64,000 nucleotides of DNA, taken from NCBI RefSeq assembly GCF_023074835.1, contig NZ_JALLGW010000006.1:1-64000 (forward strand), given 5' to 3'. Below, in pieces: positions 1 through 64,000 of the stretch (position 1 is its first letter; every line of letters starts with the position of its first letter). The notes under the pieces are model-generated. The model was not told where the DNA came from, did no database searches, and worked only from the letters and a program-made list of their open reading frames with translations. The position numbers and the translations under genes were made by a program. The stretch is from Halomarina salina. Its GTDB lineage: Archaea > Halobacteriota > Halobacteria > Halobacteriales > Haloarculaceae.

Positions 1-80
1 GATAGCGTTCGACTGCTCGTCGCTACACTACGGCCGTCGCTATGCCGGGGTCGTCGATGCGCCACGCGCTCGAGCATCTC

Positions 81-148
81 GCGTGGTGGATGCAGTCGCG
101 TGGTGGATGCAGTCGCGTGGTGGATGCAGTCGCGTGGTGGATGCGGTC
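81..148. repeat. Four tandem copies of a 17-bp unit
   Basis: Unit GCGTGGTGGATGCAGTC occurs at 81-97, 98-114, 115-131 and 132-148; the last copy has one A-to-G change. The repeat lies just beyond the 3' end of the minus-strand gene that ends at 209. There are no spacers, so it is not CRISPR. The near identity suggests recent slippage or a length-variable tract. Confidence 0.95.
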
Positions 149-208
149 GTCGGCCCGACGGCTCTCGGGGGTCTCGACGTCGTCAGAGAAGCGGCCGGGG
201 TACTCGAA

Positions 209-739
209 CTACTCGAGGTCCTCGAGTTCGAGGAGGTCGCGGTCGTCGCTCGACCGCCGGGTGACGAACTGGAAGCCGACCAGCGCGAGCAGTCCGAGCG
301 CGATGACCACCGCGGCGATGGCCGACGGGACGAGGTTTATCGCGACGGCACCGAGGAGGACGACGGCGACGGCGCTCAACCCGACGTAGTACCAGGTGAA
401 GTCGCGGGTCTCCTCTTCCTCGACGGGGAGATACCGGACGATCTCTCCGGCGCGCTCGGTCAGCGTGACGGTGCCGTCGTCGCGGTCGTAGTCAGCGATG
501 TCGAAGTCGTCGAGCTTCGGCAGGTGCGTCTGGTAGAGCGAGACGTAGACGCGTCGCCGCGCGGTGTCGTCGAGGTCCTCGATGGGAATCTCGTTCTCCC
601 AGGCGGCGATCTGTCCGGCGAGTTCGTCGATGGTCGCGGGCTCCGTGCGCGTGTACAGATAGTACAGGATGTAGCGACGGCGCGAGTTGCTCAGGATGTT
701 GAACGCGTCGTCGAGCGCCAGTTCCGACTCCTCCGACAT
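209..739 (-). CDS. DUF7344-type winged-helix protein with C-terminal membrane segments
   Basis: Predicted 176-residue protein. Residues about 8-100 form a winged-helix-like domain typical of a haloarchaeal family (NSRRRYILYYLY, then a helix-rich region ending in YQTHLPKLDDF), followed by two hydrophobic segments near 115-158 and an acidic tail. The family is thought to act as a membrane-linked transcription regulator; its target is unknown. I chose ATG 739 because it overlaps by TGATG the stop of a 35-codon upstream ORF that has a promoter box at the expected distance. A second member of the same type lies at 30676-31287, so two copies sit among the polysaccharide genes. Family assignment is fairly safe, function is not. 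Confidence 0.85.
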   Translation of the reverse strand: MSEESELALDDAFNILSNSRRRYILYYLYTRTEPATIDELAGQIAAWENEIPIEDLDDTARRRVYVSLYQTHLPKLDDFDIADYDRDDGTVTLTERAGEIVRYLPVEEEETRDFTWYYVGLSAVAVVLLGAVAINLVPSAIAAVVIALGLLALVGFQFVTRRSSDDRDLLELEDLE

Positions 740-846
740 CAGCGTCTCTCGGTCCATCTGGCCCCGTACACGGAGCACCCCCCTCGTTCAGCTACGCTTA
801 CAGCACCGCCGCCTTGCGCGTACGGTGCCGTCGTCGTCGTCAACAT
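739..846 (-). CDS. Short upstream ORF coupled to the DUF7344-type gene (35 aa)
   Basis: ATG at 846 lies 33 bp downstream of a GTAACAAAG box (879 to 871, minus strand). The 35-codon ORF ends in TGA that shares one base with the ATG of the next gene (TGATG at 737-741). No recognisable domain. It matches the box / mini-ORF / overlapping-start layout seen at nine other loci here. Whether the peptide is functional or only a leader for coupled translation is unknown. Confidence 0.4.
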   Translation of the reverse strand: MLTTTTAPYAQGGGAVSVAERGGCSVYGARWTERR

Positions 847-870
847 GCTATTTACTCGGGTACGTAATCC

Positions 871-879
871 CTTTGTTAC
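871..879 (-). promoter_or_regulatory. NTAACAAAG-type promoter box
   Basis: Minus-strand GTAACAAAG starting 33 bp before the ATG at 846. This is where a haloarchaeal BRE/TATA element would sit for a leaderless transcript. Confidence 0.5.
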
Positions 880-1014
880 GGACCAGCTATTAGACCCCGC
901 AGGGACCCTGGAGCGGGTGCCTACTCCGATTCGTCCCGGTTAGCGTGACCCTCGCAGACGGTTGCACCGGTGAAACCATGCGGTGGGTCAGCGAACTGAC
1001 GATTTACTTGGTGA

Positions 1015-1036
1015 CTAACAAAATCGGTTATCCGAT
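1015..1036 (+). promoter_or_regulatory. Promoter box plus dyad operator ahead of the padR-like gene
   Basis: CTAACAAAA at 1015-1023 begins 35 bp before the ATG at 1050. It is followed by the inverted repeat ATCGG-TTAT-CCGAT (1023-1036) between box and start codon. A dyad at this position fits autorepression by the PadR-like product; this is inference. Confidence 0.5.
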
Positions 1037-1049
1037 ATTTTAACATGTC

Positions 1050-1334
1050 ATGCAGATATTCGACCTGACGGGCTTTCAGCGTGACCTGCTGTACGTCATC
1101 GCTGGGCTGGACCAGGCCTCGGGCCAGTCCGTGAAAGAAGAGCTCGAAGCGCACACCGGTCGCGAGATCACCCACGGGCGACTCTACCCGAACCTCGACG
1201 TCCTCGTCAACCGCGAGCTCGTCGAGAAGGGACAGATCGACCGCAGAACGAACTACTACGCGGTCTCGGACTCTGGGATGGAGGCGCTCCAGAACCGCCG
1301 CGACTGGGAAGAGCAGTACCTCAGCTTCGACTGA
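1050..1334 (+). CDS. PadR-family transcriptional regulator
   Basis: 94-residue protein that is almost entirely a PadR-type winged helix: N-terminal GFQRDLLYVIAGL, recognition region GREITHGRLYPNLDVLVNRELV, and wing QIDRRTNYYAVSDSGMEAL. PadR proteins bind DNA as dimers and usually repress their own promoter or a neighbour's. The short form without a long C-terminal dimerisation domain is common in haloarchaea. A dyad lies directly upstream between promoter box and start. It is followed on the same strand by the DUF1616 gene, which has its own box. The target set and any ligand cannot be read from sequence. Confidence 0.9.
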   Translation: MQIFDLTGFQRDLLYVIAGLDQASGQSVKEELEAHTGREITHGRLYPNLDVLVNRELVEKGQIDRRTNYYAVSDSGMEALQNRRDWEEQYLSFD

Positions 1335-1352
1335 CGGCGCGATAGCAACCGT

Positions 1353-1361
1353 ATAACAATG
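1353..1361 (+). promoter_or_regulatory. NTAACAAAG-type promoter box
   Basis: ATAACAATG, 33 bp before the mini-ORF ATG at 1386. The ATG inside the box (1359) is in frame with that mini-ORF, as also happens at 17060 and 20669. Confidence 0.5.
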
Positions 1362-1385
1362 CGCCACAGCGGACTCGGTAGTATC

Positions 1386-1427
1386 ATGACGTACCTTCCC
1401 CGCCGGAACGGAGGGCTGCCCCCGTGA
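1386..1427 (+). CDS. Short upstream ORF coupled to the DUF1616 gene (13 aa)
   Basis: Encodes MTYLPRRNGGLPP and ends in TGA inside GTGA (1424-1427), so it overlaps the GTG start of the next gene by 4 nt. Reading could also begin at ATG 1359 (22 aa). The ORF of the same length ahead of the flippase at 17125 has the same layout. No domain is recognisable. Confidence 0.4.
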   Translation: MTYLPRRNGGLPP

Positions 1428-2428
1428 GCGCACGCCGTTCGCGGGCGTCGGCGATTCCGTTCGACCTCATCCTCGTCCTGCTGTATCTGGGGCTGGTCTA
1501 CGGACTCTTCACGTCGAATCTACTCGGTTCGCCGGGGAGCACGCTCCGCATCCTCGTCACACTCCCGTTGCTCGTGTTCGCTCCGGGGTACGCGCTCGGC
1601 GCGGCCGCGTTCCCCCACGCACCGTCCGGGGAGCGACGCGGCTCGCTGCTCGACCGGGTCCGGGAACGCCCCACCGGCATCGACACGACCGAGCGGGTCG
1701 CGCTCGGGTTCGGCCTCTCGCTGACGCTCCTCCCCATCGTCGGCGTCCTCGTCGCGTTCGAGACGGGGCCGTTCACCGCGGACACGTCCATCGTCGCGCT
1801 CTCGGGCGTCGCGGCGCTGTTCACCATCGTCGCGGCGATCCGACGCTGGCGGCTCTCGGCCGAGGAGCGCTACGGCCTCCCGTTCGGCGTCTGGGCCGAC
1901 TCCATGGGTCGGTCACAGGAAGGGTCGGGGACCGACGTGCTCCTGTCGGTGGGGCTGGGTGTCTCGGTCGTCCTCGCGCTCGCCGCGGGCGGGTTCGCCA
2001 TCGCCTCGCCCCTCGACGGCGAGCAGTTCAGCACGCTCGGGGCGGGTCACATCAACGACGAAGGCGAGTTCGTCCTCGGTCCCAGCGAGGAGCTCACCGA
2101 GAACATCACCGCCGGGGAGACCGTCGACTCGGCGTTCCTCGTCAAGAACGACGAGGAGCGGGCGACCGAGTACACCGTCGTCGTCCAGATCCACCGCGTC
2201 GACGACCAGGGGAACACGTTCCAGAGCAGCGAGATCAACCGCTACCGACAGACGATCGAACAGGGAGCGACGTGGATCAACCCCCACCAGGTGACGCCCC
2301 GTATCCAGGGGACGAACGTCCGCATCGTCTACCTCCTGTACGCCGGGCCGGTCCCGGCCGGTGCGAGCACCGCCAACGCGGACGAGTACGCGTTCCACGC
2401 GATAAACGTCACCGCGGGCGACGAGTAA
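1424..2428 (+). CDS. DUF1616 domain membrane protein
   Basis: 334 residues starting at GTG 1424, overlapping the upstream mini-ORF stop. Hydrophobic segments near 12-32, 40-62, 88-138 and 170-195 are followed by a soluble, probably extracytoplasmic C-terminal domain (about 200-334) containing NITAGETVDSAFLVKNDEER and a beta-rich tail. DUF1616 proteins are recurrent in archaeal glycosylation and exopolysaccharide regions, but no activity has been established to my knowledge. Its position at the edge of this cluster and its promoter class tie it to the polysaccharide genes by context only. Confidence 0.85.
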   Translation: MSARRSRASAIPFDLILVLLYLGLVYGLFTSNLLGSPGSTLRILVTLPLLVFAPGYALGAAAFPHAPSGERRGSLLDRVRERPTGIDTTERVALGFGLSLTLLPIVGVLVAFETGPFTADTSIVALSGVAALFTIVAAIRRWRLSAEERYGLPFGVWADSMGRSQEGSGTDVLLSVGLGVSVVLALAAGGFAIASPLDGEQFSTLGAGHINDEGEFVLGPSEELTENITAGETVDSAFLVKNDEERATEYTVVVQIHRVDDQGNTFQSSEINRYRQTIEQGATWINPHQVTPRIQGTNVRIVYLLYAGPVPAGASTANADEYAFHAINVTAGDE

Positions 2429-3082
2429 CGCGGCGCTCCCTCGTCTGCGTCCGTCCACAGTCCGCCACAGTTCGCTCCGCTTCGCTCGCACCGTTCTCGC
2501 GCCGACTCACTCCTGTTCAGTCGCTTCTAGCCGGTCGCTCCAGCGTTCATCGCTCCACGGACCCGGCGCTCCTGACCCCCTCGACGCGTTCCGTGAGCCG
2601 CCGCTGTGACCACCGCCGGCTGATACGTCCAGGTGGGCCTCCCTGCCGTTCCGTCTCCCCGTGGCCCCGTCCTCGCCGCTGCTCGACGCCGTGAGGGTCG
2701 ACACGACGGACAGCCGCAACCCCGAGCGACCGCCGGGCGCTCGCTCCCTCGACCGACGACGGTACCGGACTCCCGTTGTACCGGACCGCTGTGGTACCGA
2801 GTCACTGTCTACCGTGCGAGCGTTACGACCACCCGACGACCGGTGGTCGAGGGGAACCGACGGCCGTTCCAGGGTGTGTCGACCCGTGGTCGCTCCCGTG
2901 TGCTCCGTAGTCGTCCGGAGATGGGGGGTCTGTGGACCGTTCACGGTGTCTGACGTGCGTCGGATAGTTTGGGGTTAACGGATGTTTGACGGTCTCTGTG
3001 GCCTACTTAGGCGGTGACCTGTCTCGGTTTACTACATCCCTATCCAGCGGCCGTCTTCGGCGGTTTCGACTGCAAGTTCCAC
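2429..3082. other. Intergenic stretch with no supported gene
   Basis: About 650 bases without a convincing gene. Open frames on both strands have compositionally random Arg/Pro/Ser-rich translations and no domain. An inverted repeat CGACCACC / GGTGGTCG with an 8-nt loop lies at 2826-2849, and GTACCG recurs three times in 2761-2800. An unrecognised non-coding RNA cannot be excluded. Confidence 0.5.
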
Positions 3083-3091
3083 ATAACAAAG
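3083..3091 (+). promoter_or_regulatory. NTAACAAAG-type promoter box
   Basis: ATAACAAAG, a perfect match to the recurring box. Unlike the other sites it lies 76 bp before the nearest mini-ORF ATG (3159), so this transcript would have a leader of about 40 nt. Confidence 0.45.
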
Positions 3092-3158
3092 CGTCACACG
3101 AGGGTGTAGACTAGTAGCTGAACTCGGCGCCCCACGGGCGTCGAGGTCTACCACATCC

Positions 3159-3272
3159 ATGCAGGACGCACACGAACTACGAGAGACGACGGGGAGCGAC
3201 CGGCCACACGGCACTGTCGCCCACGACGAGCTTGCTGCCGTGCAGACGGCAGGTGGTGGCCGTGTACCGTAA
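3159..3272 (+). CDS. Short upstream ORF overlapping the GT2 start (37 aa)
   Basis: ATG at 3159 reads 37 codons, begins MQDAHELRETTGSDRP and stops with TAA at 3270-3272. The stop lies 8 nt inside the probable GTG start of the glycosyltransferase (3262), giving an 11-nt overlap. It could also be the displaced N-terminus of that gene through a frameshift, but the GT2 domain looks complete without it. Confidence 0.4.
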   Translation: MQDAHELRETTGSDRPHGTVAHDELAAVQTAGGGRVP

Positions 3273-4302
3273 CCAGTCCATCGGGGTCGTCGTCCCCGCG
3301 TACAACGAGGCTGGTCTCGTCGGCGACGTCATCGAGACGATGCCGACGTTCGTCGACCGCGTGTACGCCATCGACGACCGCTCGACCGACGAGACGTGGG
3401 CCGAGATCCGCGCGGCCGCCGAGCGCGTCAACCGCCAGCGAGCGGGTAGCGGCGCGGACTCCGACCGAGAGTCGGAGTCCGAGGCGGCTACCCCCCTCGC
3501 CGACGGTGGCGTCGCACACGACGGTCCCGTGGTCCCCCTCCGGAACGACCGGAACATGGGGCGCGGCGCGAGCGTCAAACGCGGCTTCGAGCGCGCGCTC
3601 GCCGACGGCATCGACATCGTGGCGATGATGGACGGCGACGGCCAGATGGACCCGCAGGTGCTCGACCACCTCCTCGACCCCATCGTCGAGGACCGCGCCG
3701 ACTACACGAAGGGCAACCGCCTGATGGCGGGTGGTGGCTGGGCCGGGATGTCCCGGTTCCGCCTGTTCGGGAACCACATGCTCTCGTTCCTCACCAAGTT
3801 CTCGACGGGCTACTGGGAGGTCGGCGACTCACAGAACGGCTACGCCGCCATCTCCAGCGACATGCTCCGCCGACTGGACATCGACGGGCTGTACGAGGAC
3901 TACGGCTTCGAGAACGACATCCTCGCGAAGCTGAACCTGCTCGACGCGCGGGTCGCCGACGTCCCGCACCCGGCGGTGTACGGCAACGAGACGAGCACCA
4001 TCCAGTACGAGACGTTCATCCCGCGCGTCTCGGTACTGCTCGCGTCGAACTTCGGCAGACGCGTCCGCTCGAAGTACCTCCAGGGAGGGTTCCACCCGGT
4101 CGTGCTCTGCTACCTGTTCGCCGTCGTGGCCCTCCTCGTCGGGCTGGTCGGTTCGGTTTACTCGTTCGTCGTCTGGGCGCAGGGGTCGCTCGGCCCCGCG
4201 CTCGTCTCCTCGGTCGTCTTCCTGGTCGGTGGCCTCCTGCTCGTCACCGCCCTCGCGGTCGACGTGCGCCTGAACTCCCACCTCGCGGTCGACGGGGAGT
4301 GA
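3262..4302 (+). CDS. GT2 family (Dpm1/DPG-synthase-like) glycosyltransferase
   Basis: 346 residues from GTG 3262; in-frame GTG 3253 and 3256 and TTG 3232 are alternatives. GT-A fold: VVVPAYNEA near residue 9, AIDDRSTDE near 36, MMDGDGQMDP near 120 (metal-binding DxD), then QNGYAAI, followed by two membrane segments near 275-328. Dpm1-like enzymes transfer a sugar from a nucleotide donor to a polyprenyl phosphate on the cytoplasmic face. An insertion rich in Ser/Glu (about 61-80) interrupts the donor domain between beta strands. Donor and acceptor are not readable. It probably supplies lipid-linked sugar to the GT-C-like protein that follows. Confidence 0.9.
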   Translation: MYRNQSIGVVVPAYNEAGLVGDVIETMPTFVDRVYAIDDRSTDETWAEIRAAAERVNRQRAGSGADSDRESESEAATPLADGGVAHDGPVVPLRNDRNMGRGASVKRGFERALADGIDIVAMMDGDGQMDPQVLDHLLDPIVEDRADYTKGNRLMAGGGWAGMSRFRLFGNHMLSFLTKFSTGYWEVGDSQNGYAAISSDMLRRLDIDGLYEDYGFENDILAKLNLLDARVADVPHPAVYGNETSTIQYETFIPRVSVLLASNFGRRVRSKYLQGGFHPVVLCYLFAVVALLVGLVGSVYSFVVWAQGSLGPALVSSVVFLVGGLLLVTALAVDVRLNSHLAVDGE

Positions 4303-4379
4303 CCGACCGGGACGACCCGTGCGTGCCGGTAGCACGGGTACACGGTCGGTACTGACGGACCGTAGACCGTAACGGCTGC

Positions 4380-4388
4380 GTAACAAAG
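4380..4388 (+). promoter_or_regulatory. NTAACAAAG-type promoter box
   Basis: GTAACAAAG, 39 bp before the mini-ORF ATG at 4419. Confidence 0.45.
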
Positions 4389-4418
4389 CGACCACATCGT
4401 CTCTGACACCGATAGCAA

Positions 4419-4448
4419 ATGACAGCGACCCTCCGGAGCGAACGATGA
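4419..4448 (+). CDS. Short upstream ORF coupled to the membrane GT gene (9 aa)
   Basis: Encodes MTATLRSER and stops in TGA that overlaps the next gene's ATG (ATGA at 4445-4448). It is the shortest of the ten mini-ORFs in the window. Confidence 0.35.
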   Translation: MTATLRSER

Positions 4449-6733
4449 AGTACGAGGACTCGGCACGCCGACGCCGCTCGAAGCTGCTGCTCATCGTCGG
4501 CTTCCTCGGGCTCGCGCTCGCCATCGTCCGGGCGCACTTCGCTCCCGCAACCGGGTACGAGCTCTCCATCTACGGGGCGACGCCCGTCGAGGTCTGGATC
4601 GGCGTCGCGATAGCGCTGCTCGTCGCCGTCGCCGTCACCGCCCTCCGACCGAGAGGCTGGCTCGTCCCGACGAGTCTCGGCCTCGCCATCCTCGCCACGG
4701 CGACGGTCGTGTTCATGCCGACCATCCGGGGGTACTACGCCTACGGACGCGCCGACGAACTCACACACATGGGCTGGGCGCGTGGCATCATCAGCGGCGA
4801 GATGGGGGCGATGGACATCTTCTACCCCGGCGGTCACACCTCCGTCGGCCTCATCCACGCCGTCACCGGCATCTCCATCCCGCACTCGATGATGCTGCTC
4901 GTCCAGCTGCTCGCGCTCGTGTTCCTCGTCTTCCTCCCGTTGACGGTCCGGACGCTGGTCGACGACCGCGCCGGGACGGCCATCGCCACGTTCGCGGCGT
5001 GCATGTTCCTGCCCATCACGAACATCTCGACGTACCTCACGTTCCACCCGTACACGATGACGACGCTGTTCTTCCCCGTCATCCTCTTCTTGCTGTTCGA
5101 GTACCTCTCGCGGCGCTCGCGCGGCCTCGCGAACGGCGTGACGGCGACCGGGCTGTTGCTGTTCGTCGGGGCGGTCGGGTCCATCCTCTACCACGGCCAG
5201 GTGGCGCTCAACATCCTCATCCTGTTCGCGACCATCGCGCTCGCCCAGAAGTTCTACCAGTGGCTCCCCGGGGGGAGCACCTTCGCCGACGCGCGGTCGC
5301 TGGCCGTCCCGACAGTGCTGTTCGGCGCGTTCTACGTCGTCTGGGCGTCGCGCTACCAGATCGTCTACTCGATGTTCGACATGGTGTCGACCTCCGTCCA
5401 GAAGTGGGTGGAGGGAGAGGCCGGGGCGGGCGGGGGCAGCGTCGCCAGCACCGGCGACTCCGCCTCGAAGGTCGGTATCAGCATCATCGAGCTGTTCATG
5501 AAGCTGTTCTTCGTGAAGACGGTGTTCGTCGCGCTCGCGGCCATCCTCGTGCTGGTCGCGCTCGCGGGCCGCCTCGACGACGGGCCGGAGGACCGCAACG
5601 AGGCCATCACCTACTTCGCGTACGGGGGGCTGGTGCTCGGGCCGTTCTTCCTGGCGCACTTCCTCGGTGACGTCTCGAAGTACTTCTTCCGGCACGTCGG
5701 GTTCGCGATGGTCATCGCGACCATCCTGGGCGTGGTGATGCTCCACTCGTTCTACCGGGCCATCGCCGGCGGGAAGTACGACGGCGCGCTGCGGGCCGTC
5801 GCGGCCATCGCCATCGTCGGCGGGCTGTTGCTGTCGCTCATCGTCGTGTTCCCGTCGCCGTACATCTACCTCCCGTCGACCGGCACCACCGAGGCGGTCC
5901 ACGACGGGTACAACACGTCGTTCGCCTACAACGCGAACGACACCCGCTGGAACGACATCAGGAGCGGTCCGGGACGGTTCCAGGACGCCCAGCGCACCAG
6001 CGGCGTCGTCCCGTGGGGCACCGTCACCGAGAAGAACCTCATCGCGGACAACCTGACGTCACACTCGCCGTATCCGTACTATCTGTCGATATCGGCGTTC
6101 AACTATCAACGGGAGGTGGACGCCTATCGGGGCGCGACGTTCTCGAAGGAGGCGCTCGACTCCATCTCCGACGAGGACGGCGTCAGCAGAGTGTTGAGCA
6201 CCGGCGTGCGGAGTGACGACGGCACCCGTCTGGACAACGGACTGGTGGTGTACTACGTCGACTCCAGCTACCCGCCCGACCGGGGCTCCGACGACGACGC
6301 GTCGGCCAACGACAGCGGCGGCGAGGGCCAGCAGACCGAGGGCCCGTCGACGCAGCAGACCCAGTCACAGCCGACGGAGACCCGCACGCCCATCCCCGAG
6401 GTGACGCAGGCTCCGCCGTCGACGTCGACCCCGGCGGCCGGGAACGGCACGGCGACGGGTGGCGGGACGACTGCCGGCGGTGGCGGGAGCACCGACGCGG
6501 GCGGTGGCGGCACCGGTGGCGCGCAGACCACGACTGGCACGACCGGCGGCGGAGGCGGTACCGGCGATGGAGGCGATGGAGGCAGCACCGAGACGGGTGG
6601 TGCCACGACGACGGCTCCCTCCGGCGGGACGACCACCGCGCCGAGCACGCCGACCGGGACGACCACGGGGACCGACGGCGGGAACACGACCGGGTCGTTC
6701 CTCCCGTTCGGCGGTCTCCTCGGGGGGATTTAA
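4445..6733 (+). CDS. Multi-pass membrane protein, probable GT-C type glycosyltransferase, with Ser/Thr/Gly-rich tail
   Basis: 762 residues. About twelve hydrophobic segments fill residues 15-480. The first long external loop holds YGRADELTHMGWARGI near 100, an acidic Asp-Glu pair placed as in GT-C enzymes that use lipid-phosphate sugars. A soluble domain (about 480-615) follows, then about 145 residues of Ser/Thr/Gly/Pro low complexity ending in a short hydrophobic GSFLPFGGLLGGI. The tail looks like an extracellular, possibly O-glycosylated linker. It follows the GT2 by about 140 bp with its own box and mini-ORF. GT-C membership is inferred from topology and the acidic loop motif, not from a clear family match. 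Confidence 0.75.
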   Translation: MKYEDSARRRRSKLLLIVGFLGLALAIVRAHFAPATGYELSIYGATPVEVWIGVAIALLVAVAVTALRPRGWLVPTSLGLAILATATVVFMPTIRGYYAYGRADELTHMGWARGIISGEMGAMDIFYPGGHTSVGLIHAVTGISIPHSMMLLVQLLALVFLVFLPLTVRTLVDDRAGTAIATFAACMFLPITNISTYLTFHPYTMTTLFFPVILFLLFEYLSRRSRGLANGVTATGLLLFVGAVGSILYHGQVALNILILFATIALAQKFYQWLPGGSTFADARSLAVPTVLFGAFYVVWASRYQIVYSMFDMVSTSVQKWVEGEAGAGGGSVASTGDSASKVGISIIELFMKLFFVKTVFVALAAILVLVALAGRLDDGPEDRNEAITYFAYGGLVLGPFFLAHFLGDVSKYFFRHVGFAMVIATILGVVMLHSFYRAIAGGKYDGALRAVAAIAIVGGLLLSLIVVFPSPYIYLPSTGTTEAVHDGYNTSFAYNANDTRWNDIRSGPGRFQDAQRTSGVVPWGTVTEKNLIADNLTSHSPYPYYLSISAFNYQREVDAYRGATFSKEALDSISDEDGVSRVLSTGVRSDDGTRLDNGLVVYYVDSSYPPDRGSDDDASANDSGGEGQQTEGPSTQQTQSQPTETRTPIPEVTQAPPSTSTPAAGNGTATGGGTTAGGGGSTDAGGGGTGGAQTTTGTTGGGGGTGDGGDGGSTETGGATTTAPSGGTTTAPSTPTGTTTGTDGGNTTGSFLPFGGLLGGI

Positions 6734-6807
6734 GCTCGGTCGTCGCCCCCCGTCGGGAACAGACGTAGCTGACTTCTCCGGGCCGTCTAATACCATTACA
6801 CAGAATC

Positions 6808-6813
6808 TTTATA
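6808..6813 (+). promoter_or_regulatory. Canonical TATA box
   Basis: TTTATA at -33 to -28 relative to the ATG at 6841, consistent with a leaderless transcript. This gene lacks the NTAACAAAG box and the mini-ORF, which makes it a useful contrast. Confidence 0.6.
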
Positions 6814-6840
6814 CGGGTAAGGGTGTGCTTTCAGGCCGTA

Positions 6841-9800
6841 ATGGCACACGATGCGGCACCCGAACCGGACAGCGAAGAAGTCGCAGACGAGGCGACTGTA
6901 GAGGACAGTAATTCACTGCTTAACAGGCGCTCGTACATGAAGCTCAGCGCGGCGGCAGCGGCTGCGATGGGGACGGCGGCCGTCACGGGGACGGCCAGCG
7001 CGGCGACCTCCCGACACGGCATCTCCTTCGACCGCGTCGTGAACGCGGTCGAGGATCTCGGCTGGGACCCCGACGGGAACGACCCGATCGACGTCCCGAC
7101 CGACGAGGGCCTCCTCATCGAGGTCCCGCCCGGCGAGTACGTCTTCCCGCTCAGCGGGAGCGAACCCCACTGCGTCAGCGGCGACCTCCGCCGCTGGGGC
7201 ATCCGCGGGCTCGGCGACAGCCGGAACGACGTGACGTTCCGGACGGCGTCGGGCGACTCGGGCTACTTCATCCGCTCGGGGTACAACTCCGAGGGACTCC
7301 TGCTGGAGAACTTCGAGTTCGACAACACGGGCGACCACACCGGCGGCGACATCGGCAACTGGCTCCGGGCGCAGGACAAGCTGATGGTGAAGGACATCGA
7401 CCACGTCGGCTTCTCCGGCCGCGAGCCGTACTGCCGCTGGTCGATCCTGCCGGAGATCAAGAGCGAGAACGGCTCCGGTCGCATCGTCAACTACACCAAG
7501 ACCGGCCCCTCCGTGTTCGCGGGCCACGGCGCCTCCGACGGCGCGGGTGGCGTGTTCTCTCACGACGGGCTCCTCACCTTCGAGAACTGCGTCATCGCCA
7601 ACCAGGGCGGCGACGGCGGGCTCTACACCGGGAAGCACAACGGGAAGATCGTCTACGACAGCTGTGAGTTCCGCAACAACGACATGGCGGCCATCCGGGC
7701 CGGTGCGGGCTGTGAACTCCGGAACTGCCTCGTCGTCATCGACTGGGACAACGCCCACCCCGACAACGTCATCGACGACCAGAAGGAGCCGACCGGGACG
7801 GCCGGGCTCTACCTCTCGACGGCGGAGTACGGGAAGTCCGGCGGCGGCGTCTACAACTGTAACTTCGTCTTCAAGTCGACGTACTACAAGGGGATGGCCG
7901 GCATCCACGTCAACAACTCCGACGGGAACTTCGACATCCACGACACGCGCATCCAGGTCGACTTCGACCGGATGCCCGCCATCTGGGGCGGCAATCCCGA
8001 GGACCAGCGGTTCAGCAGCCACCAGACGCCGGAGAAGCCCTGGGGACTCGACATCCGGAACGTCAGCATCACCGGCTCCGGTAACATGCGTGGCGACGGC
8101 GCTATCTTCATCGAGAACCGCCACGGGACGACCATCGCCGACTCGTGCATCCAGACCCCGAACGCCGACGGCGTCCACATCAGCTCCGCCCGGAACTGCA
8201 CCATCGAGAACACGAACATCAACGCCGGTGGTCGCGCGACGGTGTTCGACAACAGCTCCGTCGACACCAGCGGCGTGACGAAGAACGACAGCTGTCCCCT
8301 CCCCGACACGTCGTCGCCGGTCGGCTCCGGCGGGTCCGACGACGGGACCGAGGAGACGGAGTCCCTGCGGACCCGCCTCGTCGTGGCGGCCGACGAGAAC
8401 ATGCGCTACCACGTTCGCGGTCAGAACACCCAGGTGGCCAGCGACAACGAGGGGCCGACGCCGACCATCGACACCGACGACGACGGCGCGTACGGCGCGC
8501 TGGTGGCTGGCGAGTCGGTCGCCCTCACCATGGACTCGTACAGCGTCGCGCGCATCGAACCGGAAGGCGGCGCGACGCTGACGCTCGACGGCGACGTCCT
8601 GCCCCCCGAGGAGTACGGGACGATGTCGACGCCCGCGTGGGAGGTCGGCGAGGACGTCACCATCCCCGAGGAGACGTCCGACAGCGAGTCCGCGGACGAC
8701 GTGTCGGGTAAGCGACTCGCCGTGACGGCCGACGCGAACATGCGCTACCACGTTCGCGCCGAGAACACGCGCGTGGTCGACGACAGCGACGGCTCGACGC
8801 CGACCGTCGACGTCGACGACGGCGGCGCGTACGGCGCGCTCGAGTCCGGCCAGTCGGTCGTGTTCGCGGTCGATTCGTTCAACGTGGCCCGCGTCGACCC
8901 CGACGACGGGGCAACGCTGACGCTCGACGGCGAGGTCGTCCCCCCCGAGGAGTACGGGACGATGTCGACGCCCGCGTGGGAGGTCGGCGAGGACGTCACC
9001 ATCCCCGAGGACTCGACCGACCTCGAGTGGGGTGACCTGCCGGGTACGCTCCTCTCCATCGCGGCCGACGACGACATGCGCTACCACGTCCGCGCCGCGA
9101 ACACTCGACTGGTCAAGGGTGCGCCCGGCCCGACGCCGACCGTCGACATCGACGACAACGGCGCGTACGGTGCGCTGGCGGCCGGACAGACGGCCTACCT
9201 CCTCGTCGACTCGTTCAACGTGGCCCGCGTCGAACCGGGCGACGGCGCGACGCTGACGCTCGGCAGCGAGGTCATCCCGGTCGAGGAGTACGGGACGATG
9301 TCGACGCCCGCGTGGGAGGTCGGCGAGGACGTCCCCATCCCCGAGTCCGAGCCGCTGCCGAGCGACACCGTCAGCGTCGTCGGTCTCGGCGACGCGGCGA
9401 CCTACCAGTTCACGGTCGAGGAGGACGTCGTCCCGAACCCCGACAAGGGGACGCTCGACGACCAGGACAACATCTCCGACCGGAGCGTCGAGGGTGCGGT
9501 CACCACCGGCACCGACAGCTACCGGTTCGCCGGGGACATCACGCACTTCGAACTGCTGGGCGACGCGGCCGTCTACGTCAACGGCGAGCAGGTCAGCCCC
9601 GACCTGCTCGGGACGGACCAGGACGCACGGCTGACCGACCTCATCGTCGTGGACGGCACGGGGAAGAGCGGTCGCTGTGACTACGAGTTCTCCGTCGACG
9701 GTCAGGTCGTGAAGAGCCCCGAACTCGGCAGCGTCGAGGCCGAGGACACCGTCGAGGGCGGGGCGGTGACCGGCACCGTCGAGGGCGAGCGCGACGCCTA

Positions 9801-9870
9801 CCGCTTCTCCGGGATGCTCACCGGCTTCAACATGGACGGGTCCGCGACCATCCGCTTCCGGAGCGACTGA
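6841..9870 (+). CDS. Tat-exported right-handed beta-helix protein with three internal repeats
   Basis: 1009 residues from ATG 6841; an upstream in-frame ATG at 6823 lies in the promoter spacer. A Tat-like signal (NRRSYMKLSAAAAAAMG, then Ala-rich, residues about 28-58) precedes a parallel beta-helix domain (about 60-490) rich in short Asn/Asp-Gly turns, as in pectate-lyase-fold proteins. Three repeats of about 112 residues follow (about 510-848), each ending GTMSTPAWEVGEDV. Two further beta-rich repeats of about 75 residues finish the protein, each with a segment like DSYRFAGDITHFEL. Such proteins often bind or cleave polysaccharides outside the cell. No catalytic residues are obvious, so enzyme versus structural role is open. 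Confidence 0.85.
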   Translation: MAHDAAPEPDSEEVADEATVEDSNSLLNRRSYMKLSAAAAAAMGTAAVTGTASAATSRHGISFDRVVNAVEDLGWDPDGNDPIDVPTDEGLLIEVPPGEYVFPLSGSEPHCVSGDLRRWGIRGLGDSRNDVTFRTASGDSGYFIRSGYNSEGLLLENFEFDNTGDHTGGDIGNWLRAQDKLMVKDIDHVGFSGREPYCRWSILPEIKSENGSGRIVNYTKTGPSVFAGHGASDGAGGVFSHDGLLTFENCVIANQGGDGGLYTGKHNGKIVYDSCEFRNNDMAAIRAGAGCELRNCLVVIDWDNAHPDNVIDDQKEPTGTAGLYLSTAEYGKSGGGVYNCNFVFKSTYYKGMAGIHVNNSDGNFDIHDTRIQVDFDRMPAIWGGNPEDQRFSSHQTPEKPWGLDIRNVSITGSGNMRGDGAIFIENRHGTTIADSCIQTPNADGVHISSARNCTIENTNINAGGRATVFDNSSVDTSGVTKNDSCPLPDTSSPVGSGGSDDGTEETESLRTRLVVAADENMRYHVRGQNTQVASDNEGPTPTIDTDDDGAYGALVAGESVALTMDSYSVARIEPEGGATLTLDGDVLPPEEYGTMSTPAWEVGEDVTIPEETSDSESADDVSGKRLAVTADANMRYHVRAENTRVVDDSDGSTPTVDVDDGGAYGALESGQSVVFAVDSFNVARVDPDDGATLTLDGEVVPPEEYGTMSTPAWEVGEDVTIPEDSTDLEWGDLPGTLLSIAADDDMRYHVRAANTRLVKGAPGPTPTVDIDDNGAYGALAAGQTAYLLVDSFNVARVEPGDGATLTLGSEVIPVEEYGTMSTPAWEVGEDVPIPESEPLPSDTVSVVGLGDAATYQFTVEEDVVPNPDKGTLDDQDNISDRSVEGAVTTGTDSYRFAGDITHFELLGDAAVYVNGEQVSPDLLGTDQDARLTDLIVVDGTGKSGRCDYEFSVDGQVVKSPELGSVEAEDTVEGGAVTGTVEGERDAYRFSGMLTGFNMDGSATIRFRSD
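8371..9351 (+). repeat. Three in-frame tandem repeats, period 339 and 336 bp
   Basis: The segment around GAGTACGGGACGATGTCGAC recurs at 8611, 8950 and 9286, so the periods are 113 and 112 codons. The 3' part of each unit is nearly identical at DNA level while the 5' part has diverged, consistent with duplication and local homogenisation. Confidence 0.85.
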
Positions 9871-10070
9871 CGTCGTCGGGCCGCCGTTTCGGCCGTCGAC
9901 CGGTCGACGGGTGCCGCTGTTACGACCACCATAACGCCGTTTTCACCGGTATCGCCCCCAGCAGCGACGGCATTCGAGGCGGGGTGCACCGACGGCTGAC
10001 GGTCAGCGTATCGGTAGTTCACCGGACACTGCGGCCGAATATCACGGTTGTTCCCCTCGACAGGCGAGTC

Positions 10071-10079
10071 ATAACAAAG
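10071..10079 (+). promoter_or_regulatory. NTAACAAAG-type promoter box
   Basis: ATAACAAAG, 35 bp before the mini-ORF ATG at 10106. Confidence 0.5.
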
Positions 10080-10105
10080 GGCCGGTCTGCCGGATATACA
10101 TTCAG

Positions 10106-10174
10106 ATGACGATGTCACGGCACTCCCTTCTGACGCGTCGACAGCGGGTATCTCCCGCGGAGGGTCGACGATGA
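10106..10174 (+). CDS. Short upstream ORF coupled to the UDP-sugar dehydrogenase gene (22 aa)
   Basis: Begins MTMSRHSLLTRRQRV, basic, and stops in TGA overlapping the next ATG (ATGA at 10171-10174). ATG at 10112 is an alternative in-frame start. Confidence 0.4.
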   Translation: MTMSRHSLLTRRQRVSPAEGRR

Positions 10175-11451
10175 CTACGGTGTGTGTTCACGGGCTCGGA
10201 TACGTCGGCCTGCCGACGGCCGCGCTGCTGGCGCACAACGGCAACGAAGTCGTCGGCTACGACGTCGACGAGCGGAAGCTCGACCGGCTCCACCGCCGGG
10301 AGCTCCGCCTCGGCGAGGCCGACCTGGAGCGGTACATCGTGGAGGCGCTCGACGACGGGACGCTCGTCCCGTCGAACACCGTCGAACCGGCGAACGTCCA
10401 CGTTATCTGCGTGCCGACGCCGCTGGACTTCGACGCCGAGCGCGCGGACCTCGAGTACGTCCTCTCGGCGGCGTCCGGCATCACGGACGTCCTGCGCGAG
10501 GGCGACACGGTCATCCTGGAGTCGACGGTGCCCCCCGGAACGACCGAGGGACCGCTCCGGGAGGCCCTCGAGGAGTCCGGTCTCCGCGCCGGCGAGGAGT
10601 TCCACCTCGCGTACTCTCCCGAGACCGTCCTGCCGGGGAACATCCTGGAGGAGCTCCGGACGAACGACCGGTTCGTCGGCGGTATCGACGACGCCTCGAC
10701 GGACCACGCCGTCGCGCTGTACGAACCGTGTATCGACGGCGACGTCAACCGCACGCCCGACGCGACGACGGCGGAGTTCGTCAAGCTCGCGCAGAACGCC
10801 TACCGCGACCTGAACATCGGGTTCGCGAACGAACTGGCGAACATCGCGAAGGACTACGGCGTGAACACCCGCGACGCCATCGCGCTGGCGAACCGTCACT
10901 CCCGCGTCGACATCCTCCAGCCCGGACCGGGCGTCGGGGGCCACTGTCTCCCCGTGGATCCGCTGTTCTTCGCGCACGACTCGGACTCGCTCGACCTCAT
11001 CTACAGCGCCCGCCGCGTCAACGACGGCATGTCCGAGTTCGTCGTCGACCTGCTCGAAGAGCACCTCGGGACGCTGGAGGGGAAACGCGTGGCCGTCCTC
11101 GGCGTCGCGTACAAGGCGAACGTCGACGACACGCGCAACTCGCCGGGGCTGAAGCTCGCGGGCGAACTCCAGCAGGCGACGCCCGACCGCGCGCTCGCCG
11201 ACGGCGGCGCGGCCGTCGAGACGCGCCTCTGTGACCCGCTGGTCGACGACGACCGCCTCGACCTGGTGAGCGTCGACGAGGCCGTCACGGACGCCGACGC
11301 CATCGTCGTCACGGCCGACCACGACGTCTTCCGCGACCTCGACCCGGTCGAGACGCGCGAGAAGATGCGCGGCGACCTCCTGCTCGACACGAAGGGCACG
11401 ATGGACGCCGACGCGTGGGACGCGGCGGGCTTCGACGTGGTCGGGCTATGA
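10171..11451 (+). CDS. UDP-sugar 6-dehydrogenase (WecC/UGD family)
   Basis: 426 residues, full length. N-terminal NAD-binding GLGYVGLP (residues 8-15), STVPPGTT in the middle, and the substrate/catalytic region QPGPGVGGHCLPVDP with the active Cys at residue 259; the C-terminal UDP-binding domain follows. The family oxidises C6 of a UDP-hexose to a uronic acid in two NAD-dependent steps. The GPGVGGHC context is closer to UDP-ManNAc/GlcNAc dehydrogenases (WecC type) than to classical UDP-glucose dehydrogenase, but the substrate cannot be fixed from sequence. It overlaps the next gene by ATGA, so the two form an operon. It likely supplies uronic-acid donors to the glycosyltransferases here. Confidence 0.92.
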   Translation: MTTVCVHGLGYVGLPTAALLAHNGNEVVGYDVDERKLDRLHRRELRLGEADLERYIVEALDDGTLVPSNTVEPANVHVICVPTPLDFDAERADLEYVLSAASGITDVLREGDTVILESTVPPGTTEGPLREALEESGLRAGEEFHLAYSPETVLPGNILEELRTNDRFVGGIDDASTDHAVALYEPCIDGDVNRTPDATTAEFVKLAQNAYRDLNIGFANELANIAKDYGVNTRDAIALANRHSRVDILQPGPGVGGHCLPVDPLFFAHDSDSLDLIYSARRVNDGMSEFVVDLLEEHLGTLEGKRVAVLGVAYKANVDDTRNSPGLKLAGELQQATPDRALADGGAAVETRLCDPLVDDDRLDLVSVDEAVTDADAIVVTADHDVFRDLDPVETREKMRGDLLLDTKGTMDADAWDAAGFDVVGL

Positions 11452-12527
11452 CGGTCGCCGAGTCGTCGACGCCCGCGGAGAGCCGCTGGCAACGCGTCTG
11501 GATCGACCTCGCCAGCCCCTCCCACCCGTTCTTCTTCAAGCCCATCGCGGACGGCCTCGACCGACCGACGGTCGTGACGGCCCGCGAGAAGACGGAGACG
11601 GTGCCGCTGGCGAAGGAGGCGGGCTTCGACTTCACCGTCCGCGGGAAGGACTACGACAACGAGTGGCTCCGGACCGCGGGCGTCCCGCTCAGGACGCTCC
11701 AGCTGTCGGCGCGGACGCCCGACGCGGACGTCTCGCTCTCCCAGCGCAACGCGATGTGCGTCCTCGCCTCGAAGGTCCACGGCATCCCCTCCATCCACTT
11801 CACGGACAACGACATCACCTACTACCTCGACACGCCGCTGGTCGAGGAGGGGTTCAACTACTTCCGGGCGATGGCGACGGCTCACGTCGTCCCCGACGCG
11901 TTCCAGCTGGCCGAACTCACCGACTACGGCGCGTCTCGGGACTCCATCCACACCTACGACGGGTTCAAGGAGGAGGTCTGCGTCGCCGACTTCGAGGCCG
12001 ACCCCGACTTCCTCGACCGCCTCCCGTTCGACGACTACGTCGTCGTCCGTCCCGAGGCCATCGGCGCGGCGTACGTCGACCTCGAACCGGAGGAGTCGCT
12101 CGTCCCGGACGTCATCGACCGGGCCGTCGACGCCGGGATGAACGTCGTCTACCTGCCGCGCCGACCGGGCGACCGGAAGCACGCCGCACCGTACTCGACG
12201 GACCGCGTGTTCGTCCCCGAGGAGCCGCTGCCGGGCCTGCAGCTGGCGTGGCACGCCGACTGCACGCTCACCGGGTCGGGGACGATGGGCCGGGAGGCCG
12301 CCGCGATGGCCAAGCCCGCGGTGTCTTTCTTCCCGCACACGATGCTCTCGGTCGACCAGCGCCTCGTCGAGCAGGACCGGGTGTTCCACTCGCGGGACCC
12401 CGACGAGATTCAGGCGTACCTCACCGGCCTCTCGAAAGCGGACGTCGAACCCGACCTGGACCGCGCCCGCCGGGTGCGCGACGAGGTCGTCGACATCACC
12501 GACGGCGTCATCGACGACTGCACGTAA
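11448..12527 (+). CDS. DUF354 family protein (GT-B-like fold)
   Basis: 359 residues from ATG 11448, overlapping the dehydrogenase stop. N-terminal RVWIDLASPSHPFFFKPI and the HFTDNDI and GSGTMGREAAAM segments are typical of DUF354, a family distantly related to UDP-GlcNAc 2-epimerases and GT-B glycosyltransferases that recurs in archaeal polysaccharide clusters. The Gly-rich stretch near residue 280 is where GT-B proteins bind the nucleotide diphosphate. Tight coupling to the UDP-sugar dehydrogenase suggests it acts on the same nucleotide sugar, as epimerase or transferase. No experimental function is known to me. Confidence 0.88.
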   Translation: MTVAESSTPAESRWQRVWIDLASPSHPFFFKPIADGLDRPTVVTAREKTETVPLAKEAGFDFTVRGKDYDNEWLRTAGVPLRTLQLSARTPDADVSLSQRNAMCVLASKVHGIPSIHFTDNDITYYLDTPLVEEGFNYFRAMATAHVVPDAFQLAELTDYGASRDSIHTYDGFKEEVCVADFEADPDFLDRLPFDDYVVVRPEAIGAAYVDLEPEESLVPDVIDRAVDAGMNVVYLPRRPGDRKHAAPYSTDRVFVPEEPLPGLQLAWHADCTLTGSGTMGREAAAMAKPAVSFFPHTMLSVDQRLVEQDRVFHSRDPDEIQAYLTGLSKADVEPDLDRARRVRDEVVDITDGVIDDCT

Positions 12528-12657
12528 CCGGCCTCACGGCACATCTCGCGGTCTCTTCTGCGCCCTCGACGACGGTCTCCGAACGGCTCGCACCGAGCGG
12601 GTCGCTCGCGCCGAGTCGTCGCTGCCGGCGACACGGTCGAGCGGCGGTCCACGTGGG

Positions 12658-13839
12658 CTAGCTGGACTTCGCGTCGCCCACACGGAGGCGGTTCCGGTGT
12701 TCCGACCACACCGTCTCGTAGACCACGAGTCCGACGAACAGCGCCGTGAGACTGGCTAACGACGCCGCTGCGGGGATGCGAACGACGACCGAGACCGACG
12801 CCACGGCGACGACGCCGACGACGACGCGGAGGACGCTCGCCGTACCGTGGTCGCGGTACTTGAACGCGCTGTGGCCGAACAGGTAGAGACCACAGCCGCC
12901 ACAGAGTGCGACCGCCGGGACGACGCCCAGCGGGTCGCCGGCGTGTGCGATGGTCTGTTCGATGCCGAGCGCGACGAAGATGATGCTCCCGACGATGGGC
13001 AGGTGGAGGTAGCTGTAGGAGTCTCGCGCCAGCACGGCCCGACCAGTGGGCGGCTCTGCCGCGAGGCGTTGCTCGGCGGCGAGGACGACGTAGTCGAAGT
13101 AGAGCCACCAGAACGCCATGACGAGGACGATGCCGAGCAACGCCGTCAGCACGACCCCGAGGTCGAGGACGAGGTCTTCCGCGCCGACGCCGATGGCGAT
13201 GAGCGACTCGCCGAGCGCGATGATCATGATGAGGCGGTGGCGCTCGACGAAGTGCCCGGCACGGACGTGGAACCCGTCGACACCGCGAACGAGGACGATT
13301 CCGTAGTCGATGGCGATGGCCAGCCCCCAGAGCGCCGCCTGGACGGGACCGTCGAGGAATCCGGCGACGACGAGCAGCGCCGGTCCACCGAGGAACCCCG
13401 GTGCGACCCGGCGCACCGCGCTCCGGGTCTCCGGTGGGGCGACGACCGTGTAGAGGGCGAGGTGGAGGAGTCGCACCACGACGTACGCGAACCCGAAGAG
13501 GACGGCGTCGTCGCCGAACGCGTCGGGGACGGCGAGTGCGACGAGCAACATCGCCGCCATCGCGGCGAGGACGACCAGCCTGGCGGGGAGTCTCGCCTCG
13601 GCGTCGACGGCGCCCGTTAGCCACGAGTAACAGACCCACGCCCACCACAGCACGGCCAGCAGCGCGGCGCCACGGGCGAGTCCGCCCCACGTGAGGTGGT
13701 GAGCGAGGTAGCTCGATACCTGCGTGAACGCGAACACGAACACGAGGTCGAAGAACAGTTCCAGCGGCGTCACGGCCTGCTCCCGTTCGTCCGCCCCGGA
13801 GACGCCACGCTCGGGCGATACGGTGGTGTCTGTGCTCAT
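12658..13839 (-). CDS. Low-temperature-requirement A (LtrA) family membrane protein
   Basis: 393 residues with about ten hydrophobic segments. Family-typical pieces are TPLELFFDLVFVFAFTQVS near the N-terminus and HFVERHRLIMIIALGESLIA near the middle. LtrA proteins are integral membrane proteins of unknown biochemical role, named from a Listeria cold-sensitive mutant. It is transcribed convergently with the DUF354 gene and divergently from the six-hairpin gene. No link to polysaccharide synthesis is visible beyond position. Confidence 0.88.
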   Translation of the reverse strand: MSTDTTVSPERGVSGADEREQAVTPLELFFDLVFVFAFTQVSSYLAHHLTWGGLARGAALLAVLWWAWVCYSWLTGAVDAEARLPARLVVLAAMAAMLLVALAVPDAFGDDAVLFGFAYVVVRLLHLALYTVVAPPETRSAVRRVAPGFLGGPALLVVAGFLDGPVQAALWGLAIAIDYGIVLVRGVDGFHVRAGHFVERHRLIMIIALGESLIAIGVGAEDLVLDLGVVLTALLGIVLVMAFWWLYFDYVVLAAEQRLAAEPPTGRAVLARDSYSYLHLPIVGSIIFVALGIEQTIAHAGDPLGVVPAVALCGGCGLYLFGHSAFKYRDHGTASVLRVVVGVVAVASVSVVVRIPAAASLASLTALFVGLVVYETVWSEHRNRLRVGDAKSS

Positions 13840-13917
13840 CGGTCTCTACTCACACAGTGGTCGCTCAGTTGGATAAGCGCCGCTCTCTCCGTGGGGGTCG
13901 TCCGTGGAAGGCCCCAC

Positions 13918-13926
13918 TTACCAAAG
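13918..13926 (+). promoter_or_regulatory. Variant NTAACAAAG-type promoter box
   Basis: TTACCAAAG, 34 bp before the ATG at 13952. Here the main gene itself would be leaderless, with no mini-ORF. Confidence 0.4.
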
Positions 13927-13951
13927 CACGGGGTGGCCGTAGCCTCGGGCG

Positions 13952-15148
13952 ATGCAATCAGTCCACCGTCCGTCCTCGGGCGAGTTCGACCCCGACGTGG
14001 TCCGCGACTATCTCGACGAGGCGCTCGCGTACGCCCAGCGCGAGGACTACGCCGGCTGGGACCCCTACGACGGGCTGACCAGCCCCGTTCTCGACCCGTT
14101 CGCGCGCAACACGTTCACGCGCCTGGTCTGCATGCACGGCGTCCACAAGTTCCCCGCCAACCTCCGCCCGCTGCTCGGCATCGAGAAGCGACGCAACGCG
14201 AAGGGCATCGCCCTGTTCGCCACGTCGTACCTCGACGCGTACGAGGCGACGGGCGACGAGACCTACCTCCAGAGCGCCGAGTCGCTGCTCGAGTGGCTCT
14301 GGGAGAACCGCGCCATCCAGTCGGACAACCCGTCGTGGGGCTACCCGTTCGACTGGCAGAACTCGAACAAGTTCTTCCTCCCCGAGTACTACCCCTCCAT
14401 CGTCGCCAGCGTGTTCGTCGCGCAGGCGTTCGTCCGCCACTACGACCTCACGGGCGACGAGGAGTCCCTGGAGGTGGCCGACGGCACCTGCCGGTTCATC
14501 ATGGACGAGATCAACCGCGTCCAGGTCCGGGAGTTCGAGACGTTCGCGTACACCCCCTACGACGACTACGTGGTCATCAACGCCAACGCGCTGGCCGCGA
14601 GCCTGCTCGCCGTCGTCGGCGACCGGACGAGTACCGAAGAATACGGCGAGCGCGCCGACGAGGTGATGGCGTTCGTCCTCGACGTCCAGGACGAGAAGGG
14701 CGCGTGGTACTACTCGGAGCCCTCGGACCAGTCGCACCTCTCGCACGACAACTTCCACACCGGGTTCGTCCTGGAGTCCATCCACGACTACCTCGAGGTC
14801 TGCCCGGACGAGGACCTGCAGGCGGGCTACGAGAACGGGATGCAGTTCTACCGCGAGGAGCTGTTCGACGAGGGCGGGAAGCCCCGCTTCGAGTCCGACA
14901 AGCGCTACCCGCGGGACGTCCACGCCTCCGCGCAGGCCATCCGGACGTTCGTCAAGGACGGCTCCCCCGAGAGCCTCGCGCTGGCGGCCGACATCTTCGA
15001 GTGGGCGATGGCGAACCTGTTCGACGAGTCCGACGGCCACTTCTACCGGCGACGTGGCCGCGTGCTCAGCGACAAGACGCCGTACATGCGCTGGAACCAG
15101 GGCTGGATGTGCTACGCGCTCGGGACGGCGCTCGCGCACGCCGCCTGA
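13952..15148 (+). CDS. Alpha/alpha six-hairpin (glycosidase-like) protein
   Basis: 398 residues, no signal peptide. The protein is helical throughout with repeated aromatic-rich hairpins (NPSWGYPFDWQNSNKF near 130, EKGAWYYSEPSDQSHLSHD near 250, DGHFYRRRGR near 365), the pattern of (alpha/alpha)6 toroid enzymes such as glycoside hydrolases and polysaccharide lyases. No assigned catalytic pair is certain, though several Asp/Glu residues line these loops. The C-terminal half of the fusion protein at 56578-58482 has the same character. A cytoplasmic role in trimming or quality control of glycan intermediates is possible; relatives are often mislabelled as transporter permeases, which the absence of membrane segments rules out. 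Confidence 0.8.
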   Translation: MQSVHRPSSGEFDPDVVRDYLDEALAYAQREDYAGWDPYDGLTSPVLDPFARNTFTRLVCMHGVHKFPANLRPLLGIEKRRNAKGIALFATSYLDAYEATGDETYLQSAESLLEWLWENRAIQSDNPSWGYPFDWQNSNKFFLPEYYPSIVASVFVAQAFVRHYDLTGDEESLEVADGTCRFIMDEINRVQVREFETFAYTPYDDYVVINANALAASLLAVVGDRTSTEEYGERADEVMAFVLDVQDEKGAWYYSEPSDQSHLSHDNFHTGFVLESIHDYLEVCPDEDLQAGYENGMQFYREELFDEGGKPRFESDKRYPRDVHASAQAIRTFVKDGSPESLALAADIFEWAMANLFDESDGHFYRRRGRVLSDKTPYMRWNQGWMCYALGTALAHAA

Positions 15149-15221
15149 GCAGTCGGTCCGGCCCTCCTCTCGCCAGTCCGCTCCTGCCGTCGTTTCGAAG
15201 TCACCCGAGTCGTCGGTCCGG

Positions 15222-15851
15222 TCAGTCGACCCAGAGCGTCGCCTCGACGAGGTTCCCGACGCCGCGACGGAGGCGCTGTGACACCGCTCGCGGGCTGATG
15301 TCGAATCGCTCGCCGAGGTCCGCGAGCGTCGCCGTCCGCGGGGTGCTGTAGTAGCCCTGTTCGTACGCGGCGACGAGCGTCTCGCGCTGGATGGCGGTCA
15401 GCGCGCCTCCGACCGACCCGGGGGTAGCTCCGGCCTGCCGGTTTATCTCGATCGGAATCGCCCGCTCGGACGCGAGTCGTCGGAACTGCGTCAGGTCCCG
15501 GCTGTTCGCGGCGCGGACGCGGAACCGCCACACGCGGTCGTCGCCCGCGCCCGACAGGAGGGTCAGCCCCGCCTCCTCGAAGGCGTCGAGCAGTTCGGGG
15601 CCGGTGCCGGCGGCGGCGTCGACCGAACAGCGCAACCCGCCGTCGACGCGCTCCTCGCAGGTGACGTGCTCCACGCCGCGGTCGGCGAGGGCGTCGAGGT
15701 AGGCGTCGGCGTCGTCGGTCCACACCCAGACCGCGAGCGGCGACTCTTCCTGGACCGTGCGTTCGAGTTCGATGCGGGCGTCTCCGACGCTCAGTGCCCA
15801 TCCCAGTCGAAACTCGCCTGGAGGGACGGAGACCGTACTGACCACACTCAT
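15222..15851 (-). CDS. Bat-type helix-turn-helix regulator
   Basis: 209 residues from ATG 15851; the in-frame ATG at 15878 is less likely. Residues about 5-150 form an alpha/beta sensor-like region found in haloarchaeal Bat-like proteins. The C-terminal HTH (about 150-205) reads LTAIQRETLVAAYEQGYYSTPR, then LADLGERFDISPRAVSQRLRRG, the HTH_10 signature. Such proteins activate or repress single operons. An inverted repeat GGTTT-CGGC-AAACC at 15868-15881 lies just upstream and could be its own operator. Target genes are unknown. Confidence 0.88.
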   Translation of the reverse strand: MSVVSTVSVPPGEFRLGWALSVGDARIELERTVQEESPLAVWVWTDDADAYLDALADRGVEHVTCEERVDGGLRCSVDAAAGTGPELLDAFEEAGLTLLSGAGDDRVWRFRVRAANSRDLTQFRRLASERAIPIEINRQAGATPGSVGGALTAIQRETLVAAYEQGYYSTPRTATLADLGERFDISPRAVSQRLRRGVGNLVEATLWVD

Positions 15852-16003
15852 GGTCAGCGGATCGACTGGTTTCGGCAAACCGCTTGTCCCGTAATGAAAA
15901 GGGGTGCGGGACCCGGCCGTCCACCCCTACCCCGAATGAGTAGGTGTGCCACGAGTTGTCAACTTCGACTCTCGTCCGTCGCGGCGAGCGACGTCCCCCG
16001 CCG

Positions 16004-16957
16004 TCACGCGCCGTCGGTCGCCCGTCGCCCGGCGACGGCCCGCTTCACCCGCTGGAGCGTCCGGAACAGCGGTCGGCCGCCGAGCGACACCGCCAGCAGC
16101 AGGTAACCCTCGTGGTCCGTCGGGTCGGTCCGAATCGCGCGGGCGGCGAACCGGCGGGCGTCGTCGTAGTGGCCCGCTTTCAGCGCCGACCCCGCGACGG
16201 CCGTCGCGCGCCCCGCGACGAGTCGCCGCTCGACGTCGGAACCGTAGTCGGCCGCCAGCGGCCGGAACGTCTCGACGAACAGCGGGTACGCGACGTCGCG
16301 CTTCGTCTCGAAGTCGTCGGTGATCTGCTCGTGGTCGCCCATCCGGTGGACGACCAGCGGTTCCCGCACCGACACGACCTGGCCGTGTCGCGACAGGCGG
16401 ATGGGCCACTCGCGGTCCTGCCAGCAGGGGAACCGCTCGTCGGGGAGTCCGGCGGCGTCGACGGTCGACCGACGGACCATCAGCGTCGAGAACGTGCCGA
16501 ACGGGTCGCCACACAGCAGGTCGACCGTCGCGTCGCCCGAGACCTGGGGTCGAAGCACGTGCGTCACCTCGCCGTGGGACTCGTAGCGCAGGCCGGTCGC
16601 GACGAGGCCCACGTCGGGGTCCTCGAAGGCGGCCACCTGGCGCTCGACCTTCTCGGGGAGCCAGACGTCGTCGTCGTCGATGAACGCGACGAACTCGCCG
16701 TCGCTCGCTTCGATGCCGGTCGACCGGGCGGCGTTCGCGCCCTGGTTCTCCTCGTGGCGGACCACCCGGAGCGTCCGGTCGCCGGTGTCGACGCCGTCGA
16801 GTTGCGGTTCGACGGGCGACGGCGAGCAGTCGTCGACGACGACGAGTTCGATCTCGTCGTACGTCTGGTCGACGACGCTCTCGATGGCCTCGGGGAGGAA
16901 CTCGGGCCGTCCGTACGTCGGGACGACGACGCTCACCAGCGGTGCCTCCTCGCTCAT
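16004..16957 (-). CDS. GT2 family glycosyltransferase
   Basis: 317 residues from ATG 16957 (MSEEAPLVSVVVPTYGR); a longer in-frame reading to 17023 runs through the promoter and is unlikely. GT-A motifs: VVVPTYGRPEFL near 10, VVVDDCSPSP near 39, FIDDDDVWLPEKVERQ near 94 (DxD region), and DREWPIRLSRHG around residue 180, where the acceptor-site acid usually lies. A C-terminal helical segment (about 230-317) resembles a TPR-like tail. No membrane segments. It is divergent from the flippase operon at 17125, so the two probably act in the same pathway; the sugar is unknown. Confidence 0.9.
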   Translation of the reverse strand: MSEEAPLVSVVVPTYGRPEFLPEAIESVVDQTYDEIELVVVDDCSPSPVEPQLDGVDTGDRTLRVVRHEENQGANAARSTGIEASDGEFVAFIDDDDVWLPEKVERQVAAFEDPDVGLVATGLRYESHGEVTHVLRPQVSGDATVDLLCGDPFGTFSTLMVRRSTVDAAGLPDERFPCWQDREWPIRLSRHGQVVSVREPLVVHRMGDHEQITDDFETKRDVAYPLFVETFRPLAADYGSDVERRLVAGRATAVAGSALKAGHYDDARRFAARAIRTDPTDHEGYLLLAVSLGGRPLFRTLQRVKRAVAGRRATDGA

Positions 16958-16981
16958 TACTCGGGGATGGTGACCTATCGA

Positions 16982-16990
16982 CTTGGTTAG
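16982..16990 (-). promoter_or_regulatory. Variant NTAACAAAG-type promoter box
   Basis: Minus-strand CTAACCAAG starting 33 bp before the GT2 ATG at 16957. Confidence 0.45.
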
Positions 16991-17053
16991 GGGGAGCCTG
17001 TCCCCACGGCCACGGTGTGACACGGTCTCGGGCCACGCTGGCTTAGGAGTGGT

Positions 17054-17062
17054 ATAACAATG
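17054..17062 (+). promoter_or_regulatory. NTAACAAAG-type promoter box
   Basis: ATAACAATG, 33 bp before the mini-ORF ATG at 17087. The ATG within the box (17060) is in frame with it. Confidence 0.5.
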
Positions 17063-17086
17063 GCCGGCCCTACGGAGTATCGAACA

Positions 17087-17128
17087 ATGACTGGTACGTA
17101 CGGCGCGATGGACGTGAGACGGGCATGA
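17087..17128 (+). CDS. Short upstream ORF coupled to the first flippase (13 aa)
   Basis: Encodes MTGTYGAMDVRRA and ends in TGA overlapping the flippase ATG (ATGA at 17125-17128). It has the same length and layout as the ORF at 1386, but the sequences are not similar beyond the initial Met-Thr. Confidence 0.4.
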   Translation: MTGTYGAMDVRRA

Positions 17129-18663
17129 TACGCCGACTCCTCCGTCTCGTCCGAGGCGCGCTCTCCCCCGGTGACGGGCTGACGGAACGCACCGTCAAGG
17201 GCGGGATGTGGGTGGCGGCGCTCAACGTCACCGACCGGATGCTCCAGCTCGTCCTGATGGTCATCCTGGCGAACCTGCTGGGCGCGGCGGAGCTGGGACT
17301 GTTCGGCGTCGCGCTCGTCGTGATGAGCGGCGTCAAGCGGTTCTCCGAACTCGGCATCAATCAGTCGCTCATCTACGAACGCGAGGAGAACGTCGACCAC
17401 ATGCTCAACACCGCGTGGCTGCTCGACACCGCGCGGTCGGTCGCCGTCTTCCTCGTCCTGTTCCTCATCGCCCACCCGCTCGCGAACCTGCTGAACGCGC
17501 CCGACGCCGCCATCCTCATCCAGTTCATCGGTCTCGGGCAGGTGTTCATCGGGCTGCGCAACCCCGGCGTCGTCTACTTCGAGAAGGACCTCCAGTTCCA
17601 CAAGCAGTTCGGCTACATCATGTCGGGGTCGGTCGTCCAGTTCGTCGGCGCGATCGCCTACGCGATGTACGTCGAGGAGACGGCGATGGCGCTGGTGGCC
17701 GCGTTCGTCGCCAGCGACTTCGTCCGGATGTCCGCCTCCTACCTCCTCCACGACTACCGGCCGAGCGTCTCCTTCGACATGGAGTCCGCCCGGAGCATGA
17801 TCCACTACGGGAAGTGGCTCACGGCCAACTCCATCCTCTACTTCCTCTACAGCGAGGGCGACGACCTGCTCGTCAGCGGCTTCCTCGGCCCGGCGTCGCT
17901 GGCGTTCTACCAGCTCGCCTACCGCTTCTCGAACGCGCCCGCCACGGAGGTCACGCACGTCATCTCCAGCGTCGCGTTCCCGGCGTACTCGAAGGTCCAG
18001 GACGACACGAAGGCGCTGCGCGAGGGGTTCCACCGCACGCTCCAGATGACGACGTTCCTCTCGTTCCCGCTCGCGATGGGCATCTTCGCCATCACCCCGG
18101 CGTTCGTCGAGGCGTTCCTCGACCCCGAGTTCGAGGCGATGATACTCACCATGCAGATACTCGCGGTCTTCGGGCTGATGCGCTCGATGGTGGCGACGTT
18201 CGGGCCCGTGTTTAAGGCGACCGGTCGCCCCGACCTCATCGCGAAGTTCTCGCTCCTGCGGGTCGTCCTGCTCGCCATCGGCCTCCCGCTCGTGCTGTGG
18301 CAGTACGGACAGCCCGGCGGACTGCCGTTCGGGCTGACGGGCATCGAGGGGGCCGCGCTGGTCATCCTCGGCGTCCAGATCGTCCCCATGACGGAGCTCG
18401 ACGTCCTGTACGCGACCCGGATCGTCGAGACGAGCTACGCGCGCATCCTCCGTGACGTCGCCTACCCGCTCGCCGGGAGCCTCGGGATGGCCGCCGTCGT
18501 CCTCGGCGTCGACGGGGCGCTCGACGTCGCTCCCGTCGTCGAGTTCTTCGTCCTCGCGGTCGTGGGGGCCGCGACGTACGGCGTCGCCGTCCTCGTCCTC
18601 GACAGACTGGGCTGGGGCGTCGGCAGGAACGTTCGAACGATGGTCGCCTCCATGTCCGGGTGA
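17125..18663 (+). CDS. Polysaccharide flippase (Wzx/PST family), copy 1
   Basis: 512 residues with 12-14 hydrophobic segments. Conserved pieces: ERTVKGGMWVAALNVTDRML at the start, RFSELGINQSLIYEREENVD near 72-92, and FYQLAYRFSNAPATEVTHVI near 260. PST-type flippases move lipid-linked oligosaccharides across the cytoplasmic membrane. Three bases separate it from a second, clearly homologous flippase, so the pair is a tandem duplication in one operon. A third, more distant flippase lies at 59561-60985. Confidence 0.92.
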   Translation: MIRRLLRLVRGALSPGDGLTERTVKGGMWVAALNVTDRMLQLVLMVILANLLGAAELGLFGVALVVMSGVKRFSELGINQSLIYEREENVDHMLNTAWLLDTARSVAVFLVLFLIAHPLANLLNAPDAAILIQFIGLGQVFIGLRNPGVVYFEKDLQFHKQFGYIMSGSVVQFVGAIAYAMYVEETAMALVAAFVASDFVRMSASYLLHDYRPSVSFDMESARSMIHYGKWLTANSILYFLYSEGDDLLVSGFLGPASLAFYQLAYRFSNAPATEVTHVISSVAFPAYSKVQDDTKALREGFHRTLQMTTFLSFPLAMGIFAITPAFVEAFLDPEFEAMILTMQILAVFGLMRSMVATFGPVFKATGRPDLIAKFSLLRVVLLAIGLPLVLWQYGQPGGLPFGLTGIEGAALVILGVQIVPMTELDVLYATRIVETSYARILRDVAYPLAGSLGMAAVVLGVDGALDVAPVVEFFVLAVVGAATYGVAVLVLDRLGWGVGRNVRTMVASMSG

Positions 18664-18666
18664 ACA

Positions 18667-20178
18667 GTGGGGCTACGCTCACTCCTCCGGCGGCTCGTCT
18701 CCACCGACGGCTCGCTCGCCTCGCGGACGGTCATCGGCGGCATCTGGGTCGCGATGACCAACGGCGGGGCGCGGGTGCTCCAGCTGGTGATGCTGGTCGT
18801 CCTCGCGCGACTGCTGTCGCCCGAGGAGTTCGGGCTGATGGGCATCGCGCTGCTCGTCATCGCGGCGCTCACGCGGTTCTCACAGCTCGGGCTCGACCAG
18901 GCGCTCATCCAGCGCCCCGAGGAGAACGTCGACGACTACTTCGGGACGGTCTGGATACTCAGCATCCTCCGCGCGCTCGTCATCGGCGGCGCCGCGTTCC
19001 TCTCCGCACCGTACGTCGCCGACTTCTTCGGCGAACCGCGGGCCGTCATCGTCCCGCTCCTCTCGCTCATCGCGCTCGGGCCGATCGCCCGCGGGCTGGA
19101 GAACCCCGCTGCCGTCTACTTCGAGAAGGACCTCGAGTTCCACAAGCAGTTCCTGCTCGTCGTCTCCCGCGCGGGGACGCGCGTCACCGTCTCCATCGGC
19201 TACGCGCTGTACGACCCGTCGGTGTACGCGCTCGCGTACGGCTACGTCGCCGGGTACACCGCCCAGACGGTGTTCTCGTACATCCTCGCCGACCGGTGGT
19301 TCCGGCCGTCGTTCGACCTCGAGAAGGCCCGCGAGCTCATCGACTACGGGAAGTGGCTCATGGGGTCGGGTATCCTCTCGTACCTCTACGGCGAGGGTGA
19401 CGACGTGTTCGTCGGCCGCGTCCTCTCGACCCAGGCGCTCGGCTACTACCAGCTGGCCTACCGGCTGTCGAACGCGCCCGCGACCGAGGTCGCACAGACC
19501 ATCTCGAAGGTCGTGATGCCGGCGTACTCGAAGATACAGGACGACATCCCCGCGGTCCGCGAGGGGTTCCGCCGGACGCTCCGGCTCTCGACGCTCGTCG
19601 CGTTCCCGCTCGGTATCGGCATCATCGCCGTCGCCGACCCGTTCGTCGCGACGTTCCTCGGCTCCCAGTGGGGACCGATGGTCCTCCCGATGCAGGTGCT
19701 GACGCTGTACGGCCTCCTGCGAGCCCTTCGGACGCCCGCGGCACCGCTGTTCAAGGCCCTGGGCCGCCCGGACCTGATGACGAAACTCCAGGTCGTCTCG
19801 CTCGTCGTCATGGCCGTCACCATCTACCCGCTGACGGTGACGTTCGACCTCGGTCTCGTCGGGGCGTCGCTGGCGGTCGTCCTCTCGGGGGCCGCCTACC
19901 TCCCGCCCGCCGCCATCGTGACGAGGCGACTCATCGACGAACGCCTGCGGACGCTCGTCGTCGTCCCGATGTACCCGGCGGTCGCCAGTCTCGTGATGGG
20001 TGCCGTCGCCTACGGGGCGGGGCAGGCCGTCTCCCAGGCCGTGGGCATCCCGGCCGTGACGTTCGTCGTGACGACGCTCGTCGGGATGGTCGTCTACCCG
20101 GCGGTGCTGTTCGCGCTGGAGTGGCAGTTCGACTTCGGACTGAACGAACTCATCAGACAGGTCAGACAGGGTATCTGA
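18667..20178 (+). CDS. Polysaccharide flippase (Wzx/PST family), copy 2
   Basis: 503 residues from GTG 18667, 3 bp after the stop of copy 1. It aligns with copy 1 over its whole length: SRTVIGGIWVAMTN, RFSQLGLDQALIQRPEENVD, YFEKDLEFHKQF, and YYQLAYRLSNAPATEVAQTI. Divergence is highest in the C-terminal membrane helices. Two adjacent flippases may handle different glycans or act as a heteromer; sequence cannot decide. Translation probably depends on copy 1, since there is no promoter in the 3-bp gap. Confidence 0.92.
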   Translation: MGLRSLLRRLVSTDGSLASRTVIGGIWVAMTNGGARVLQLVMLVVLARLLSPEEFGLMGIALLVIAALTRFSQLGLDQALIQRPEENVDDYFGTVWILSILRALVIGGAAFLSAPYVADFFGEPRAVIVPLLSLIALGPIARGLENPAAVYFEKDLEFHKQFLLVVSRAGTRVTVSIGYALYDPSVYALAYGYVAGYTAQTVFSYILADRWFRPSFDLEKARELIDYGKWLMGSGILSYLYGEGDDVFVGRVLSTQALGYYQLAYRLSNAPATEVAQTISKVVMPAYSKIQDDIPAVREGFRRTLRLSTLVAFPLGIGIIAVADPFVATFLGSQWGPMVLPMQVLTLYGLLRALRTPAAPLFKALGRPDLMTKLQVVSLVVMAVTIYPLTVTFDLGLVGASLAVVLSGAAYLPPAAIVTRRLIDERLRTLVVVPMYPAVASLVMGAVAYGAGQAVSQAVGIPAVTFVVTTLVGMVVYPAVLFALEWQFDFGLNELIRQVRQGI

Positions 20179-20253
20179 GCCGGACGGCTCCACTCCGGTG
20201 AGCGAGACGCCCGCGCGGTGACTGCGTCGCTCCGCCACCGCTCCGTTCGGTCA

Positions 20254-20469
20254 CTACTTCTCCGTCACGTCGCTCCGTGACCGGCGCGTCCGGCGGTCGC
20301 CGGCGACGCCGACCGCGACGGCGTACGACAGCGTGACGCCGACGACCCACGCCGAGAGCGCGAGCAGGCCGTCGTCGGCGGAGAGCGCGAGCAGCGGAAC
20401 GACGACGACGCCACAGAGGACGATCGCCGCGAGCGTGACCAGTGCGTCCGTATCGAGTGGTCGTGGCAT
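20254..20469 (-). CDS. Small two-helix membrane protein
   Basis: 71 residues with two hydrophobic segments (about 10-29 and 36-55) and a basic C-terminal end GDRRTRRSRSD. A box-like CTAACTTAA sits 33 bp before its ATG, which supports it being a real gene. No family recognised. Confidence 0.6.
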   Translation of the reverse strand: MPRPLDTDALVTLAAIVLCGVVVVPLLALSADDGLLALSAWVVGVTLSYAVAVGVAGDRRTRRSRSDVTEK

Positions 20470-20493
20470 ACTCGTCGATTCGATGTGTAGTGA

Positions 20494-20502
20494 TTAAGTT
20501 AG
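20494..20502 (-). promoter_or_regulatory. Weak NTAACAAAG-type promoter box
   Basis: Minus-strand CTAACTTAA, 33 bp before the ATG at 20469. Confidence 0.35.
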
Positions 20503-20662
20503 ATACTCTCTGCCACGATCGCTCCGGCTCCGAAGGGTGGGTCGACGCCGGACGAAACCGATAGCCTGCGTCGAGTCGGGGACGTCGGGCGGCGGGTCGT
20601 TAGTGGTCGGTTGGCGACGTGTGACGGCTCGTACAGGGACCCAGTGGCGCTATAGGCTGGCT

Positions 20663-20671
20663 ATTACAATG
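20663..20671 (+). promoter_or_regulatory. Variant NTAACAAAG-type promoter box
   Basis: ATTACAATG, 33 bp before the mini-ORF ATG at 20696; ATG within the box (20669) is in frame with it. Confidence 0.45.
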
Positions 20672-20695
20672 GCTTCGGGAACGGATGGTCAGGAT

Positions 20696-20749
20696 ATGAC
20701 GTGTCTCGACGACGGGCCGCTCCCGGCCGGATGGAGGGTCAGTTCGTGA
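20696..20749 (+). CDS. Short upstream ORF coupled to the isomerase-like gene (17 aa)
   Basis: Encodes MTCLDDGPLPAGWRVSS and ends in TGA inside GTGA (20746-20749), overlapping the start of the next gene. Confidence 0.4.
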   Translation: MTCLDDGPLPAGWRVSS

Positions 20750-21663
20750 AGCCGGCCATCCAGCTGTACTCGCTCCGTGACATCGACGAACCGCTGCCGG
20801 ACATCATCCGGCGGGTCGGCGACGCCGGGTTCGACGGCGTGGAGTTCGCCAACCGACTGCCCGACGCCGACCCCGACGACGTCGTCGCCGCCCTCGCCGA
20901 GGTGGACGTCGAGCCAATCGGTGCGCACGTGAGTCTCCGGGAACTGGAGGCCAATCCCGCGGGCTGTGCGGCCCGCTACGCCCAGGTAGGCGTCCGGCGA
21001 CTCGCCATTCCACACCTCCCGCTGGCGCACTACCGGACGCCGAAACGCGTCGACGCGCTCGCGCGCCGACTGGACAATCTGGGCGCTCGACTCGCCGACC
21101 ACGGCGTGAACCTGGTCTACCACAACCAGGTCCACGACTTCGTCCCGCTGCGCCGACTCTCGCTGCTCGAACGCGTCACGACCGCGGTCCACCCGTATCC
21201 GAGTGGCGCCGGCAAACCACGGACCGCCGTCGGCCTCCTCGGCGACCGACTACACGACTCGCTCACCTCGCTCGACGCCATCGTCCCCGTCGAGCGGACC
21301 GCGTTCGGTCGACTCGTCGACGCCACCGACTCGGAGTACGTCTCGTTCGAGGTCGACGTCGGTGCGGCGACGGCCGCCGGCCAGGACCCCGTCTCGGTGC
21401 TGGAGTTCACCGGCTCGCGGACGCCGCTCGTCCACTTCAAGGACACCGCCGTCGACGGCCAGCACGGGCCGCTGTCGGAGTGGCGCTCCGTCGACCCGAC
21501 GACCGGCGACGTGGACTTCGAGGCGACGCTCGCGTCGGCCAGCGACCTCGGTGCGGAGTGGGCCGTCTTCGAACACGACGCCCCCGACGACCCGGTGCTG
21601 GCACTCAGGCAGGGTGCGGACACGCTCGTCCGGTCGGTCCAGGCCGCCAGCCCGGACGCGTAA
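20746..21663 (+). CDS. Sugar phosphate isomerase/epimerase-like TIM-barrel protein
   Basis: 305 residues from GTG 20746, chosen because it overlaps the mini-ORF stop and gives the typical N-terminus KPAIQLYSLRD; in-frame ATG 20731 and GTG 20701 are alternatives. Metal-site candidates of the xylose-isomerase-like barrel are visible: a His in IGAHVSL, a Glu in VSFEVDVG, a His in PLVHFKDT, and a Glu in AVFEHDAPD. The family interconverts sugars or sugar acids. Its lack of an attached partner enzyme leaves the substrate open. The next gene has its own box 53 bp downstream, so it may be a single-gene transcript. Confidence 0.88.
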   Translation: MKPAIQLYSLRDIDEPLPDIIRRVGDAGFDGVEFANRLPDADPDDVVAALAEVDVEPIGAHVSLRELEANPAGCAARYAQVGVRRLAIPHLPLAHYRTPKRVDALARRLDNLGARLADHGVNLVYHNQVHDFVPLRRLSLLERVTTAVHPYPSGAGKPRTAVGLLGDRLHDSLTSLDAIVPVERTAFGRLVDATDSEYVSFEVDVGAATAAGQDPVSVLEFTGSRTPLVHFKDTAVDGQHGPLSEWRSVDPTTGDVDFEATLASASDLGAEWAVFEHDAPDDPVLALRQGADTLVRSVQAASPDA

Positions 21664-21715
21664 CGGTCGGCACCCGGCCGCCGGACGTGTAATTTCGGCA
21701 AATAGTTTGTAACCC

Positions 21716-21724
21716 ATAACTATG
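21716..21724 (+). promoter_or_regulatory. NTAACAAAG-type promoter box
   Basis: ATAACTATG, 34 bp before the ATG at 21750. Confidence 0.4.
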
Positions 21725-21749
21725 GGGCTAGCATCGCGAGGAGGTGGTA

Positions 21750-23270
21750 ATGCGATGGGACCGGTCGCTGGACTCCCGGCACGCGCTGCTCGGTATCGTG
21801 CTGGTCGGGGCCGCAGTTCGCCTCTACGGACTGGGCGTCGAGAGTCTCTGGACTGACGAACTCATCACGCTGGAGTTCGTCCGGCGGTACTCGACGGTCG
21901 AACTGCTCGTCGAGGTTCCACTCAACCAGCCCCATCTCCCGCTGTACTACGTCCTGCTCGACCTCTGGATCGGCGTGTTCGGAACGTCGGCGACCGCCCT
22001 TCGACTGCTCTCGGCGCTGTTCAGCATCCTCGCGATTCCGCTGCTCTACCTCCTCGGACGTGACCTGTTCGACGGGACGGCCGGACTGGTGGCCGCGCTC
22101 GTCTTCGCGCTCGCGCAGTTCCACGTCTACCACGCCCAGGAGGTGCGGATGTACAGTCTCGTCGCGCTCCTCACGGCCGCCTCGCTGTGGCTGTTCGTCC
22201 GCCTGTTCGAGGACGGGGCGATGCGCGGCACCGCGGCCGCGTACGTCCTCGCGACGCTCGCACTCCTGTTGACCCACCCGTTCGCCGCTCTGGTCGTGTT
22301 CGCCGAGGCGGCCTACGTCGTGTTCCGGGTCGCCACGGGGCAGTGGGTCCCCCGGTCGCTCACCGTCGGGACGGCCCTCGCCGGCGTCGGTCTCGTCCCG
22401 GTCGCCGCCATGGCGCTCCATCGGGTCGGACTCGGCGGGGCGACCTCGACGCCGTTCCCCTACATCCCGCAGCCGACGCCCACGATCGTCGCGGAGGTCG
22501 TTCTGCAGTTCTTCGCGCAGACCTCCATCCTCCTCGCGACGCTGTTCGTCGGTGTCCTCGTGGTCGGGACCCTGACGCTCGGGCTGACCGACGGCTGCGT
22601 CTCGAAGTCGGTGTCGCGCTCGCCTCGTGCGACGGTCCGGGGGCTCCGCGAGCGCGTCTCCCTCTCCTCCGAACCGGGCGTCGAACTGCTCGTCGTCCTG
22701 CTGCTGGCGACGTTCGTCCTCCCCATCGTCGTCTCGTTCGTCCTCTTCCCGGTGTTCTGGCCGCGATACGTCCTCCCAGCGTCGCTCGGCCTCTATCTTC
22801 TCGTCGGCCGCGGCGTCTCGCGCATCCAGCGGCCGCCGCTCCGACTGATGCTGGTCGCCCTGTTGCTCGTCGGTCTCGTCCCCGTGACGGCGTACGACCT
22901 CACGACGGACACCCACGAGCAGTGGGACGAGGCGACCGCTCACATCGAGGAGGAGGCCTCCCCCGGCGCGCTGGTCATCGTCGCCGACCAGATCACCGAA
23001 CGAGGGGTCGAACACTACCGGACCCGCTCCGACATCGAGGTCGAGGGGGTGGTCGTCGCCGGGTCGGGCACGGGGCGGGAGCCAGCGACCGACGCCGAGA
23101 TACGAGCACTGATGCAGGGTCACGACGAAGTGTGGTTGGTGCTCTCTCACACGGATTCGTCATCTGACCGACGTCTCAGGAACCTCGTCGGCGCGCACCG
23201 GGACCAAAAAGCTGAGCGTAATTTCCTTCAAATCGACGTATACCACTACGAACGGGGGAATCAGGAGTGA
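21750..23270 (+). CDS. GT39-like membrane glycosyltransferase
   Basis: 506 residues from ATG 21750 with a GAGGAGG ribosome-binding site 5 nt upstream; GTG 21744 is an alternative. About ten membrane segments. The first external loop holds ESLWTDELITLEF (Asp-Glu catalytic motif of PMT/ArnT-type GT-C enzymes) and NQPHLPLYYVLLDLW, the equivalent of the HPPLYY signature. Such enzymes use a polyprenyl-phosphate sugar on the outer face. A soluble C-terminal domain starts near 390. Its stop overlaps the GTG of the next glycosyltransferase, so the two are co-translated and likely work in series. Confidence 0.9.
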   Translation: MRWDRSLDSRHALLGIVLVGAAVRLYGLGVESLWTDELITLEFVRRYSTVELLVEVPLNQPHLPLYYVLLDLWIGVFGTSATALRLLSALFSILAIPLLYLLGRDLFDGTAGLVAALVFALAQFHVYHAQEVRMYSLVALLTAASLWLFVRLFEDGAMRGTAAAYVLATLALLLTHPFAALVVFAEAAYVVFRVATGQWVPRSLTVGTALAGVGLVPVAAMALHRVGLGGATSTPFPYIPQPTPTIVAEVVLQFFAQTSILLATLFVGVLVVGTLTLGLTDGCVSKSVSRSPRATVRGLRERVSLSSEPGVELLVVLLLATFVLPIVVSFVLFPVFWPRYVLPASLGLYLLVGRGVSRIQRPPLRLMLVALLLVGLVPVTAYDLTTDTHEQWDEATAHIEEEASPGALVIVADQITERGVEHYRTRSDIEVEGVVVAGSGTGREPATDAEIRALMQGHDEVWLVLSHTDSSSDRRLRNLVGAHRDQKAERNFLQIDVYHYERGNQE

Positions 23271-24433
23271 CGGACCGTTCGGACAGCAATCCTGAAGATA
23301 ACCCCGCAAGAGTCGGTTGCAACAGTTTCGTCGCCTCGGGAGCGTCTGATGGCTCTAAACCCCGAGGTGGCGTTGAGGACGATACGACAGGGGCAGGCGA
23401 CCAGGACCCGGTCGGGGACCGGGAGGGGTCGCCACTCGTCGGCACACGCATGAGCACAGTACACGAGGTTCAGAGGGCCGAAGGTGAACGAACAGTCGAG
23501 CAGGCAGTCGAACGAGCGTCACTCGACGCGCCGTTCGTCTCCGTCATCGTACCGGTCTACAACGACCCGGACGGGCTCCGGGACACGCTCGACGCACTGA
23601 CCGACCAGACGTACGACCGCGAGCGGTTCGAGGTGCTGGTCGTCGACAACCGGTCGCTCGACGACACCAGAGCGGTCGCCGCCGACTACGCCACCCGCCA
23701 CGAGAACGTCCACGCGCTCGACGAGCGCCGCCGTCAGAGTTCCTACGCCGCACGCGTCCGGGGGATTCGCCGGGCCCGCGGCGACGTCCTCGCGTTCATC
23801 GACGCGGACATGACCGTCGACGCCGACTGGCTCGAACGCGCCGTCGACCGGATGGACGAGGACGACCTCGACTACATGGCGTGCAACGTCGAACTGTACG
23901 CCGAGGACGGCGAGACGCTCGCCTCGAAGTTCAACGAGATGAACGGCTTCCCCATCGAGAAGTACGTCTCGCAGCTCCACTTCGCGCCGACGTGCTGTCT
24001 CCTCGTCCGCAAGGAGGTCATCGACGAGGTGGGGCCGTTCGACGCCCGGTTCGTCTCCAGCGGCGACCGGGAGTTCGGGCAGCGCGTCCACGACGCGGGG
24101 TTCGACATGGGCTACGCCGACGACGTGCCGATGTACCACCCCACCCGGACGTCGCTGAAGTCGCTCGTCAAGAAGGCCGTCCGCATCGGTCGCGGCAAAC
24201 ACCAGATGCGACGGCTCTACCCCGAGCGCTACGGCCACCCGAAGCTCCTGCTGTTCTACCCGGGGCTGTACGCGCCGGAACTTCCCAGCCAGGTCAGCAG
24301 TTCGGTGTCGGGCTGGGACGACCTCGACCGGGAGGAGAAGCTCCGGTTCTTCCTGTTCGCCAACGGGCTGAAACTGGCCCGCGCGTACGGATCGGTCCGC
24401 GAGGCGATCGAGCGGACAGTAGCCAGCGAATAA
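23267..24433 (+). CDS. GT2 family glycosyltransferase
   Basis: 388 residues if started at GTG 23267, which overlaps the previous stop (GTGA). In-frame ATG 23450 would remove 61 residues of polar low-complexity sequence with lower GC than the rest. Catalytic core: VSVIVPVYNDPDGLRDTL near 86, VVDNRSLDDTRAV near 124, FIDADMTVDADWL near 177 (DxD at 179-181), SGDREFGQRVHDAGFDMG near 263 (acceptor-side acid). Soluble, with possible membrane contact through a C-terminal basic helix. Its stop TAA lies within the box of the next operon. Confidence 0.88.
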   Translation: MTDRSDSNPEDNPARVGCNSFVASGASDGSKPRGGVEDDTTGAGDQDPVGDREGSPLVGTRMSTVHEVQRAEGERTVEQAVERASLDAPFVSVIVPVYNDPDGLRDTLDALTDQTYDRERFEVLVVDNRSLDDTRAVAADYATRHENVHALDERRRQSSYAARVRGIRRARGDVLAFIDADMTVDADWLERAVDRMDEDDLDYMACNVELYAEDGETLASKFNEMNGFPIEKYVSQLHFAPTCCLLVRKEVIDEVGPFDARFVSSGDREFGQRVHDAGFDMGYADDVPMYHPTRTSLKSLVKKAVRIGRGKHQMRRLYPERYGHPKLLLFYPGLYAPELPSQVSSSVSGWDDLDREEKLRFFLFANGLKLARAYGSVREAIERTVASE

Positions 24434-24438
24434 CAAGA
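24430..24438 (+). promoter_or_regulatory. NTAACAAAG-type promoter box
   Basis: ATAACAAGA, 33 bp before the mini-ORF ATG at 24463; it overlaps the stop codon of the preceding gene. Confidence 0.45.
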
Positions 24439-24462
24439 TAGCGAACACGCCTCCCCTGCAGT

Positions 24463-24510
24463 ATGGAGCCGACCGATTCTACTTCGATACGTGGTGAGCG
24501 CCGTGGATGA
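24463..24510 (+). CDS. Short upstream ORF overlapping the Gfo/Idh start (15 aa)
   Basis: Encodes MEPTDSTSIRGERRG and stops with TGA at 24508-24510, giving an 8-nt overlap (GTGGATGA) with the probable GTG 24503 of the oxidoreductase. Confidence 0.35.
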   Translation: MEPTDSTSIRGERRG

Positions 24511-25576
24511 CCTCCGCGTGGGGCTGCTCGGTGCCGGGAACATCGGCACCGTCCACCTCCAGTCGACCCGCGGCATCGACGGTGCGACCGTCGTCGCCGC
24601 GGCCGACGTGGTCCCCGAGAACCGCACACGCGCCGAGAAGCAGGGCGTCGAGCGGACCTACGAGGACTACACCGACCTGCTGGCCGAGGAGGACATCGAC
24701 GCCGCCATCGTCGCCCTGCCGCCGTTCCTCCACGCCGAGGCCGCGACGGCGGCCGCCGAGGCCGGCTGTCACGTCTTCGTCGAGAAACCGTTCGCCCGCA
24801 CCGCCGAGGAGGGCCAGGGGATGGTCGACGCCGCCGACGAGGCGGGCGTCTCCATCGGCGTGGACCACACCATCCGCTACCAGCCCGAGGTCCAGAAGCT
24901 GAAGGAACTGTACGACGCGGGTCGGGTCGGCCACGTGCCGCTGGCCTCCATCGCCCGCATCAACAACGGGCCGTTCAGTGCGCCCCCCGCCCGCGAACCC
25001 ATCTCGGGGTGGATGCTCGACCCCGACGCGACCGGTGGCGGCGCGCTGATGGACCTCGGCGTCCACCTGTTCGACGTCCTGGAGTGGTTCTTCGGCGACC
25101 TGACCGTCGAGTACGCCCACGTCGACGCGTCGATGGACCTCCCGTTCGAGGACAGCGCGCTCGTCGTCGTGAGCACCGAGGCGGGCACGCAGGCGACCGT
25201 CTCCGCCGGGTTCTTCCAGTGGGAGACGCCTCCGGACATCACGGGCTACTTCCGCCTCGAGGGCGTCGCCGACACGCTGCGCAGCGAGGACCACATGCCC
25301 GGCCAGTTCATGGCTCACGCCGCGAAGTCAGCGCTGGAGAACGTCGCCAAGCGCGCCCGCGGCCAGGAGCCGGCGTACTTCAAGCCGACCTACTACTACC
25401 AGGCGCACTACCGAGCCCTGAAGGACTTCCTCGACGCCGTCGCGGCTGGCGAGGAACCGCCGGTGAACGGCGCGGCCGGCCTGCGGATGGTCGAGCACGT
25501 CGAGACGGCCTACGAGATGGCCGAGGGGACCGCGGTCGCCGACCGCGTCGGCGCGAACGTGGAGGCGGACCGATGA
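24503..25576 (+). CDS. Gfo/Idh/MocA family oxidoreductase
   Basis: 357 residues from GTG 24503; GTG 24491 and 24494 are in-frame alternatives. Rossmann motif VGLLGAGNIGTVHL at the start, then the family motif CHVFVEKPFART near 91-102 (catalytic Lys), DHTIRYQPEVQKLK near 120, and GGGALMDLGVHLFDVLEWFF near 175 with the conserved His. The family uses NAD(P) to oxidise or reduce a sugar hydroxyl/keto group. It overlaps the DUF362 gene by ATGA, which in turn overlaps an epimerase gene, a three-gene operon for an unidentified sugar modification. Confidence 0.92.
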   Translation: MDDLRVGLLGAGNIGTVHLQSTRGIDGATVVAAADVVPENRTRAEKQGVERTYEDYTDLLAEEDIDAAIVALPPFLHAEAATAAAEAGCHVFVEKPFARTAEEGQGMVDAADEAGVSIGVDHTIRYQPEVQKLKELYDAGRVGHVPLASIARINNGPFSAPPAREPISGWMLDPDATGGGALMDLGVHLFDVLEWFFGDLTVEYAHVDASMDLPFEDSALVVVSTEAGTQATVSAGFFQWETPPDITGYFRLEGVADTLRSEDHMPGQFMAHAAKSALENVAKRARGQEPAYFKPTYYYQAHYRALKDFLDAVAAGEEPPVNGAAGLRMVEHVETAYEMAEGTAVADRVGANVEADR

Positions 25577-26439
25577 CCGACGCTCCGCGCGTCGTGGGCC
25601 GCCGGACGGACGTCAACGGCCCCGGACTGGCCGGGGCGGTGACGGACCTCGTCGCCGACTGCGGGCCGGAGCTGGACGACGTGCTCGTCCTCCCGGACTG
25701 CCACTACCCGTACCACCCCTCGACCGGGATGGTGACGAACCCCGACGTCGTCGAGGCGCTCGTCGAGACGCTCGCCTCCACGACGGACGTGACGCTCGCG
25801 CTCCCGGACTCCGAGTACGTCGACGACGCCCCCTCGCTGCTGGGGTACGACGGGCTCGCCGACCGGACCGGCGTCGAGACGCTCGACCTCGGGACGTGCG
25901 ACACCGTCGAGCGGACCGTCCGCATCGACGACGTGCGCCACCACGTCGAGGTCCCGCGACCGCTCGACGAGCAGTCCGTCGTCGCCGTCCCGACGCTCCG
26001 GGCCGACCCCGGCCTCGCCGCCGCGATGGTCACGCTCGGCCAGGGGGCGACCGGCTCGCGCGAGACGCGAGATGTCGTCGCCGCGAGCGCCGTGGTCGAC
26101 CCCGAGTTCGTCCTGCTCGACGGGACGTACACCTACACCGGCGCACCACACAGGGGGCGGTTCCTCGTCGCGGGCACCGACGCACCCTCGGTCGACCGCG
26201 CCATCGCCCCCATCGCGGGGCTGAAACCGAAGCAGGTGCCGTACCTGCGGCCGTTCGGCGTCGGCCGGGAGGCCATCGATGGCCTCCACGCCGAGGAGCT
26301 GGCCGCCGAACTGCCCCACGAGGACACCGACCCGAACGGCGGCGAGATGCCCGCCGTGGCGGGCGCGGGCTTCCGCCTCTACGCGAAGGTGACGGGCGAC
26401 CTCGTCCCGCCGCAGTTCTCGGAGGGCAGCGATGACTGA
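25573..26439 (+). CDS. DUF362-like protein
   Basis: 288 residues from ATG 25573, overlapping the previous stop. N-terminal LVADCGPELDDVLVLPDCHYPYHPSTGMVTNPDVVEAL-type segment (read at about 26-62), central TLRADPGLAAAMVTLGQGATGSRETRDVV and LLDGTYTYTG resemble the DUF362 core, a family of unknown function sometimes fused to ferredoxin domains. No Cys-rich iron-sulfur motif is present here. Placement between an oxidoreductase and an epimerase suggests an accessory or catalytic part in sugar conversion. Family assignment is by motif impression and deserves a profile search. Confidence 0.7.
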   Translation: MTDAPRVVGRRTDVNGPGLAGAVTDLVADCGPELDDVLVLPDCHYPYHPSTGMVTNPDVVEALVETLASTTDVTLALPDSEYVDDAPSLLGYDGLADRTGVETLDLGTCDTVERTVRIDDVRHHVEVPRPLDEQSVVAVPTLRADPGLAAAMVTLGQGATGSRETRDVVAASAVVDPEFVLLDGTYTYTGAPHRGRFLVAGTDAPSVDRAIAPIAGLKPKQVPYLRPFGVGREAIDGLHAEELAAELPHEDTDPNGGEMPAVAGAGFRLYAKVTGDLVPPQFSEGSDD

Positions 26440-27424
26440 CCGGGCGCTCGTCACGGGCGCGACGGGGTTCCTCGGCGGCCACCTCGTCGAGCGGCTCGTC
26501 GCCGACGGCTGGGACGTCACCGCCACGCGCCGCGAGGGCAGCGACACGAGCGCGCTCGACGGTCTCGATGTCGAGTGGGCCGAGGCGGACGTGCTCGACG
26601 CCGACGCCGTCAGCGACGCCGTCGAAGGCCACGACCGGGTGTTCCACCTCGCGGGCATCGGCCTGCAGGCCGCCGACGCGCCGGTCGTCGAACGCGTCAA
26701 CCGCGACGGGACCGAGAACGTCCTCGCCGCCGCCCACGAGACGGGCGTCGAGCGCGTCGTGTTCACCTCGACGGCGGGCACCCGCCGCCGGGCGAACGGT
26801 ATCGCGACCGAAGCGGACGTCGCCGACCCCATCGGCGCGTACCAGCGCGGGAAGGCCGCCGCCGAGGACCGCTGCGACGAGTACGGCGAGCAGGGCCTCG
26901 ACGTGGTGACGGTCCACCCGACGTCCATCTTCGGCTCGCGCGACGAGGAGTTCACGGGCCGCCTGCTGCGGATGGCGTCGGACCCGAAGCTCGCCGTCCA
27001 CCCGCCCGGCGGGGCGAGCTTCGTCGGCGTCGACGACGTCGTCGACGGCACCGTCGCGGCGATGGAGCGCGGGACGGCCGGCGAGCACTACCTGCTGGCC
27101 GGCGAGAACCTCCGCTACGACGAGGCGCTCGACGTCATCGCCGAGGAGATCGACGGCCACGCGCCGCTGGCGCAGGTTCCCCCGCAGGCGATTCGCGCGG
27201 CGGGACCGGTCGTCGGCGTGGTCAACCGCGTGCTCGGAACGCGGATGTTCCCGTTCGACGCCGAGATGGCGCGGCTCTCGACCCAGGAGCTGTTCTACAG
27301 CCCGCGGAAGGCCCAGCGCGAACTCGACTACGACTACGCGCCGCTCGCGGAGCTCGTGCCCGAGGCGTGGGAGTGGTTCCGCAGTCAGACGACGGACGTA
27401 GCCGAACCGGCGAGTGTGGAGTAG
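26432..27424 (+). CDS. NAD-dependent epimerase/dehydratase (extended SDR)
   Basis: 330 residues; its ATG overlaps the DUF362 gene by 8 nt. Rossmann GATGFLGGHLVERL at residues 8-21; active-site segment VFTSTAGTRRR near 110 and GAYQRGKAAAE near 133 (YxxxK catalytic pair). SDRs of this type epimerise, dehydrate or reduce nucleotide sugars or carry out related 3-beta-hydroxy oxidations. Compared with UDP-glucose 4-epimerases the C-terminal substrate domain is closer to the dihydroflavonol-reductase-like branch, so a non-nucleotide substrate is possible. Confidence 0.88.
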   Translation: MTDRALVTGATGFLGGHLVERLVADGWDVTATRREGSDTSALDGLDVEWAEADVLDADAVSDAVEGHDRVFHLAGIGLQAADAPVVERVNRDGTENVLAAAHETGVERVVFTSTAGTRRRANGIATEADVADPIGAYQRGKAAAEDRCDEYGEQGLDVVTVHPTSIFGSRDEEFTGRLLRMASDPKLAVHPPGGASFVGVDDVVDGTVAAMERGTAGEHYLLAGENLRYDEALDVIAEEIDGHAPLAQVPPQAIRAAGPVVGVVNRVLGTRMFPFDAEMARLSTQELFYSPRKAQRELDYDYAPLAELVPEAWEWFRSQTTDVAEPASVE

Positions 27425-27459
27425 GGAGGTTCGGAGTGAGTGAGCGCTAGCGAGCGAAC

Positions 27460-27604
27460 GAGAATCTCCGATAGACGAACGGTGACCGCAGGGAACCGTG
27501 AGGAGTAGCGCGAGTCGAGCGAGAGCGAGAATCTCGGAGAGAACGAACGGCGACCGGCGGAAGTCCTCGGGCGATTCGAACGGTGAGCGTCGCGAACCGT
27601 GAGC
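27460..27604. repeat. Imperfect direct repeats in a 408-bp gap
   Basis: CGAGAATCTC followed by a GACGAACGG-like segment occurs at 27460-27489 and, with a few changes, at 27527-27558; GAACCGTGAG occurs at 27493-27502 and 27594-27603. The stretch 27425-27832 holds no supported gene. GAGCGAACG-rich repeats like these are common haloarchaeal intergenic sequence; role unknown. Confidence 0.6.
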
Positions 27605-27832
27605 GAACGAGCGCGGCCGCTCTGGTCGTCGCTCTCCGGTATGAATGGGCTTCCCAGGCTCGCAGAGCACGAAGTTTTAGTTGGCACACGAACTGGCACG
27701 CGAACCGGGGAAGCTACCCGTCACTTTCGTCTTGCGGATATTAAGTCTTCGCCCGAAAAAACCCGGCCGCGTCGCTCCTCGGGCCGTTCGGAGGTTCGAG
27801 AATGAAGTGGATGCGACGCGCGTCGTCGGTGG

Positions 27833-28360
27833 TCAGTCGTCGTCGGCGCTGAGTTCCATGTCGTCGGCGTCGGTCCGCTGGTTGAGCTCCGCCCACACCG
27901 TGAGGAACTCGCTGAACAGCGTCTCGGGGAGTCGCAACTGGAGGTCGACCACGTGTTCGTCCAGGTCGCCCTCGGCCGGTTCGACGACGGTGAACGTCGG
28001 GAGCGGCTGGTCGTCGTCGCGGGCCGTCGTCTGGACGCTGATCCCGTTGTCGTCGAACGCGACGTCGACGTTCGACACCGTCGTCGTGTACTCCTTGCCG
28101 CCGGAGACGGTGCGCGCGTCGATGCGGGTCCGTTCTTCGAGTATCCCAGCGCTCATCAGTCGGTTGAGCCGCCGGTAGATGGTCGCCTCCGACACCTCAC
28201 ACAGCGTCGCCAGTTCGCCGACGCTCCGCGCCTCGATGGCGCAGGCGGCGAGGATGGTCCGCGAGACCTCGTCGCCGAGGTGGTCGAGCATCTCCGCCGC
28301 GTCGGTCTCGTCGGTCACAGCCCCCTCCAAAGCGGTCGCCTCGGTGCACTCGCTGGACAT
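27833..28360 (-). CDS. Winged-helix transcriptional regulator (ArsR-like)
   Basis: 175 residues. The winged helix occupies about 20-100: AEMLDHLGDEVSRTILAACA, then ARSVGELATLCEVSEATIYRRLNRLMSAGILEER, and a beta wing GGKEYTTTVSNVDVAF. The C-terminal third is acidic and predicted helical. It belongs to a common haloarchaeal regulator type lying near, but not in, polysaccharide operons. Transcribed away from the epimerase operon and in the same direction as glmS. Confidence 0.85.
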   Translation of the reverse strand: MSSECTEATALEGAVTDETDAAEMLDHLGDEVSRTILAACAIEARSVGELATLCEVSEATIYRRLNRLMSAGILEERTRIDARTVSGGKEYTTTVSNVDVAFDDNGISVQTTARDDDQPLPTFTVVEPAEGDLDEHVVDLQLRLPETLFSEFLTVWAELNQRTDADDMELSADDD

Positions 28361-28485
28361 CTATCCGTCATATCGTCCACCGTTGGTACGTATGTGGTCA
28401 TAGTATTGTACGTCTGTCATGACACTCGACTGGGTAGTGTAGGGGGACGCTGACGGCTACCGTCTCAGTTAGTGCGAACGGTGAT

Positions 28486-28508
28486 AAATGGCGGGGGCGC
28501 CCCCATTT
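28486..28508. repeat. GC palindrome flanked by AAAT/ATTT
   Basis: A perfect 12-bp palindrome GGGGGCGCCCCC at 28493-28504 is flanked by AAAT and ATTT with a 3-nt bulge. It lies between glmS (3' side) and the regulator at 27833, both on the minus strand, so it may end the glmS transcript. No T-tract follows. Confidence 0.4.
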
Positions 28509-28652
28509 CGAGGGTATGGTGTGTCTACTCGGGGGTGAGTGGAGTCGAGCGGGACGGTGACCGTCGTCGCGACTACTGCAGCGCCTGCGAACGCGGCGTC
28601 GAGTCGAGCAGCGCTCCCGACTGCGCACGGCGACCGCACACGCCGACGTGCG

Positions 28653-30470
28653 TCACTCGACGGTGACGCTCTTGGCGAGGTTGCGCGGCTTGTCGATCGG
28701 TCGGCCGAGCTGGTCGGCGGCGTGGTACGACACCAGCTGGAGCTGGATGTTCGCGAGGACGCCGGCGACCTCGGGGTGGGTGTCGGGAATCGGGAGGAAG
28801 TAGTCGGCGAACTCCACCTGGCCCTCGAGGCTCTCGGGAGCGACGACGATGACGGGCGCGCCGCGCGCCTGTACCTCCTTCAGGTTGCTGATGGTCTTGA
28901 GGTCCTCCTCGCCCGTGATGACGCCGAAGACGGGCGTGTTATCGGTGACGAGCGCGAGCGGACCGTGTTTCAGCTCCGAGGCGGCGAACCCCTCGGCGTG
29001 CTCGTACGATATCTCCTTGAACTTCAGTGCACCCTCCAGCGCGACGGCGCGAGCGGGGCCGCGACCGAGGAAGAAGTAGGCGTCACAGTTGTACAGCGCC
29101 TCGGCCACCTCGGCGGCTGGCGTCTCGTCGAGCACCTGCTGGACGTCGCCCGGCAGGTCGCCCAGCCCCGACAGCAGGTCGCGGACCTCGGCGCGCTGGA
29201 CGCCCGTCGAGTCCTCGGCGATGCGCTCGCCGAGCAGGGTGAGCGCGACGACTTGCGAGGAGAACGTCTTCGTCGCGGCGACGCCGATTTCGGGACCGGC
29301 GCGGATGAACAGCGACTCGTCGCACTCGCGGGTCACCGACGACCCGACGACGTTCGTCACGGCGAGCGTTCGCGCGCCCGCGTCACGGGCGCGACGGACG
29401 GCGTTCATCGTGTCGGCCGTCTCGCCGGACTGCGTGACGGCGACGACGAGCGTGTTCTCGTCGATGGGTGCCGGGCAGTCGGCGTACTCCCCGGCCATGT
29501 AGGCGTTGGCCGTCAGCCCGCGGGCCGTCAGCTGTGCAGCGGCGTACATGGAGGCGTGGTGGGAGGTGCCCATCGAGACGAACTGGACGCGCTCGACGTC
29601 GGCGAACGACGCGTCGTCGAACTCCTCCAGCGAGACGTGCCCGGCGAACGTCTCGATGCGACCGTGGATGGTCTGCCGGAGCGACTCCGGCTGTTCGTGG
29701 ATCTCTTTGAGCATGAAGTGCGGATAGCCCGACTTCCCGGCCGCCTCGGGCTCCCAGTCGACCGTGTCGACCTCGCGGGCGAGCGGTGCACCCGCGAGGT
29801 CGGTGATGTCGTAGCCGTCGGGACGGACGGTGACGATGTCGCCGTCCTCGAGGTAGACGACGCGGTCGGTGAACTCCCGGAACGCGGGCACGTCGCTCGC
29901 GAGGAAGTACCGGCCGTCGGCCTCCCCGAGGACGAGCGGCGACCCCTGTCGGGCGGCGTACACCTCGTTCTCGCCGTCGACGAGACAGGCGATGGCGTAA
30001 CTGCCCGAGAGCTGGTCGACGGCCGCGCGGAACGCCGCCTCCGTGGACTTCCCGGCGGTCAGCTCCTCCTCGATGAGGTGGGGGACGACCTCGGTGTCCG
30101 TCTCGCTCTCGAAGCGGTGGCCGCGCTCTTCGAGACCACGGCGGAGCGTCTCGTAGTTGTCGATGATGCCGTTGTGGACGACGGCGACGCGACCCGTGCA
30201 GTCCTGGTGTGGGTGCGCGTTCTCGTCGGTCGGCGGGCCGTGGGTCGACCAGCGCGTGTGGCCGATACCGATGCTGCCGGTCGGTCGGTCGGTACCGAGC
30301 GCCTCGCGCAGGCGTTCGAGGCGACCCTCTCGCTTGACGACGTTGAGGCCGCGGTCGTCGGGGACCGCGATGCCCGCGGAGTCGTAGCCGCGGTACTCCA
30401 GGTTGCCGAGTCCGGTGAGCAGTCCGCCGACGGCGTCGTCACCGCCGACACACGCCGTAATTCCGCACAT
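28653..30470 (-). CDS. glmS: Glutamine-fructose-6-phosphate aminotransferase (isomerising)
   Basis: 605 residues, full length. N-terminal glutaminase domain begins MCGITACVGG with catalytic Cys2, then GYDSAGIA and GHTRWSTHGPP. Two SIS domains follow (about 280-600) with VSMGTSHHASMYAA and GRGPARAVALEGALKFKEISYEHAEGF, and the usual C-terminal PRNLAKSVTVE. It converts fructose-6-phosphate and glutamine to glucosamine-6-phosphate, feeding UDP-GlcNAc and amino sugars. The ATG overlaps by one base the stop of a 21-codon upstream ORF (TGATG). Confidence 0.97.
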   Translation of the reverse strand: MCGITACVGGDDAVGGLLTGLGNLEYRGYDSAGIAVPDDRGLNVVKREGRLERLREALGTDRPTGSIGIGHTRWSTHGPPTDENAHPHQDCTGRVAVVHNGIIDNYETLRRGLEERGHRFESETDTEVVPHLIEEELTAGKSTEAAFRAAVDQLSGSYAIACLVDGENEVYAARQGSPLVLGEADGRYFLASDVPAFREFTDRVVYLEDGDIVTVRPDGYDITDLAGAPLAREVDTVDWEPEAAGKSGYPHFMLKEIHEQPESLRQTIHGRIETFAGHVSLEEFDDASFADVERVQFVSMGTSHHASMYAAAQLTARGLTANAYMAGEYADCPAPIDENTLVVAVTQSGETADTMNAVRRARDAGARTLAVTNVVGSSVTRECDESLFIRAGPEIGVAATKTFSSQVVALTLLGERIAEDSTGVQRAEVRDLLSGLGDLPGDVQQVLDETPAAEVAEALYNCDAYFFLGRGPARAVALEGALKFKEISYEHAEGFAASELKHGPLALVTDNTPVFGVITGEEDLKTISNLKEVQARGAPVIVVAPESLEGQVEFADYFLPIPDTHPEVAGVLANIQLQLVSYHAADQLGRPIDKPRNLAKSVTVE

Positions 30471-30535
30471 CAGAGGGCCTCCAGAGCTGTGTTCGTCGAC
30501 GAGTCGTGCTCGTCAATCGTGCGCCAGATGAACAT
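30470..30535 (-). CDS. Short upstream ORF coupled to glmS (21 aa)
   Basis: Begins MFIWRTIDEHDSSTN; TGA shares one base with the glmS ATG (30468-30472). A GTAACAAAG box begins 40 bp upstream and a second ATAACAATG (30541 to 30533) contains the ATG itself. Since glmS is riboswitch- or sRNA-controlled in bacteria, a leader ORF here is notable. Confidence 0.4.
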   Translation of the reverse strand: MFIWRTIDEHDSSTNTALEAL

Positions 30536-30566
30536 TGTTATCGACGAGAGCAACGGGACAGGCGGC

Positions 30567-30575
30567 CTTTGTTAC
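30567..30575 (-). promoter_or_regulatory. NTAACAAAG-type promoter box
   Basis: Minus-strand GTAACAAAG starting 40 bp before the mini-ORF ATG at 30535. Confidence 0.45.
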
Positions 30576-30675
30576 GTACCGGTTATCTGGCGAGAAGGCT
30601 CGAAGGAATAGCCGGTAGCCACGCGTTACACGACGGAACGGTACCGCCGGACCCGGTTAGTGGCGTGCTGGCGGG

Positions 30676-31287
30676 TCAGGACGTCGTCTCGCTCGCGAAC
30701 CGCGAGCGGAGCGCGCCGACCGACAGGACGTCCGCGAGGTCGCCCCCGGAGAGCTGGGCGGCCGTCACGGCCAGCAGGGCGACGGTGCTCAGCAGCGCCC
30801 ACGCGACGCCGGGAACGGCGGCGAGCGGGCCGAGACCGAGGACGCCGACGGGGACGAGCGCGCCGACGATCAGCGCCGTCGCGAGACTCGCCGTCGGAAG
30901 GTCGTCGGGTTCCGGGTCGTTGGCCGTCAGATACGGCGTCAGTTCCTCGGCGGCGTCGTTCAGTTCGACGGTGCCGCGGTGTTTGTCGAACGCGACGATG
31001 CTCGCGTCGTCCATCTTCGGGAGGTGACACTGGTACAGCCCGATGTAGACGCGCTTGCGCTGGGACGAGGAGAGCGCGGCGACGTCGACGTCGTTCTCCA
31101 GGGCGGCGATGTGTTCGGCGAGTTCGCCGATGTTGGCCGTGCCCTCGTGCTGCCAGAGGTACTGGAGGATGTCGCGGCGGCGACGGTTCTTCAGAATCTC
31201 GAACACCGTGTCGAGCGGGAGACTGGACGGTTCCTCGACGACATCGCTCTGTGCGTGCGTCTGCGCCGTAGTGTTGGATATACTCAT
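30676..31287 (-). CDS. DUF7344-type winged-helix protein with C-terminal membrane segments
   Basis: 203 residues from ATG 31287; ATG 31296 is in frame just upstream. Winged helix LDTVFEILKNRRRRDILQYLWQ near 27 through RKRVYIGLYQCHLPKMDDASIV near 88-109; two hydrophobic stretches near 136-175. It is a paralogue of the protein at 209-739, with the same domain order and the same YQxHLPKxDD segment. Upstream lie about 400 bases with several dyads (31485-31543), which may be operators, but no NTAACAAAG box. Likely a membrane-associated regulator; target unknown. Confidence 0.85.
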   Translation of the reverse strand: MSISNTTAQTHAQSDVVEEPSSLPLDTVFEILKNRRRRDILQYLWQHEGTANIGELAEHIAALENDVDVAALSSSQRKRVYIGLYQCHLPKMDDASIVAFDKHRGTVELNDAAEELTPYLTANDPEPDDLPTASLATALIVGALVPVGVLGLGPLAAVPGVAWALLSTVALLAVTAAQLSGGDLADVLSVGALRSRFASETTS

Positions 31288-31484
31288 ATGTTCCACCTGT
31301 GGCTGGCCGCAGCTGGCTGCACCGACGCGGCGCGAACGTTCGCCCGCGTTAGACCGTTAAGCCGACCGTTTCGGGACGTTATCCGCCCCGATACGGATCG
31401 GACTGCGTGCATCCCCACGATGCTGCGTCAGTGGTAGCTACATATGCTGTGACAAGCTTAATAAGTAACTGATTTATGCAACCT

Positions 31485-31543
31485 GTGCAATCTGGCCCGC
31501 CAGACGTTGCACGCTGTGCGAATCTATTCATAGATACGTGAAT
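31485..31543. promoter_or_regulatory. Dense dyad symmetries upstream of the DUF7344-type gene
   Basis: GTGCAATCTGGC (31485-31496) pairs with GCCAGACGTTGCAC (31499-31512, 2-nt bulge); GCAC-GCT-GTGC lies at 31509-31519; ATTCA and TGAAT flank 8 nt at 31526-31543. An AT-rich CTTAATAAG lies at 31457-31465. The set looks like an operator region, about 200 bases from the start at 31287. Confidence 0.4.
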
Positions 31544-31590
31544 TTAACCCGCCAGTCCGCGGTCGGTTAACCCGAGTAAATCGAACGATA

Positions 31591-31645
31591 GGAGCCCATA
31601 GCTCCGGAAGTTCCTCGGTGATCACCGAGAATTGTCAGCTAGCTG
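31591..31645. repeat. Three palindromes at the 3' end of the epimerase gene
   Basis: GGAGC-CCATA-GCTCC (31591-31605), the perfect 16-bp palindrome CTCGGTGATCACCGAG (31614-31629) and CAGCTAGCTG (31636-31645) lie within 55 bases, just beyond the minus-strand gene ending at 31687. They could form a 3' processing or termination structure or protein sites. Confidence 0.55.
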
Positions 31646-31686
31646 GTGTTATGTCGGCACGACAGTCCTCACAGTCGATGCGTCGG

Positions 31687-32607
31687 TCAGCGGGCTGGCT
31701 GACGAACGAGTCCACCCAGGCCCTCGCGCAGGGTGACGGTGGGCTCGAACCCCAGGGACGCCTTCGCCTTCGAGATGTCCGCCCGACTGGCGTGGATGTC
31801 GCCGGGGCGTTCGTCGACGTGGACGATCTCCGAGCGCGACCCCGAGAGGTCGCGGATCAGTTCTGCGAGTTCGAGGATGCTCACGCTCCGACCGGTACCG
31901 ATGTTGTACGCCTCGCCCACCTCGTCGGTCGTGGCCGCGAGCAGGTTCGCCCGGACGATGTCGCTGACGTGGACGAAGTCGCGGATCTGCGAGCCGTCGC
32001 CCTCGACGGTGATGTCCTGCCCGGCACAGGCCTGTTCGAGGAACGTCGTGATGACGCCGCTGTACTCCCCGCCGGCCTGTCGCGGGCCGTAGACGTTGAA
32101 GTAGCGGAGCGCGACGGTCTCCAGTCCGTAGAGGTCGTGGTAGAGTCGCGCGTAGTGGTCCCCGGAGAGTTTCTCGACGCCGTACGGCGACTGGGGCGTC
32201 GTCGGCTCGTCCTCCGTGACCGGCACCTCCGTCGGGTCGCCGTAGATGGCCGTCGACGACGCGAGCACCACGCGTGCGTCCGCAACGCGTGCACGCTCGA
32301 ACACCCCCAGCGTCCCGGCCGTGTTCACCTGGTGGCTGGCGATGGGGTCCTCCACCGACCGCGCGACGCTCGCGTTCGCCGCCTCGTGGAAGACGAGGTC
32401 GACCCCCGCCATCGCCTCGTCCAGCGTGTCGGGGTCACAGAGGTCACCGCGAACAAGCGTCGCGTCGCGGTGCAGGTTCTCCGCTCTGCCCGTCGAGAGG
32501 TCGTCCAGTACCCGCACGTCGTTCGTCTCGGCGAGCGCCTCGACGAGGTGACTCCCGATGAACCCGGCACCACCCGTGACGAGCACCGTCCGACCAGCGA
32601 TATCCAT
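31687..32607 (-). CDS. NAD-dependent nucleotide-sugar epimerase (GalE-like extended SDR)
   Basis: 306 residues. Rossmann TGGAGFIGSHL at 10-20, FHEAANASVARS near 75, SSTAIYG near 117 and YGVEK near 143 (catalytic Tyr and Lys), RYFNVYGPRQ near 169, QIRDFVHVSDIV near 212. This is the UDP-glucose/GlcNAc 4-epimerase group. The usual SSAAVYG is SSTAIYG here, a mild change at the catalytic Ser region. It is a single-gene unit with a box at -34. It probably supplies UDP-galactose, UDP-GalNAc or a uronic-acid epimer for the glycosyltransferases. Confidence 0.92.
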   Translation of the reverse strand: MDIAGRTVLVTGGAGFIGSHLVEALAETNDVRVLDDLSTGRAENLHRDATLVRGDLCDPDTLDEAMAGVDLVFHEAANASVARSVEDPIASHQVNTAGTLGVFERARVADARVVLASSTAIYGDPTEVPVTEDEPTTPQSPYGVEKLSGDHYARLYHDLYGLETVALRYFNVYGPRQAGGEYSGVITTFLEQACAGQDITVEGDGSQIRDFVHVSDIVRANLLAATTDEVGEAYNIGTGRSVSILELAELIRDLSGSRSEIVHVDERPGDIHASRADISKAKASLGFEPTVTLREGLGGLVRQPAR

Positions 32608-32632
32608 ACTACTCGGCTAGCCTACGGGGCAG

Positions 32633-32641
32633 TTTCGTTAT
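32633..32641 (-). promoter_or_regulatory. Variant NTAACAAAG-type promoter box
   Basis: Minus-strand ATAACGAAA, 34 bp before the epimerase ATG at 32607. Confidence 0.4.
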
Positions 32642-32749
32642 AGACGCACTATCCCCACTGTCGAATGATTGTCACGAGGGTCGAGAATCGGCTTCCGGTC
32701 GCGCTTTAGTCCGGTTATTACCATACACCTTCTAGCCGACCGTCGAGAT

Positions 32750-33943
32750 ATGCAGACACCGGACCACGAGTCCACGACCGGTGACGCGCTCCGTTTCCGT
32801 CACGAACGCGTCGACGACAGCCCTCCCGTCGGCCTCCTCAGTACGTGCGAACCGACCGACCTGACCGGCAACGGCCGACCGGACGTCATCGTGAGCGGTC
32901 TCGGTGCCCGTCCCGAGCTCTCCGTCGCGGGCAAACGCATCCTCGTCCGCGAGCTGCCGGGGATGGAGGCGCTGTTCCAGCGCCTGGAGACGCCCGTCGT
33001 CTGGTACGAGAACCGCGGGCCGGGCGACTGGGAGCGCCACGCGCTCACGACCGACCGCGACCTCCACCTCGACGTGGGGGCGTGTCTCGCCGACATCGAC
33101 GGCGACGGCCGAACCGACTTCCTCGTCGGCCAGGGGTACGGCCGCTCGGACGTCTACTGGTTCCAGCAACCCGAAGACCCCCGCGAGGAGTGGCGCAAGT
33201 TCCTCGTCACCGACCGCTTCCAGAAGTACCACGACCTGCTGGTCGCGGACGTCGACGACGACGGCGACGAGGAGCTGATCGGTCTCTCGCAGGAGGCCGA
33301 AACGGTGTTCTACTACGACGTCCCCGCGGACCCGACGGTCGAACCGTGGCCCGAGGCGAACTGCCACGTCGTCGACGAGGGCGTCGACCTCGAAGGACTG
33401 TGGGTCGGCGACATCGACGGCGACGGCCGCTCGGAACTCGTCGCCGGGCCGCACGTCTACCACCGCACCGACGACGGCTGGGAGCGCGAGGTGGTCGCCG
33501 ATGGCTGGGAGAAGACGCGCGTCGCCGTCGCGGACCTTGACGGCGACGGCGAGCCGGAACTCCTCCTCAGCGAGGGCGACGCACCGCTGTACGGCACACA
33601 CCCCGGCCGCGTCGGCTGGTTCGACTACGACGGCGAGACGTGGACCGAACACCTGCTCGCCGACGAACTGTACTGCCCGCACAGCCTGCAGGTCGGCGAC
33701 CTGACCGGCGACGGCCACCAGGACGTCCTCGTCGGGGAGATGGCCCACCGCCACAACGACGACCCCGTGCTGTACGCGTTCGTCAACCGCGGCGACGGGA
33801 CGTTCGACCGGCAGGTCGTCGCCGAGGGCGTCGAGACCCACGAGGCGAAACTGGTCGACGTGGACGGCGACGGCCACCTCGACGTCGTGAGCAAGTCCTA
33901 CGGCCCACGAAAACACGTCGACGTCTGGTACAACGTGGACTGA
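32750..33943 (+). CDS. FG-GAP/VCBS repeat (beta-propeller) protein
   Basis: 397 residues from ATG 32750. Repeated Ca-binding-like loops every 50-60 residues, such as DIDGDGRTDFLVGQ, DVDDDGDEELIGL, DIDGDGRSELVAG, DLDGDGEPELLLSE, DLTGDGHQDVLVGE and DVDGDGHLDVVS, predict a seven-bladed propeller of FG-GAP type. There is no signal peptide or membrane anchor, unusual for a family that is mostly extracellular, so it may be cytoplasmic. ATTACCATA at 32717 (-33) is a weak relative of the recurring box. Function unknown; relatives bind carbohydrates or proteins. Confidence 0.85.
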   Translation: MQTPDHESTTGDALRFRHERVDDSPPVGLLSTCEPTDLTGNGRPDVIVSGLGARPELSVAGKRILVRELPGMEALFQRLETPVVWYENRGPGDWERHALTTDRDLHLDVGACLADIDGDGRTDFLVGQGYGRSDVYWFQQPEDPREEWRKFLVTDRFQKYHDLLVADVDDDGDEELIGLSQEAETVFYYDVPADPTVEPWPEANCHVVDEGVDLEGLWVGDIDGDGRSELVAGPHVYHRTDDGWEREVVADGWEKTRVAVADLDGDGEPELLLSEGDAPLYGTHPGRVGWFDYDGETWTEHLLADELYCPHSLQVGDLTGDGHQDVLVGEMAHRHNDDPVLYAFVNRGDGTFDRQVVAEGVETHEAKLVDVDGDGHLDVVSKSYGPRKHVDVWYNVD

Positions 33944-34043
33944 CGACTTCGTCCCATGGTATCGTAACACATACCGGTTCTTCTCGCCGGTTATGAACTG
34001 GTAGCGCTACCGCTAGTTCCTGTTTTAGGCATTATATCTCCAT

Positions 34044-34052
34044 CTAACAATA
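34044..34052 (+). promoter_or_regulatory. NTAACAAAG-type promoter box
   Basis: CTAACAATA, 39 bp before the ATG at 34083, the same distance as at 4380. Confidence 0.4.
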
Positions 34053-34082
34053 CCGGTCGTTCGTAATAGTCGCGTCCGCAGG

Positions 34083-35891
34083 ATGACAACTAAATCCCTC
34101 GCGGTCGCGTTCGCCGCCCTGACGGTCCTCTCCGGTGTCGTCGCCGGCGTCGCCGTCACCGGGACGGCCGCCGCGGCCCCCTCCGACGTCTCGTCGTGTA
34201 CGGTCATCGACGAACCCGGGGAGTATCGACTGACGACCGACATCACCAACGAGAGCACCTCGAGTTGTATCGAGATCGAGGCCGAGAACGTCACGTTCGA
34301 CGGCGACGGTCACACCATCGACGGCGTGGACGGTGACGGGAGCGGCATCCTCTCCGGGTACGGGGAGGACGTCGTGAAGAACGTCGTCGTCCGTAACTTC
34401 GAATCCGGCCTGGTCGTCAACACTAACAACGTCGACGTTCAGGATAGCGTCTTCGCCGACAACACGGTCGGCGTCCAGGCAATCATGGGCGGCGGCGTCT
34501 TCGAGAACGTCACCGTGACGCGGAACGTCAACGGCGTCGAGTCGACCGGGGCCCTGACGTACCGCGCGAGCAGCATCGTCGACAACGAGGAGAACGGCAT
34601 CGAGGGTGGGACGTACGCCGACCCGACCCTCGAGGGCAGCCTCGTCGCCGACAACGGTGAGAGCGGCATCTCGGTCACCGACGGTACCATCACCAGCGAG
34701 AACACCACCTACCGGAACAACGGTGGCTACGGCTTCACCATCGCTCTCGGGACCGTCGACTCGACCGACGACACCATCGTCGACAACGCGGCCGGTGGCG
34801 TCCACAGCAGCGGTGAGACCAGCCTCGACGGAACGACCGTCGAGGACAACGGCGGGAACGGTATCGACAGTACCCAGACCGACCTCGGCTACACCGGTCT
34901 CGACGTCACCGACAGCGTGATTCGCGGCAACGACGGCGACGGCGTGCTGGTCGGTCTCCCCTACGGAAGCGCGGAGATCCACGGCAGCGTCATCGCCGAC
35001 AACGCCGATCTCGGCGTGAACAACACCGGTTCCGAAGTGGCCAACGCGACGGGTAGCTTCTGGGGCGCGAGCGACGGTCCCTCCAGCGCGGACGACGAGG
35101 ACGCCCCGTTCGCGGACCCCGAGACGGGAGCCCTCGCGAACGGCAGCGGTGACGGCGTCAGCGAGAACGCCAGCCAGTCGGGCGTCTCGAACGTCCACTT
35201 CGATTCGTACCTGACCGAGAACCCGTTCGCCGACGACGGTGACGACGGGACCGACGACGGTGACGACGGCACCGATGACGGTGCAGACGACGGCCAGGAC
35301 GACTCAGACGACGAATCGAACGAGTCGGACGACGGCACCAGCGGTGACGACGGTGCCAGTGACGGTGACGATTCCGAGAACGACTCGGATGACTCCGACG
35401 ACGATGCTGACGACGGGCAGAACGGCGACGACGGCCAGAGCGGCCAGGACTCGCCCGCCTACCAGATCGACGTCGCGACGGGCGACGTCATCGAGCAGCT
35501 GGGTGTCGACGGCGACGACGCCGACGACGCACCCGACTTCTACGGCGAACAGGGTCGCCTCCTCCAGGCGACGACGATGACCGCCGACGGTGCGGTCACC
35601 GGCGCGTACGCGGTGCCCGACGGCGAGGTCACGAAGTCCCTGAACGGCTGTGCGGTCAGCTACGAGGCGGTGAGCTACGACGCCTCCAGCGGCGAGGTCA
35701 CGCTCGACGTGAGCGTGAGCGACGACGCGAACTGCGAGGACGTGACGCTGACGCTCGCCGGGTACGAACTGCCCGGCGACGACACCACGTTCGTCCGCGA
35801 GCACGCGGACGGCCAGGAACTCGTCGACCACCGGACCGTCACGCTCGCATCCGGCGACGACACGACGGTCACCATCGACCTCGACGGCTGA
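34083..35891 (+). CDS. Secreted NosD-like beta-helix protein with Asp-rich linker
   Basis: 602 residues. Sec-type signal (about 1-36, LAVAFAALTVLSGVVAGVAV then Ala-rich cleavage region). Beta-helix of short repeats (about 40-375) with NosD/periplasmic-copper-binding character: GEYRLTTDI, FDGDGHTIDGV, DNTVGVQ, NNGGYGF. About 75 residues of Asp/Gly/Ser linker (near 385-460) join it to a C-terminal domain (about 465-602) with two Cys (NGCAVSYEAV and DANCEDVTL) that may form a disulfide. Probably a surface or secreted glycan-associated protein. No C-terminal sorting motif seen. Confidence 0.85.
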   Translation: MTTKSLAVAFAALTVLSGVVAGVAVTGTAAAAPSDVSSCTVIDEPGEYRLTTDITNESTSSCIEIEAENVTFDGDGHTIDGVDGDGSGILSGYGEDVVKNVVVRNFESGLVVNTNNVDVQDSVFADNTVGVQAIMGGGVFENVTVTRNVNGVESTGALTYRASSIVDNEENGIEGGTYADPTLEGSLVADNGESGISVTDGTITSENTTYRNNGGYGFTIALGTVDSTDDTIVDNAAGGVHSSGETSLDGTTVEDNGGNGIDSTQTDLGYTGLDVTDSVIRGNDGDGVLVGLPYGSAEIHGSVIADNADLGVNNTGSEVANATGSFWGASDGPSSADDEDAPFADPETGALANGSGDGVSENASQSGVSNVHFDSYLTENPFADDGDDGTDDGDDGTDDGADDGQDDSDDESNESDDGTSGDDGASDGDDSENDSDDSDDDADDGQNGDDGQSGQDSPAYQIDVATGDVIEQLGVDGDDADDAPDFYGEQGRLLQATTMTADGAVTGAYAVPDGEVTKSLNGCAVSYEAVSYDASSGEVTLDVSVSDDANCEDVTLTLAGYELPGDDTTFVREHADGQELVDHRTVTLASGDDTTVTIDLDG

Positions 35892-35948
35892 GAAAGCACA
35901 GAGAACGGACGACCGACCTTTTCTTCGACGCTCGACGAGGAGCGACGC

Positions 35949-36131
35949 TCAGCGCGATTCGCTCAGGTCGACACAGGACTCGGGGGCCGCGCGCATCCAC
36001 CGGCCGACGTCGACCGCGCCCTCCTCGGGCGTCGGGTCGTGGAACAGCAGCTGGCCGTCGTCTGTCTGGGACGCCACGATGTCGATCGGTTCGTCGTCGG
36101 CCACTCGAACGTCGGGTTCACTCGCTTCCAT
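35949..36131 (-). CDS. Small acidic protein, function unknown
   Basis: 60 residues with the segment VADDEPIDIVASQTDDGQLLFHDP, a layout I have the impression of in other small haloarchaeal proteins, and the conserved-looking GRWMRA near the C-terminus. No cysteine or membrane segment. Its acidic composition matches the proteome. Product unknown. Confidence 0.7.
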   Translation of the reverse strand: MEASEPDVRVADDEPIDIVASQTDDGQLLFHDPTPEEGAVDVGRWMRAAPESCVDLSESR

Positions 36132-36239
36132 GACTGTTCATATGGTAGGACTGTAAGGACTTAGGAAACGACGGGCTACCCGCTCCCTACACGATGTTCA
36201 CGAGCGACTACCGTCGGCTTCGGGCGTGATAACGAGGGG

Positions 36240-37073
36240 CTACGGTCGGGACGTCTCCAGAAGTGTGGCGAGACGCGGGTCGAACTTCGGGTCGATGCGG
36301 GGGTGGTCGCGGGTGACGGTCATCGGGCAGTCGTCGGGGGCCTGTGACTCGTCCTGGCTGAACAGGTACTGGGGCCACTCCAGGTCGCCCTCGACGCCCC
36401 AGTCGCCCAGGTCGGCGTGGGGACAGACGCCGTCGTAGGACTCCAGTCGGTCCTGGATGACGTCGCGGGCGTGCTGCCCGGCGTCGGTGTCCGCGGTGAC
36501 GCCCAGGTTCTCGAACAGGGCGCGGGGCTGGAACGTGATCTCCAGGCCGACCGGGCAGTAGCGGCTCGTACGCTGGTCGTAGAACGGCGCACGGCACGTC
36601 GGGAACATCGGGACGCCGCCGAAGGAGAACTCCCACTCGCTGTCGTCGGGGTCCGTCGGGATGTCGTCGGGCCACGGGGCCGGGTCGTGGACGTGGAGGA
36701 ACTGGAGGACGTGCCAGAGCGCCTCGTGGTAGTCGGCCTCCGTCCGCACGTCCGGTGAGGGCCGGAAGAACGTCACCAGCGACGCGCGGTCGGAGTGGTC
36801 CTCGTAGATCTGCAGATACTCGTACAGCGTGTCCCGCAGGCCGAGCAGGGCGTCCCGGTCGGTCATCGACGGGACGGCGGTGTACAGCGGGTCGCCCGCG
36901 CGCACCGACTCGCTGCCGAAGTGGCACGGGAACGGTGTGTCGTTTCGCTCGCCGAGCAGGCCGTCGCGGAACGTCCGCCAGTGGTCGGCCAGCCACGCGG
37001 GCGCGTCGTCGGCCTCGGCCCGCGCCGCCATCGTCGCCTGGTCCTGCAGCGCCCCCTCCCCCGGTTCGTTCAT
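36240..37073 (-). CDS. YqcI/YcgG family protein
   Basis: 277 residues from ATG 37073; the longer frame to 37208 is Arg/Ser-rich and unlikely. Family-typical segments: FPCHFGSESVRAGDPLYT near 48, YHEALWHVLQFLHVHDPAPWP near 118, FSFGGVPMFPTCRAPFYDQR near 152 and LEITFQPRALFENLG near 182. The family is widespread in bacteria and haloarchaea with no settled function. It stands alone between a small acidic-protein gene and a repeat tract. No link with polysaccharide genes. Confidence 0.88.
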   Translation of the reverse strand: MNEPGEGALQDQATMAARAEADDAPAWLADHWRTFRDGLLGERNDTPFPCHFGSESVRAGDPLYTAVPSMTDRDALLGLRDTLYEYLQIYEDHSDRASLVTFFRPSPDVRTEADYHEALWHVLQFLHVHDPAPWPDDIPTDPDDSEWEFSFGGVPMFPTCRAPFYDQRTSRYCPVGLEITFQPRALFENLGVTADTDAGQHARDVIQDRLESYDGVCPHADLGDWGVEGDLEWPQYLFSQDESQAPDDCPMTVTRDHPRIDPKFDPRLATLLETSRP

Positions 37074-37236
37074 GGTCTCACTCGGGAGTCGTCGAACTTG
37101 TGACCATCGGAGCGCGCGTCGAGCGGGTCCGAGCGAGGCAGTCGACGGCGACGGGAGCGTTCGAGCGCGAACGGTGCACGACCCGAACAGCCTCGTAACT
37201 ATTGACATCGTACAGACAGACGCGGCGCGTACGCGT

Positions 37237-37275
37237 CGCGTCAGAGGCGCGTCAGAGGCGCGTCAGAGGCGCGTC
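37237..37275. repeat. 11-bp tandem repeat, 3.5 copies
   Basis: CGCGTCAGAGG at 37237-37247, 37248-37258 and 37259-37269, then a partial CGCGTC to 37275. It lies in the gap between two minus-strand genes; a possible slippage tract. Confidence 0.9.
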
Positions 37276-37327
37276 GGGGCCCGATAGCCGGGGGCCGTAC
37301 CGGATTTTTCGAGAACGGCCGGGAGAA

Positions 37328-37666
37328 TCAGAGGACGAGCAGGTTCGTCACGACGGCGACGCCGACGCCGACGAGCACGAAGCCGAGGTAGAGCAGCAGG
37401 TTGAGCCGGATGAGCGAGAGCGCGCCGCCGATGGAGTCGTCGCGGGTGACGCTCGCGCCGCTCGCGGCGGCCACCCGGCGGTGCAGTCGGACGTGGAGCG
37501 CCGCGTACACCGCGATGATCAGTGCGAACACGCCGAGGGTCGCGAGCACGAGCAGCGACTCGCGCAGGACGACGCCGGCCACGAGTGCGACGACGGCGAC
37601 GACGAACACGACGTTCATGCCGAGGCTCAACTGTCGAGCCGTGGCGATGTCTGCATCGTTCGACAT
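37328..37666 (-). CDS. Small membrane protein (three helices)
   Basis: 112 residues from ATG 37666. Hydrophobic segments near 17-35, 39-58 and 87-110, separated by a basic loop HVRLHRRVAAASG. No family recognised. In-frame extension to 37765 is Arg-rich and unlikely to be coding. Confidence 0.75.
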   Translation of the reverse strand: MSNDADIATARQLSLGMNVVFVVAVVALVAGVVLRESLLVLATLGVFALIIAVYAALHVRLHRRVAAASGASVTRDDSIGGALSLIRLNLLLYLGFVLVGVGVAVVTNLLVL

Positions 37667-37715
37667 ACTCAGACGGTCACCCAACGTTCGGCATAGCGGT
37701 TTCGGTCTCGCCCGC

Positions 37716-37898
37716 CTACGCCACCGGTGTGGTGGCACAGGCGAGGACCGAGAGCAGGAACGCACCTACTCCACCCGCCAGTGCGACGGCGAAGGGGACA
37801 CCCGCGCTGGCCGAACTCGCGAGTGCCGTCGCCGCCACGACGAGCGGGACGGTCGTGGTCGCCGAGAGGTCGTTCGTGGGCGGGGCCGGTCGGCTCAC
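37716..37898 (-). CDS. Small membrane protein at the end of a mini-gene cluster
   Basis: 60 residues with two hydrophobic stretches (about 16-33 and 34-56). It starts 5 bp after a 31-codon ORF and ends a run of four tiny, close-spaced minus-strand ORFs from 38401. The tight spacing is the best evidence that it is real. Confidence 0.5.
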   Translation of the reverse strand: MSRPAPPTNDLSATTTVPLVVAATALASSASAGVPFAVALAGGVGAFLLSVLACATTPVA

Positions 37899-37903
37899 GC
37901 CGA

Positions 37904-37999
37904 CTACCCCTCGTCCGGTGCGACGCGCTCCTCGTCGTCACCCTCGCTGCCGCTGCCGCCGTCGCTCGGCGGGAGTGGCGTGTCCGAGGCCGACGGCAT
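37904..37999 (-). CDS. Tiny acidic ORF in a mini-gene cluster (31 aa)
   Basis: Reads MPSASDTPLPPSDGGSGSEG and continues acidic to a TAG at 37904. Its ATG overlaps the stop of the preceding ORF (TGATG at 37997-38001). No domain; included because of the coupled layout. Confidence 0.35.
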   Translation of the reverse strand: MPSASDTPLPPSDGGSGSEGDDEERVAPDEG

Positions 38000-38205
38000 C
38001 AGCACCAGTCGACGACGTCGCAGAGGAGGTCCTCCTCGACGGTGAACCACTGCGTGGCGAGCGCGGCCCCCTCCGCTTCGGGGTCGTACACCGTCACGAC
38101 GCCGTCGTCGGTCGGGTCGGGCGCGTGTGCGAGGTCCCGCTCGGCGGTCGGTTCGACCGCCGTCGTCGAGACGCCGTCAGCGCCGTCCGTGCCGTCAGTT
38201 CTCAT
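37999..38205 (-). CDS. Small protein in a mini-gene cluster, function unknown
   Basis: 68 residues from ATG 38205, overlapping the preceding ORF by 11 nt. Ends VTVYDPEAEGAALATQWFTVEEDLLCDVVDWC: an alpha/beta-looking end with an aromatic QWFT and two Cys near the C-terminus. No family named with confidence. Confidence 0.6.
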   Translation of the reverse strand: MRTDGTDGADGVSTTAVEPTAERDLAHAPDPTDDGVVTVYDPEAEGAALATQWFTVEEDLLCDVVDWC

Positions 38206-38401
38206 CGTTCGCGAGGGGGCCGTCCTCGGCGTACTCGACGCAGGCACGCAGTTCGGCGGCGATGGTCTCGACGCGGTGGGAGAACTCCGCGGCGTCGTCG
38301 TCCGTGACGATGCCGCCGGTCCACAGCTCCTCGACGAGCGATTCGAGTTCGGTTTCGGTGCGATCGATGTCGTCCAGCAGGGTCGTGTCCTCTCGGCTCA
38401 T
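38195..38401 (-). CDS. Small helical protein heading a mini-gene cluster
   Basis: 68 residues from ATG 38401. Predicted helical and acidic (DIDRTETELESLVEELWTGG, then FSHRVETIAAELRACVEYAE), suggesting a helical hairpin. It is the first of four overlapping or adjacent small ORFs. The layout resembles a small protein complex or toxin-antitoxin-like unit, but no family match is apparent. Confidence 0.6.
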   Translation of the reverse strand: MSREDTTLLDDIDRTETELESLVEELWTGGIVTDDDAAEFSHRVETIAAELRACVEYAEDGPLANDEN

Positions 38402-38646
38402 GACATCCACTGCTCGTCACCCTGTCCCCATGTCGATTACAGGTACAGACGTTCGACCCCCGCTCCGGCGGAGGCTACGTGTATAGCGCTCTCCTCGGCC
38501 ACGTGCAATTCTCATGGACGCGACAGTAATCCTCCGAGGATAGTCCCGCGAGACGGCTCTCGCGGCGTCTCGGTGGGGGAACACCGCGAACGCCCGACGG
38601 CGTGGTCGTCGACAAGCGTTTTCGCGTGCTGCACGTAGGAGCGGAC

Positions 38647-39543
38647 ATGCGACTCGCCGTCCGTCTCGCGCTGGCGGTCGTCGGCGTGGCCGTCCTCGCG
38701 ACGTACCTCGCCGGTGCGGTGCTGGTGACCGCCCTGCTCGTCGACGTCGCTCGCGGCGTCGACCCCGCGACGTTCCTCGCCTCGTTCGCCCTCCTCACGG
38801 TCGCGCTGGGGTATCTGAGCTACCGCACCGGGACGGCCCGCGTCCTCGCGGGCATCGACGCGAGTGACCTTCCCCGCGAGCGCGCACCGCGACTGTACGC
38901 CCGCCTCGACGACCTGTGTGACCGCATGGACCTCGACGTTCCCCGGCTGATGCTGGTCCGGACGCGGACCCCGAACGCGTTCGCGCTCGGTAGCACGGTC
39001 GTCCTCGACCGCGCGCTGTTCCGTCTGCTCTCGCTCGACGAACTGACGGCCATCCTGGCCCACGAACTCGCGCACGTCGAGCGCCGCGACGGCCTCGTGA
39101 GTTCGCTCGTCTACAGCCTCGCACAGACGCTCGTCGGACTGCTGGCGCTCGCGCTGTTCCCGGTCGCGCTGGTGCTGTCGGGGGTCGCCCGGGCGACCGC
39201 GCTGGCCGCCGGACAGCCACTGGACTGGCGGACGACGCTCGCGGGCCGGGTCAGGACGCGCCTCGACAGGCTGGTCGCGGGCCTCCTCGTCGCGAGCTCC
39301 GCGCTCGTGATGGCGCGCTCGCGTCGCCGGGAACTCGCCGCGGACGACCGCGCCGCCGAGGTGACGGGCGACCCGATGGCGCTGGCGCGGGCGCTCGCCC
39401 GCATCGAGGGGCCGACGTGGCCGTTCGTCCGCGAGGAGAGTCCGATGTCACGGCTGCTCGCGACCCACCCCGACACCGACGAGCGCATCGAGCGACTGCG
39501 CGAGCGGGCGGACCGGACGGCGACGCGTATCGAGATACGGTGA
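38647..39543 (+). CDS. M48 family membrane metallopeptidase (HtpX-like)
   Basis: 298 residues from ATG 38647. Two N-terminal membrane segments (about 3-27 and 36-55), then FALGSTVVLDRALF and the zinc motif AHELAHVERRDG with HExxH at 139-143. A further hydrophobic segment follows near 160-180. A Glu in RRELAADDRAAEV near 225 should be the third zinc ligand. HtpX-type enzymes degrade misfolded membrane proteins. It is not linked to the small minus-strand genes upstream. Confidence 0.92.
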   Translation: MRLAVRLALAVVGVAVLATYLAGAVLVTALLVDVARGVDPATFLASFALLTVALGYLSYRTGTARVLAGIDASDLPRERAPRLYARLDDLCDRMDLDVPRLMLVRTRTPNAFALGSTVVLDRALFRLLSLDELTAILAHELAHVERRDGLVSSLVYSLAQTLVGLLALALFPVALVLSGVARATALAAGQPLDWRTTLAGRVRTRLDRLVAGLLVASSALVMARSRRRELAADDRAAEVTGDPMALARALARIEGPTWPFVREESPMSRLLATHPDTDERIERLRERADRTATRIEIR

Positions 39544-39564
39544 CCGGCGGACTCGGCGACGGCC

Positions 39565-40146
39565 TCACTGCTCGGTCTCCCGTGACCCCTCGTCGAACTC
39601 GTCGCCACTGGAGAAGCCACAGGAGATGATGCGGATGAGTGCCGCGGAGGCCGACTCGTCGGCGTCCTCGACGCGGTCGGGGTCGGCGGCGACGAGCATC
39701 CCGGAGGTCGGGTCGGGCGCGCCGGGCAGGAACACCATCACGTCGCCGTCGGGCGCGCGGACGCCGGTCCGGAAGCCGGTCATCCACTGGCCGGGCCAGG
39801 ACTCCACCTTCACCGGTTTCCGGGTGCGCTCGTCGTTCGCGAGCAGTCGCCGCGTGGTGAACTTCGCGGCGTTGTAGACGACCCGGAGGACCGGCAGGCG
39901 GTTGGCCGTCGCGTCCATCGCGTCGTCGACGAACGGGCCGAGCGCGGTGCTCATCACTCGGCCCACGGTGATGACGACGCAGACGAACCCGATCACGACG
40001 AGGGCGACGCGGACCGGGGCGGGGTAGCCCTCGGGCACCCCGAGGGAGGCGACCCACGTGTACAGGATGGCACAGACCGCGACGACGAGCGCGACCGGCA
40101 CGACGAGCGCCAGCCCCCGCACCATGTCGCGTCGCCACGATTCCAT
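39565..40146 (-). CDS. DUF502 family membrane protein
   Basis: 193 residues from ATG 40146. Two N-terminal hydrophobic segments (about 8-28 and 38-60), then VVYNAAKFTTRRLLANDE and the family's GVRAPDGDVMVFLPGAPDPTSGML near 120-145. DUF502 proteins are found across archaea, bacteria and plants with no agreed function. Convergent with the M48 protease gene, 21 bp apart. Confidence 0.88.
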   Translation of the reverse strand: MESWRRDMVRGLALVVPVALVVAVCAILYTWVASLGVPEGYPAPVRVALVVIGFVCVVITVGRVMSTALGPFVDDAMDATANRLPVLRVVYNAAKFTTRRLLANDERTRKPVKVESWPGQWMTGFRTGVRAPDGDVMVFLPGAPDPTSGMLVAADPDRVEDADESASAALIRIISCGFSSGDEFDEGSRETEQ

Positions 40147-40245
40147 TGCCAGCGGAAGGGACGGGGACGGCAAGGGGGTTTCGGTTACCTCACTGTGTTC
40201 CGAAACGATCCGTGAAGCGGGTCGCTCGTCGGCGCTCGCTCGGAT

Positions 40246-41550
40246 TCAGTCCGCGGTCGGCAGGCCGCTCGCGACCTCTCGCGCCTTCTCGCGGATGGCC
40301 GCCGCGTCGCCGGTGGCGAGTTCGCCGTCGTCGTACAGCACCTCGCCGTCGACCATCGTGAACCGCACGTCGTCGCCGTGAGTGGCGAACACGAGATGCG
40401 AGAGGACGTCGTGGAGCGGCGTCGCCCGCGTCAGGTCCGTGGTGAGCCCGACGACGTCGGCCTTCCAGCCCTCGCGGAGGCAGCCGACGTCGTCGAATCC
40501 TGCAGCAAGCGCGCCGTTGCGCGTCGCCATCTCGAACACCGTCCCGGCGGGCGTCGCCGTCGGGTCGAGCGCCTCGACCTTCTGGAGCAGACTGGCCTGG
40601 CGCATCTCGGTGAACGCGTCGAGCGTGTTGTTGCAGGGCGGCCCGTCGTTACCGAGCGCGACGTTGATACCCCGGTCGAGGTAGTCGACGACCGGCGCGA
40701 CGCCCGAAGCGAGTTTCATGTTCGAACTCGGGCAGTAGGTGACGTGCGTTCCCGTCTCGGCGAGCACCTCGCGTTCCGACTCGCTCGTGTGGACGCAGTG
40801 AGCCAGCACGACGTCCTCGCCCGTCAGCCCCACCTCGTCGAGCCAGTGGACGTTGCGCATCCCGGTCTCGGCCTCGACGGCCGCTATCTCGTCGCGGTTC
40901 TCCGAGGCGTGGGTGTGGATGCGGACGCCGTCGTTGGCGTCGGCGATGTCGCGGACGCCGCGCAGGCACGCCTCGGTGCAGGAGACGGCGAACCGCGGCG
41001 TGAGCGCGTACTGGATGCGCCCGTCGTGCGTGTCGTGGTGGCGGTCGACGAGTCGCTTCGACTCCCGCAGCGCGGCGTCGGTGTCCTCCTCCAGCCCGTC
41101 GGGCGAGTCCTTGTCCATCAGCACCTTCCCGATGCGCCCGCGGATACCCAGCTCGCCCGCCGCCTCGAACGCCTCGTCGGCGTGGTTGACCGAGAGGTGG
41201 TCGACGACGCCCGTGACGCCGGATTCGAGACACTCCAGGTAGCCCAGTTCGGCGGCGACGCGCATCCCCTCGGCGTCGAGCGACGCCTCCATCGGCAGGA
41301 CGTGCTCGAACAGCCAGTCCAGCAGTGCGGTGTCGTCGGCGATGCCCCGCCCGAGCGACTGGACGGAGTGGACGTGCGCGCCGACGAGGCCCGGTGCGAG
41401 CACGTCGAACTCGCGGCGCTCGTGGTCGGGGTAGCGGTCGCGGAGGGCCTCGCGGTCCCCCACGGCGGCGATGCGGTCGCCGTCGACGACCACCGCGCCG
41501 TCGTCCACGACGGTCGTCGCGTCGGCGACGACGGTTCCCTGTAGTAGCAT
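40246..41550 (-). CDS. Amidohydrolase (nucleoside/thioadenosine deaminase-like)
   Basis: 434 residues from ATG 41550; upstream in-frame sequence is not coding-like. Metal and active-site motifs: GLVGAHVHSVQ near 60 (HxH), HTHASEN near 205, VLAHCVH near 250, and GNDGPPCNN near 304 with the conserved Asp. This pattern is the metal-dependent deaminase branch (5'-deoxyadenosine / S-adenosylhomocysteine / MTA deaminases and TrzN-like enzymes). Val instead of Thr in HVH and GNDGPPCNN in place of GTDGAASNN are mild variants. The exact purine substrate is unresolved. It has a canonical CTATTTCGG TATA element (minus strand, near 41583). Confidence 0.88.
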   Translation of the reverse strand: MLLQGTVVADATTVVDDGAVVVDGDRIAAVGDREALRDRYPDHERREFDVLAPGLVGAHVHSVQSLGRGIADDTALLDWLFEHVLPMEASLDAEGMRVAAELGYLECLESGVTGVVDHLSVNHADEAFEAAGELGIRGRIGKVLMDKDSPDGLEEDTDAALRESKRLVDRHHDTHDGRIQYALTPRFAVSCTEACLRGVRDIADANDGVRIHTHASENRDEIAAVEAETGMRNVHWLDEVGLTGEDVVLAHCVHTSESEREVLAETGTHVTYCPSSNMKLASGVAPVVDYLDRGINVALGNDGPPCNNTLDAFTEMRQASLLQKVEALDPTATPAGTVFEMATRNGALAAGFDDVGCLREGWKADVVGLTTDLTRATPLHDVLSHLVFATHGDDVRFTMVDGEVLYDDGELATGDAAAIREKAREVASGLPTAD

Positions 41551-41722
41551 TCCCTCACGGTGTGAGAGCCGCGGCCGAAATAGTCCGTCGGTTCGCTCGC
41601 GAGGGACGTCGGGAGGGTCGACGAGCGTCGAGTCGGACACTTCTGCCGGAACCGAGCCGCACGCGTAAGCACCCCGCGTCGGCAGCCCACAGGCAGAAAC
41701 GTCCGAGCCTCTAGCTAGTGGT

Positions 41723-42034
41723 GTGGCTGACTCAACGACACAGACCGGGGAGCAGGACGCCCCCGGCGAGCGACTGACCGGTGACCAGTCCGACTCGCAG
41801 CGCGAACCCGGCCGCAACGAGTCGATGAACCAGAGCCAGCGCGAGAACCTGACCGACCTCGTCCGGTCGGGCGACCCCATCGCGCTGGCCGCCATCGCCT
41901 CGGTGGCGCTCTCGCTGTTCACGTTCTACGGCCGGAAGAACAAGCAGCAGGGCATCTTCGTGGGCCTCTGGGCACCGACGCTGCTCGCGGTAGCGAACTA
42001 CGTCGACCGCCGGGCGAACGAAGACGGAAACTGA
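41723..42034 (+). CDS. Small protein with a membrane segment
   Basis: 103 residues from GTG 41723; ATG 41825 is an alternative. The N-terminal half is polar and rich in Gln/Glu/Ser. One or two hydrophobic segments lie near 52-70 and 77-92. A T5 run at 42056-42060 soon after the stop may serve as a terminator. No family recognised. Confidence 0.65.
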   Translation: MADSTTQTGEQDAPGERLTGDQSDSQREPGRNESMNQSQRENLTDLVRSGDPIALAAIASVALSLFTFYGRKNKQQGIFVGLWAPTLLAVANYVDRRANEDGN

Positions 42035-42125
42035 ACCGCGGCCGACGACCGACCAATTTTTGCCGACAATCGCCGGACTGCGCGGCCCCAACGCCGAAGA
42101 GTGAGGCGCGCGTCGTGACCACCAG

Positions 42126-43100
42126 ATGAGCGGGTTGTGGACGGTCCAGTCCGGCAACGAGTCGGAGAACGGGACCACGACGGACGGGGACGTCAGTCAG
42201 GTGTTCCAGCCCGACGAGGTGGGGCCGGTCGGGCGAGCGCTCCGGGAGTGGGGCGTCCCGCCGGGGTACGCCGAACCCCTCGGAGCCATCGTGACTTTCC
42301 TCGTCCTCCTGGCCCTCTTCTACGGGGCTGTCCGGGTGGTCGTCGTGCCGGTGGCCGACCGCGCGTTCGCCGCACGGGGGCTCAAACGCAACGCGCGGCG
42401 ACCGCTGTTGCGACTCGTCCGTGTCGTCACGCTCGCCGTCGCGGCGGCCGTGGCGTTCGCCGTCGCCGGCTACGGCGGCCTGCTGTCCGGGTTGACGACC
42501 ATCGGCGCGGCCGCGACGCTCGCCGTCGGCTTCGCGCTGAAGGACCTGCTGGCGAACTTCGTCGCCGGGGTGTTCATCTACGCCGACCGGCCGTTCCGCA
42601 TCGGCGACTGGATCGAGTGGCCCGCCTCCGGCGACCTGCCGAACGCGGGCGTCGTCACGGACATCACGTTCCGCGTGACCCGCGTCCAGACGTTCGACAA
42701 CGAGTTGCTGACGATTCCGAACAGCAAGCTCACCAACGACGTCGTGATGAACCCCACCGCCCGAGGGAAACTCCGGGTGAACTTCGAGTTCGGCATCGGC
42801 TACGAGGACGACATCGACCAGGCGACGCGCATCATCGTCGAGGAGGCCGAGCGCCACCCGGACGTCCTCGACCTGCCCGAGCCGATGGTGACGCTCTCGG
42901 AGAACCCGCTGGCGGACTCCTACGTCGGCCTCGTCGCGCGGTTCTGGATCGAGAACCCCAACCGCGGGAAGTACCTGCGCGTCCGCAGCGAGTTCGTCAA
43001 GGCCGTCAAGCAGCGCTTCGACGCGGCCGACATCGACATCCCGTACCCACAGCTCGACGTCTCGGGGTCCATCGAGACGCGCGGCCCGAGGCGGCGCTGA
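42126..43100 (+). CDS. Mechanosensitive ion channel (MscS family)
   Basis: 324 residues. Hydrophobic segments near 56-77, 98-118 and 120-140; the pore helix region GGLLSGLTTIGAAATLAVGF leads into LKDLLANFVAGVFIYADRPFRIGDWIEW, the hallmark of MscS. The C-terminal beta/alpha vestibule follows (VTRVQTFDNELLTIPNSKL). It opens under membrane tension on osmotic downshift, which suits a halophile. No operon partner. Confidence 0.93.
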   Translation: MSGLWTVQSGNESENGTTTDGDVSQVFQPDEVGPVGRALREWGVPPGYAEPLGAIVTFLVLLALFYGAVRVVVVPVADRAFAARGLKRNARRPLLRLVRVVTLAVAAAVAFAVAGYGGLLSGLTTIGAAATLAVGFALKDLLANFVAGVFIYADRPFRIGDWIEWPASGDLPNAGVVTDITFRVTRVQTFDNELLTIPNSKLTNDVVMNPTARGKLRVNFEFGIGYEDDIDQATRIIVEEAERHPDVLDLPEPMVTLSENPLADSYVGLVARFWIENPNRGKYLRVRSEFVKAVKQRFDAADIDIPYPQLDVSGSIETRGPRRR

Positions 43101-43223
43101 CGGTTCACCGGGCGCTCACCGTCGGGAGACGGCTCGTCGTTACCGACCTGTCGCCGTCGCCATCGTTCGTTTCCCCTCGCGACGAGCGAAACGTATACGG
43201 CCCGGTCGCCGTACAGTCGGGTG

Positions 43224-44030
43224 ATGGAGTCACGCTTCGTCGAGTTCGTCGACTCGCTCCGACAGCCCGAGTACACCGGCGAGAACCGCTGTCTGCCGTG
43301 TACCGTCGTCAACGTCGCCATCGGTGCGGTGCTGGCGCTCGCGGCCGGTCGTCGCGACCGACGCCTGGGGACCGCCGTCGCCGTCGGGTCGGCCGCCTGC
43401 ATCTACCTCAGAGGGTACCTCGTACCGGGGACGCCCGAACTCACGAAGCGCTACCTCCCGCGGCGCGTGCTGCGCTGGTTCGGCAAGGACCCGCTGCCGA
43501 CCGTCGACGTGGACCCCGACCGCGGGTTCGACGACCCGGCGACTCTCGAACGGACGCTGCTGGCGGTGGGTGCGCTCGAAGAGACCGCCGACGGGAGCGA
43601 CCTGCGACTCACCGACGCGTTCGCCGAGCGGTGGCGGGGGGCGATGGCCGATGTCGACCGGGAGGCGGTACGGGGGCGGCTCGCGGCGGCGCTCGACTGC
43701 GACCCCGAGCAGTTCGGGGCGCGGCAGGACGGCGTCGTCCTGCGTGCCGACCACCGCGTCGTCGCGCAGTGGCCCTCCGAAGCGGCGCTCGTCGCCGACG
43801 CCGCGGCCGCCGACCTGCTGGCCGAGCGTATCGACGGATGGGGGGACTTGGCGACCGTCCAGCGGACCGTCTTCCTGAGCGGCCTGCGCCTGTTCGCCGA
43901 GGACTGCCCGGACGGCGGCGGCGTCGAGACGGACTCGGACGTGGTCGAGTCGTGCTGTTCGCAGGTGGACGTCTTTGTCGTCCGCTGTGCGGACAGCGGG
44001 GAGCGACTGCTCGAACAGCCGGTGGAGTGA
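43224..44030 (+). CDS. Uncharacterised haloarchaeal protein with CxxC motif
   Basis: 268 residues from ATG 43224. N-terminal region has RCLPCTVVNV (CxxC) followed by two hydrophobic stretches (about 28-46 and 51-66), then a soluble domain with many charged residues and a C-terminal CC pair (VVESCCSQVDVF). I have the impression this type is conserved in haloarchaea; the paired cysteines suggest metal binding or redox. Function unknown. Confidence 0.75.
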   Translation: MESRFVEFVDSLRQPEYTGENRCLPCTVVNVAIGAVLALAAGRRDRRLGTAVAVGSAACIYLRGYLVPGTPELTKRYLPRRVLRWFGKDPLPTVDVDPDRGFDDPATLERTLLAVGALEETADGSDLRLTDAFAERWRGAMADVDREAVRGRLAAALDCDPEQFGARQDGVVLRADHRVVAQWPSEAALVADAAAADLLAERIDGWGDLATVQRTVFLSGLRLFAEDCPDGGGVETDSDVVESCCSQVDVFVVRCADSGERLLEQPVE

Positions 44031-44087
44031 GTCGGCGGCAGAGCGGTCAGCGCCACGTCGCGGGTCGAACGTGCTAGCTTCGATTCG

Positions 44088-44333
44088 TTACTCGACACCC
44101 CACGCGTCGTGGTCGGTCGTCGCGTCCGTCTCCGCGTCGCCATCGTACCCCTCGAACGAAGCGAACGTCTCTCCGTATCGGTGGTCGATCTCGACGTGGA
44201 CAGTCCCGTCAGCTTCGAGAGCCCAACGGAGGGCGTCGCCATCTTCGATGTCGAGTTCACGTCGGATTCGCTCAGGGATGGTGACCTGCCCGCTCACGAC
44301 CTCGCTTTCGGCCTCGACCCGGTCGCCGCTCAT
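44088..44333 (-). CDS. AbrB/MazE-type DNA-binding protein
   Basis: 81 residues from ATG 44333. Swapped-hairpin AbrB motif VVSGQVTIPERIRRELDIEDGD near 12-33, then a Trp and an acidic tail. AbrB-like proteins often act as antitoxins with a PIN nuclease, but no toxin gene adjoins it, so it is an orphan here. Tandem repeats AACTATCC and AAACC-type at 44409-44439 directly upstream may be operator sites. Confidence 0.82.
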   Translation of the reverse strand: MSGDRVEAESEVVSGQVTIPERIRRELDIEDGDALRWALEADGTVHVEIDHRYGETFASFEGYDGDAETDATTDHDAWGVE

Positions 44334-44408
44334 ACACTCGGTACGAACGCTGTGGAGTAACACACTGACGCTCTACGCCGGGCGATACTCTCTGTTACCA
44401 AGCGTCAA

Positions 44409-44439
44409 AACTATCCGAACTATCCAAACCGCCCAAACC
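44409..44439. repeat. Tandem 9-bp repeats upstream of the AbrB-type gene
   Basis: AACTATCCG and AACTATCCA (44409-44426) are followed by AAACCGCCC and a partial AAACC (44426-44439). They lie 76-106 bp upstream of the AbrB-type start and just after the membrane-protein gene. Confidence 0.55.
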
Positions 44440-44460
44440 AGTTTTGCTAGCTCGTCGCGT

Positions 44461-45858
44461 TCAGGCGACGACGGGCCGCGAGATGATCCACAGCGAGAGC
44501 ACGGTGTAGCCGACCATCACGACGACCAGCGGGAGGTGGCCGCGTCTGGCCGCTCGCTGCGACCCGTAGCGTTCGACGGCGGCGAGGTGGGCGGCGACGA
44601 CGGCGAACACGTGCCCGAGGACGACGAGGACGACCTGCGACCCCCAGAACGCGGGCACCGAGAGCCAGCCCAGCGGGTCCGGTACCGCGACGCTCGCGAC
44701 GGGTGCGAGCGACACCTCGATGAGCGCCGCCGTCTGGGCGACGACGGCGGGGTAGGTGTGGGCCACCTCGTACGCCGCCGCGATGGGAATCACGGTGGGT
44801 GCGAACCGTCGGAGCCCGTCGGTCAGGTCCCGCGGTTCGCCGTCACCGCCGAGCAGGTCGGCGAGGGCGACGGCGAGCGCGAACGACGCGACGAACAGCG
44901 CGAACCCGAGGAGGTAGAGGGGTAGCGACGTCGCCGGGCCGGTCCCGAGGGCGTCGCGGGTCGCGAACAGGATAGACTGGAACTCGGGCGTCTCGACGAA
45001 CCCGTCGAAGCTGACCGTGTAGACGGCGGCGACGACGAACGCCGCGAGCGCGAGGTCCGCGACCGGCGGGACGCAGCCACGCCACGGCGGGCGCAGCGTG
45101 GCGCGATAGTGGCTGCCGTCCCGCGTCCACGTCACAGGGGCGACCCGACCGAGCAGGGCGTAGAACGCGCCCAGCGGGTCGGCGTGCTCGACCCACGAGC
45201 GACCGAAGACGACCGTACCGACGACCATCACCCCGGCGTACGCCGCGACGACGACGGCGGTGAGTCGCGGCGACCGCGTGATGCCGGGCGTCAGGTTCTC
45301 GACGACGCCGACCAGCGCGAGGAATCCGACCAGCGCGGGCCACGCGCCCAGTCGCTCGGGGTAGTCGAGCGAGGGGAGCGGCCCGCCCTCCAGTCGCTCC
45401 AGCGCGCGGTAGAACGTGAGCCACGGGGCGAGGACGCGCCACGGCGTCCCCAGGAGGACCGAGACGAGTGCGAGGCCGTGGACCCAGACCAGCCACGTCA
45501 GCAGCGTCGCGACGTTCTCGGCGGCGACCTGCCGACCCGTGAGTCCGACCCAGCAGACCGCGACGACGCCGAGCAGGAACCCCACGCTCGCGACGGCGTG
45601 GACAGCGCCGACGAGCGACGCGGGGAGCGCGAGCGACCGGGCGGGTCGCTCGCGGACGGTCGGCGTCCGCTCGGTGACCGCCAGCCACCCCGCGGTGAGC
45701 GCGACGGTCGCGCCCGCACCGGCGAACAGCGACGAGAGCGGCAGCGGCGCGGCGAACCGCGAGTCGCCGACCTCGTGAGCCGCGACGAGGTCGGGACCGA
45801 CGACCAGCGTGACCGCCACGACGGCGAGGAGTGGGAGGTGGCCCGACCGCCAGTTCAT
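44461..45858 (-). CDS. Multi-pass membrane protein, function unknown
   Basis: 465 residues from ATG 45858, about eleven hydrophobic segments over the whole length. Recognisable features: HEVGDSRFAAPLPLSSLFAGAG near the N-terminus, ENVATLLTWLVWVHGLALVS near 110, and PWLTFYRALERLEGG. A Trp/Tyr/His distribution suggests a cofactor- or substrate-binding membrane fold. I do not recognise a family with confidence. The frames in other phases are shadows. Confidence 0.8.
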   Translation of the reverse strand: MNWRSGHLPLLAVVAVTLVVGPDLVAAHEVGDSRFAAPLPLSSLFAGAGATVALTAGWLAVTERTPTVRERPARSLALPASLVGAVHAVASVGFLLGVVAVCWVGLTGRQVAAENVATLLTWLVWVHGLALVSVLLGTPWRVLAPWLTFYRALERLEGGPLPSLDYPERLGAWPALVGFLALVGVVENLTPGITRSPRLTAVVVAAYAGVMVVGTVVFGRSWVEHADPLGAFYALLGRVAPVTWTRDGSHYRATLRPPWRGCVPPVADLALAAFVVAAVYTVSFDGFVETPEFQSILFATRDALGTGPATSLPLYLLGFALFVASFALAVALADLLGGDGEPRDLTDGLRRFAPTVIPIAAAYEVAHTYPAVVAQTAALIEVSLAPVASVAVPDPLGWLSVPAFWGSQVVLVVLGHVFAVVAAHLAAVERYGSQRAARRGHLPLVVVMVGYTVLSLWIISRPVVA

Positions 45859-46062
45859 GGAGCGAGTCGGCGGCGTCCGCCGAAAAGCGACGCGATTGTC
45901 CACCGTCGGCGGCTGCGAATCCGTCGCGCGAGCCGTGCTACCACATCGAGAGCGGGCTTCTTATCCGTGGACGACGAACTGGGCGGGTGATGACCGAGTC
46001 CCTCCCACCGACCGACGTATCGTCGGCCCGCTCCCCCTCGTTCGGCACGGAGGGGCGCTGAG

Positions 46063-46653
46063 ATGTGGCCCTGGGAGCACCTCGCGGTCGGCTACCTCGT
46101 CGTCGCCCTGGCCCTCCGGTTCGGGTGGCACCGCTCGCCCGACGCGCTGACCGCCGTCGCCGTCGCCGTCGGGACGCAGTTCGCCGACCTCGTCGACAAG
46201 CCGCTCGCGTGGCAGTTCGACGTCCTCCAGAGCGGGACGTCCGTCGCGCACTCGGTGTTCGTCGCCGTCCCGCTCTCGATACTCGTCGTCGCCGTCGCGT
46301 GGCGACTCGACCGGACCGTCGTCGGGGCCGCGTTCGCCGTCGGCTACCTGCTGCACCTCCCCGCGGACGCGATGTACGGTATCGTCTACGGCAACGGCAT
46401 CGAGTTCGAGAGCCTCCTCTGGCCGCTGGTCAGCGGCGGGAGTTCGGACTACGGCTCGTTCCTCCAGAACTTCACGTACTACCTCACCAAGTTCGGGGGC
46501 GTCCTCGACAGTCCGCGCGGCCTGGGCATCCTCGCGTTCGAGGTGACGCTGCTCGGGAGCGCGTTCGTCCTCTGGGTCGCCGACGGCCTGCCCGGTATCC
46601 CCCGCATCGGCCGACCACGGGGGCCTGGTGGGCGGCGTATCGAACACCGCTGA
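46063..46653 (+). CDS. YdjM-like membrane-bound metal-dependent hydrolase
   Basis: 196 residues. MWPWEHLAVGYLVVALALRF at the start, DLVDKP near 43, SVAHSVFVAVPLS near 60 and YLLHLPADAMYG near 94: His/Asp motifs spread over membrane helices, as in the DUF457/YdjM family. These proteins are predicted membrane hydrolases with few characterised members. Short stretch of unknown sequence upstream (45859-46062). Confidence 0.83.
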   Translation: MWPWEHLAVGYLVVALALRFGWHRSPDALTAVAVAVGTQFADLVDKPLAWQFDVLQSGTSVAHSVFVAVPLSILVVAVAWRLDRTVVGAAFAVGYLLHLPADAMYGIVYGNGIEFESLLWPLVSGGSSDYGSFLQNFTYYLTKFGGVLDSPRGLGILAFEVTLLGSAFVLWVADGLPGIPRIGRPRGPGGRRIEHR

Positions 46654-46698
46654 CCGCCAGACGGGAGGCCCACGCACGGCCAGCGGACTCACAGGAGG

Positions 46699-47022
46699 TC
46701 ACGCGTCCCGTTCGTACGGGAGCGCGAGCCACCACAGGTGGCCGCGACCCTCGACCTCCAGGTGGTCGACGACCCCCTCCTCGACGAGTCGGTCGAGGCG
46801 TTCGACCACCTCCGCGTGCGGTCTGTCGGACGCTCGTACCAGATACTGGGTGTTCACGACCGGCATCGGGGCCTCGCGGATCGCGTCGACGAGTCGCTCG
46901 TCGAACTCGTGTGTATCCGGTCGGTTCTCGGGCACCATCAGCGAACCTTCGCGCCGGACGCACTTGGCGACCCTCACCCGACCGATTCGCTGAGAGTCGT
47001 CCGAGAGAACGTATCGCGCCAT
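46699..47022 (-). CDS. Small winged-helix regulator
   Basis: 107 residues if started at ATG 47022. A TATA-like CTATAAATC on the minus strand lies only 6-12 bp upstream of that ATG, so GTG 46977 or ATG 46938 (MVPENRPDTHEF) may be the true start. The HTH is HEFDERLVDAIREAP, then VNTQYLVRASDRPHAEVVERLDRLVEEGVVDHLE. Typical single-wing regulator; divergent from the integrase gene. Confidence 0.72.
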   Translation of the reverse strand: MARYVLSDDSQRIGRVRVAKCVRREGSLMVPENRPDTHEFDERLVDAIREAPMPVVNTQYLVRASDRPHAEVVERLDRLVEEGVVDHLEVEGRGHLWWLALPYERDA

Positions 47023-47175
47023 ACGATTTATAGACGGTACAGAGCCGTCGAACCGCGTCTCTGCCCCCAGAGGCCTGGAATCCGGACGGTCGCGGTAGCG
47101 ACCCATCCACTTTGCTGTAGAACAACACAACCAAGTGGTTTTACCAGCACCCCCGCCCTCGGGTGAGCGTAGACG

Positions 47176-48357
47176 ATGGAAGGCGACGAGAGGCGGGCGA
47201 TACGGGGGCACGAGGTGGGAGACGAGACGACGCAACTCCAGTCGGCGGTCGAGCGCTACCTCCGCTCGAAGTCCACCAGTCGAGACGAGAACGGCGACCC
47301 GACCGGGACGTACGTCGACGCCGCCGGGTCGGAGCTCCGGCGGTTCGTCGCGTGGCTGGACGCCCGCGACCGCGACCTGAACGACCTCGCGGGCGACGAC
47401 GGCCCCCTCCTCTTGCGTCGCTACGCCGAACGGCTCGACGACCGCGTCACGGCGGGCGGTATCGCCGGGTCGACCGCGACCACGTACTTCTCGTACGTCT
47501 CGGGCTTCCTCACGTACTGCGTCCGCGACGGTCGCCTCCCGACGAACCCGGCGCTGACGACCACCGCCCGCGAGGCGGTCCCGGCCGACGACTCGGCGCG
47601 GGCAGACCAGCAGTTCTGGACGAGCGAACAGCGCCGCCGCCTGGTCGCGCACGTCGACCGACGCGCCGCCGACGCTATCGACGAGCACGGGTTCGACGCC
47701 CGCGTCGAGGCGCGGGACCGCGCGCTCGTCCGGATGCTCGCCTACGCGGCCGTCCGCGGCGCGGAGGTGCTGCGCCATCCCAAGGACGACCGCGAGGGAC
47801 GCCAGGGCGTCCGCTGGTCGGACGTCGACCTCGACCGCAACACGCTGCGCGTCCTCGGGAAAGACCAGCGCCTCGGCCCCGTTGCCCTCCCGTCCAAAGC
47901 GGCGGTCGGCGTCGAGCGCTGGCGGGCCGTCCAGCGCCCGCCGAGCGACGACTGGCCGGTGTTCCCGACCGACCACGCCCCCTCGAAGTACGCCGCCGTC
48001 CGCGCGGCGCTCGGCGAGGAGACGGACGTCGCTGCACTGGCCGACGAGGCCGGCGGCATCGACGCCTTGCTCCGCGAACGCGACGTCGCGCCGCCGGCGC
48101 TCACGACCGAGGGCGCTCGCTCGCTGCTGAAGCGACTGACCGCCGACGCCGGTATCGCGGTGGACGACGAGGCGGGCTACCTCCAGCTCCACGGCGCGCG
48201 CCGGGGCATCGTCGGCGAGGTGTACCGCCGCGACCGGGGCGACGCGCAGGACCTCGCCCGACACAAGGATCTCTCGACGACCCACGAGGCGTACCAGCAC
48301 ATCGACGTCGAGGAACAGACCGAGCGGTTCGACGCGCATCTGGAAGATATCGACTGA
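47176..48357 (+). CDS. Tyrosine-type site-specific recombinase (integrase)
   Basis: 393 residues. N-terminal core-binding region (about 15-140, with STATTYFSYVSGFLTY), catalytic domain from about 150. Active-site residues visible: Arg in YAAVRGAEVLR near 195, HGARRGIV near 341 (HxxR), ARHKDLSTTHEAYQHI near 362-378 (His/Lys and Tyr). Catalyses strand exchange by a 3'-phosphotyrosyl link. No tRNA, att core, inverted repeats or transposon genes were seen around it. It may be a resident haloarchaeal recombinase rather than a mobile element. Confidence 0.9.
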   Translation: MEGDERRAIRGHEVGDETTQLQSAVERYLRSKSTSRDENGDPTGTYVDAAGSELRRFVAWLDARDRDLNDLAGDDGPLLLRRYAERLDDRVTAGGIAGSTATTYFSYVSGFLTYCVRDGRLPTNPALTTTAREAVPADDSARADQQFWTSEQRRRLVAHVDRRAADAIDEHGFDARVEARDRALVRMLAYAAVRGAEVLRHPKDDREGRQGVRWSDVDLDRNTLRVLGKDQRLGPVALPSKAAVGVERWRAVQRPPSDDWPVFPTDHAPSKYAAVRAALGEETDVAALADEAGGIDALLRERDVAPPALTTEGARSLLKRLTADAGIAVDDEAGYLQLHGARRGIVGEVYRRDRGDAQDLARHKDLSTTHEAYQHIDVEEQTERFDAHLEDID

Positions 48358-48438
48358 CCACTCCGACCGACCATTCGAGGAGGGACCGATGCGGTGCGGT
48401 CGCTCGGTAGTGAGAGAACGGATTCCGAGGAGACGCAC

Positions 48439-49578
48439 TCAGTCGAACGCTTCGCGCAGTTCGGCCTCCGGTTCCCAGAGGCCGTCGGCGCTGGTGAACT
48501 GGAGCGCGAGGCCCGCGTGGAGCAGCGACACCTGCGTGTCGAACAGCGCGTAGAACGGCTGGAGCGGGCCGAGCGCGTCACGGGAGCCGACGGCGACGAA
48601 CGCGGCGAGGGCGGCGGGGAGCGCCGCGCCCGCGACGCCGAACGAGAGCAGCGACCCGACGGTGAGGACGGTCAGACCGAGCGCGAGCAGCCACGGGCCG
48701 ACGATCATGAACAGCCAGTTGAACGGCAAGACAGCGCGACCGTACCAGCCGTGGCGACCCAGCGCGCTGGCCTGCCGGGTCAGGAGGCGGATGAGCCCCA
48801 TCGCGCGGCGGTCCTTCTGGGTGCGGCGCTGGCGGAATCCGGAGTGAGCGGCCTCGGAGTAGCGGACGGCCGGGTCGAACACGACGCGGTGGCCACCGCG
48901 CCGGATGCGGAGCGCGAGTTCGGAGTCGTCGGCCAGCGAGTCGCTGTCGACGGGAACCACGAGGTCGCGGCGGAACGCCGAGAACGGCCCGTGGAAGATG
49001 AACGTCGAGTCGAGATGGGATTCCAGCGTCTGGATGTGGCCCTGGATGCCCCGGTAATCGGACTCCACCTCGCTCCCGCCAAGCACCTCGCCGGTACGGC
49101 CGGTGACGCCGCCGACTGCGGGGTCCGCGAAGTTCGCCATCGCTTCCCGGAGCGCGTCCGGGGCGACCGTCGAGTCGCAGTCGGTCTTGACGATGATCTC
49201 GTTGCTCGCGGCGGCGTACCCCTCGTTGAGCGCGACGGCGAGCCCCTTGCGGGACTCCTCGCGGATGACCCGGACCGTCGGGGCGTCCTCGACCCCCTCG
49301 AAGTACGACGCGACGATGTCGGGTGTCCGGTCGTCGCTCGCGTCGACGACGACGAGTTCGAGCTTCTCGCTCGGGTAGTCGAGCGCCGCGACGTCCGCCA
49401 GTTTCCGCTCGACGATGCCCGCCTCGTTGTACGTCGGCAGCACGATGCTCACCGTCGGTTCGTACGGCGCCTTCTCGATGGGCGACCCGCTCGGTCGGAA
49501 CCAGGCGTACACCACGCCGAACAGCAGATACGGCACGGCAGCGACGACCAGCAACGCGACGCCGAGTTCAACCAGCAC
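48439..49578 (-). CDS. Membrane-bound processive GT2 glycosyltransferase
   Basis: 379 residues from GTG 49578. N-terminal anchor (about 3-26), GT-A domain with VSIVLPTYNEAGIVERKL near 43, VVDASDDRTPDIV near 77, KTDCDST near 131 (DxD) and LADDSELALRIRRGGHRV near 215, then QRRTQKDRRAMG (comparable to the QxxRW product-binding motif of processive enzymes). Two to four C-terminal membrane helices follow near 285-335. This layout fits a polymerising glycosyltransferase, but the chain cannot be named. A 12-codon ORF overlaps its start by 11 nt. Confidence 0.88.
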   Translation of the reverse strand: MLVELGVALLVVAAVPYLLFGVVYAWFRPSGSPIEKAPYEPTVSIVLPTYNEAGIVERKLADVAALDYPSEKLELVVVDASDDRTPDIVASYFEGVEDAPTVRVIREESRKGLAVALNEGYAAASNEIIVKTDCDSTVAPDALREAMANFADPAVGGVTGRTGEVLGGSEVESDYRGIQGHIQTLESHLDSTFIFHGPFSAFRRDLVVPVDSDSLADDSELALRIRRGGHRVVFDPAVRYSEAAHSGFRQRRTQKDRRAMGLIRLLTRQASALGRHGWYGRAVLPFNWLFMIVGPWLLALGLTVLTVGSLLSFGVAGAALPAALAAFVAVGSRDALGPLQPFYALFDTQVSLLHAGLALQFTSADGLWEPEAELREAFD

Positions 49579-49606
49579 GGACCGCCCCCTCCCCGGAACG
49601 CTTCAT
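49568..49606 (-). CDS. Short upstream ORF overlapping the processive GT2 start (12 aa)
   Basis: Encodes MKRSGEGAVRAG and ends with TGA at 49570-49568, 11 nt beyond the GTG 49578 of the glycosyltransferase. A GTAGCAAGG box lies 32 bp upstream of the ATG. Confidence 0.35.
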   Translation of the reverse strand: MKRSGEGAVRAG

Positions 49607-49629
49607 AGCCGTCCTTCGAACGTCAAGCT

Positions 49630-49638
49630 CCTTGCTAC
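49630..49638 (-). promoter_or_regulatory. Variant NTAACAAAG-type promoter box
   Basis: Minus-strand GTAGCAAGG, 32 bp before the mini-ORF ATG at 49606. Close to GTAGCAATG at 52092-52100. Confidence 0.35.
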
Positions 49639-49762
49639 CGACAGACTACTCGCTTCGAGTTACGCTGTGAAACATTGCAAGCAGTGACTACTACCAAACC
49701 AGTTACAATTAGCAGTGGTATAGCAAACCCCCCACGGGCAGTGGCTATGGACGATTGCGTCC

Positions 49763-51031
49763 ATGCACGTCGGGATGGTACTCAGGGGGGCGTTTCCGCA
49801 CGATATCCGCGTCGAGAAGGAGGCCCGGTCGCTGCTCGCCGGGGGCCACGAGGTGTCGCTGTGCTGTCTCGCCCGCGAGGACGCCGACGAACCGCTCCAG
49901 GAGGACGTCGACGGCGTCGACGTCCGTCGCGTCCCGCGGGTCGAGCGCTACTCCCTGCCGTACCGGACCGCGAAGACCGCCCGATTTCTGCTGACGCTGA
50001 CGGACGTCGTCTGGCGGCGGGAACTCGACGCGTTCGTCCGCGAGACGGGCGTCGACGCGCTGCACGTCCACGACCTGCCGCTCGTCCGGACCGCCCAGTC
50101 GGTCGCGGACGACCACGACCTGCCGCTGGTCGCCGACCTCCACGAGAACTACCCGGAGGCGGCCCGGCAGTGGCGGACCGGGATGGGCCTGCCGCGGCGA
50201 GCCGTACAGGAGGTGTTCACGCCGTACCGACGTCTCAGGCGGCTCGAACGGGACTGCGTCCGGCACGCCGACCACGTCCTCGCGACGACGCCCGAGGGCC
50301 GGACGCACTACGTCGAGGACTGCGACGCGGACCCCGACCGCGTCACCGTCGTCTCGAACACCGTCGACCTGCGGACGTACGACACCGACGCCGACCCCGT
50401 CGAGGGGTACGACGACGAGTTCGTCGTCGGCTACGTCGGGAGTTTCGGCCCGCACCGCGGCCTCGAATCGCTCGTCGACGCGATGCCGGCGCTCGTCGAG
50501 CGGGTGCCGAACGCCCGACTCCTGCTGGTCGGCGGGGCGGGCGACGCCGCCTACGACCGGTCGCTCCGCGAGCGAGCGGCCGCGACGGGCGTCGACGAGC
50601 GTATCACGTTCACCGGGTGGGTCGACGCCAGCGAGGTCCCGCGGTACGTCGCCACCTGCGACGTCTGTGCGGTGCCCCACGCCCGGAACCCGCACACCGA
50701 GACGACCGTCCCGCACAAACTGTTCCAGTACATGGCGTCGCGAAAGCCCGTCCTCGTCAGCGACGTGGCACCGCTGGCACGCGTCGTGACCGACGCGGAC
50801 TGCGGCGTCGTCGTCCCAGCCGGGGACGGCGAGGCCGTCGCCGCGCGACTGACCGACCTGGCGGGCGACGCCGCACGGCGCGCCCGCCTCGGGACGAACG
50901 GCCGCGCGGCCGTCGAGAAGACGTACAACTGGGAGCGCGAAGGTGGCCAGCTCGACCGTGTCTACCGGCGTCTCGCCGGGCGAGACGAGGAGCGCACTCC
51001 GTCGACGCGTCGGCGCACCCGGCGCGCCTGA
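49763..51031 (+). CDS. GT4 family glycosyltransferase
   Basis: 422 residues from ATG 49763. GT-B fold: MHVGMVLRGAFPHDIRVEKEAR at the start, HVHDLPLVRTAQSV near 109, VADLHENYPEAARQW near 127, then the C-terminal donor half with VGYVGSFGPHRGLESL near 227, LLLVGGAGDAAYDR near 255 and HTETTVPHKLFQYMASRKPV near 310. Retaining NDP-sugar transferase; donor unknown. Divergent to the GT2 at 48439 and convergent with that at 51148. Confidence 0.92.
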   Translation: MHVGMVLRGAFPHDIRVEKEARSLLAGGHEVSLCCLAREDADEPLQEDVDGVDVRRVPRVERYSLPYRTAKTARFLLTLTDVVWRRELDAFVRETGVDALHVHDLPLVRTAQSVADDHDLPLVADLHENYPEAARQWRTGMGLPRRAVQEVFTPYRRLRRLERDCVRHADHVLATTPEGRTHYVEDCDADPDRVTVVSNTVDLRTYDTDADPVEGYDDEFVVGYVGSFGPHRGLESLVDAMPALVERVPNARLLLVGGAGDAAYDRSLRERAAATGVDERITFTGWVDASEVPRYVATCDVCAVPHARNPHTETTVPHKLFQYMASRKPVLVSDVAPLARVVTDADCGVVVPAGDGEAVAARLTDLAGDAARRARLGTNGRAAVEKTYNWEREGGQLDRVYRRLAGRDEERTPSTRRRTRRA

Positions 51032-51147
51032 CCGGACGGGTGGTCGAGCGACTCGGCGGGGAGACCGTCGGGCGATACTGTCAGCAACGTTTGTTGTAAA
51101 TTAGACCGTTACACGGAGACAGTCGTCACGACCGGAACGACGACGGA

Positions 51148-52068
51148 CTACGCCGGGAACACGCCGTCCCGGACGCGCCTGGCGGCCGAGAGCCCGCGTT
51201 CGCCGAACGGCGACACCGCGAGCAGGGCGAGGTGGTCGCGCGTCGGGTGGAGGCGGGCGGCCGTCGCGAACGCGGAGACCGCCGTCGACGTCTCGCCGGT
51301 GGCCAGCGCCGCGAGGCCGCGTTCGCGGGCGGCAGCGGCGTCGAACGCCTCGGCGATGCCCGCCGCCTCGATGTCCTCGCGGTACTTCTCGCCGACGCGG
51401 TCGCGCGCACGGACGTCGTAGCCGGGCGTCCCCGTGACGTTGTCCCTGTGGTGCAGGCGCTCGGTGAGCGTCTCCGAGACGTACGCGAACTTCCAGCGCT
51501 TGGCCAGGCGGATGGTCAGGTCCCAGTCGCAGGCGACCGCGAAGTCGGTGTCGAACCCGCCGACGGCGCGGACGCACTCGGTTCGAAGTAACTGACTGGA
51601 GTGAGGCAGTACCTGCATCCGCAGGAGCACCTCGGGGTACACGTCGCCCTCGACGCCGGTCGCCACGCGCTCGACGACCGCCCCCGTCCGCTCCTCGGTG
51701 ATGACGCCCGCGGTGTACGCGCCGCAGTAGTCGTCGCCGTGCTCTGCGAGGGCGTCGAGCTGGCGCTCGACCTTGGTCGGTCGCCAGCGGTCGTCGTCGC
51801 CGAAGACGCCGACGTACTCGCCACGTGCGGCGTCCACGCCGCGGTTCATCGTCGCCGGGATGCCCCGGTTCTCCTCGTTGTGGAACACGCGAACGCGGTC
51901 GTCGTCCGCGTACCCCGCCAGCACCGCTCTGGTGCCGTCGGTCGAACCGTCGTTCACGACGACGACCTCGCAGTCCTCGTGGCTCTGTGCCAGCACGCTC
52001 TCGATAGCCCCCTCGACGTAGTCGGCGCGGTTGTAGGTCGGAATCACCGCGCTCACCAGCCCCTCCAT
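51148..52068 (-). CDS. GT2 family glycosyltransferase
   Basis: 306 residues from ATG 52068; a longer frame to 52149 runs into the promoter. GT-A: VSAVIPTYNRADYVEGAI near 5, VVVNDGSTDGT near 37, VGVFGDDDRWRPTKVERQ near 88 (DxD-like), ACDWDLTIRLAKRW near 180 (acceptor acid). A helical tail ends near 306. Probably adds one sugar to a lipid-linked intermediate. Divergent from the aminotransferase operon, with a box for each direction in 52092-52147. Confidence 0.9.
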   Translation of the reverse strand: MEGLVSAVIPTYNRADYVEGAIESVLAQSHEDCEVVVVNDGSTDGTRAVLAGYADDDRVRVFHNEENRGIPATMNRGVDAARGEYVGVFGDDDRWRPTKVERQLDALAEHGDDYCGAYTAGVITEERTGAVVERVATGVEGDVYPEVLLRMQVLPHSSQLLRTECVRAVGGFDTDFAVACDWDLTIRLAKRWKFAYVSETLTERLHHRDNVTGTPGYDVRARDRVGEKYREDIEAAGIAEAFDAAAARERGLAALATGETSTAVSAFATAARLHPTRDHLALLAVSPFGERGLSAARRVRDGVFPA

Positions 52069-52091
52069 ACCCGCACCACCCGACTCGGGGC

Positions 52092-52100
52092 CATTGCTAC
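52092..52100 (-). promoter_or_regulatory. Variant NTAACAAAG-type promoter box
   Basis: Minus-strand GTAGCAATG, 32 bp before the GT2 ATG at 52068. Confidence 0.4.
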
Positions 52101-52138
52101 CCGCTGCATACCGGCGATAACCGTCCAGTAGAGAGGAG

Positions 52139-52147
52139 GTAACAAAC
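52139..52147 (+). promoter_or_regulatory. NTAACAAAG-type promoter box
   Basis: GTAACAAAC, 33 bp before the aminotransferase ATG at 52172. A GGAGG lies directly before the box. Confidence 0.5.
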
Positions 52148-52171
52148 ACCCTAGGTGTTCAGTCATCGGTA

Positions 52172-53431
52172 ATGACCGACCAGGATGAGTCTCACGACGC
52201 GCGCGCAGGCGTCGCGTTCACCGACATCTACGTCGACGACGACATCGTCGACCGGGTGAGCGACACGCTGCGCAGCACGCGCTACGTCAAGGGGGAGCGC
52301 GTCGAGCGATTCGAGGCCGCCTTCGCCGACCGGTGTGGCACCGACCACGCCGTCGGCGTCAACAGCGGCACGGCCGCCCTCCTGCTGTCGATGCAGTCCG
52401 CCGGCATCGGCCCCGGCGACGAGGTGTTCGTCCCCGGCCACACGTTCTTCGCCAGCGTCAGCCCCGTCCTCCACCTCGGCGCGACGCCCGTCTTCGTCGA
52501 CGTGGACCCGCGAACCTGCACGATGGACCCGGACGACCTCGCCGCGAAGGCCGAGCGCGCCGAGAACCCGACCGCCGTCGTCCCGGTCCACCTCTACGGC
52601 CAGCTCGCCGATCTGGACGCGATTCTCGACGTTGCCGACGACCACGACCTCACCGTCGTCGAGGACGCGTGCCAGGCGCACTTCGCCACCCGCGACGGCC
52701 ACACGGCCGGCGCGTCCGGCGACGCCGGCGCGTTCAGCTTCTACCCCTCGAAGAACATGACCGTCGGCGGCGACGGCGGCATGCTCGTCACGGACGACGC
52801 CGACCTGGCGACTCGCGCCCGCCGACTGCGCGACCACGGCCGCGACGAGGAGGGCGTCCACCGCGAGGTCGGCCTCAACTACCGCATGAGCGAGGTGAGT
52901 GCAGCAGTCGGCCGCGAACAGCTCGACCGCGTCCAGGAGTGGAACGACGCCCGCGCCGCCGCCGCCGCCCGGTACGACGGCCTGCTGGCGGCCGTCGACG
53001 GCGTCGAGACGCCGACCGTCGCCGACGGCGCACAGCACGTCTACCACCTCTACGTCGTCCAGGTCCCCGCCGCCGACCGCGACCCGCTGCGCGACTACCT
53101 GGCGGCACGGGACATCGAGACGGGCGTCCACTACGAGACGCCGGCCCACCAGCACCCGGCCGTCGCCGAGCGCGTCGGCGACGTCAGCCTGCCCCGGACC
53201 GAGGCGCTCTGTGACCGCATCGTCTCGCTCCCGATGCACCCGCGCATCGCACCCGAGGACGTCGAGACGGTCTGTGCGGCCGTCGCGTCGTACTTCGAGG
53301 GAAAACAGGGAGGCGTCGCCGAGTCGGAACCGGACGACCCAGCCGACTCCGGCACGACCGAGTCCGACCCCGAGGAGCCGACCGACACCTCGCCAGCCCG
53401 CACCGACGGCGGTCGAGAGGAGTCGCAGTGA
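52172..53431 (+). CDS. DegT/DnrJ/EryC1/StrS-type sugar aminotransferase
   Basis: 419 residues. PLP fold type I: GVNSGTAALLLSMQSAGIGPGD near 65, FVDVDPRTCTMDP near 108, VEDACQAHFA near 165, and FSFYPSKNMTVGGDGG with the Schiff-base Lys at residue 194; YRMSEVSAAVGREQL near 235. These enzymes aminate a keto sugar nucleotide using glutamate. A 40-residue acidic Pro/Thr/Glu tail follows the core, longer than usual. It overlaps the Gfo/Idh gene by GTGA, the classical pairing for oxidising then aminating C3 or C4 of a UDP-sugar. Confidence 0.93.
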   Translation: MTDQDESHDARAGVAFTDIYVDDDIVDRVSDTLRSTRYVKGERVERFEAAFADRCGTDHAVGVNSGTAALLLSMQSAGIGPGDEVFVPGHTFFASVSPVLHLGATPVFVDVDPRTCTMDPDDLAAKAERAENPTAVVPVHLYGQLADLDAILDVADDHDLTVVEDACQAHFATRDGHTAGASGDAGAFSFYPSKNMTVGGDGGMLVTDDADLATRARRLRDHGRDEEGVHREVGLNYRMSEVSAAVGREQLDRVQEWNDARAAAAARYDGLLAAVDGVETPTVADGAQHVYHLYVVQVPAADRDPLRDYLAARDIETGVHYETPAHQHPAVAERVGDVSLPRTEALCDRIVSLPMHPRIAPEDVETVCAAVASYFEGKQGGVAESEPDDPADSGTTESDPEEPTDTSPARTDGGREESQ

Positions 53432-54468
53432 GCCGCGACTACGCCGTCATCGGGACGGGCTACTGGGGGTCGAACCACGTCCGCGTCGGAGCCGAACTGC
53501 TCGACGAGGGTCACCTCGACTCGCTGACCATCTGCGACATCGACGAGGAGCGGGTCGTGGACCTCGCGAGCAACCACGGCGTCGACTACACCACCGACTA
53601 CGCGACGCTGGCCGACCGCGGCGTCGACGCGGCCGTCGTCGCCGCCCCCTCGCCGACCCACCGCGCCATCGCGACCGACCTGCTGGAGGCGGGGGTCGAC
53701 CTGCTCGTCGAGAAACCGCTCGCGCTGTCGAGCGACGACGCGTGGGCTATCGTCGACGCCGCCGAGCGCAACGACCGCGTGCTCGCGGCGGGCCACATCT
53801 TCCGGTACCACCCCGCGCTCTGCGACCTGAAGCGGCGCATCGACCGCGGCGAACTCGGCGACGTCCGCTACCTCAACACGAACCGGTTCGCCTACCGCGC
53901 GCCCCGCCCCGACGCCGGCGCGCTGTTCTCGCTGGCCGTCCACGACGTCGACATCTACAGCTGGCTGCTCGACCGCGACCCCGAGCGCGTCTACTGCACG
54001 CTGGACGCGACCGTCCGCGACGGCGTCGACGAGACGGCGACGCTCACGCTCAGCTACGGCGACGGCACGACCGGCGTCGTCAACGAGTCGTGGAACGTCC
54101 CCGTCTTCGACAAGCGCCGGGACCTCACCGTCGTCGGCACCGAACGCTCGGCGCACGTCGACTACCTCCAGAACACCGAACTCGAACTCCACGACGCGAC
54201 GATGGTCCGCGACGGCGACGCGATTCACGCCCGCCAGGAGGGGAGTCGCGTCCACGAGACCGCCGCCTACGAACCGCTCCGCGCCGAGATCGAGGCGTTC
54301 CTCGAGTCGTGCGAGACACGCGAGCCACCGCGCGGGTCCGGCCGCGTCGGGGCACGGGCGGTCGAACTGCTCGAACGCGCCGCGGAGTCCGCCCGGACGG
54401 GACAGGCCGTCGACGTCTCGCTCGGGACGCGCCGCCCCGCTGACGCCCTCGCCGAACGGTCGCGCTAG
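53428..54468 (+). CDS. Gfo/Idh/MocA family oxidoreductase (WlbA-like candidate)
   Basis: 346 residues from GTG 53428, overlapping the aminotransferase stop. IGTGYWGSNHVRV near 5 (Rossmann), LLVEKPLALSS near 93 (catalytic Lys), AAGHIFRYHPAL near 116 and AVHDVDIYSWLL near 167 (conserved His). GYWGSNHVR and coupling to a DegT aminotransferase resemble WlbA, which oxidises C3 of UDP-GlcNAc uronic acid before amination. A UDP-sugar 6-dehydrogenase is present at 10171. The substrate remains an inference. Confidence 0.9.
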   Translation: MSRDYAVIGTGYWGSNHVRVGAELLDEGHLDSLTICDIDEERVVDLASNHGVDYTTDYATLADRGVDAAVVAAPSPTHRAIATDLLEAGVDLLVEKPLALSSDDAWAIVDAAERNDRVLAAGHIFRYHPALCDLKRRIDRGELGDVRYLNTNRFAYRAPRPDAGALFSLAVHDVDIYSWLLDRDPERVYCTLDATVRDGVDETATLTLSYGDGTTGVVNESWNVPVFDKRRDLTVVGTERSAHVDYLQNTELELHDATMVRDGDAIHARQEGSRVHETAAYEPLRAEIEAFLESCETREPPRGSGRVGARAVELLERAAESARTGQAVDVSLGTRRPADALAERSR

Positions 54469-54520
54469 CGGGTGGGTCCGACGGGATGCTATACTGTTAG
54501 TTGGTAGCCTTATCGTCCAT

Positions 54521-54536
54521 CCTACAAAGTTGTAGG
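54521..54536. promoter_or_regulatory. Dyad overlapping the probable promoter of the zinc-ribbon gene
   Basis: CCTACAA-AG-TTGTAGG is a near-palindrome whose CTACAAAG half lies 34 bp before the ATG at 54556, where the recurring box sits in other genes. A protein bound here would cover the promoter. Confidence 0.45.
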
Positions 54537-54555
54537 TACCGAGTTGGTGACACTA

Positions 54556-54714
54556 ATGCCCCAATGTACACACTGCAGCGGCCACATCTCCCAGCGGTTC
54601 ATGACGGTCTTCGGCGACGAGAACAGCCAGGTCTACGCCTGCCCCAACTGCTCCGCGAACGCGGGTATCGCGGAGGTCGCCCGTCTCCGCGCCGGGACGA
54701 AGTGGCAACAGTGA
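54556..54714 (+). CDS. Small zinc-ribbon protein (DUF7563-like)
   Basis: 52 residues, too short for many gene finders. Two CxxC pairs, CTHCSGHISQRF and CPNCSANAGIAE, bracket a short domain like the haloarchaeal DUF7563 family (zinc-ribbon). The first pair is at residues 4-7. Role in DNA or RNA binding is plausible but unproven. It stands between the Gfo/Idh gene and a phosphorylase on the other strand. Confidence 0.8.
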   Translation: MPQCTHCSGHISQRFMTVFGDENSQVYACPNCSANAGIAEVARLRAGTKWQQ

Positions 54715-54744
54715 CGACGGACGGACGATAGTCGATTCTTGTGG

Positions 54745-55500
54745 TCAGGACACCGTGACGTACGCCGACAGCGCCGCAGCCGTCGGGTCGAGTAGTTCAA
54801 CCAGATTGTCCTCGCTCTCGGGCACCCAGCCGTCGGGGTCGAGGTAGTCTCCGACCTCGTGGACGGTCGCCGTCGCGACACCCCGATAGCGACAGACCGC
54901 CCAGAGCGCCGCCGTCTCCATACACAGCGACAGCACTCCCTCGTCGCGGTAGTGACGGAGTTCGGGGAGCGTCTCCCGGTACATCGCGCTCGTCGTCCAC
55001 GTCGGTCCACGAGCGGTGTCGACACCGGCGCTCGCAAGCGACTCGTCGAGCGCGTCGACGAGTGTCGGTGTCGGCGCGACCGGGTCGTCGTGGTCGAGGT
55101 AGTGGTACGAGACGCCCTCGTCTCGAATCGCGCTGGTCGGGAGGACGGCCGTCGTGGGGTCGAGGTCGGACTGGAGCGACGCACCCCCGCCGAGGTAGAC
55201 GACTGCCTGCGCCCCGGAGGCGACGACGTTCTCAGTTACGATGGCCGCGACGGGCGCGCCGATACCGACCTCGTGGACCGGGACGTAGCCGACCGAGTCG
55301 GAGAGCACGAGACAGCGCTGGGAGCGCACGATGTCGACCGTCTCGACGGCACGCTCCTCGACGTGGTCGGTCAGGTGCGCCTGGAAGCCAAGCAGAATCG
55401 CTGGCGGGAGGTCGGGAACGCCGCCGCCCTGTGCGTCGAGCGCATCCCTGGGCGAGAACAGCGCCTCTGCACCGTGTTTCTCGGGGTAGTTCGGAATCAT
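54745..55500 (-). CDS. Nucleoside phosphorylase family protein
   Basis: 251 residues. Family features: PAILLGFQAHLTDHVEE near 33, HEVGIGAPVAAIVTENVVASGA near 76 (phosphate/ribose region), and VLSLCMETAALWAVCRYRGV near 190 with the METxA-type motif where Met-Glu contacts the ribose. The group includes uridine and purine phosphorylases and AMP nucleosidases. No substrate assignment possible. Isolated from the sugar genes by orientation and function. Confidence 0.88.
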   Translation of the reverse strand: MIPNYPEKHGAEALFSPRDALDAQGGGVPDLPPAILLGFQAHLTDHVEERAVETVDIVRSQRCLVLSDSVGYVPVHEVGIGAPVAAIVTENVVASGAQAVVYLGGGASLQSDLDPTTAVLPTSAIRDEGVSYHYLDHDDPVAPTPTLVDALDESLASAGVDTARGPTWTTSAMYRETLPELRHYRDEGVLSLCMETAALWAVCRYRGVATATVHEVGDYLDPDGWVPESEDNLVELLDPTAAALSAYVTVS

Positions 55501-55709
55501 ACACCCGTGGTCGAAACGGCCCGAGAAACCGGTTGCGGGAGTGTGCTAGGAGCGAGCACCACACACGAATGTCCGTGCGTCGTATCGGGAACACGACGCG
55601 TTGGCGATTCCAGCGTTCGCAGAACACCGGCGACAGGTGTCGCCTCCCATCGTCGTGGGTCAGACCGTCACAGGCAGGAACCCCGATAGCCGACCAGCCG
55701 GTTGGCTGA

Positions 55710-56498
55710 TCAGTCGTGGTCGAGCCACGACGCCGTCAGGCGGATTCGGTTGCCGTCGAGGGTCGTGTACGCCGGTTCGAACGGCGGGAAGTCGAGCGCG
55801 CGGATGAGGTCGTAGGTGTCCTGCCGGACCACCGGGTCGTGACTGACGAGGCGTTTCGCGGGAATCTCCTTGCGGTCAACGAGGCTGTCCTTCGCGTGGA
55901 AGTACCGCGGGCCGTCGAACTCGTCCTGTGGCGTGCCCATGTCGTCTATCTCGCCCGAGACGATGTGCGGGAGGTACTCCTCGAACAGGTCGACGGAGGC
56001 CTCACAGACCTTCTCGTAGAGGCTTCGCGCCGTGTCCTCTTCGGTGATGGGCGCGAAGTTCCGGCCGATGACGGCCCCCGCGTCGACGTCCTCGACCATG
56101 ACGTGGAGCGTCGTCCCGTGTCGCCAGTGGTCGTCGGCGCGGGCGTTGAGGATGGAGTGGCTGAACACGTTCGACCCACGGTAGCGGGGCAGTTCTGCCT
56201 GGTGGAGGTTGAGCGCCAGGCGCTCGGGGTGGTCGAGCAGCTCCCCGTCGAGGATGTTCGGGTAGTAGACGCTGAGCAGGTAGTCGATCTCGTGCTCCAG
56301 CACGCGACGCTCCTCGTCGAGCGTCGCCACCTCGTAGCCGTACTCCAGGGCACGCTCGTGGACCGACCCGTCCCACCAGCCGTCGTGGTCGCGGGGGTAG
56401 GTGACGACGAGGTCGACGTCGACGTCGGGGTGGTCGTGGAGGCGAGCGAGGCAGGTCTCGCCCAGCGGGTGGCTACCGAAGAACGCGACGCTGGTCAT
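55710..56498 (-). CDS. Formyltransferase-fold protein (candidate sugar N-formyltransferase)
   Basis: 262 residues. The N-terminal Rossmann-like domain has VAFFGSHPLGETCL near 4; the catalytic region is LALNLHQAELPRYRGSNVFSHS near 95-115 followed by VEDVDAGAVIG near 134, matching the Asn-His-Asp triad (Asn and His of NLH, Asp of DVDAG) of N10-formyl-THF-dependent formyltransferases. It lacks the tRNA-binding C-terminal OB domain of methionyl-tRNA formyltransferase, and lies among sugar genes, so N-formylation of an amino sugar is the favoured role. Other one-carbon roles remain possible. Confidence 0.85.
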   Translation of the reverse strand: MTSVAFFGSHPLGETCLARLHDHPDVDVDLVVTYPRDHDGWWDGSVHERALEYGYEVATLDEERRVLEHEIDYLLSVYYPNILDGELLDHPERLALNLHQAELPRYRGSNVFSHSILNARADDHWRHGTTLHVMVEDVDAGAVIGRNFAPITEEDTARSLYEKVCEASVDLFEEYLPHIVSGEIDDMGTPQDEFDGPRYFHAKDSLVDRKEIPAKRLVSHDPVVRQDTYDLIRALDFPPFEPAYTTLDGNRIRLTASWLDHD

Positions 56499-56577
56499 GT
56501 GCGTCCCCTCCGGGGAGACGACGGAATGACTGTCGGTTCGGTGCTGGGGAAGAACACGCTCGACGGCTGATGATCGG

Positions 56578-58482
56578 TCACTGCTCGCCCCCTGACCCGG
56601 CGCTCGTCCCCGGCGTCCGACTGGTCGTCGCAGCGGCGGGCGTGGGCGGCGCGACGCTCGCCGGGCCGTCGACGCGTTCGCGCTCCAGTTCGAGCAGGTT
56701 CGTCAGCGCCATCAGGTGGGAGCCGACCTCGTACGCGCCCTTGAACTGCTGGTCGGGGACGTCGATGCGGCCGTCGGTAGTGACGAACCGGAGCGGGACG
56801 CCCAGGCCGCTCTCGGCGGCGAGGTCCGTCCCGCGGTCGTTCGCGCCGTCCAGCCAGCGCATCGCGCGGCCGAGTTCGGCGTCGTAGTCGCGCCGTCCCC
56901 CGGCGGCGTAGTAGTGGGCCACCGCGTTGACGAAGAACGTCTGGTGACAGGCGTAGAGGAAGTCCCAGTGCGGCCGGCGGTCGGTCCTCCCGAGTCGGCG
57001 GCGGAGTTCGAACCCCCACCGGGTCCATCGATCGGGGTCCTCCCAGACGAACGCGCCGTCCTCGCGCATCCGGTGCTCTATCGTGTAGTCGAGGACGGCC
57101 GCGACGTTCTCCAGGTAGCCGGGGCGGTCGGTCACCTCGATGGCCCGGCAGAGCCCCCAGAGGGCGTACAGCTGGTTCTGGTGGCGACGGGTCGTCGGGT
57201 TGTCGAACGCGAACAGCGTCCCCCAGCCGTCCTGCCGGTCGACGACGCTCGCCATCCCGCGGTCGATGGCCTCGCGCACGTCCGGGGCCGGTCGGCGCTC
57301 GTAGAGGTACGTCCAGCCGTACAGCACCAGCGCGTCCTCGCTGTGGTCGAAGCCGGTGCGAGGGGCGGCGTGGTCGAACAGGTCGCGGGCGCGGTCGAGG
57401 TACCGGCCGTCGAACACGTCGCTCGCCAGCGCGAACGCGCAGGTCAGCGGCCCGAGCCCGTAGCTCGACAGCTCGTCCAGCGCCCCGTCGTCGACCTGCT
57501 CCTCGAAGTAGGTCAACTCACGGCGGAGTTTCGCGTCGTGCTCGTCGGTGCCGTGCGCCGAGACGCGCCACTGCATCGCGCCCATCAGCGCGAACGGGGC
57601 GTAGCGCCACTGCGCGTCGTCTCGCGCGGTCCAGTTCGTCGGTCGGCCCTCGGCGTCGACCTCGTAGGTCAGCTCGCGGGCGACGTGGCCCCCCTCGCCG
57701 TCGTCGAGCCAGAACCCGGCCTCCTCGGCGGGCCGGAACAGGCAGTCGAGGGCGCGCGACAGGTCGCCCTCGCGGTCGGCGGGACGGGCGCTCAGGACGA
57801 GGTACGCGGCGTCCTCGGGCGCTCCCCGGGGCCGGCCGTCGTCACCGGGCGCGTTCAGCCGCGCCGTCGCGCGGTCGGCGTGGGCGACGAACGGCCGCTG
57901 GAGGGCGTCGGGCGCGAACGTCGCGAGCTTCGAGTGGAGCCAGTATGGGTGCTGGTAGACGAGTCGGTACTCGGCGAGCGACCAGTCCGGTTCCAGCAGG
58001 GCGCGAGCGTCGCTCGGTTCGTAGTACCGCATCCGGTACTTCCCGCCCGCCTCGTACGGCGAGCGCGGCGTCGGAATCGAGAGGACGAACCGCCCGTCGG
58101 GCGCGACGACGCGGCGCACCTCGGCGGTGAGCGCCGCGACGTCGAGGAACCGCCAGTCGTACGGCCCGACGCAGACCGCCGCGTCGAACTGGTCGTCCGG
58201 GAACGGGAGGCGCGGCGACTCGGGCGGAACCCGCTCGTAGCGCCCGACGCGGTCGCCGAGCACCGTTTCGGCGCGCTCGCTCGCGGCGTCGGCGAAGTCC
58301 ACGCGGGTCACCGACTCGGCGGTCAGTCCCTCGGTGACGGTCGTCTCGCTGGCGACGTCGAGGACGTGCCCGCGCTCGCCGAACAGGTCCAGCGCCTGCT
58401 CGCGTTCGGCGTCGCGGAGGTACTGCGTGAGGGGGTCGGCGGGCGGCTGGTCGACCCAGCGCGTCAGCGTCTCCTCACGCAC
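56578..58482 (-). CDS. Class I SAM methyltransferase fused to an alpha/alpha six-hairpin domain
   Basis: 634 residues. Residues about 35-190 form a Rossmann methyltransferase with a weak motif I (GHVLDVASETTVTEG), motif IV-like AAVCVGPYDWRFLDVAAL and a post-motif VVAPDGRFVLSIPTP. From about 240 to 600 the sequence is a helical toroid like the protein at 13952-15148 (QNQLYALWGLCRAIEV, HWDFLYACHQTFFVNAVAHY). The last 40 residues are Ala/Pro/Thr low complexity. A fused sugar O-methylase plus glycan-binding or trimming domain is plausible. Eighty base pairs from the formyltransferase, same strand, probably co-transcribed. Confidence 0.83.
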   Translation of the reverse strand: MREETLTRWVDQPPADPLTQYLRDAEREQALDLFGERGHVLDVASETTVTEGLTAESVTRVDFADAASERAETVLGDRVGRYERVPPESPRLPFPDDQFDAAVCVGPYDWRFLDVAALTAEVRRVVAPDGRFVLSIPTPRSPYEAGGKYRMRYYEPSDARALLEPDWSLAEYRLVYQHPYWLHSKLATFAPDALQRPFVAHADRATARLNAPGDDGRPRGAPEDAAYLVLSARPADREGDLSRALDCLFRPAEEAGFWLDDGEGGHVARELTYEVDAEGRPTNWTARDDAQWRYAPFALMGAMQWRVSAHGTDEHDAKLRRELTYFEEQVDDGALDELSSYGLGPLTCAFALASDVFDGRYLDRARDLFDHAAPRTGFDHSEDALVLYGWTYLYERRPAPDVREAIDRGMASVVDRQDGWGTLFAFDNPTTRRHQNQLYALWGLCRAIEVTDRPGYLENVAAVLDYTIEHRMREDGAFVWEDPDRWTRWGFELRRRLGRTDRRPHWDFLYACHQTFFVNAVAHYYAAGGRRDYDAELGRAMRWLDGANDRGTDLAAESGLGVPLRFVTTDGRIDVPDQQFKGAYEVGSHLMALTNLLELERERVDGPASVAPPTPAAATTSRTPGTSAGSGGEQ

Positions 58483-58663
58483 GGCGACCCCTCCTGGGGA
58501 CGGTGTGTCGCGGTGTAGTCGTGTTCATGGACGGTGTTGCCGTGGCGTCCGCATCAGTAGTCGCGACATACCTCCCACGAATACGGAGCATCGACGAGCC
58601 CACGCGAGACGAGCGGGAATCCCGAGCACGCTGGCGAGGAGTGCACCGTCTCGCCGCTGTCGG

Positions 58664-59119
58664 TCACTCCCCGGTGAGTTCGATGTCCTCGGGAACGAGG
58701 GAGAATCCGAGCGTCCGGAAGTCGCTATCGAAGGCGAAGACGTGGTCGATGTCACGCTCCGCGGCGAGCACGCCGGTCGTGTGGTCGACGAACGAAATTT
58801 GCTGGTCGTCGTACCGCTCGAACTGCTCGGCTGCGGCCTCGAACGTCGGTCGCCCGACGGGGAGACGGTTGATACTGTCCGACCCTCTGATAGCGCGAAG
58901 CGCCCTCGTGGCGACGCTGTGGCCCAGTTTGTACAGCGCCAGTGTCGCGAACTCCGAGAGAACGGACTGGGACGTGTACATCGGTCGGTACGGAACGTCG
59001 CCGGACCGAATCCCATCGAACAGGCGGGTCGCCTCGTCGTGGTGTGCGTCGTCCTCGTCGGCCCGCGCGTAGAACGCCCCGGTATCGACGAATATCGGCG
59101 TCGCGCCGTCACGGCTCAC
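58664..59119 (-). CDS. PIN-domain ribonuclease toxin (VapC-like)
   Basis: 151 residues from GTG 59119, overlapping the preceding gene by GTGA. PIN acidic residues: FVDTGAFYARADEDD near 10, SQSVLSEFATLA near 50 and VFAFDSDFRTLGF near 128, four Asp/Glu in the usual order. VapC toxins cleave RNA, often tRNA, and are neutralised by a co-transcribed antitoxin. Length is typical. Confidence 0.9.
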   Translation of the reverse strand: MSRDGATPIFVDTGAFYARADEDDAHHDEATRLFDGIRSGDVPYRPMYTSQSVLSEFATLALYKLGHSVATRALRAIRGSDSINRLPVGRPTFEAAAEQFERYDDQQISFVDHTTGVLAAERDIDHVFAFDSDFRTLGFSLVPEDIELTGE

Positions 59120-59472
59120 GCCGACCGCTCACCGTAGAGGACGGCGTCGACGTTCTCCGAGACGTCCGACTCGCCCGACGCTCCCGGTTCGAACGACCAG
59201 AACGGATCATTCGGGTCGACAGCGTGTGCCGACTCGGTCCCGTCAATTCTCCACCAGACGACCCGACCGGCCGTCTTTCGACTGGCGAGGTGCCCCTGCT
59301 CTTCGAGCGTCCGGAGCTTCCGGCGGGCGGTCTCCCGGGAACAGTCGAGTGTCTCCGCAACGTCACCGGACGTGACGACCGGACCGTCGACAGTGGCGAA
59401 GACACCGAGCACGTCGTCGAGCGTGACGCTCTCGGCGTAACGGCCGGTGTCGTCGCGCTCGTCCTTGCTCAT
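59116..59472 (-). CDS. Winged-helix antitoxin-like partner of the PIN protein
   Basis: 118 residues from ATG 59472; a longer frame to 59724 is not coding-like. The HTH occupies about 15-75: SVTLDDVLGVFATVDG, then VTSGDVAETLDCSRETARRKLRTLEEQGHLASRK, with a Trp-rich end VVWWRIDG. The C-terminal 40 residues are acidic and unstructured-looking, the usual place for toxin neutralisation. VapB antitoxins are more often AbrB or ribbon-helix-helix, so a winged-helix partner is less common. It probably represses the pair's own promoter. Confidence 0.83.
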   Translation of the reverse strand: MSKDERDDTGRYAESVTLDDVLGVFATVDGPVVTSGDVAETLDCSRETARRKLRTLEEQGHLASRKTAGRVVWWRIDGTESAHAVDPNDPFWSFEPGASGESDVSENVDAVLYGERSA

Positions 59473-59560
59473 AGAGGAACCGAACAGCCGCTGGCAGATA
59501 GCTCCTGTGGTGAACCCAACACGGGTACACCACACCGAGTGCGTTCCACACCGGATGCGG

Positions 59561-60985
59561 TCAGCTCTCGGTCCGGGAGCGTGCGAGGCCGACGAACCGG
59601 GCGCGTGTCGGCGGGTGGACGCCGAGGCAGGCCCCGTAGGTGAGCGCGCCGAGCGCGACCAGCGCGAGCAGCGACCCCGCCGAGTCGGGGGTGACGACCC
59701 GCGAGGCCCCGAACACGACGGCACCCATCGCGAGCGCCGCCCCCACCTGCCAGGCGAGCGCGGTCCAGTCGGCTCGGAGCCGAATCTCGCTCGACAGCGC
59801 GCGCCACAGCAGCGCCGCCGCGACCCCCGCCGTGAGCGCCGTCCCGACGGCCGCGCCGAGCGGCCCGTACGCGAGCGCGAGGCCGACCGTGAGGACGAGG
59901 TTCGCCGTCAGGCCGACCGCGTTCGCCACGAACACGGCTCGCGGGCGGTCGAGGCCGAGCAGCGTCGACTGGACCACCTCCTTGACCGACTGGGCGACCT
60001 GCCCCGCGACGAGCACCGCGAGCAACGTCCCGCCGCCGAAGCCGTAGGCGACGGCCATGAACGGCCCCCCGAGGACGGCCGCGCCGACGACGGCGGGGAC
60101 GACGAGGACGAGCGCGAGCGACAGCGACTCGGTGACGCTCTCCTCGATGCGCTCGATGGCCCCGCTCGACGCCCACGCGCTCACCGACGGCGACAGCGAC
60201 GCGCCGACGGCCGTGCTCGCCATCGCGACGACGACGCTGACGCGCCACGCCGCCTCGTACGTCCCCACGGCGGCCTTCGAGACGAAGATGGCGAGGACGA
60301 GCGTGTCGAGCCACGAGTACGCGAGGTGGCTCACGTTCACGCCCGCGGTGTACGACGAGAACGACACGAGGCTCCGCATCGTCTCGCGGGTCGGCCGCGC
60401 GAACCCCGTGTCGAGCAGAAGGAGCGCCGCGAGCACGCGAACCGCGTGGCCGAGGACGAACCCGTAGACGAGACCGAGCGGTCCCACCCCGTCGAGGACG
60501 AACCAGACGCTCGCGCCGACCCGGACGAGTTCGCCGCCGAGTTCGACGCCCGCGCTGGTCGGGAGGCGGCGCTCCCCGCGGAGCGCGGAGAGGAGCACCC
60601 ACTGGCCGGACTCGGCGGCGATGGCGACGACGAGTAGCGGCGCGACGGCCAGCCCCACCAGCGAGGTGAACGAGTCGGCGAACAGCAGGACGGCGGCGGT
60701 CACGGTCAGGAGCGGGACGGTGACGATGCCGAACGCGCCGGTGAGGTAGCGGGCGCGTTCGGTGGCGTCGCCCGCCCCCGCGAGTCGCTGGACGACGGCG
60801 GTGTCGACGCCGAACCGGGCGAGGACGGCGACGAGGACGACGACCGTCTCGAACGTGAAGTAGACGCCCAGCCCCGACGCGCCGAGCTCTCGGGCGAAGA
60901 AGACCGTGCTGGCGAAGCCGACGGCGCTACCGGCGAGGCGCGCGCCGAACAGCGCGAGGCTGTCGCGGTCGACCCCCTCAGCCAT
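59561..60985 (-). CDS. Polysaccharide flippase (Wzx/PST family), third copy
   Basis: 474 residues with 12-14 hydrophobic segments. LFGARLAGSAVGFASTVFFARELGASGLGVYFTFE at the N-terminus is a typical PST start (first 35 residues), and LLGLDRPRAVFVANAVGL near 355 is typical of the family. It is clearly more distant from the tandem pair at 17125-20178 than those are from each other. Divergent from the GT4 at 61154, 168 bp apart. A separate glycan or an independent transfer event could account for it. Confidence 0.9.
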   Translation of the reverse strand: MAEGVDRDSLALFGARLAGSAVGFASTVFFARELGASGLGVYFTFETVVVLVAVLARFGVDTAVVQRLAGAGDATERARYLTGAFGIVTVPLLTVTAAVLLFADSFTSLVGLAVAPLLVVAIAAESGQWVLLSALRGERRLPTSAGVELGGELVRVGASVWFVLDGVGPLGLVYGFVLGHAVRVLAALLLLDTGFARPTRETMRSLVSFSSYTAGVNVSHLAYSWLDTLVLAIFVSKAAVGTYEAAWRVSVVVAMASTAVGASLSPSVSAWASSGAIERIEESVTESLSLALVLVVPAVVGAAVLGGPFMAVAYGFGGGTLLAVLVAGQVAQSVKEVVQSTLLGLDRPRAVFVANAVGLTANLVLTVGLALAYGPLGAAVGTALTAGVAAALLWRALSSEIRLRADWTALAWQVGAALAMGAVVFGASRVVTPDSAGSLLALVALGALTYGACLGVHPPTRARFVGLARSRTES

Positions 60986-61120
60986 CGACGCCCTCCGCGT
61001 CGTGAGGGCGACCGACGGCGACCGGCGCGGACACGACCTCCGAAGACGAGCGACTCCCCACGCGACGCTGGTCGAGGAGGCGCTCTGTCATGGCCGAGGG
61101 GAGCCGTCCAGTCCGGATAG

Positions 61121-61126
61121 TTATAT
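61121..61126 (+). promoter_or_regulatory. Canonical TATA-like promoter
   Basis: TTATAT begins 33 bp before the ATG at 61154, as expected for a leaderless transcript. Not of the NTAACAAAG class. Confidence 0.5.
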
Positions 61127-61153
61127 GACGGCTACCGCCGACCGACCAGAGGA

Positions 61154-62191
61154 ATGGACCCCGAGGCCGCCCGCGTCGTCATGCTCTGCACCGACCCGCA
61201 CCCCGCCCACGCCGGGTTCGCGCGGGCCGTGGGCGCAGAACAGGTCGGATTCCGCGAGCGCTCGGCCGGACCCCTCGCCGGCAGCGTCGCCGAGGACGCG
61301 CTGAACGCGCTGGCGTACCCCGACGCGGACGTCTACCTCGTCGAGGGGTCCCAGCCGCTGTACGCCGCGACGCTCGCCCGCGCCAGGACGGGCGCCAAGG
61401 TCGTCTACCTCTGTGCGGACCACGGCCTCTACGACCTCGGCCGCGGGTCGTTCGCGGGGCAGTCGGGACTCAAGACGCTCGTCGGGCGGTTCGGCCGCCC
61501 CGCCGTCCGCCGCATCGCCCGCCGGAGCATCGACGGCTGCGTCGCCGTCTCGGGGTTCGCCGCCGACTTCGTCCGGCCGTTCGTCGGGAGCGCCCCCGTC
61601 AGGGTCGCCCACCCGTACGTCCAGCCCGAGCGCTACGACGCCCTCCTCGATATCGACGACCCCCCCGACGAACCGACCGCGCTGACGGTCGGTCGCGGCG
61701 CGCGCTACAAGGGCGTCGACCTGCTCGTCGACGCGTGGCCGCGGGTGAGAGCGCGCCACCCCGACGCGACGCTCCACGTCGCCGGTGCCGGCCACCCCGG
61801 CGAGTACGGTGACGTTTCCGGCGTCCACGTCCACGGGTTCGTCGAGGAGTCGCGGCTGGTCGACCTGTTCGCCGCGAGCGCGCTGTTCGTCCAGCCCTCC
61901 CGGATGGACACGTTCCCCGTCAGCACGCTCGAAGCCTGCTGTGCGGGGCGGGTACCGCTGGTCACCGAGACGGCGGGCACCCGCTCGGAGGCGCGGGCGC
62001 TCGACCCGTCGCTGGTCGTCGAGCCGACGAGTGAGGCGCTCGCGAGCGGCGTCGCGGACTTCTTCGACCGCCCACGCCACGACCGCGAGACGCTCGCCGC
62101 ACAGGCCCGCGAGCGCGGCCGGTCGTTCGACGCCGACACCCGGCAGGCGGCGTTCCGACGGGCGTTCGAGGACGTGGTCCGGCGGCTCTGA
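61154..62191 (+). CDS. GT4 family glycosyltransferase
   Basis: 345 residues. GT-B halves: N-terminal VVMLCTDPHPAHAGFARAV near 8 and GCVAVSGFAADFVRPFVG near 135; C-terminal LTVGRGARYKGVDLLVDAWP near 177, LHVAGAGHPGEYG near 207 and QPSRMDTFPVSTLEACCAGRVPL near 249 with the E-x7-E-like Glu. It lies next to a flippase and another GT4, so it probably adds one residue of the same glycan. Confidence 0.9.
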   Translation: MDPEAARVVMLCTDPHPAHAGFARAVGAEQVGFRERSAGPLAGSVAEDALNALAYPDADVYLVEGSQPLYAATLARARTGAKVVYLCADHGLYDLGRGSFAGQSGLKTLVGRFGRPAVRRIARRSIDGCVAVSGFAADFVRPFVGSAPVRVAHPYVQPERYDALLDIDDPPDEPTALTVGRGARYKGVDLLVDAWPRVRARHPDATLHVAGAGHPGEYGDVSGVHVHGFVEESRLVDLFAASALFVQPSRMDTFPVSTLEACCAGRVPLVTETAGTRSEARALDPSLVVEPTSEALASGVADFFDRPRHDRETLAAQARERGRSFDADTRQAAFRRAFEDVVRRL

Positions 62192-62285
62192 CCGGCGACT
62201 GGTCGGTGGCGACGTGCTCGGCGACGACAGGGTTCGACAGCGGCTGGGTTCGGCGGCGACCGGTGTCGGCCGCCGTGGAGCGCGC

Positions 62286-63356
62286 TCAGAACTCGTCTAC
62301 GGCGTCGGAGCCGTCGACGACCCGGTCGTAGACGGCCGCGACGCCGTCGGCGCAGTCGTCCCAGGTCGGTATCGCCGCGCTGGGTGCGGCGCGGCCGACG
62401 GCCCGGTGGACCGCCGTCGCGACCGTGTGCGGCGAGCGGTCGGCGACGCCGACGCAGTCCTCGCGGGCGGCCCAGTCGCGCAGGCCGCGCGTCGCCGAGA
62501 CGACAGCGGGCGTCCCGGCCGCCAGCGACTCGCCGACCGTCAGCCCGTACGCCTCGACCGACGACAGCGCGAGGTGCGCGCTCGCCCCGGCGTAGAAGGC
62601 CGGGAGGTCGTCGTCCGGGACGTAGCCGAGGAACGTGACCCGGTCGGCGACGCCCGCTCGCCGGGCGAGACGCTCGAACGCGGCGCGTTCGGGGCCGCTT
62701 CCCGCGACCAGCAGGTCGTACTCCGGGAGCGAGGCGAGCGCCCGGATGGCGTGGCCGACGCCCTTGTACTCGACCAGTCGCCCGACACAGAGCAGGTACG
62801 GGCGGTCGCGGTCGTGGCCCGCCCCGCGGGCGGCCGCGAACCGCTGGTCGACGCCGTTGCGGACGAGCGTGGCGTCGACGCCGAAGTCGGCGGCGAGTCG
62901 CTCGCGCTCCCAGTCGCTGACGGCGACGACGGCCGCGGCGCGGGCGAGTGCGCGACGGCCGAGGGGCCGGTAGGCGGCGAGCAGGAGACGACGCAGTCGG
63001 TCGGCGCTCGTCCCGTGGTAGTGGGGCGTGGCGACGACCGGGACGTCGGTGGCGAGCGCCGCCTGGACGAACGGGAACGCGTGGTAGTTGTGGACGTGGA
63101 CGAGGTCGGCCGGGCCGCCCTGGAGCGCCGAGGAGAGGCCGGGCGCGAAGTAGTACGCGTCGCCCGGCGCGACGCCCCGCAACCGGCGGACGGCGACGCC
63201 CTCGCGGACCTCGAACACCGGCAGGTCGCCGCCGTCGGCCGCGACGACCGTCACGCGGTGGCCGGCGCGCCGCTGGCGGGTCGCCAGCGCCCGGACGTGG
63301 CGCTCCACGCCCCCGTCGCTCGGGGGGTAGCGATGGGTGACGTGGAGGATGTGCAT
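62286..63356 (-). CDS. GT4 family glycosyltransferase (PimA-like)
   Basis: 356 residues. MHILHVTHRYPPSDGGVERHVRALATRQRRAGHRV at the N-terminus holds the Gly-rich acceptor loop (DGGVERH), VLVHVHNYHAFPFVQAAL-type segment near 88, VVAVSDWERERLAADFG near 150, CVGRLVEYKGVGHAI near 200, and SSVEAYGLTVGESLAAGTPAVV near 270 (E-x7-E donor motif). Retaining GT-B. Opposite strand to the GT4 at 61154, with convergent ends 94 bp apart. Confidence 0.92.
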   Translation of the reverse strand: MHILHVTHRYPPSDGGVERHVRALATRQRRAGHRVTVVAADGGDLPVFEVREGVAVRRLRGVAPGDAYYFAPGLSSALQGGPADLVHVHNYHAFPFVQAALATDVPVVATPHYHGTSADRLRRLLLAAYRPLGRRALARAAAVVAVSDWERERLAADFGVDATLVRNGVDQRFAAARGAGHDRDRPYLLCVGRLVEYKGVGHAIRALASLPEYDLLVAGSGPERAAFERLARRAGVADRVTFLGYVPDDDLPAFYAGASAHLALSSVEAYGLTVGESLAAGTPAVVSATRGLRDWAAREDCVGVADRSPHTVATAVHRAVGRAAPSAAIPTWDDCADGVAAVYDRVVDGSDAVDEF

Positions 63357-63379
63357 GGCGGTTTTTCGACGAGCGACCG

Positions 63380-63388
63380 TTTGGTTAA
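63380..63388 (-). promoter_or_regulatory. Variant NTAACAAAG-type promoter box
   Basis: Minus-strand TTAACCAAA, 32 bp before the GT4 ATG at 63356. Confidence 0.4.
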
Positions 63389-63418
63389 GAGTCCGTTATC
63401 CGGTCGCCGTGCGTGAGA

Positions 63419-63841
63419 TTAGCTCGCGTCGTCGTCGAGGACGGCGTCGAGCGAGACGGCGTCGTCGTCCAGGAGCTTTCTGAACACCGCCTCCGCGCCC
63501 TCGTCGGTGATGACGGCGGGCGGCGACCACCCGCCCTTCGTCGAGAGCGCCTCGCGCGTGGCGTCGAACCCCTGGTCCTCGACGTACCACGTCAGGAGGT
63601 GGGCGAACTCCCAGGCCGACAGCGCTCGTTCGAACGTCACCGGCGTCACCGAGCGCTCGCCACTCGCCGTCCGGGTCCACAGCGAGACGTCGTAGGCGTC
63701 CGCCTCGTCCTCGGTGTCGACCCGTTCGGTCGTCGAGAGACCGCCACCCGCGTAGACGCCGACCGGTTCGACGGCGACGACGACGCCGTCACGCTCGAAC
63801 CCCCCATCCCTGTCGGTCCAGTCCGGACACGGTGAGACCAT
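63419..63841 (-). CDS. Conserved-looking haloarchaeal protein, function unknown
   Basis: 140 residues from ATG 63841. DAYDVSLWTRTASGERSVTPVTFERALSAWEFAHLLTWYVED-type region (read near 50-90) and GGWSPPAVITDEGAEAVFRKLL near 105 suggest an alpha/beta fold with an amphipathic helix. No motif identified. A TATA-like CTTTTTCC lies upstream on the minus strand near 63874. No operon partner. Confidence 0.72.
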   Translation of the reverse strand: MVSPCPDWTDRDGGFERDGVVVAVEPVGVYAGGGLSTTERVDTEDEADAYDVSLWTRTASGERSVTPVTFERALSAWEFAHLLTWYVEDQGFDATREALSTKGGWSPPAVITDEGAEAVFRKLLDDDAVSLDAVLDDDAS

Positions 63842-63969
63842 ACCCGGCGTGACCGCCACGCGCGGAAAAAGCTGTCCGCTCGGAGCGTGTCGCCGTCCTC
63901 GGCGAGAGGCGAGTCGGTGAGCAGCGACGCGGTGACTCTTTCTCCCCGGACGGTCGAGCAGTCGGTACA

Positions 63970-64000
63970 GTGTCAGTCGTCGTCCTCGGCGTGGTGGTGA
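63970..64000 (+). CDS. Possible 5' end of a gene running off the window
   Basis: GTG at 63970 reads VSVVVLGVVV to the end of the window, a hydrophobic start that could be a membrane or nucleotide-binding N-terminus. Too short to name. Confidence 0.25.
   Translation, partial: MSVVVLGVVV

Follow-up and report, generated by a model that had tools for sequence, protein, structure and literature searches.

A DegT-type aminotransferase gene, a Gfo/Idh/MocA oxidoreductase gene and a formyltransferase gene lie close together in the genome of the haloarchaeon Halomarina salina, which raises the question of whether this organism makes an N-formylated amino sugar and, if so, which one. The DNA analysed here (the window) comprises the first 64,000 nucleotides of contig NZ_JALLGW010000006.1.

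Organization of the locus

The genes for the aminotransferase (DegT; 52172–53431, plus strand; 419 residues; PF01041, 388 bits) and the oxidoreductase (Gfo; 53428–54468, plus strand; 346 residues; GFO_IDH_MocA, 78 bits) overlap at a GTGA, the coupling described in the initial annotation. The formyltransferase gene (FT; 55710–56498; 262 residues) begins ∼1.24 kb beyond the end of Gfo. Two features were absent from the initial annotation: FT is on the minus strand, convergent to the DegT-Gfo pair, and a gene for a phosphorylase-superfamily protein (54745–55500, minus strand; PF01048, 84 bits) intervenes between Gfo and FT. FT and the pair do not share a transcript at this locus. The phosphorylase gene was considered as a pathway member and dropped, since among the FT loci examined it is found beside the module only in the window and at L025/L064, i.e. 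in two Halomarina genomes; it is probably not part of the module.

On the far side of FT, a gene on the minus strand (56578–58482) encodes a methyltransferase-domain protein (PF08241, 31 bits) with a long C-terminal part that has no family assignment, and homologues of this protein (49–75%) occur in 15 FT loci. The region 47176–48357, inside the glycan island, reads like a tyrosine recombinase gene. The contig that contains the window is 99,196 bp long, and its last 8,664 bases are an exact repeat of its first 8,664 (window positions 1–8664), which indicates a circular replicon of ∼90.5 kb. A ParA-like gene is located near 75.5 kb of the contig.

The formyltransferase

The Formyl_trans_N domain of FT scores 62.4 bits, above the curated cut-off of 26.1. 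Its catalytic triad consists of Asn96, His98 and Asp138; the asparagine and the histidine are present in all 31 aligned rows and the aspartate in 30. FT has a C-terminal hairpin, and a Pfam search detected no Formyl_trans_C domain in it; at 262 residues, the protein is missing the tRNA-binding domain of methionyl-tRNA formyltransferase (Fmt), as the initial annotation had noted.

Assignment of FT within the formyltransferases is less direct. Family models score below their cut-offs (PRK06988, 122.8 bits; ArnA, 84.9; Fmt, 70.8; PurN, 44.2), and a profile search cannot separate the enzyme from Fmt, as a Bacillus Fmt (82.4 bits) and ArnA (82.0 bits) are matched equally well. The predicted structure (mean pLDDT 82.8) is closest in fold to ArnA (Z of 20.8), tied with Fmt (19.9), followed by the 3-N-formyltransferases (near 17) and PurN (near 16.6). 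In a phylogenetic tree, the purine enzymes form their own clade (support 100/99), and the position of FT among the sugar formyltransferases and Fmt is weakly supported. An approximately unbiased (AU) test does not reject the grouping of FT with the purine enzymes (p = 0.485). With the sister group not fixed by the tree and the AU test permissive, the argument for FT rests on its context.

The tie with the Bacillus Fmt, the loose position in the tree and the outcome of the AU test would each be compatible with a formyltransferase of purine, initiator-tRNA or other metabolism that stands in the glycan island by chance. We regard this as very improbable: the same genome encodes separate PurN-PurH and PurU-like proteins, FT has no tRNA-binding domain, and its conserved linkage and its exchange with an acetyltransferase, both described below, are difficult to account for if FT has no part in amino-sugar synthesis. 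FT is described here as a probable sugar N-formyltransferase.

The aminotransferase and the oxidoreductase

The best solved relatives of DegT are 7b0d, DesV (2oga), perosamine synthetase, WbpE and QdtB. Most are 3-aminotransferases (DesV, WbpE and QdtB), with perosamine synthetase among them, and DegT is probably a 3-aminotransferase as well. The best-matching family of Gfo is NF040723 (archaeal UDP-GlcNAc 3-dehydrogenase), at 216 bits against an equivalog cut-off of 450; DegT, Gfo and FT all fall below NCBIfam equivalog cut-offs.

The initial annotation had proposed a WlbA-type oxidoreductase, a view that the profile scores do not support. A profile built from 30 relatives of Gfo matches GnnA with 181.8 bits (1.5e-52) and two WlbA structures with 88.0 and 83.6 bits (5.5e-24 for WlbA), a comparison of profile scores rather than of positions in a tree. 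The residues Glu95, Pro97, His172 and Asp175 are invariant in the 30 relatives, and Lys96 is present in 29. A fold search with the Gfo model did not discriminate within the Gfo/Idh family, as Z ranges from 34 to 38 among the matches listed (GnnA, 36.9; WlbA, 35.4). Gfo is described as a GnnA/MMP0352-like NDP-sugar 3-dehydrogenase, and its greater proximity to GnnA than to WlbA suggests that the substrate is likely to be UDP-GlcNAc and not UDP-GlcNAcA.

A pair acting on a sugar without the 2-acetamido group (UDP-glucose or UDP-glucuronate) would lead instead to a kanosamine-type 3-formamido-3-deoxyhexose. Gfo does also resemble GenD2, KanD2 and inositol dehydrogenases, which the fold scores do not set apart, and the best solved relative of DegT is annotated as a scyllo-inositol transaminase. 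GnnA, however, is the closest solved relative of Gfo by nearly 60 bits in the profile search, and we consider a kanosamine-type product improbable.

Conservation of the module among haloarchaea

Orthologues of FT and Gfo were surveyed in 391 haloarchaeal genomes, which are related to one another, so that the counts are not independent. FT is present in 29 genomes and Gfo in 33; both occur in 25, FT alone in four and Gfo alone in eight (Fisher p of about 2e-28, uncorrected for relatedness). FT and the DegT-Gfo pair share one locus in 23 of the 25 genomes with both, and are convergent, as in the window, in 21 of these 23. The gap between FT and the pair in the 23 genomes has a median of 468 bp; it is at most 1.5 kb in 19 and at most 300 bp in 11, and it measures 1,247 bp in the window and is widened to 5.4 kb by extra genes in Halomarina rubra. 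Two of the four genomes with FT and no Gfo orthologue have a divergent pair nearby. In genomes G242 and G349, FT is located in an unrelated context and the pair is accompanied by an acetyltransferase. When 393 genomes from across the phylum were sampled, FT was found only in the order to which H. salina belongs.

A second FT copy with stop codons (118 kb of contig C3 in genome G026) was considered as a pseudogene and rejected: the region around it duplicates the start of the same contig, which we attribute to redundant contig ends.

Exchange of formyltransferase and acetyltransferase

All nine pair loci without FT that were read carry a gene for a hexapeptide acyltransferase, convergent to Gfo and 16–111 bp away from it. 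The best solved relatives of this enzyme are a WxcM-like protein (4mzu), WlbB (3mqg), an N-acetyltransferase (7s43) and QdtC, which we take to be mainly sugar 3-N-acetyltransferases. The resemblance to WlbB, among others, also speaks against the kanosamine-type product. On a tree of the concatenated pair, FT and the acetyltransferase are exchanged five times, and well supported branches force at least four of these exchanges. At one locus (L098), both enzymes are represented: the acetyltransferase gene adjoins Gfo, and just beyond it is an FT relic disrupted by frameshifts and stop codons.

The occupation of one slot by either gene, the four to five exchanges and the relic at L098 are what would be expected of two enzymes that acylate a common 3-amine and substitute for one another. 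The proposal of the initial annotation, that a sugar N-formyltransferase acts on the amine made by DegT and Gfo, is thereby strengthened, as FT occupies the slot of a sugar N-acetyltransferase in sister loci. We consider it likely that FT formylates the amine product of the pair.

Two further observations concern L098. Its acetyltransferase, which lies together with the frameshifted FT in L098:8645–10352, is 90% identical to that of L135, and the genome to which L098 belongs (G171) carries an intact FT locus on another contig.

A second gene order is found at L094, where FT, DegT, Gfo and a 6-dehydrogenase gene follow one another with overlaps of 4 bp, and a gene for a WecB-type 2-epimerase comes next. 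The pair at L094 is divergent from that of the window (43% identity for DegT and about 29–30% for Gfo); its Gfo is again nearest to GnnA, and its 6-dehydrogenase is of the UDP-HexNAc type. At another locus, L130, an acetyltransferase gene precedes a DegT-Gfo-6-dehydrogenase run of this type. Comparison of the two indicates that FT stands in the place of the acetyltransferase in the second gene order too. Judged by its genes, L094 has the complement of the Wbp pathway (PMC10622841), with formyl predicted in place of acetyl.

Proposed pathway

From the gene content, the family assignments, the conserved linkage and the repeated exchange, we infer the following chemistry. By gene family, the locus holds a Wbp-like set of 3-dehydrogenase, 3-aminotransferase and 3-N-acyltransferase, with FT as the acyltransferase. 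Gfo would oxidise C3 of a UDP-sugar with NAD+; given its resemblance to GnnA, this sugar would most likely be UDP-GlcNAc. DegT would convert the resulting ketone to the 3-amine by transamination. FT would then transfer a formyl group from 10-formyl-tetrahydrofolate to the 3-amine, giving UDP-2-acetamido-3-formamido-2,3-dideoxy-glucose (UDP-GlcNAc3NFo); formyl-tetrahydrofolate is expected to be available, as the genome encodes the PurN-PurH and PurU-like proteins mentioned above. For the exact product, UDP-GlcNAc3NFo is our slightly favoured assignment. The UDP-HexNAc-branch 6-dehydrogenase may convert this product to a uronic acid, and the glycosyltransferases of the island would use the sugar in a surface glycan.

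The 6-dehydrogenase and the possibility of a uronic acid

The initial annotation had pointed to a UDP-sugar 6-dehydrogenase at 10171 and, from it, to a formylated diamino-uronic acid. The gene is real (10171–11451, plus strand): TIGR03026 is matched above its cut-off with 377 bits, followed by NF040825 (329 bits), PRK11064 (325 bits) and AglM (184 bits). The enzyme belongs to the UDP-HexNAc (UDP-ManNAc/GlcNAc) branch and not to the UDP-glucose branch. It is encoded on the same plasmid as the FT module, 42 kb away, and the genome has two more 6-dehydrogenases.

Elsewhere, many FT loci have a similar 6-dehydrogenase gene no more than 10 kb away, and nine of those near FT loci are in the UDP-HexNAc branch. 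Only at the divergent L094 locus does a 6-dehydrogenase belong to an overlapping run with FT.

These sequence relationships make a uronic-acid step plausible for the window plasmid. In that case, the 6-dehydrogenase at 10171 would contribute, and the final sugar would be a formylated 2,3-diamino-uronic acid, either GlcNAc3NFoA or the corresponding mannuronic epimer. Its membership of the UDP-HexNAc branch, the nine enzymes of the same branch near FT loci, and the 6-dehydrogenase and WecB genes that follow FT-DegT-Gfo at L094 are consistent with this. On the other hand, the enzyme is encoded far from the module, in a genome with two others; Gfo groups with GnnA, for which no uronate is needed; and the L094 pair is of a divergent type, 29–43% identical to that of the window. 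We therefore hold the uronic acid as a tentative end product, for which the case falls a little short of balanced.

Implications

The enzyme families and reaction types involved are already known. Their combination, in which haloarchaea are predicted to formylate a GlcNAc3N-type sugar and have repeatedly exchanged the formyl and acetyl enzymes, has no counterpart that we found in the open-access literature. To our knowledge, N-formylated sugars in archaea are known only as legionaminic acid, from Halorubrum and its virus. We found no report in the open-access literature of a 3-formamido uronic acid or of such a haloarchaeal formyltransferase. The broadest reading of the data is that haloarchaea make a new 2-acetamido-3-formamido sugar, perhaps a uronic acid, and that their surface-glycan loci alternate between 3-N-formyl and 3-N-acetyl, the exchange of a single gene at a constant position being enough to switch the surface chemistry. 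In our judgement, the chances that this holds in full are evenly balanced.

If so, this sugar would be a second type of archaeal N-formylated sugar, with a defined gene set, and the sister loci with an acetyltransferase in the place of FT would provide a natural control. The mass of the glycan could be predicted from the genome alone, as formyl and acetyl groups differ by 14 Da. The loci would also exemplify the recurrent replacement of one enzyme by a non-homologous one at a surface-sugar locus, and the acyl group on the surface sugar may be recognised by viruses and by mating partners.

Comparison with known systems

FT shares the fold, the Asn-His-Asp triad and the lack of a tRNA domain with the N-terminal domain of ArnA and with WlaRD, QdtF, FdtF and WbkC, at sequence identities of 16–30%. 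ArnA, a UDP-sugar formyltransferase, acts on a 4-amine, whereas WlaRD, QdtF and FdtF act on 3-amines of dTDP-6-deoxysugars. We know of no solved formyltransferase that acts on UDP-GlcNAc3N.

A formylated amino sugar in a haloarchaeon has a precedent in Halorubrum sp. PV6, whose N-glycan contains 5-N-formyl-legionaminic acid and whose pathway locus includes a candidate formyltransferase gene (PMC6137143). The Halorubrum route, in contrast, is that of a nonulosonic acid, and its formyltransferases fall in clades separate from FT. The H. salina genome also carries a probable legionaminic acid cluster (G000:C2:134500–154400; L028), with NeuB-, NeuC- and LegC-like genes and two formyltransferase genes facing each other, an arrangement common to genomes G002 and G007. 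As the Halorubrum study describes one candidate (PMC6137143), the two at L028 suggest that a second formyl position is possible.

The systems of GnnA/GnnB and of Methanococcus MMP0352-MMP0350, which make UDP-GlcNAc3N and GlcNAc3NAc, use an oxidoreductase of the same Gfo/Idh subgroup. GnnA is 28% identical to Gfo in a structure alignment. Unlike these systems, the window Gfo is below the cut-off of NF040723, and formylation is predicted here instead of acetylation. The acetylation step in Methanococcus is that of MMP0350.

A close parallel in reaction logic is provided by the Wbp/Wlb route to UDP-ManNAc3NAcA, which comprises WbpA, WbpB, WbpE, WbpD and WbpI (PMC10622841). The module of H. salina differs from this route in having a folate-type formyltransferase in place of the WbpD/WlbB acetyltransferase, an oxidoreductase nearer to GnnA than to WlbA, and a 6-dehydrogenase that is encoded at a distance. 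The predicted chemistry is otherwise alike: oxidation at C3 by a Gfo/Idh enzyme, transamination by a DegT enzyme and acylation of the 3-amine would follow in the same order (PMC10622841).
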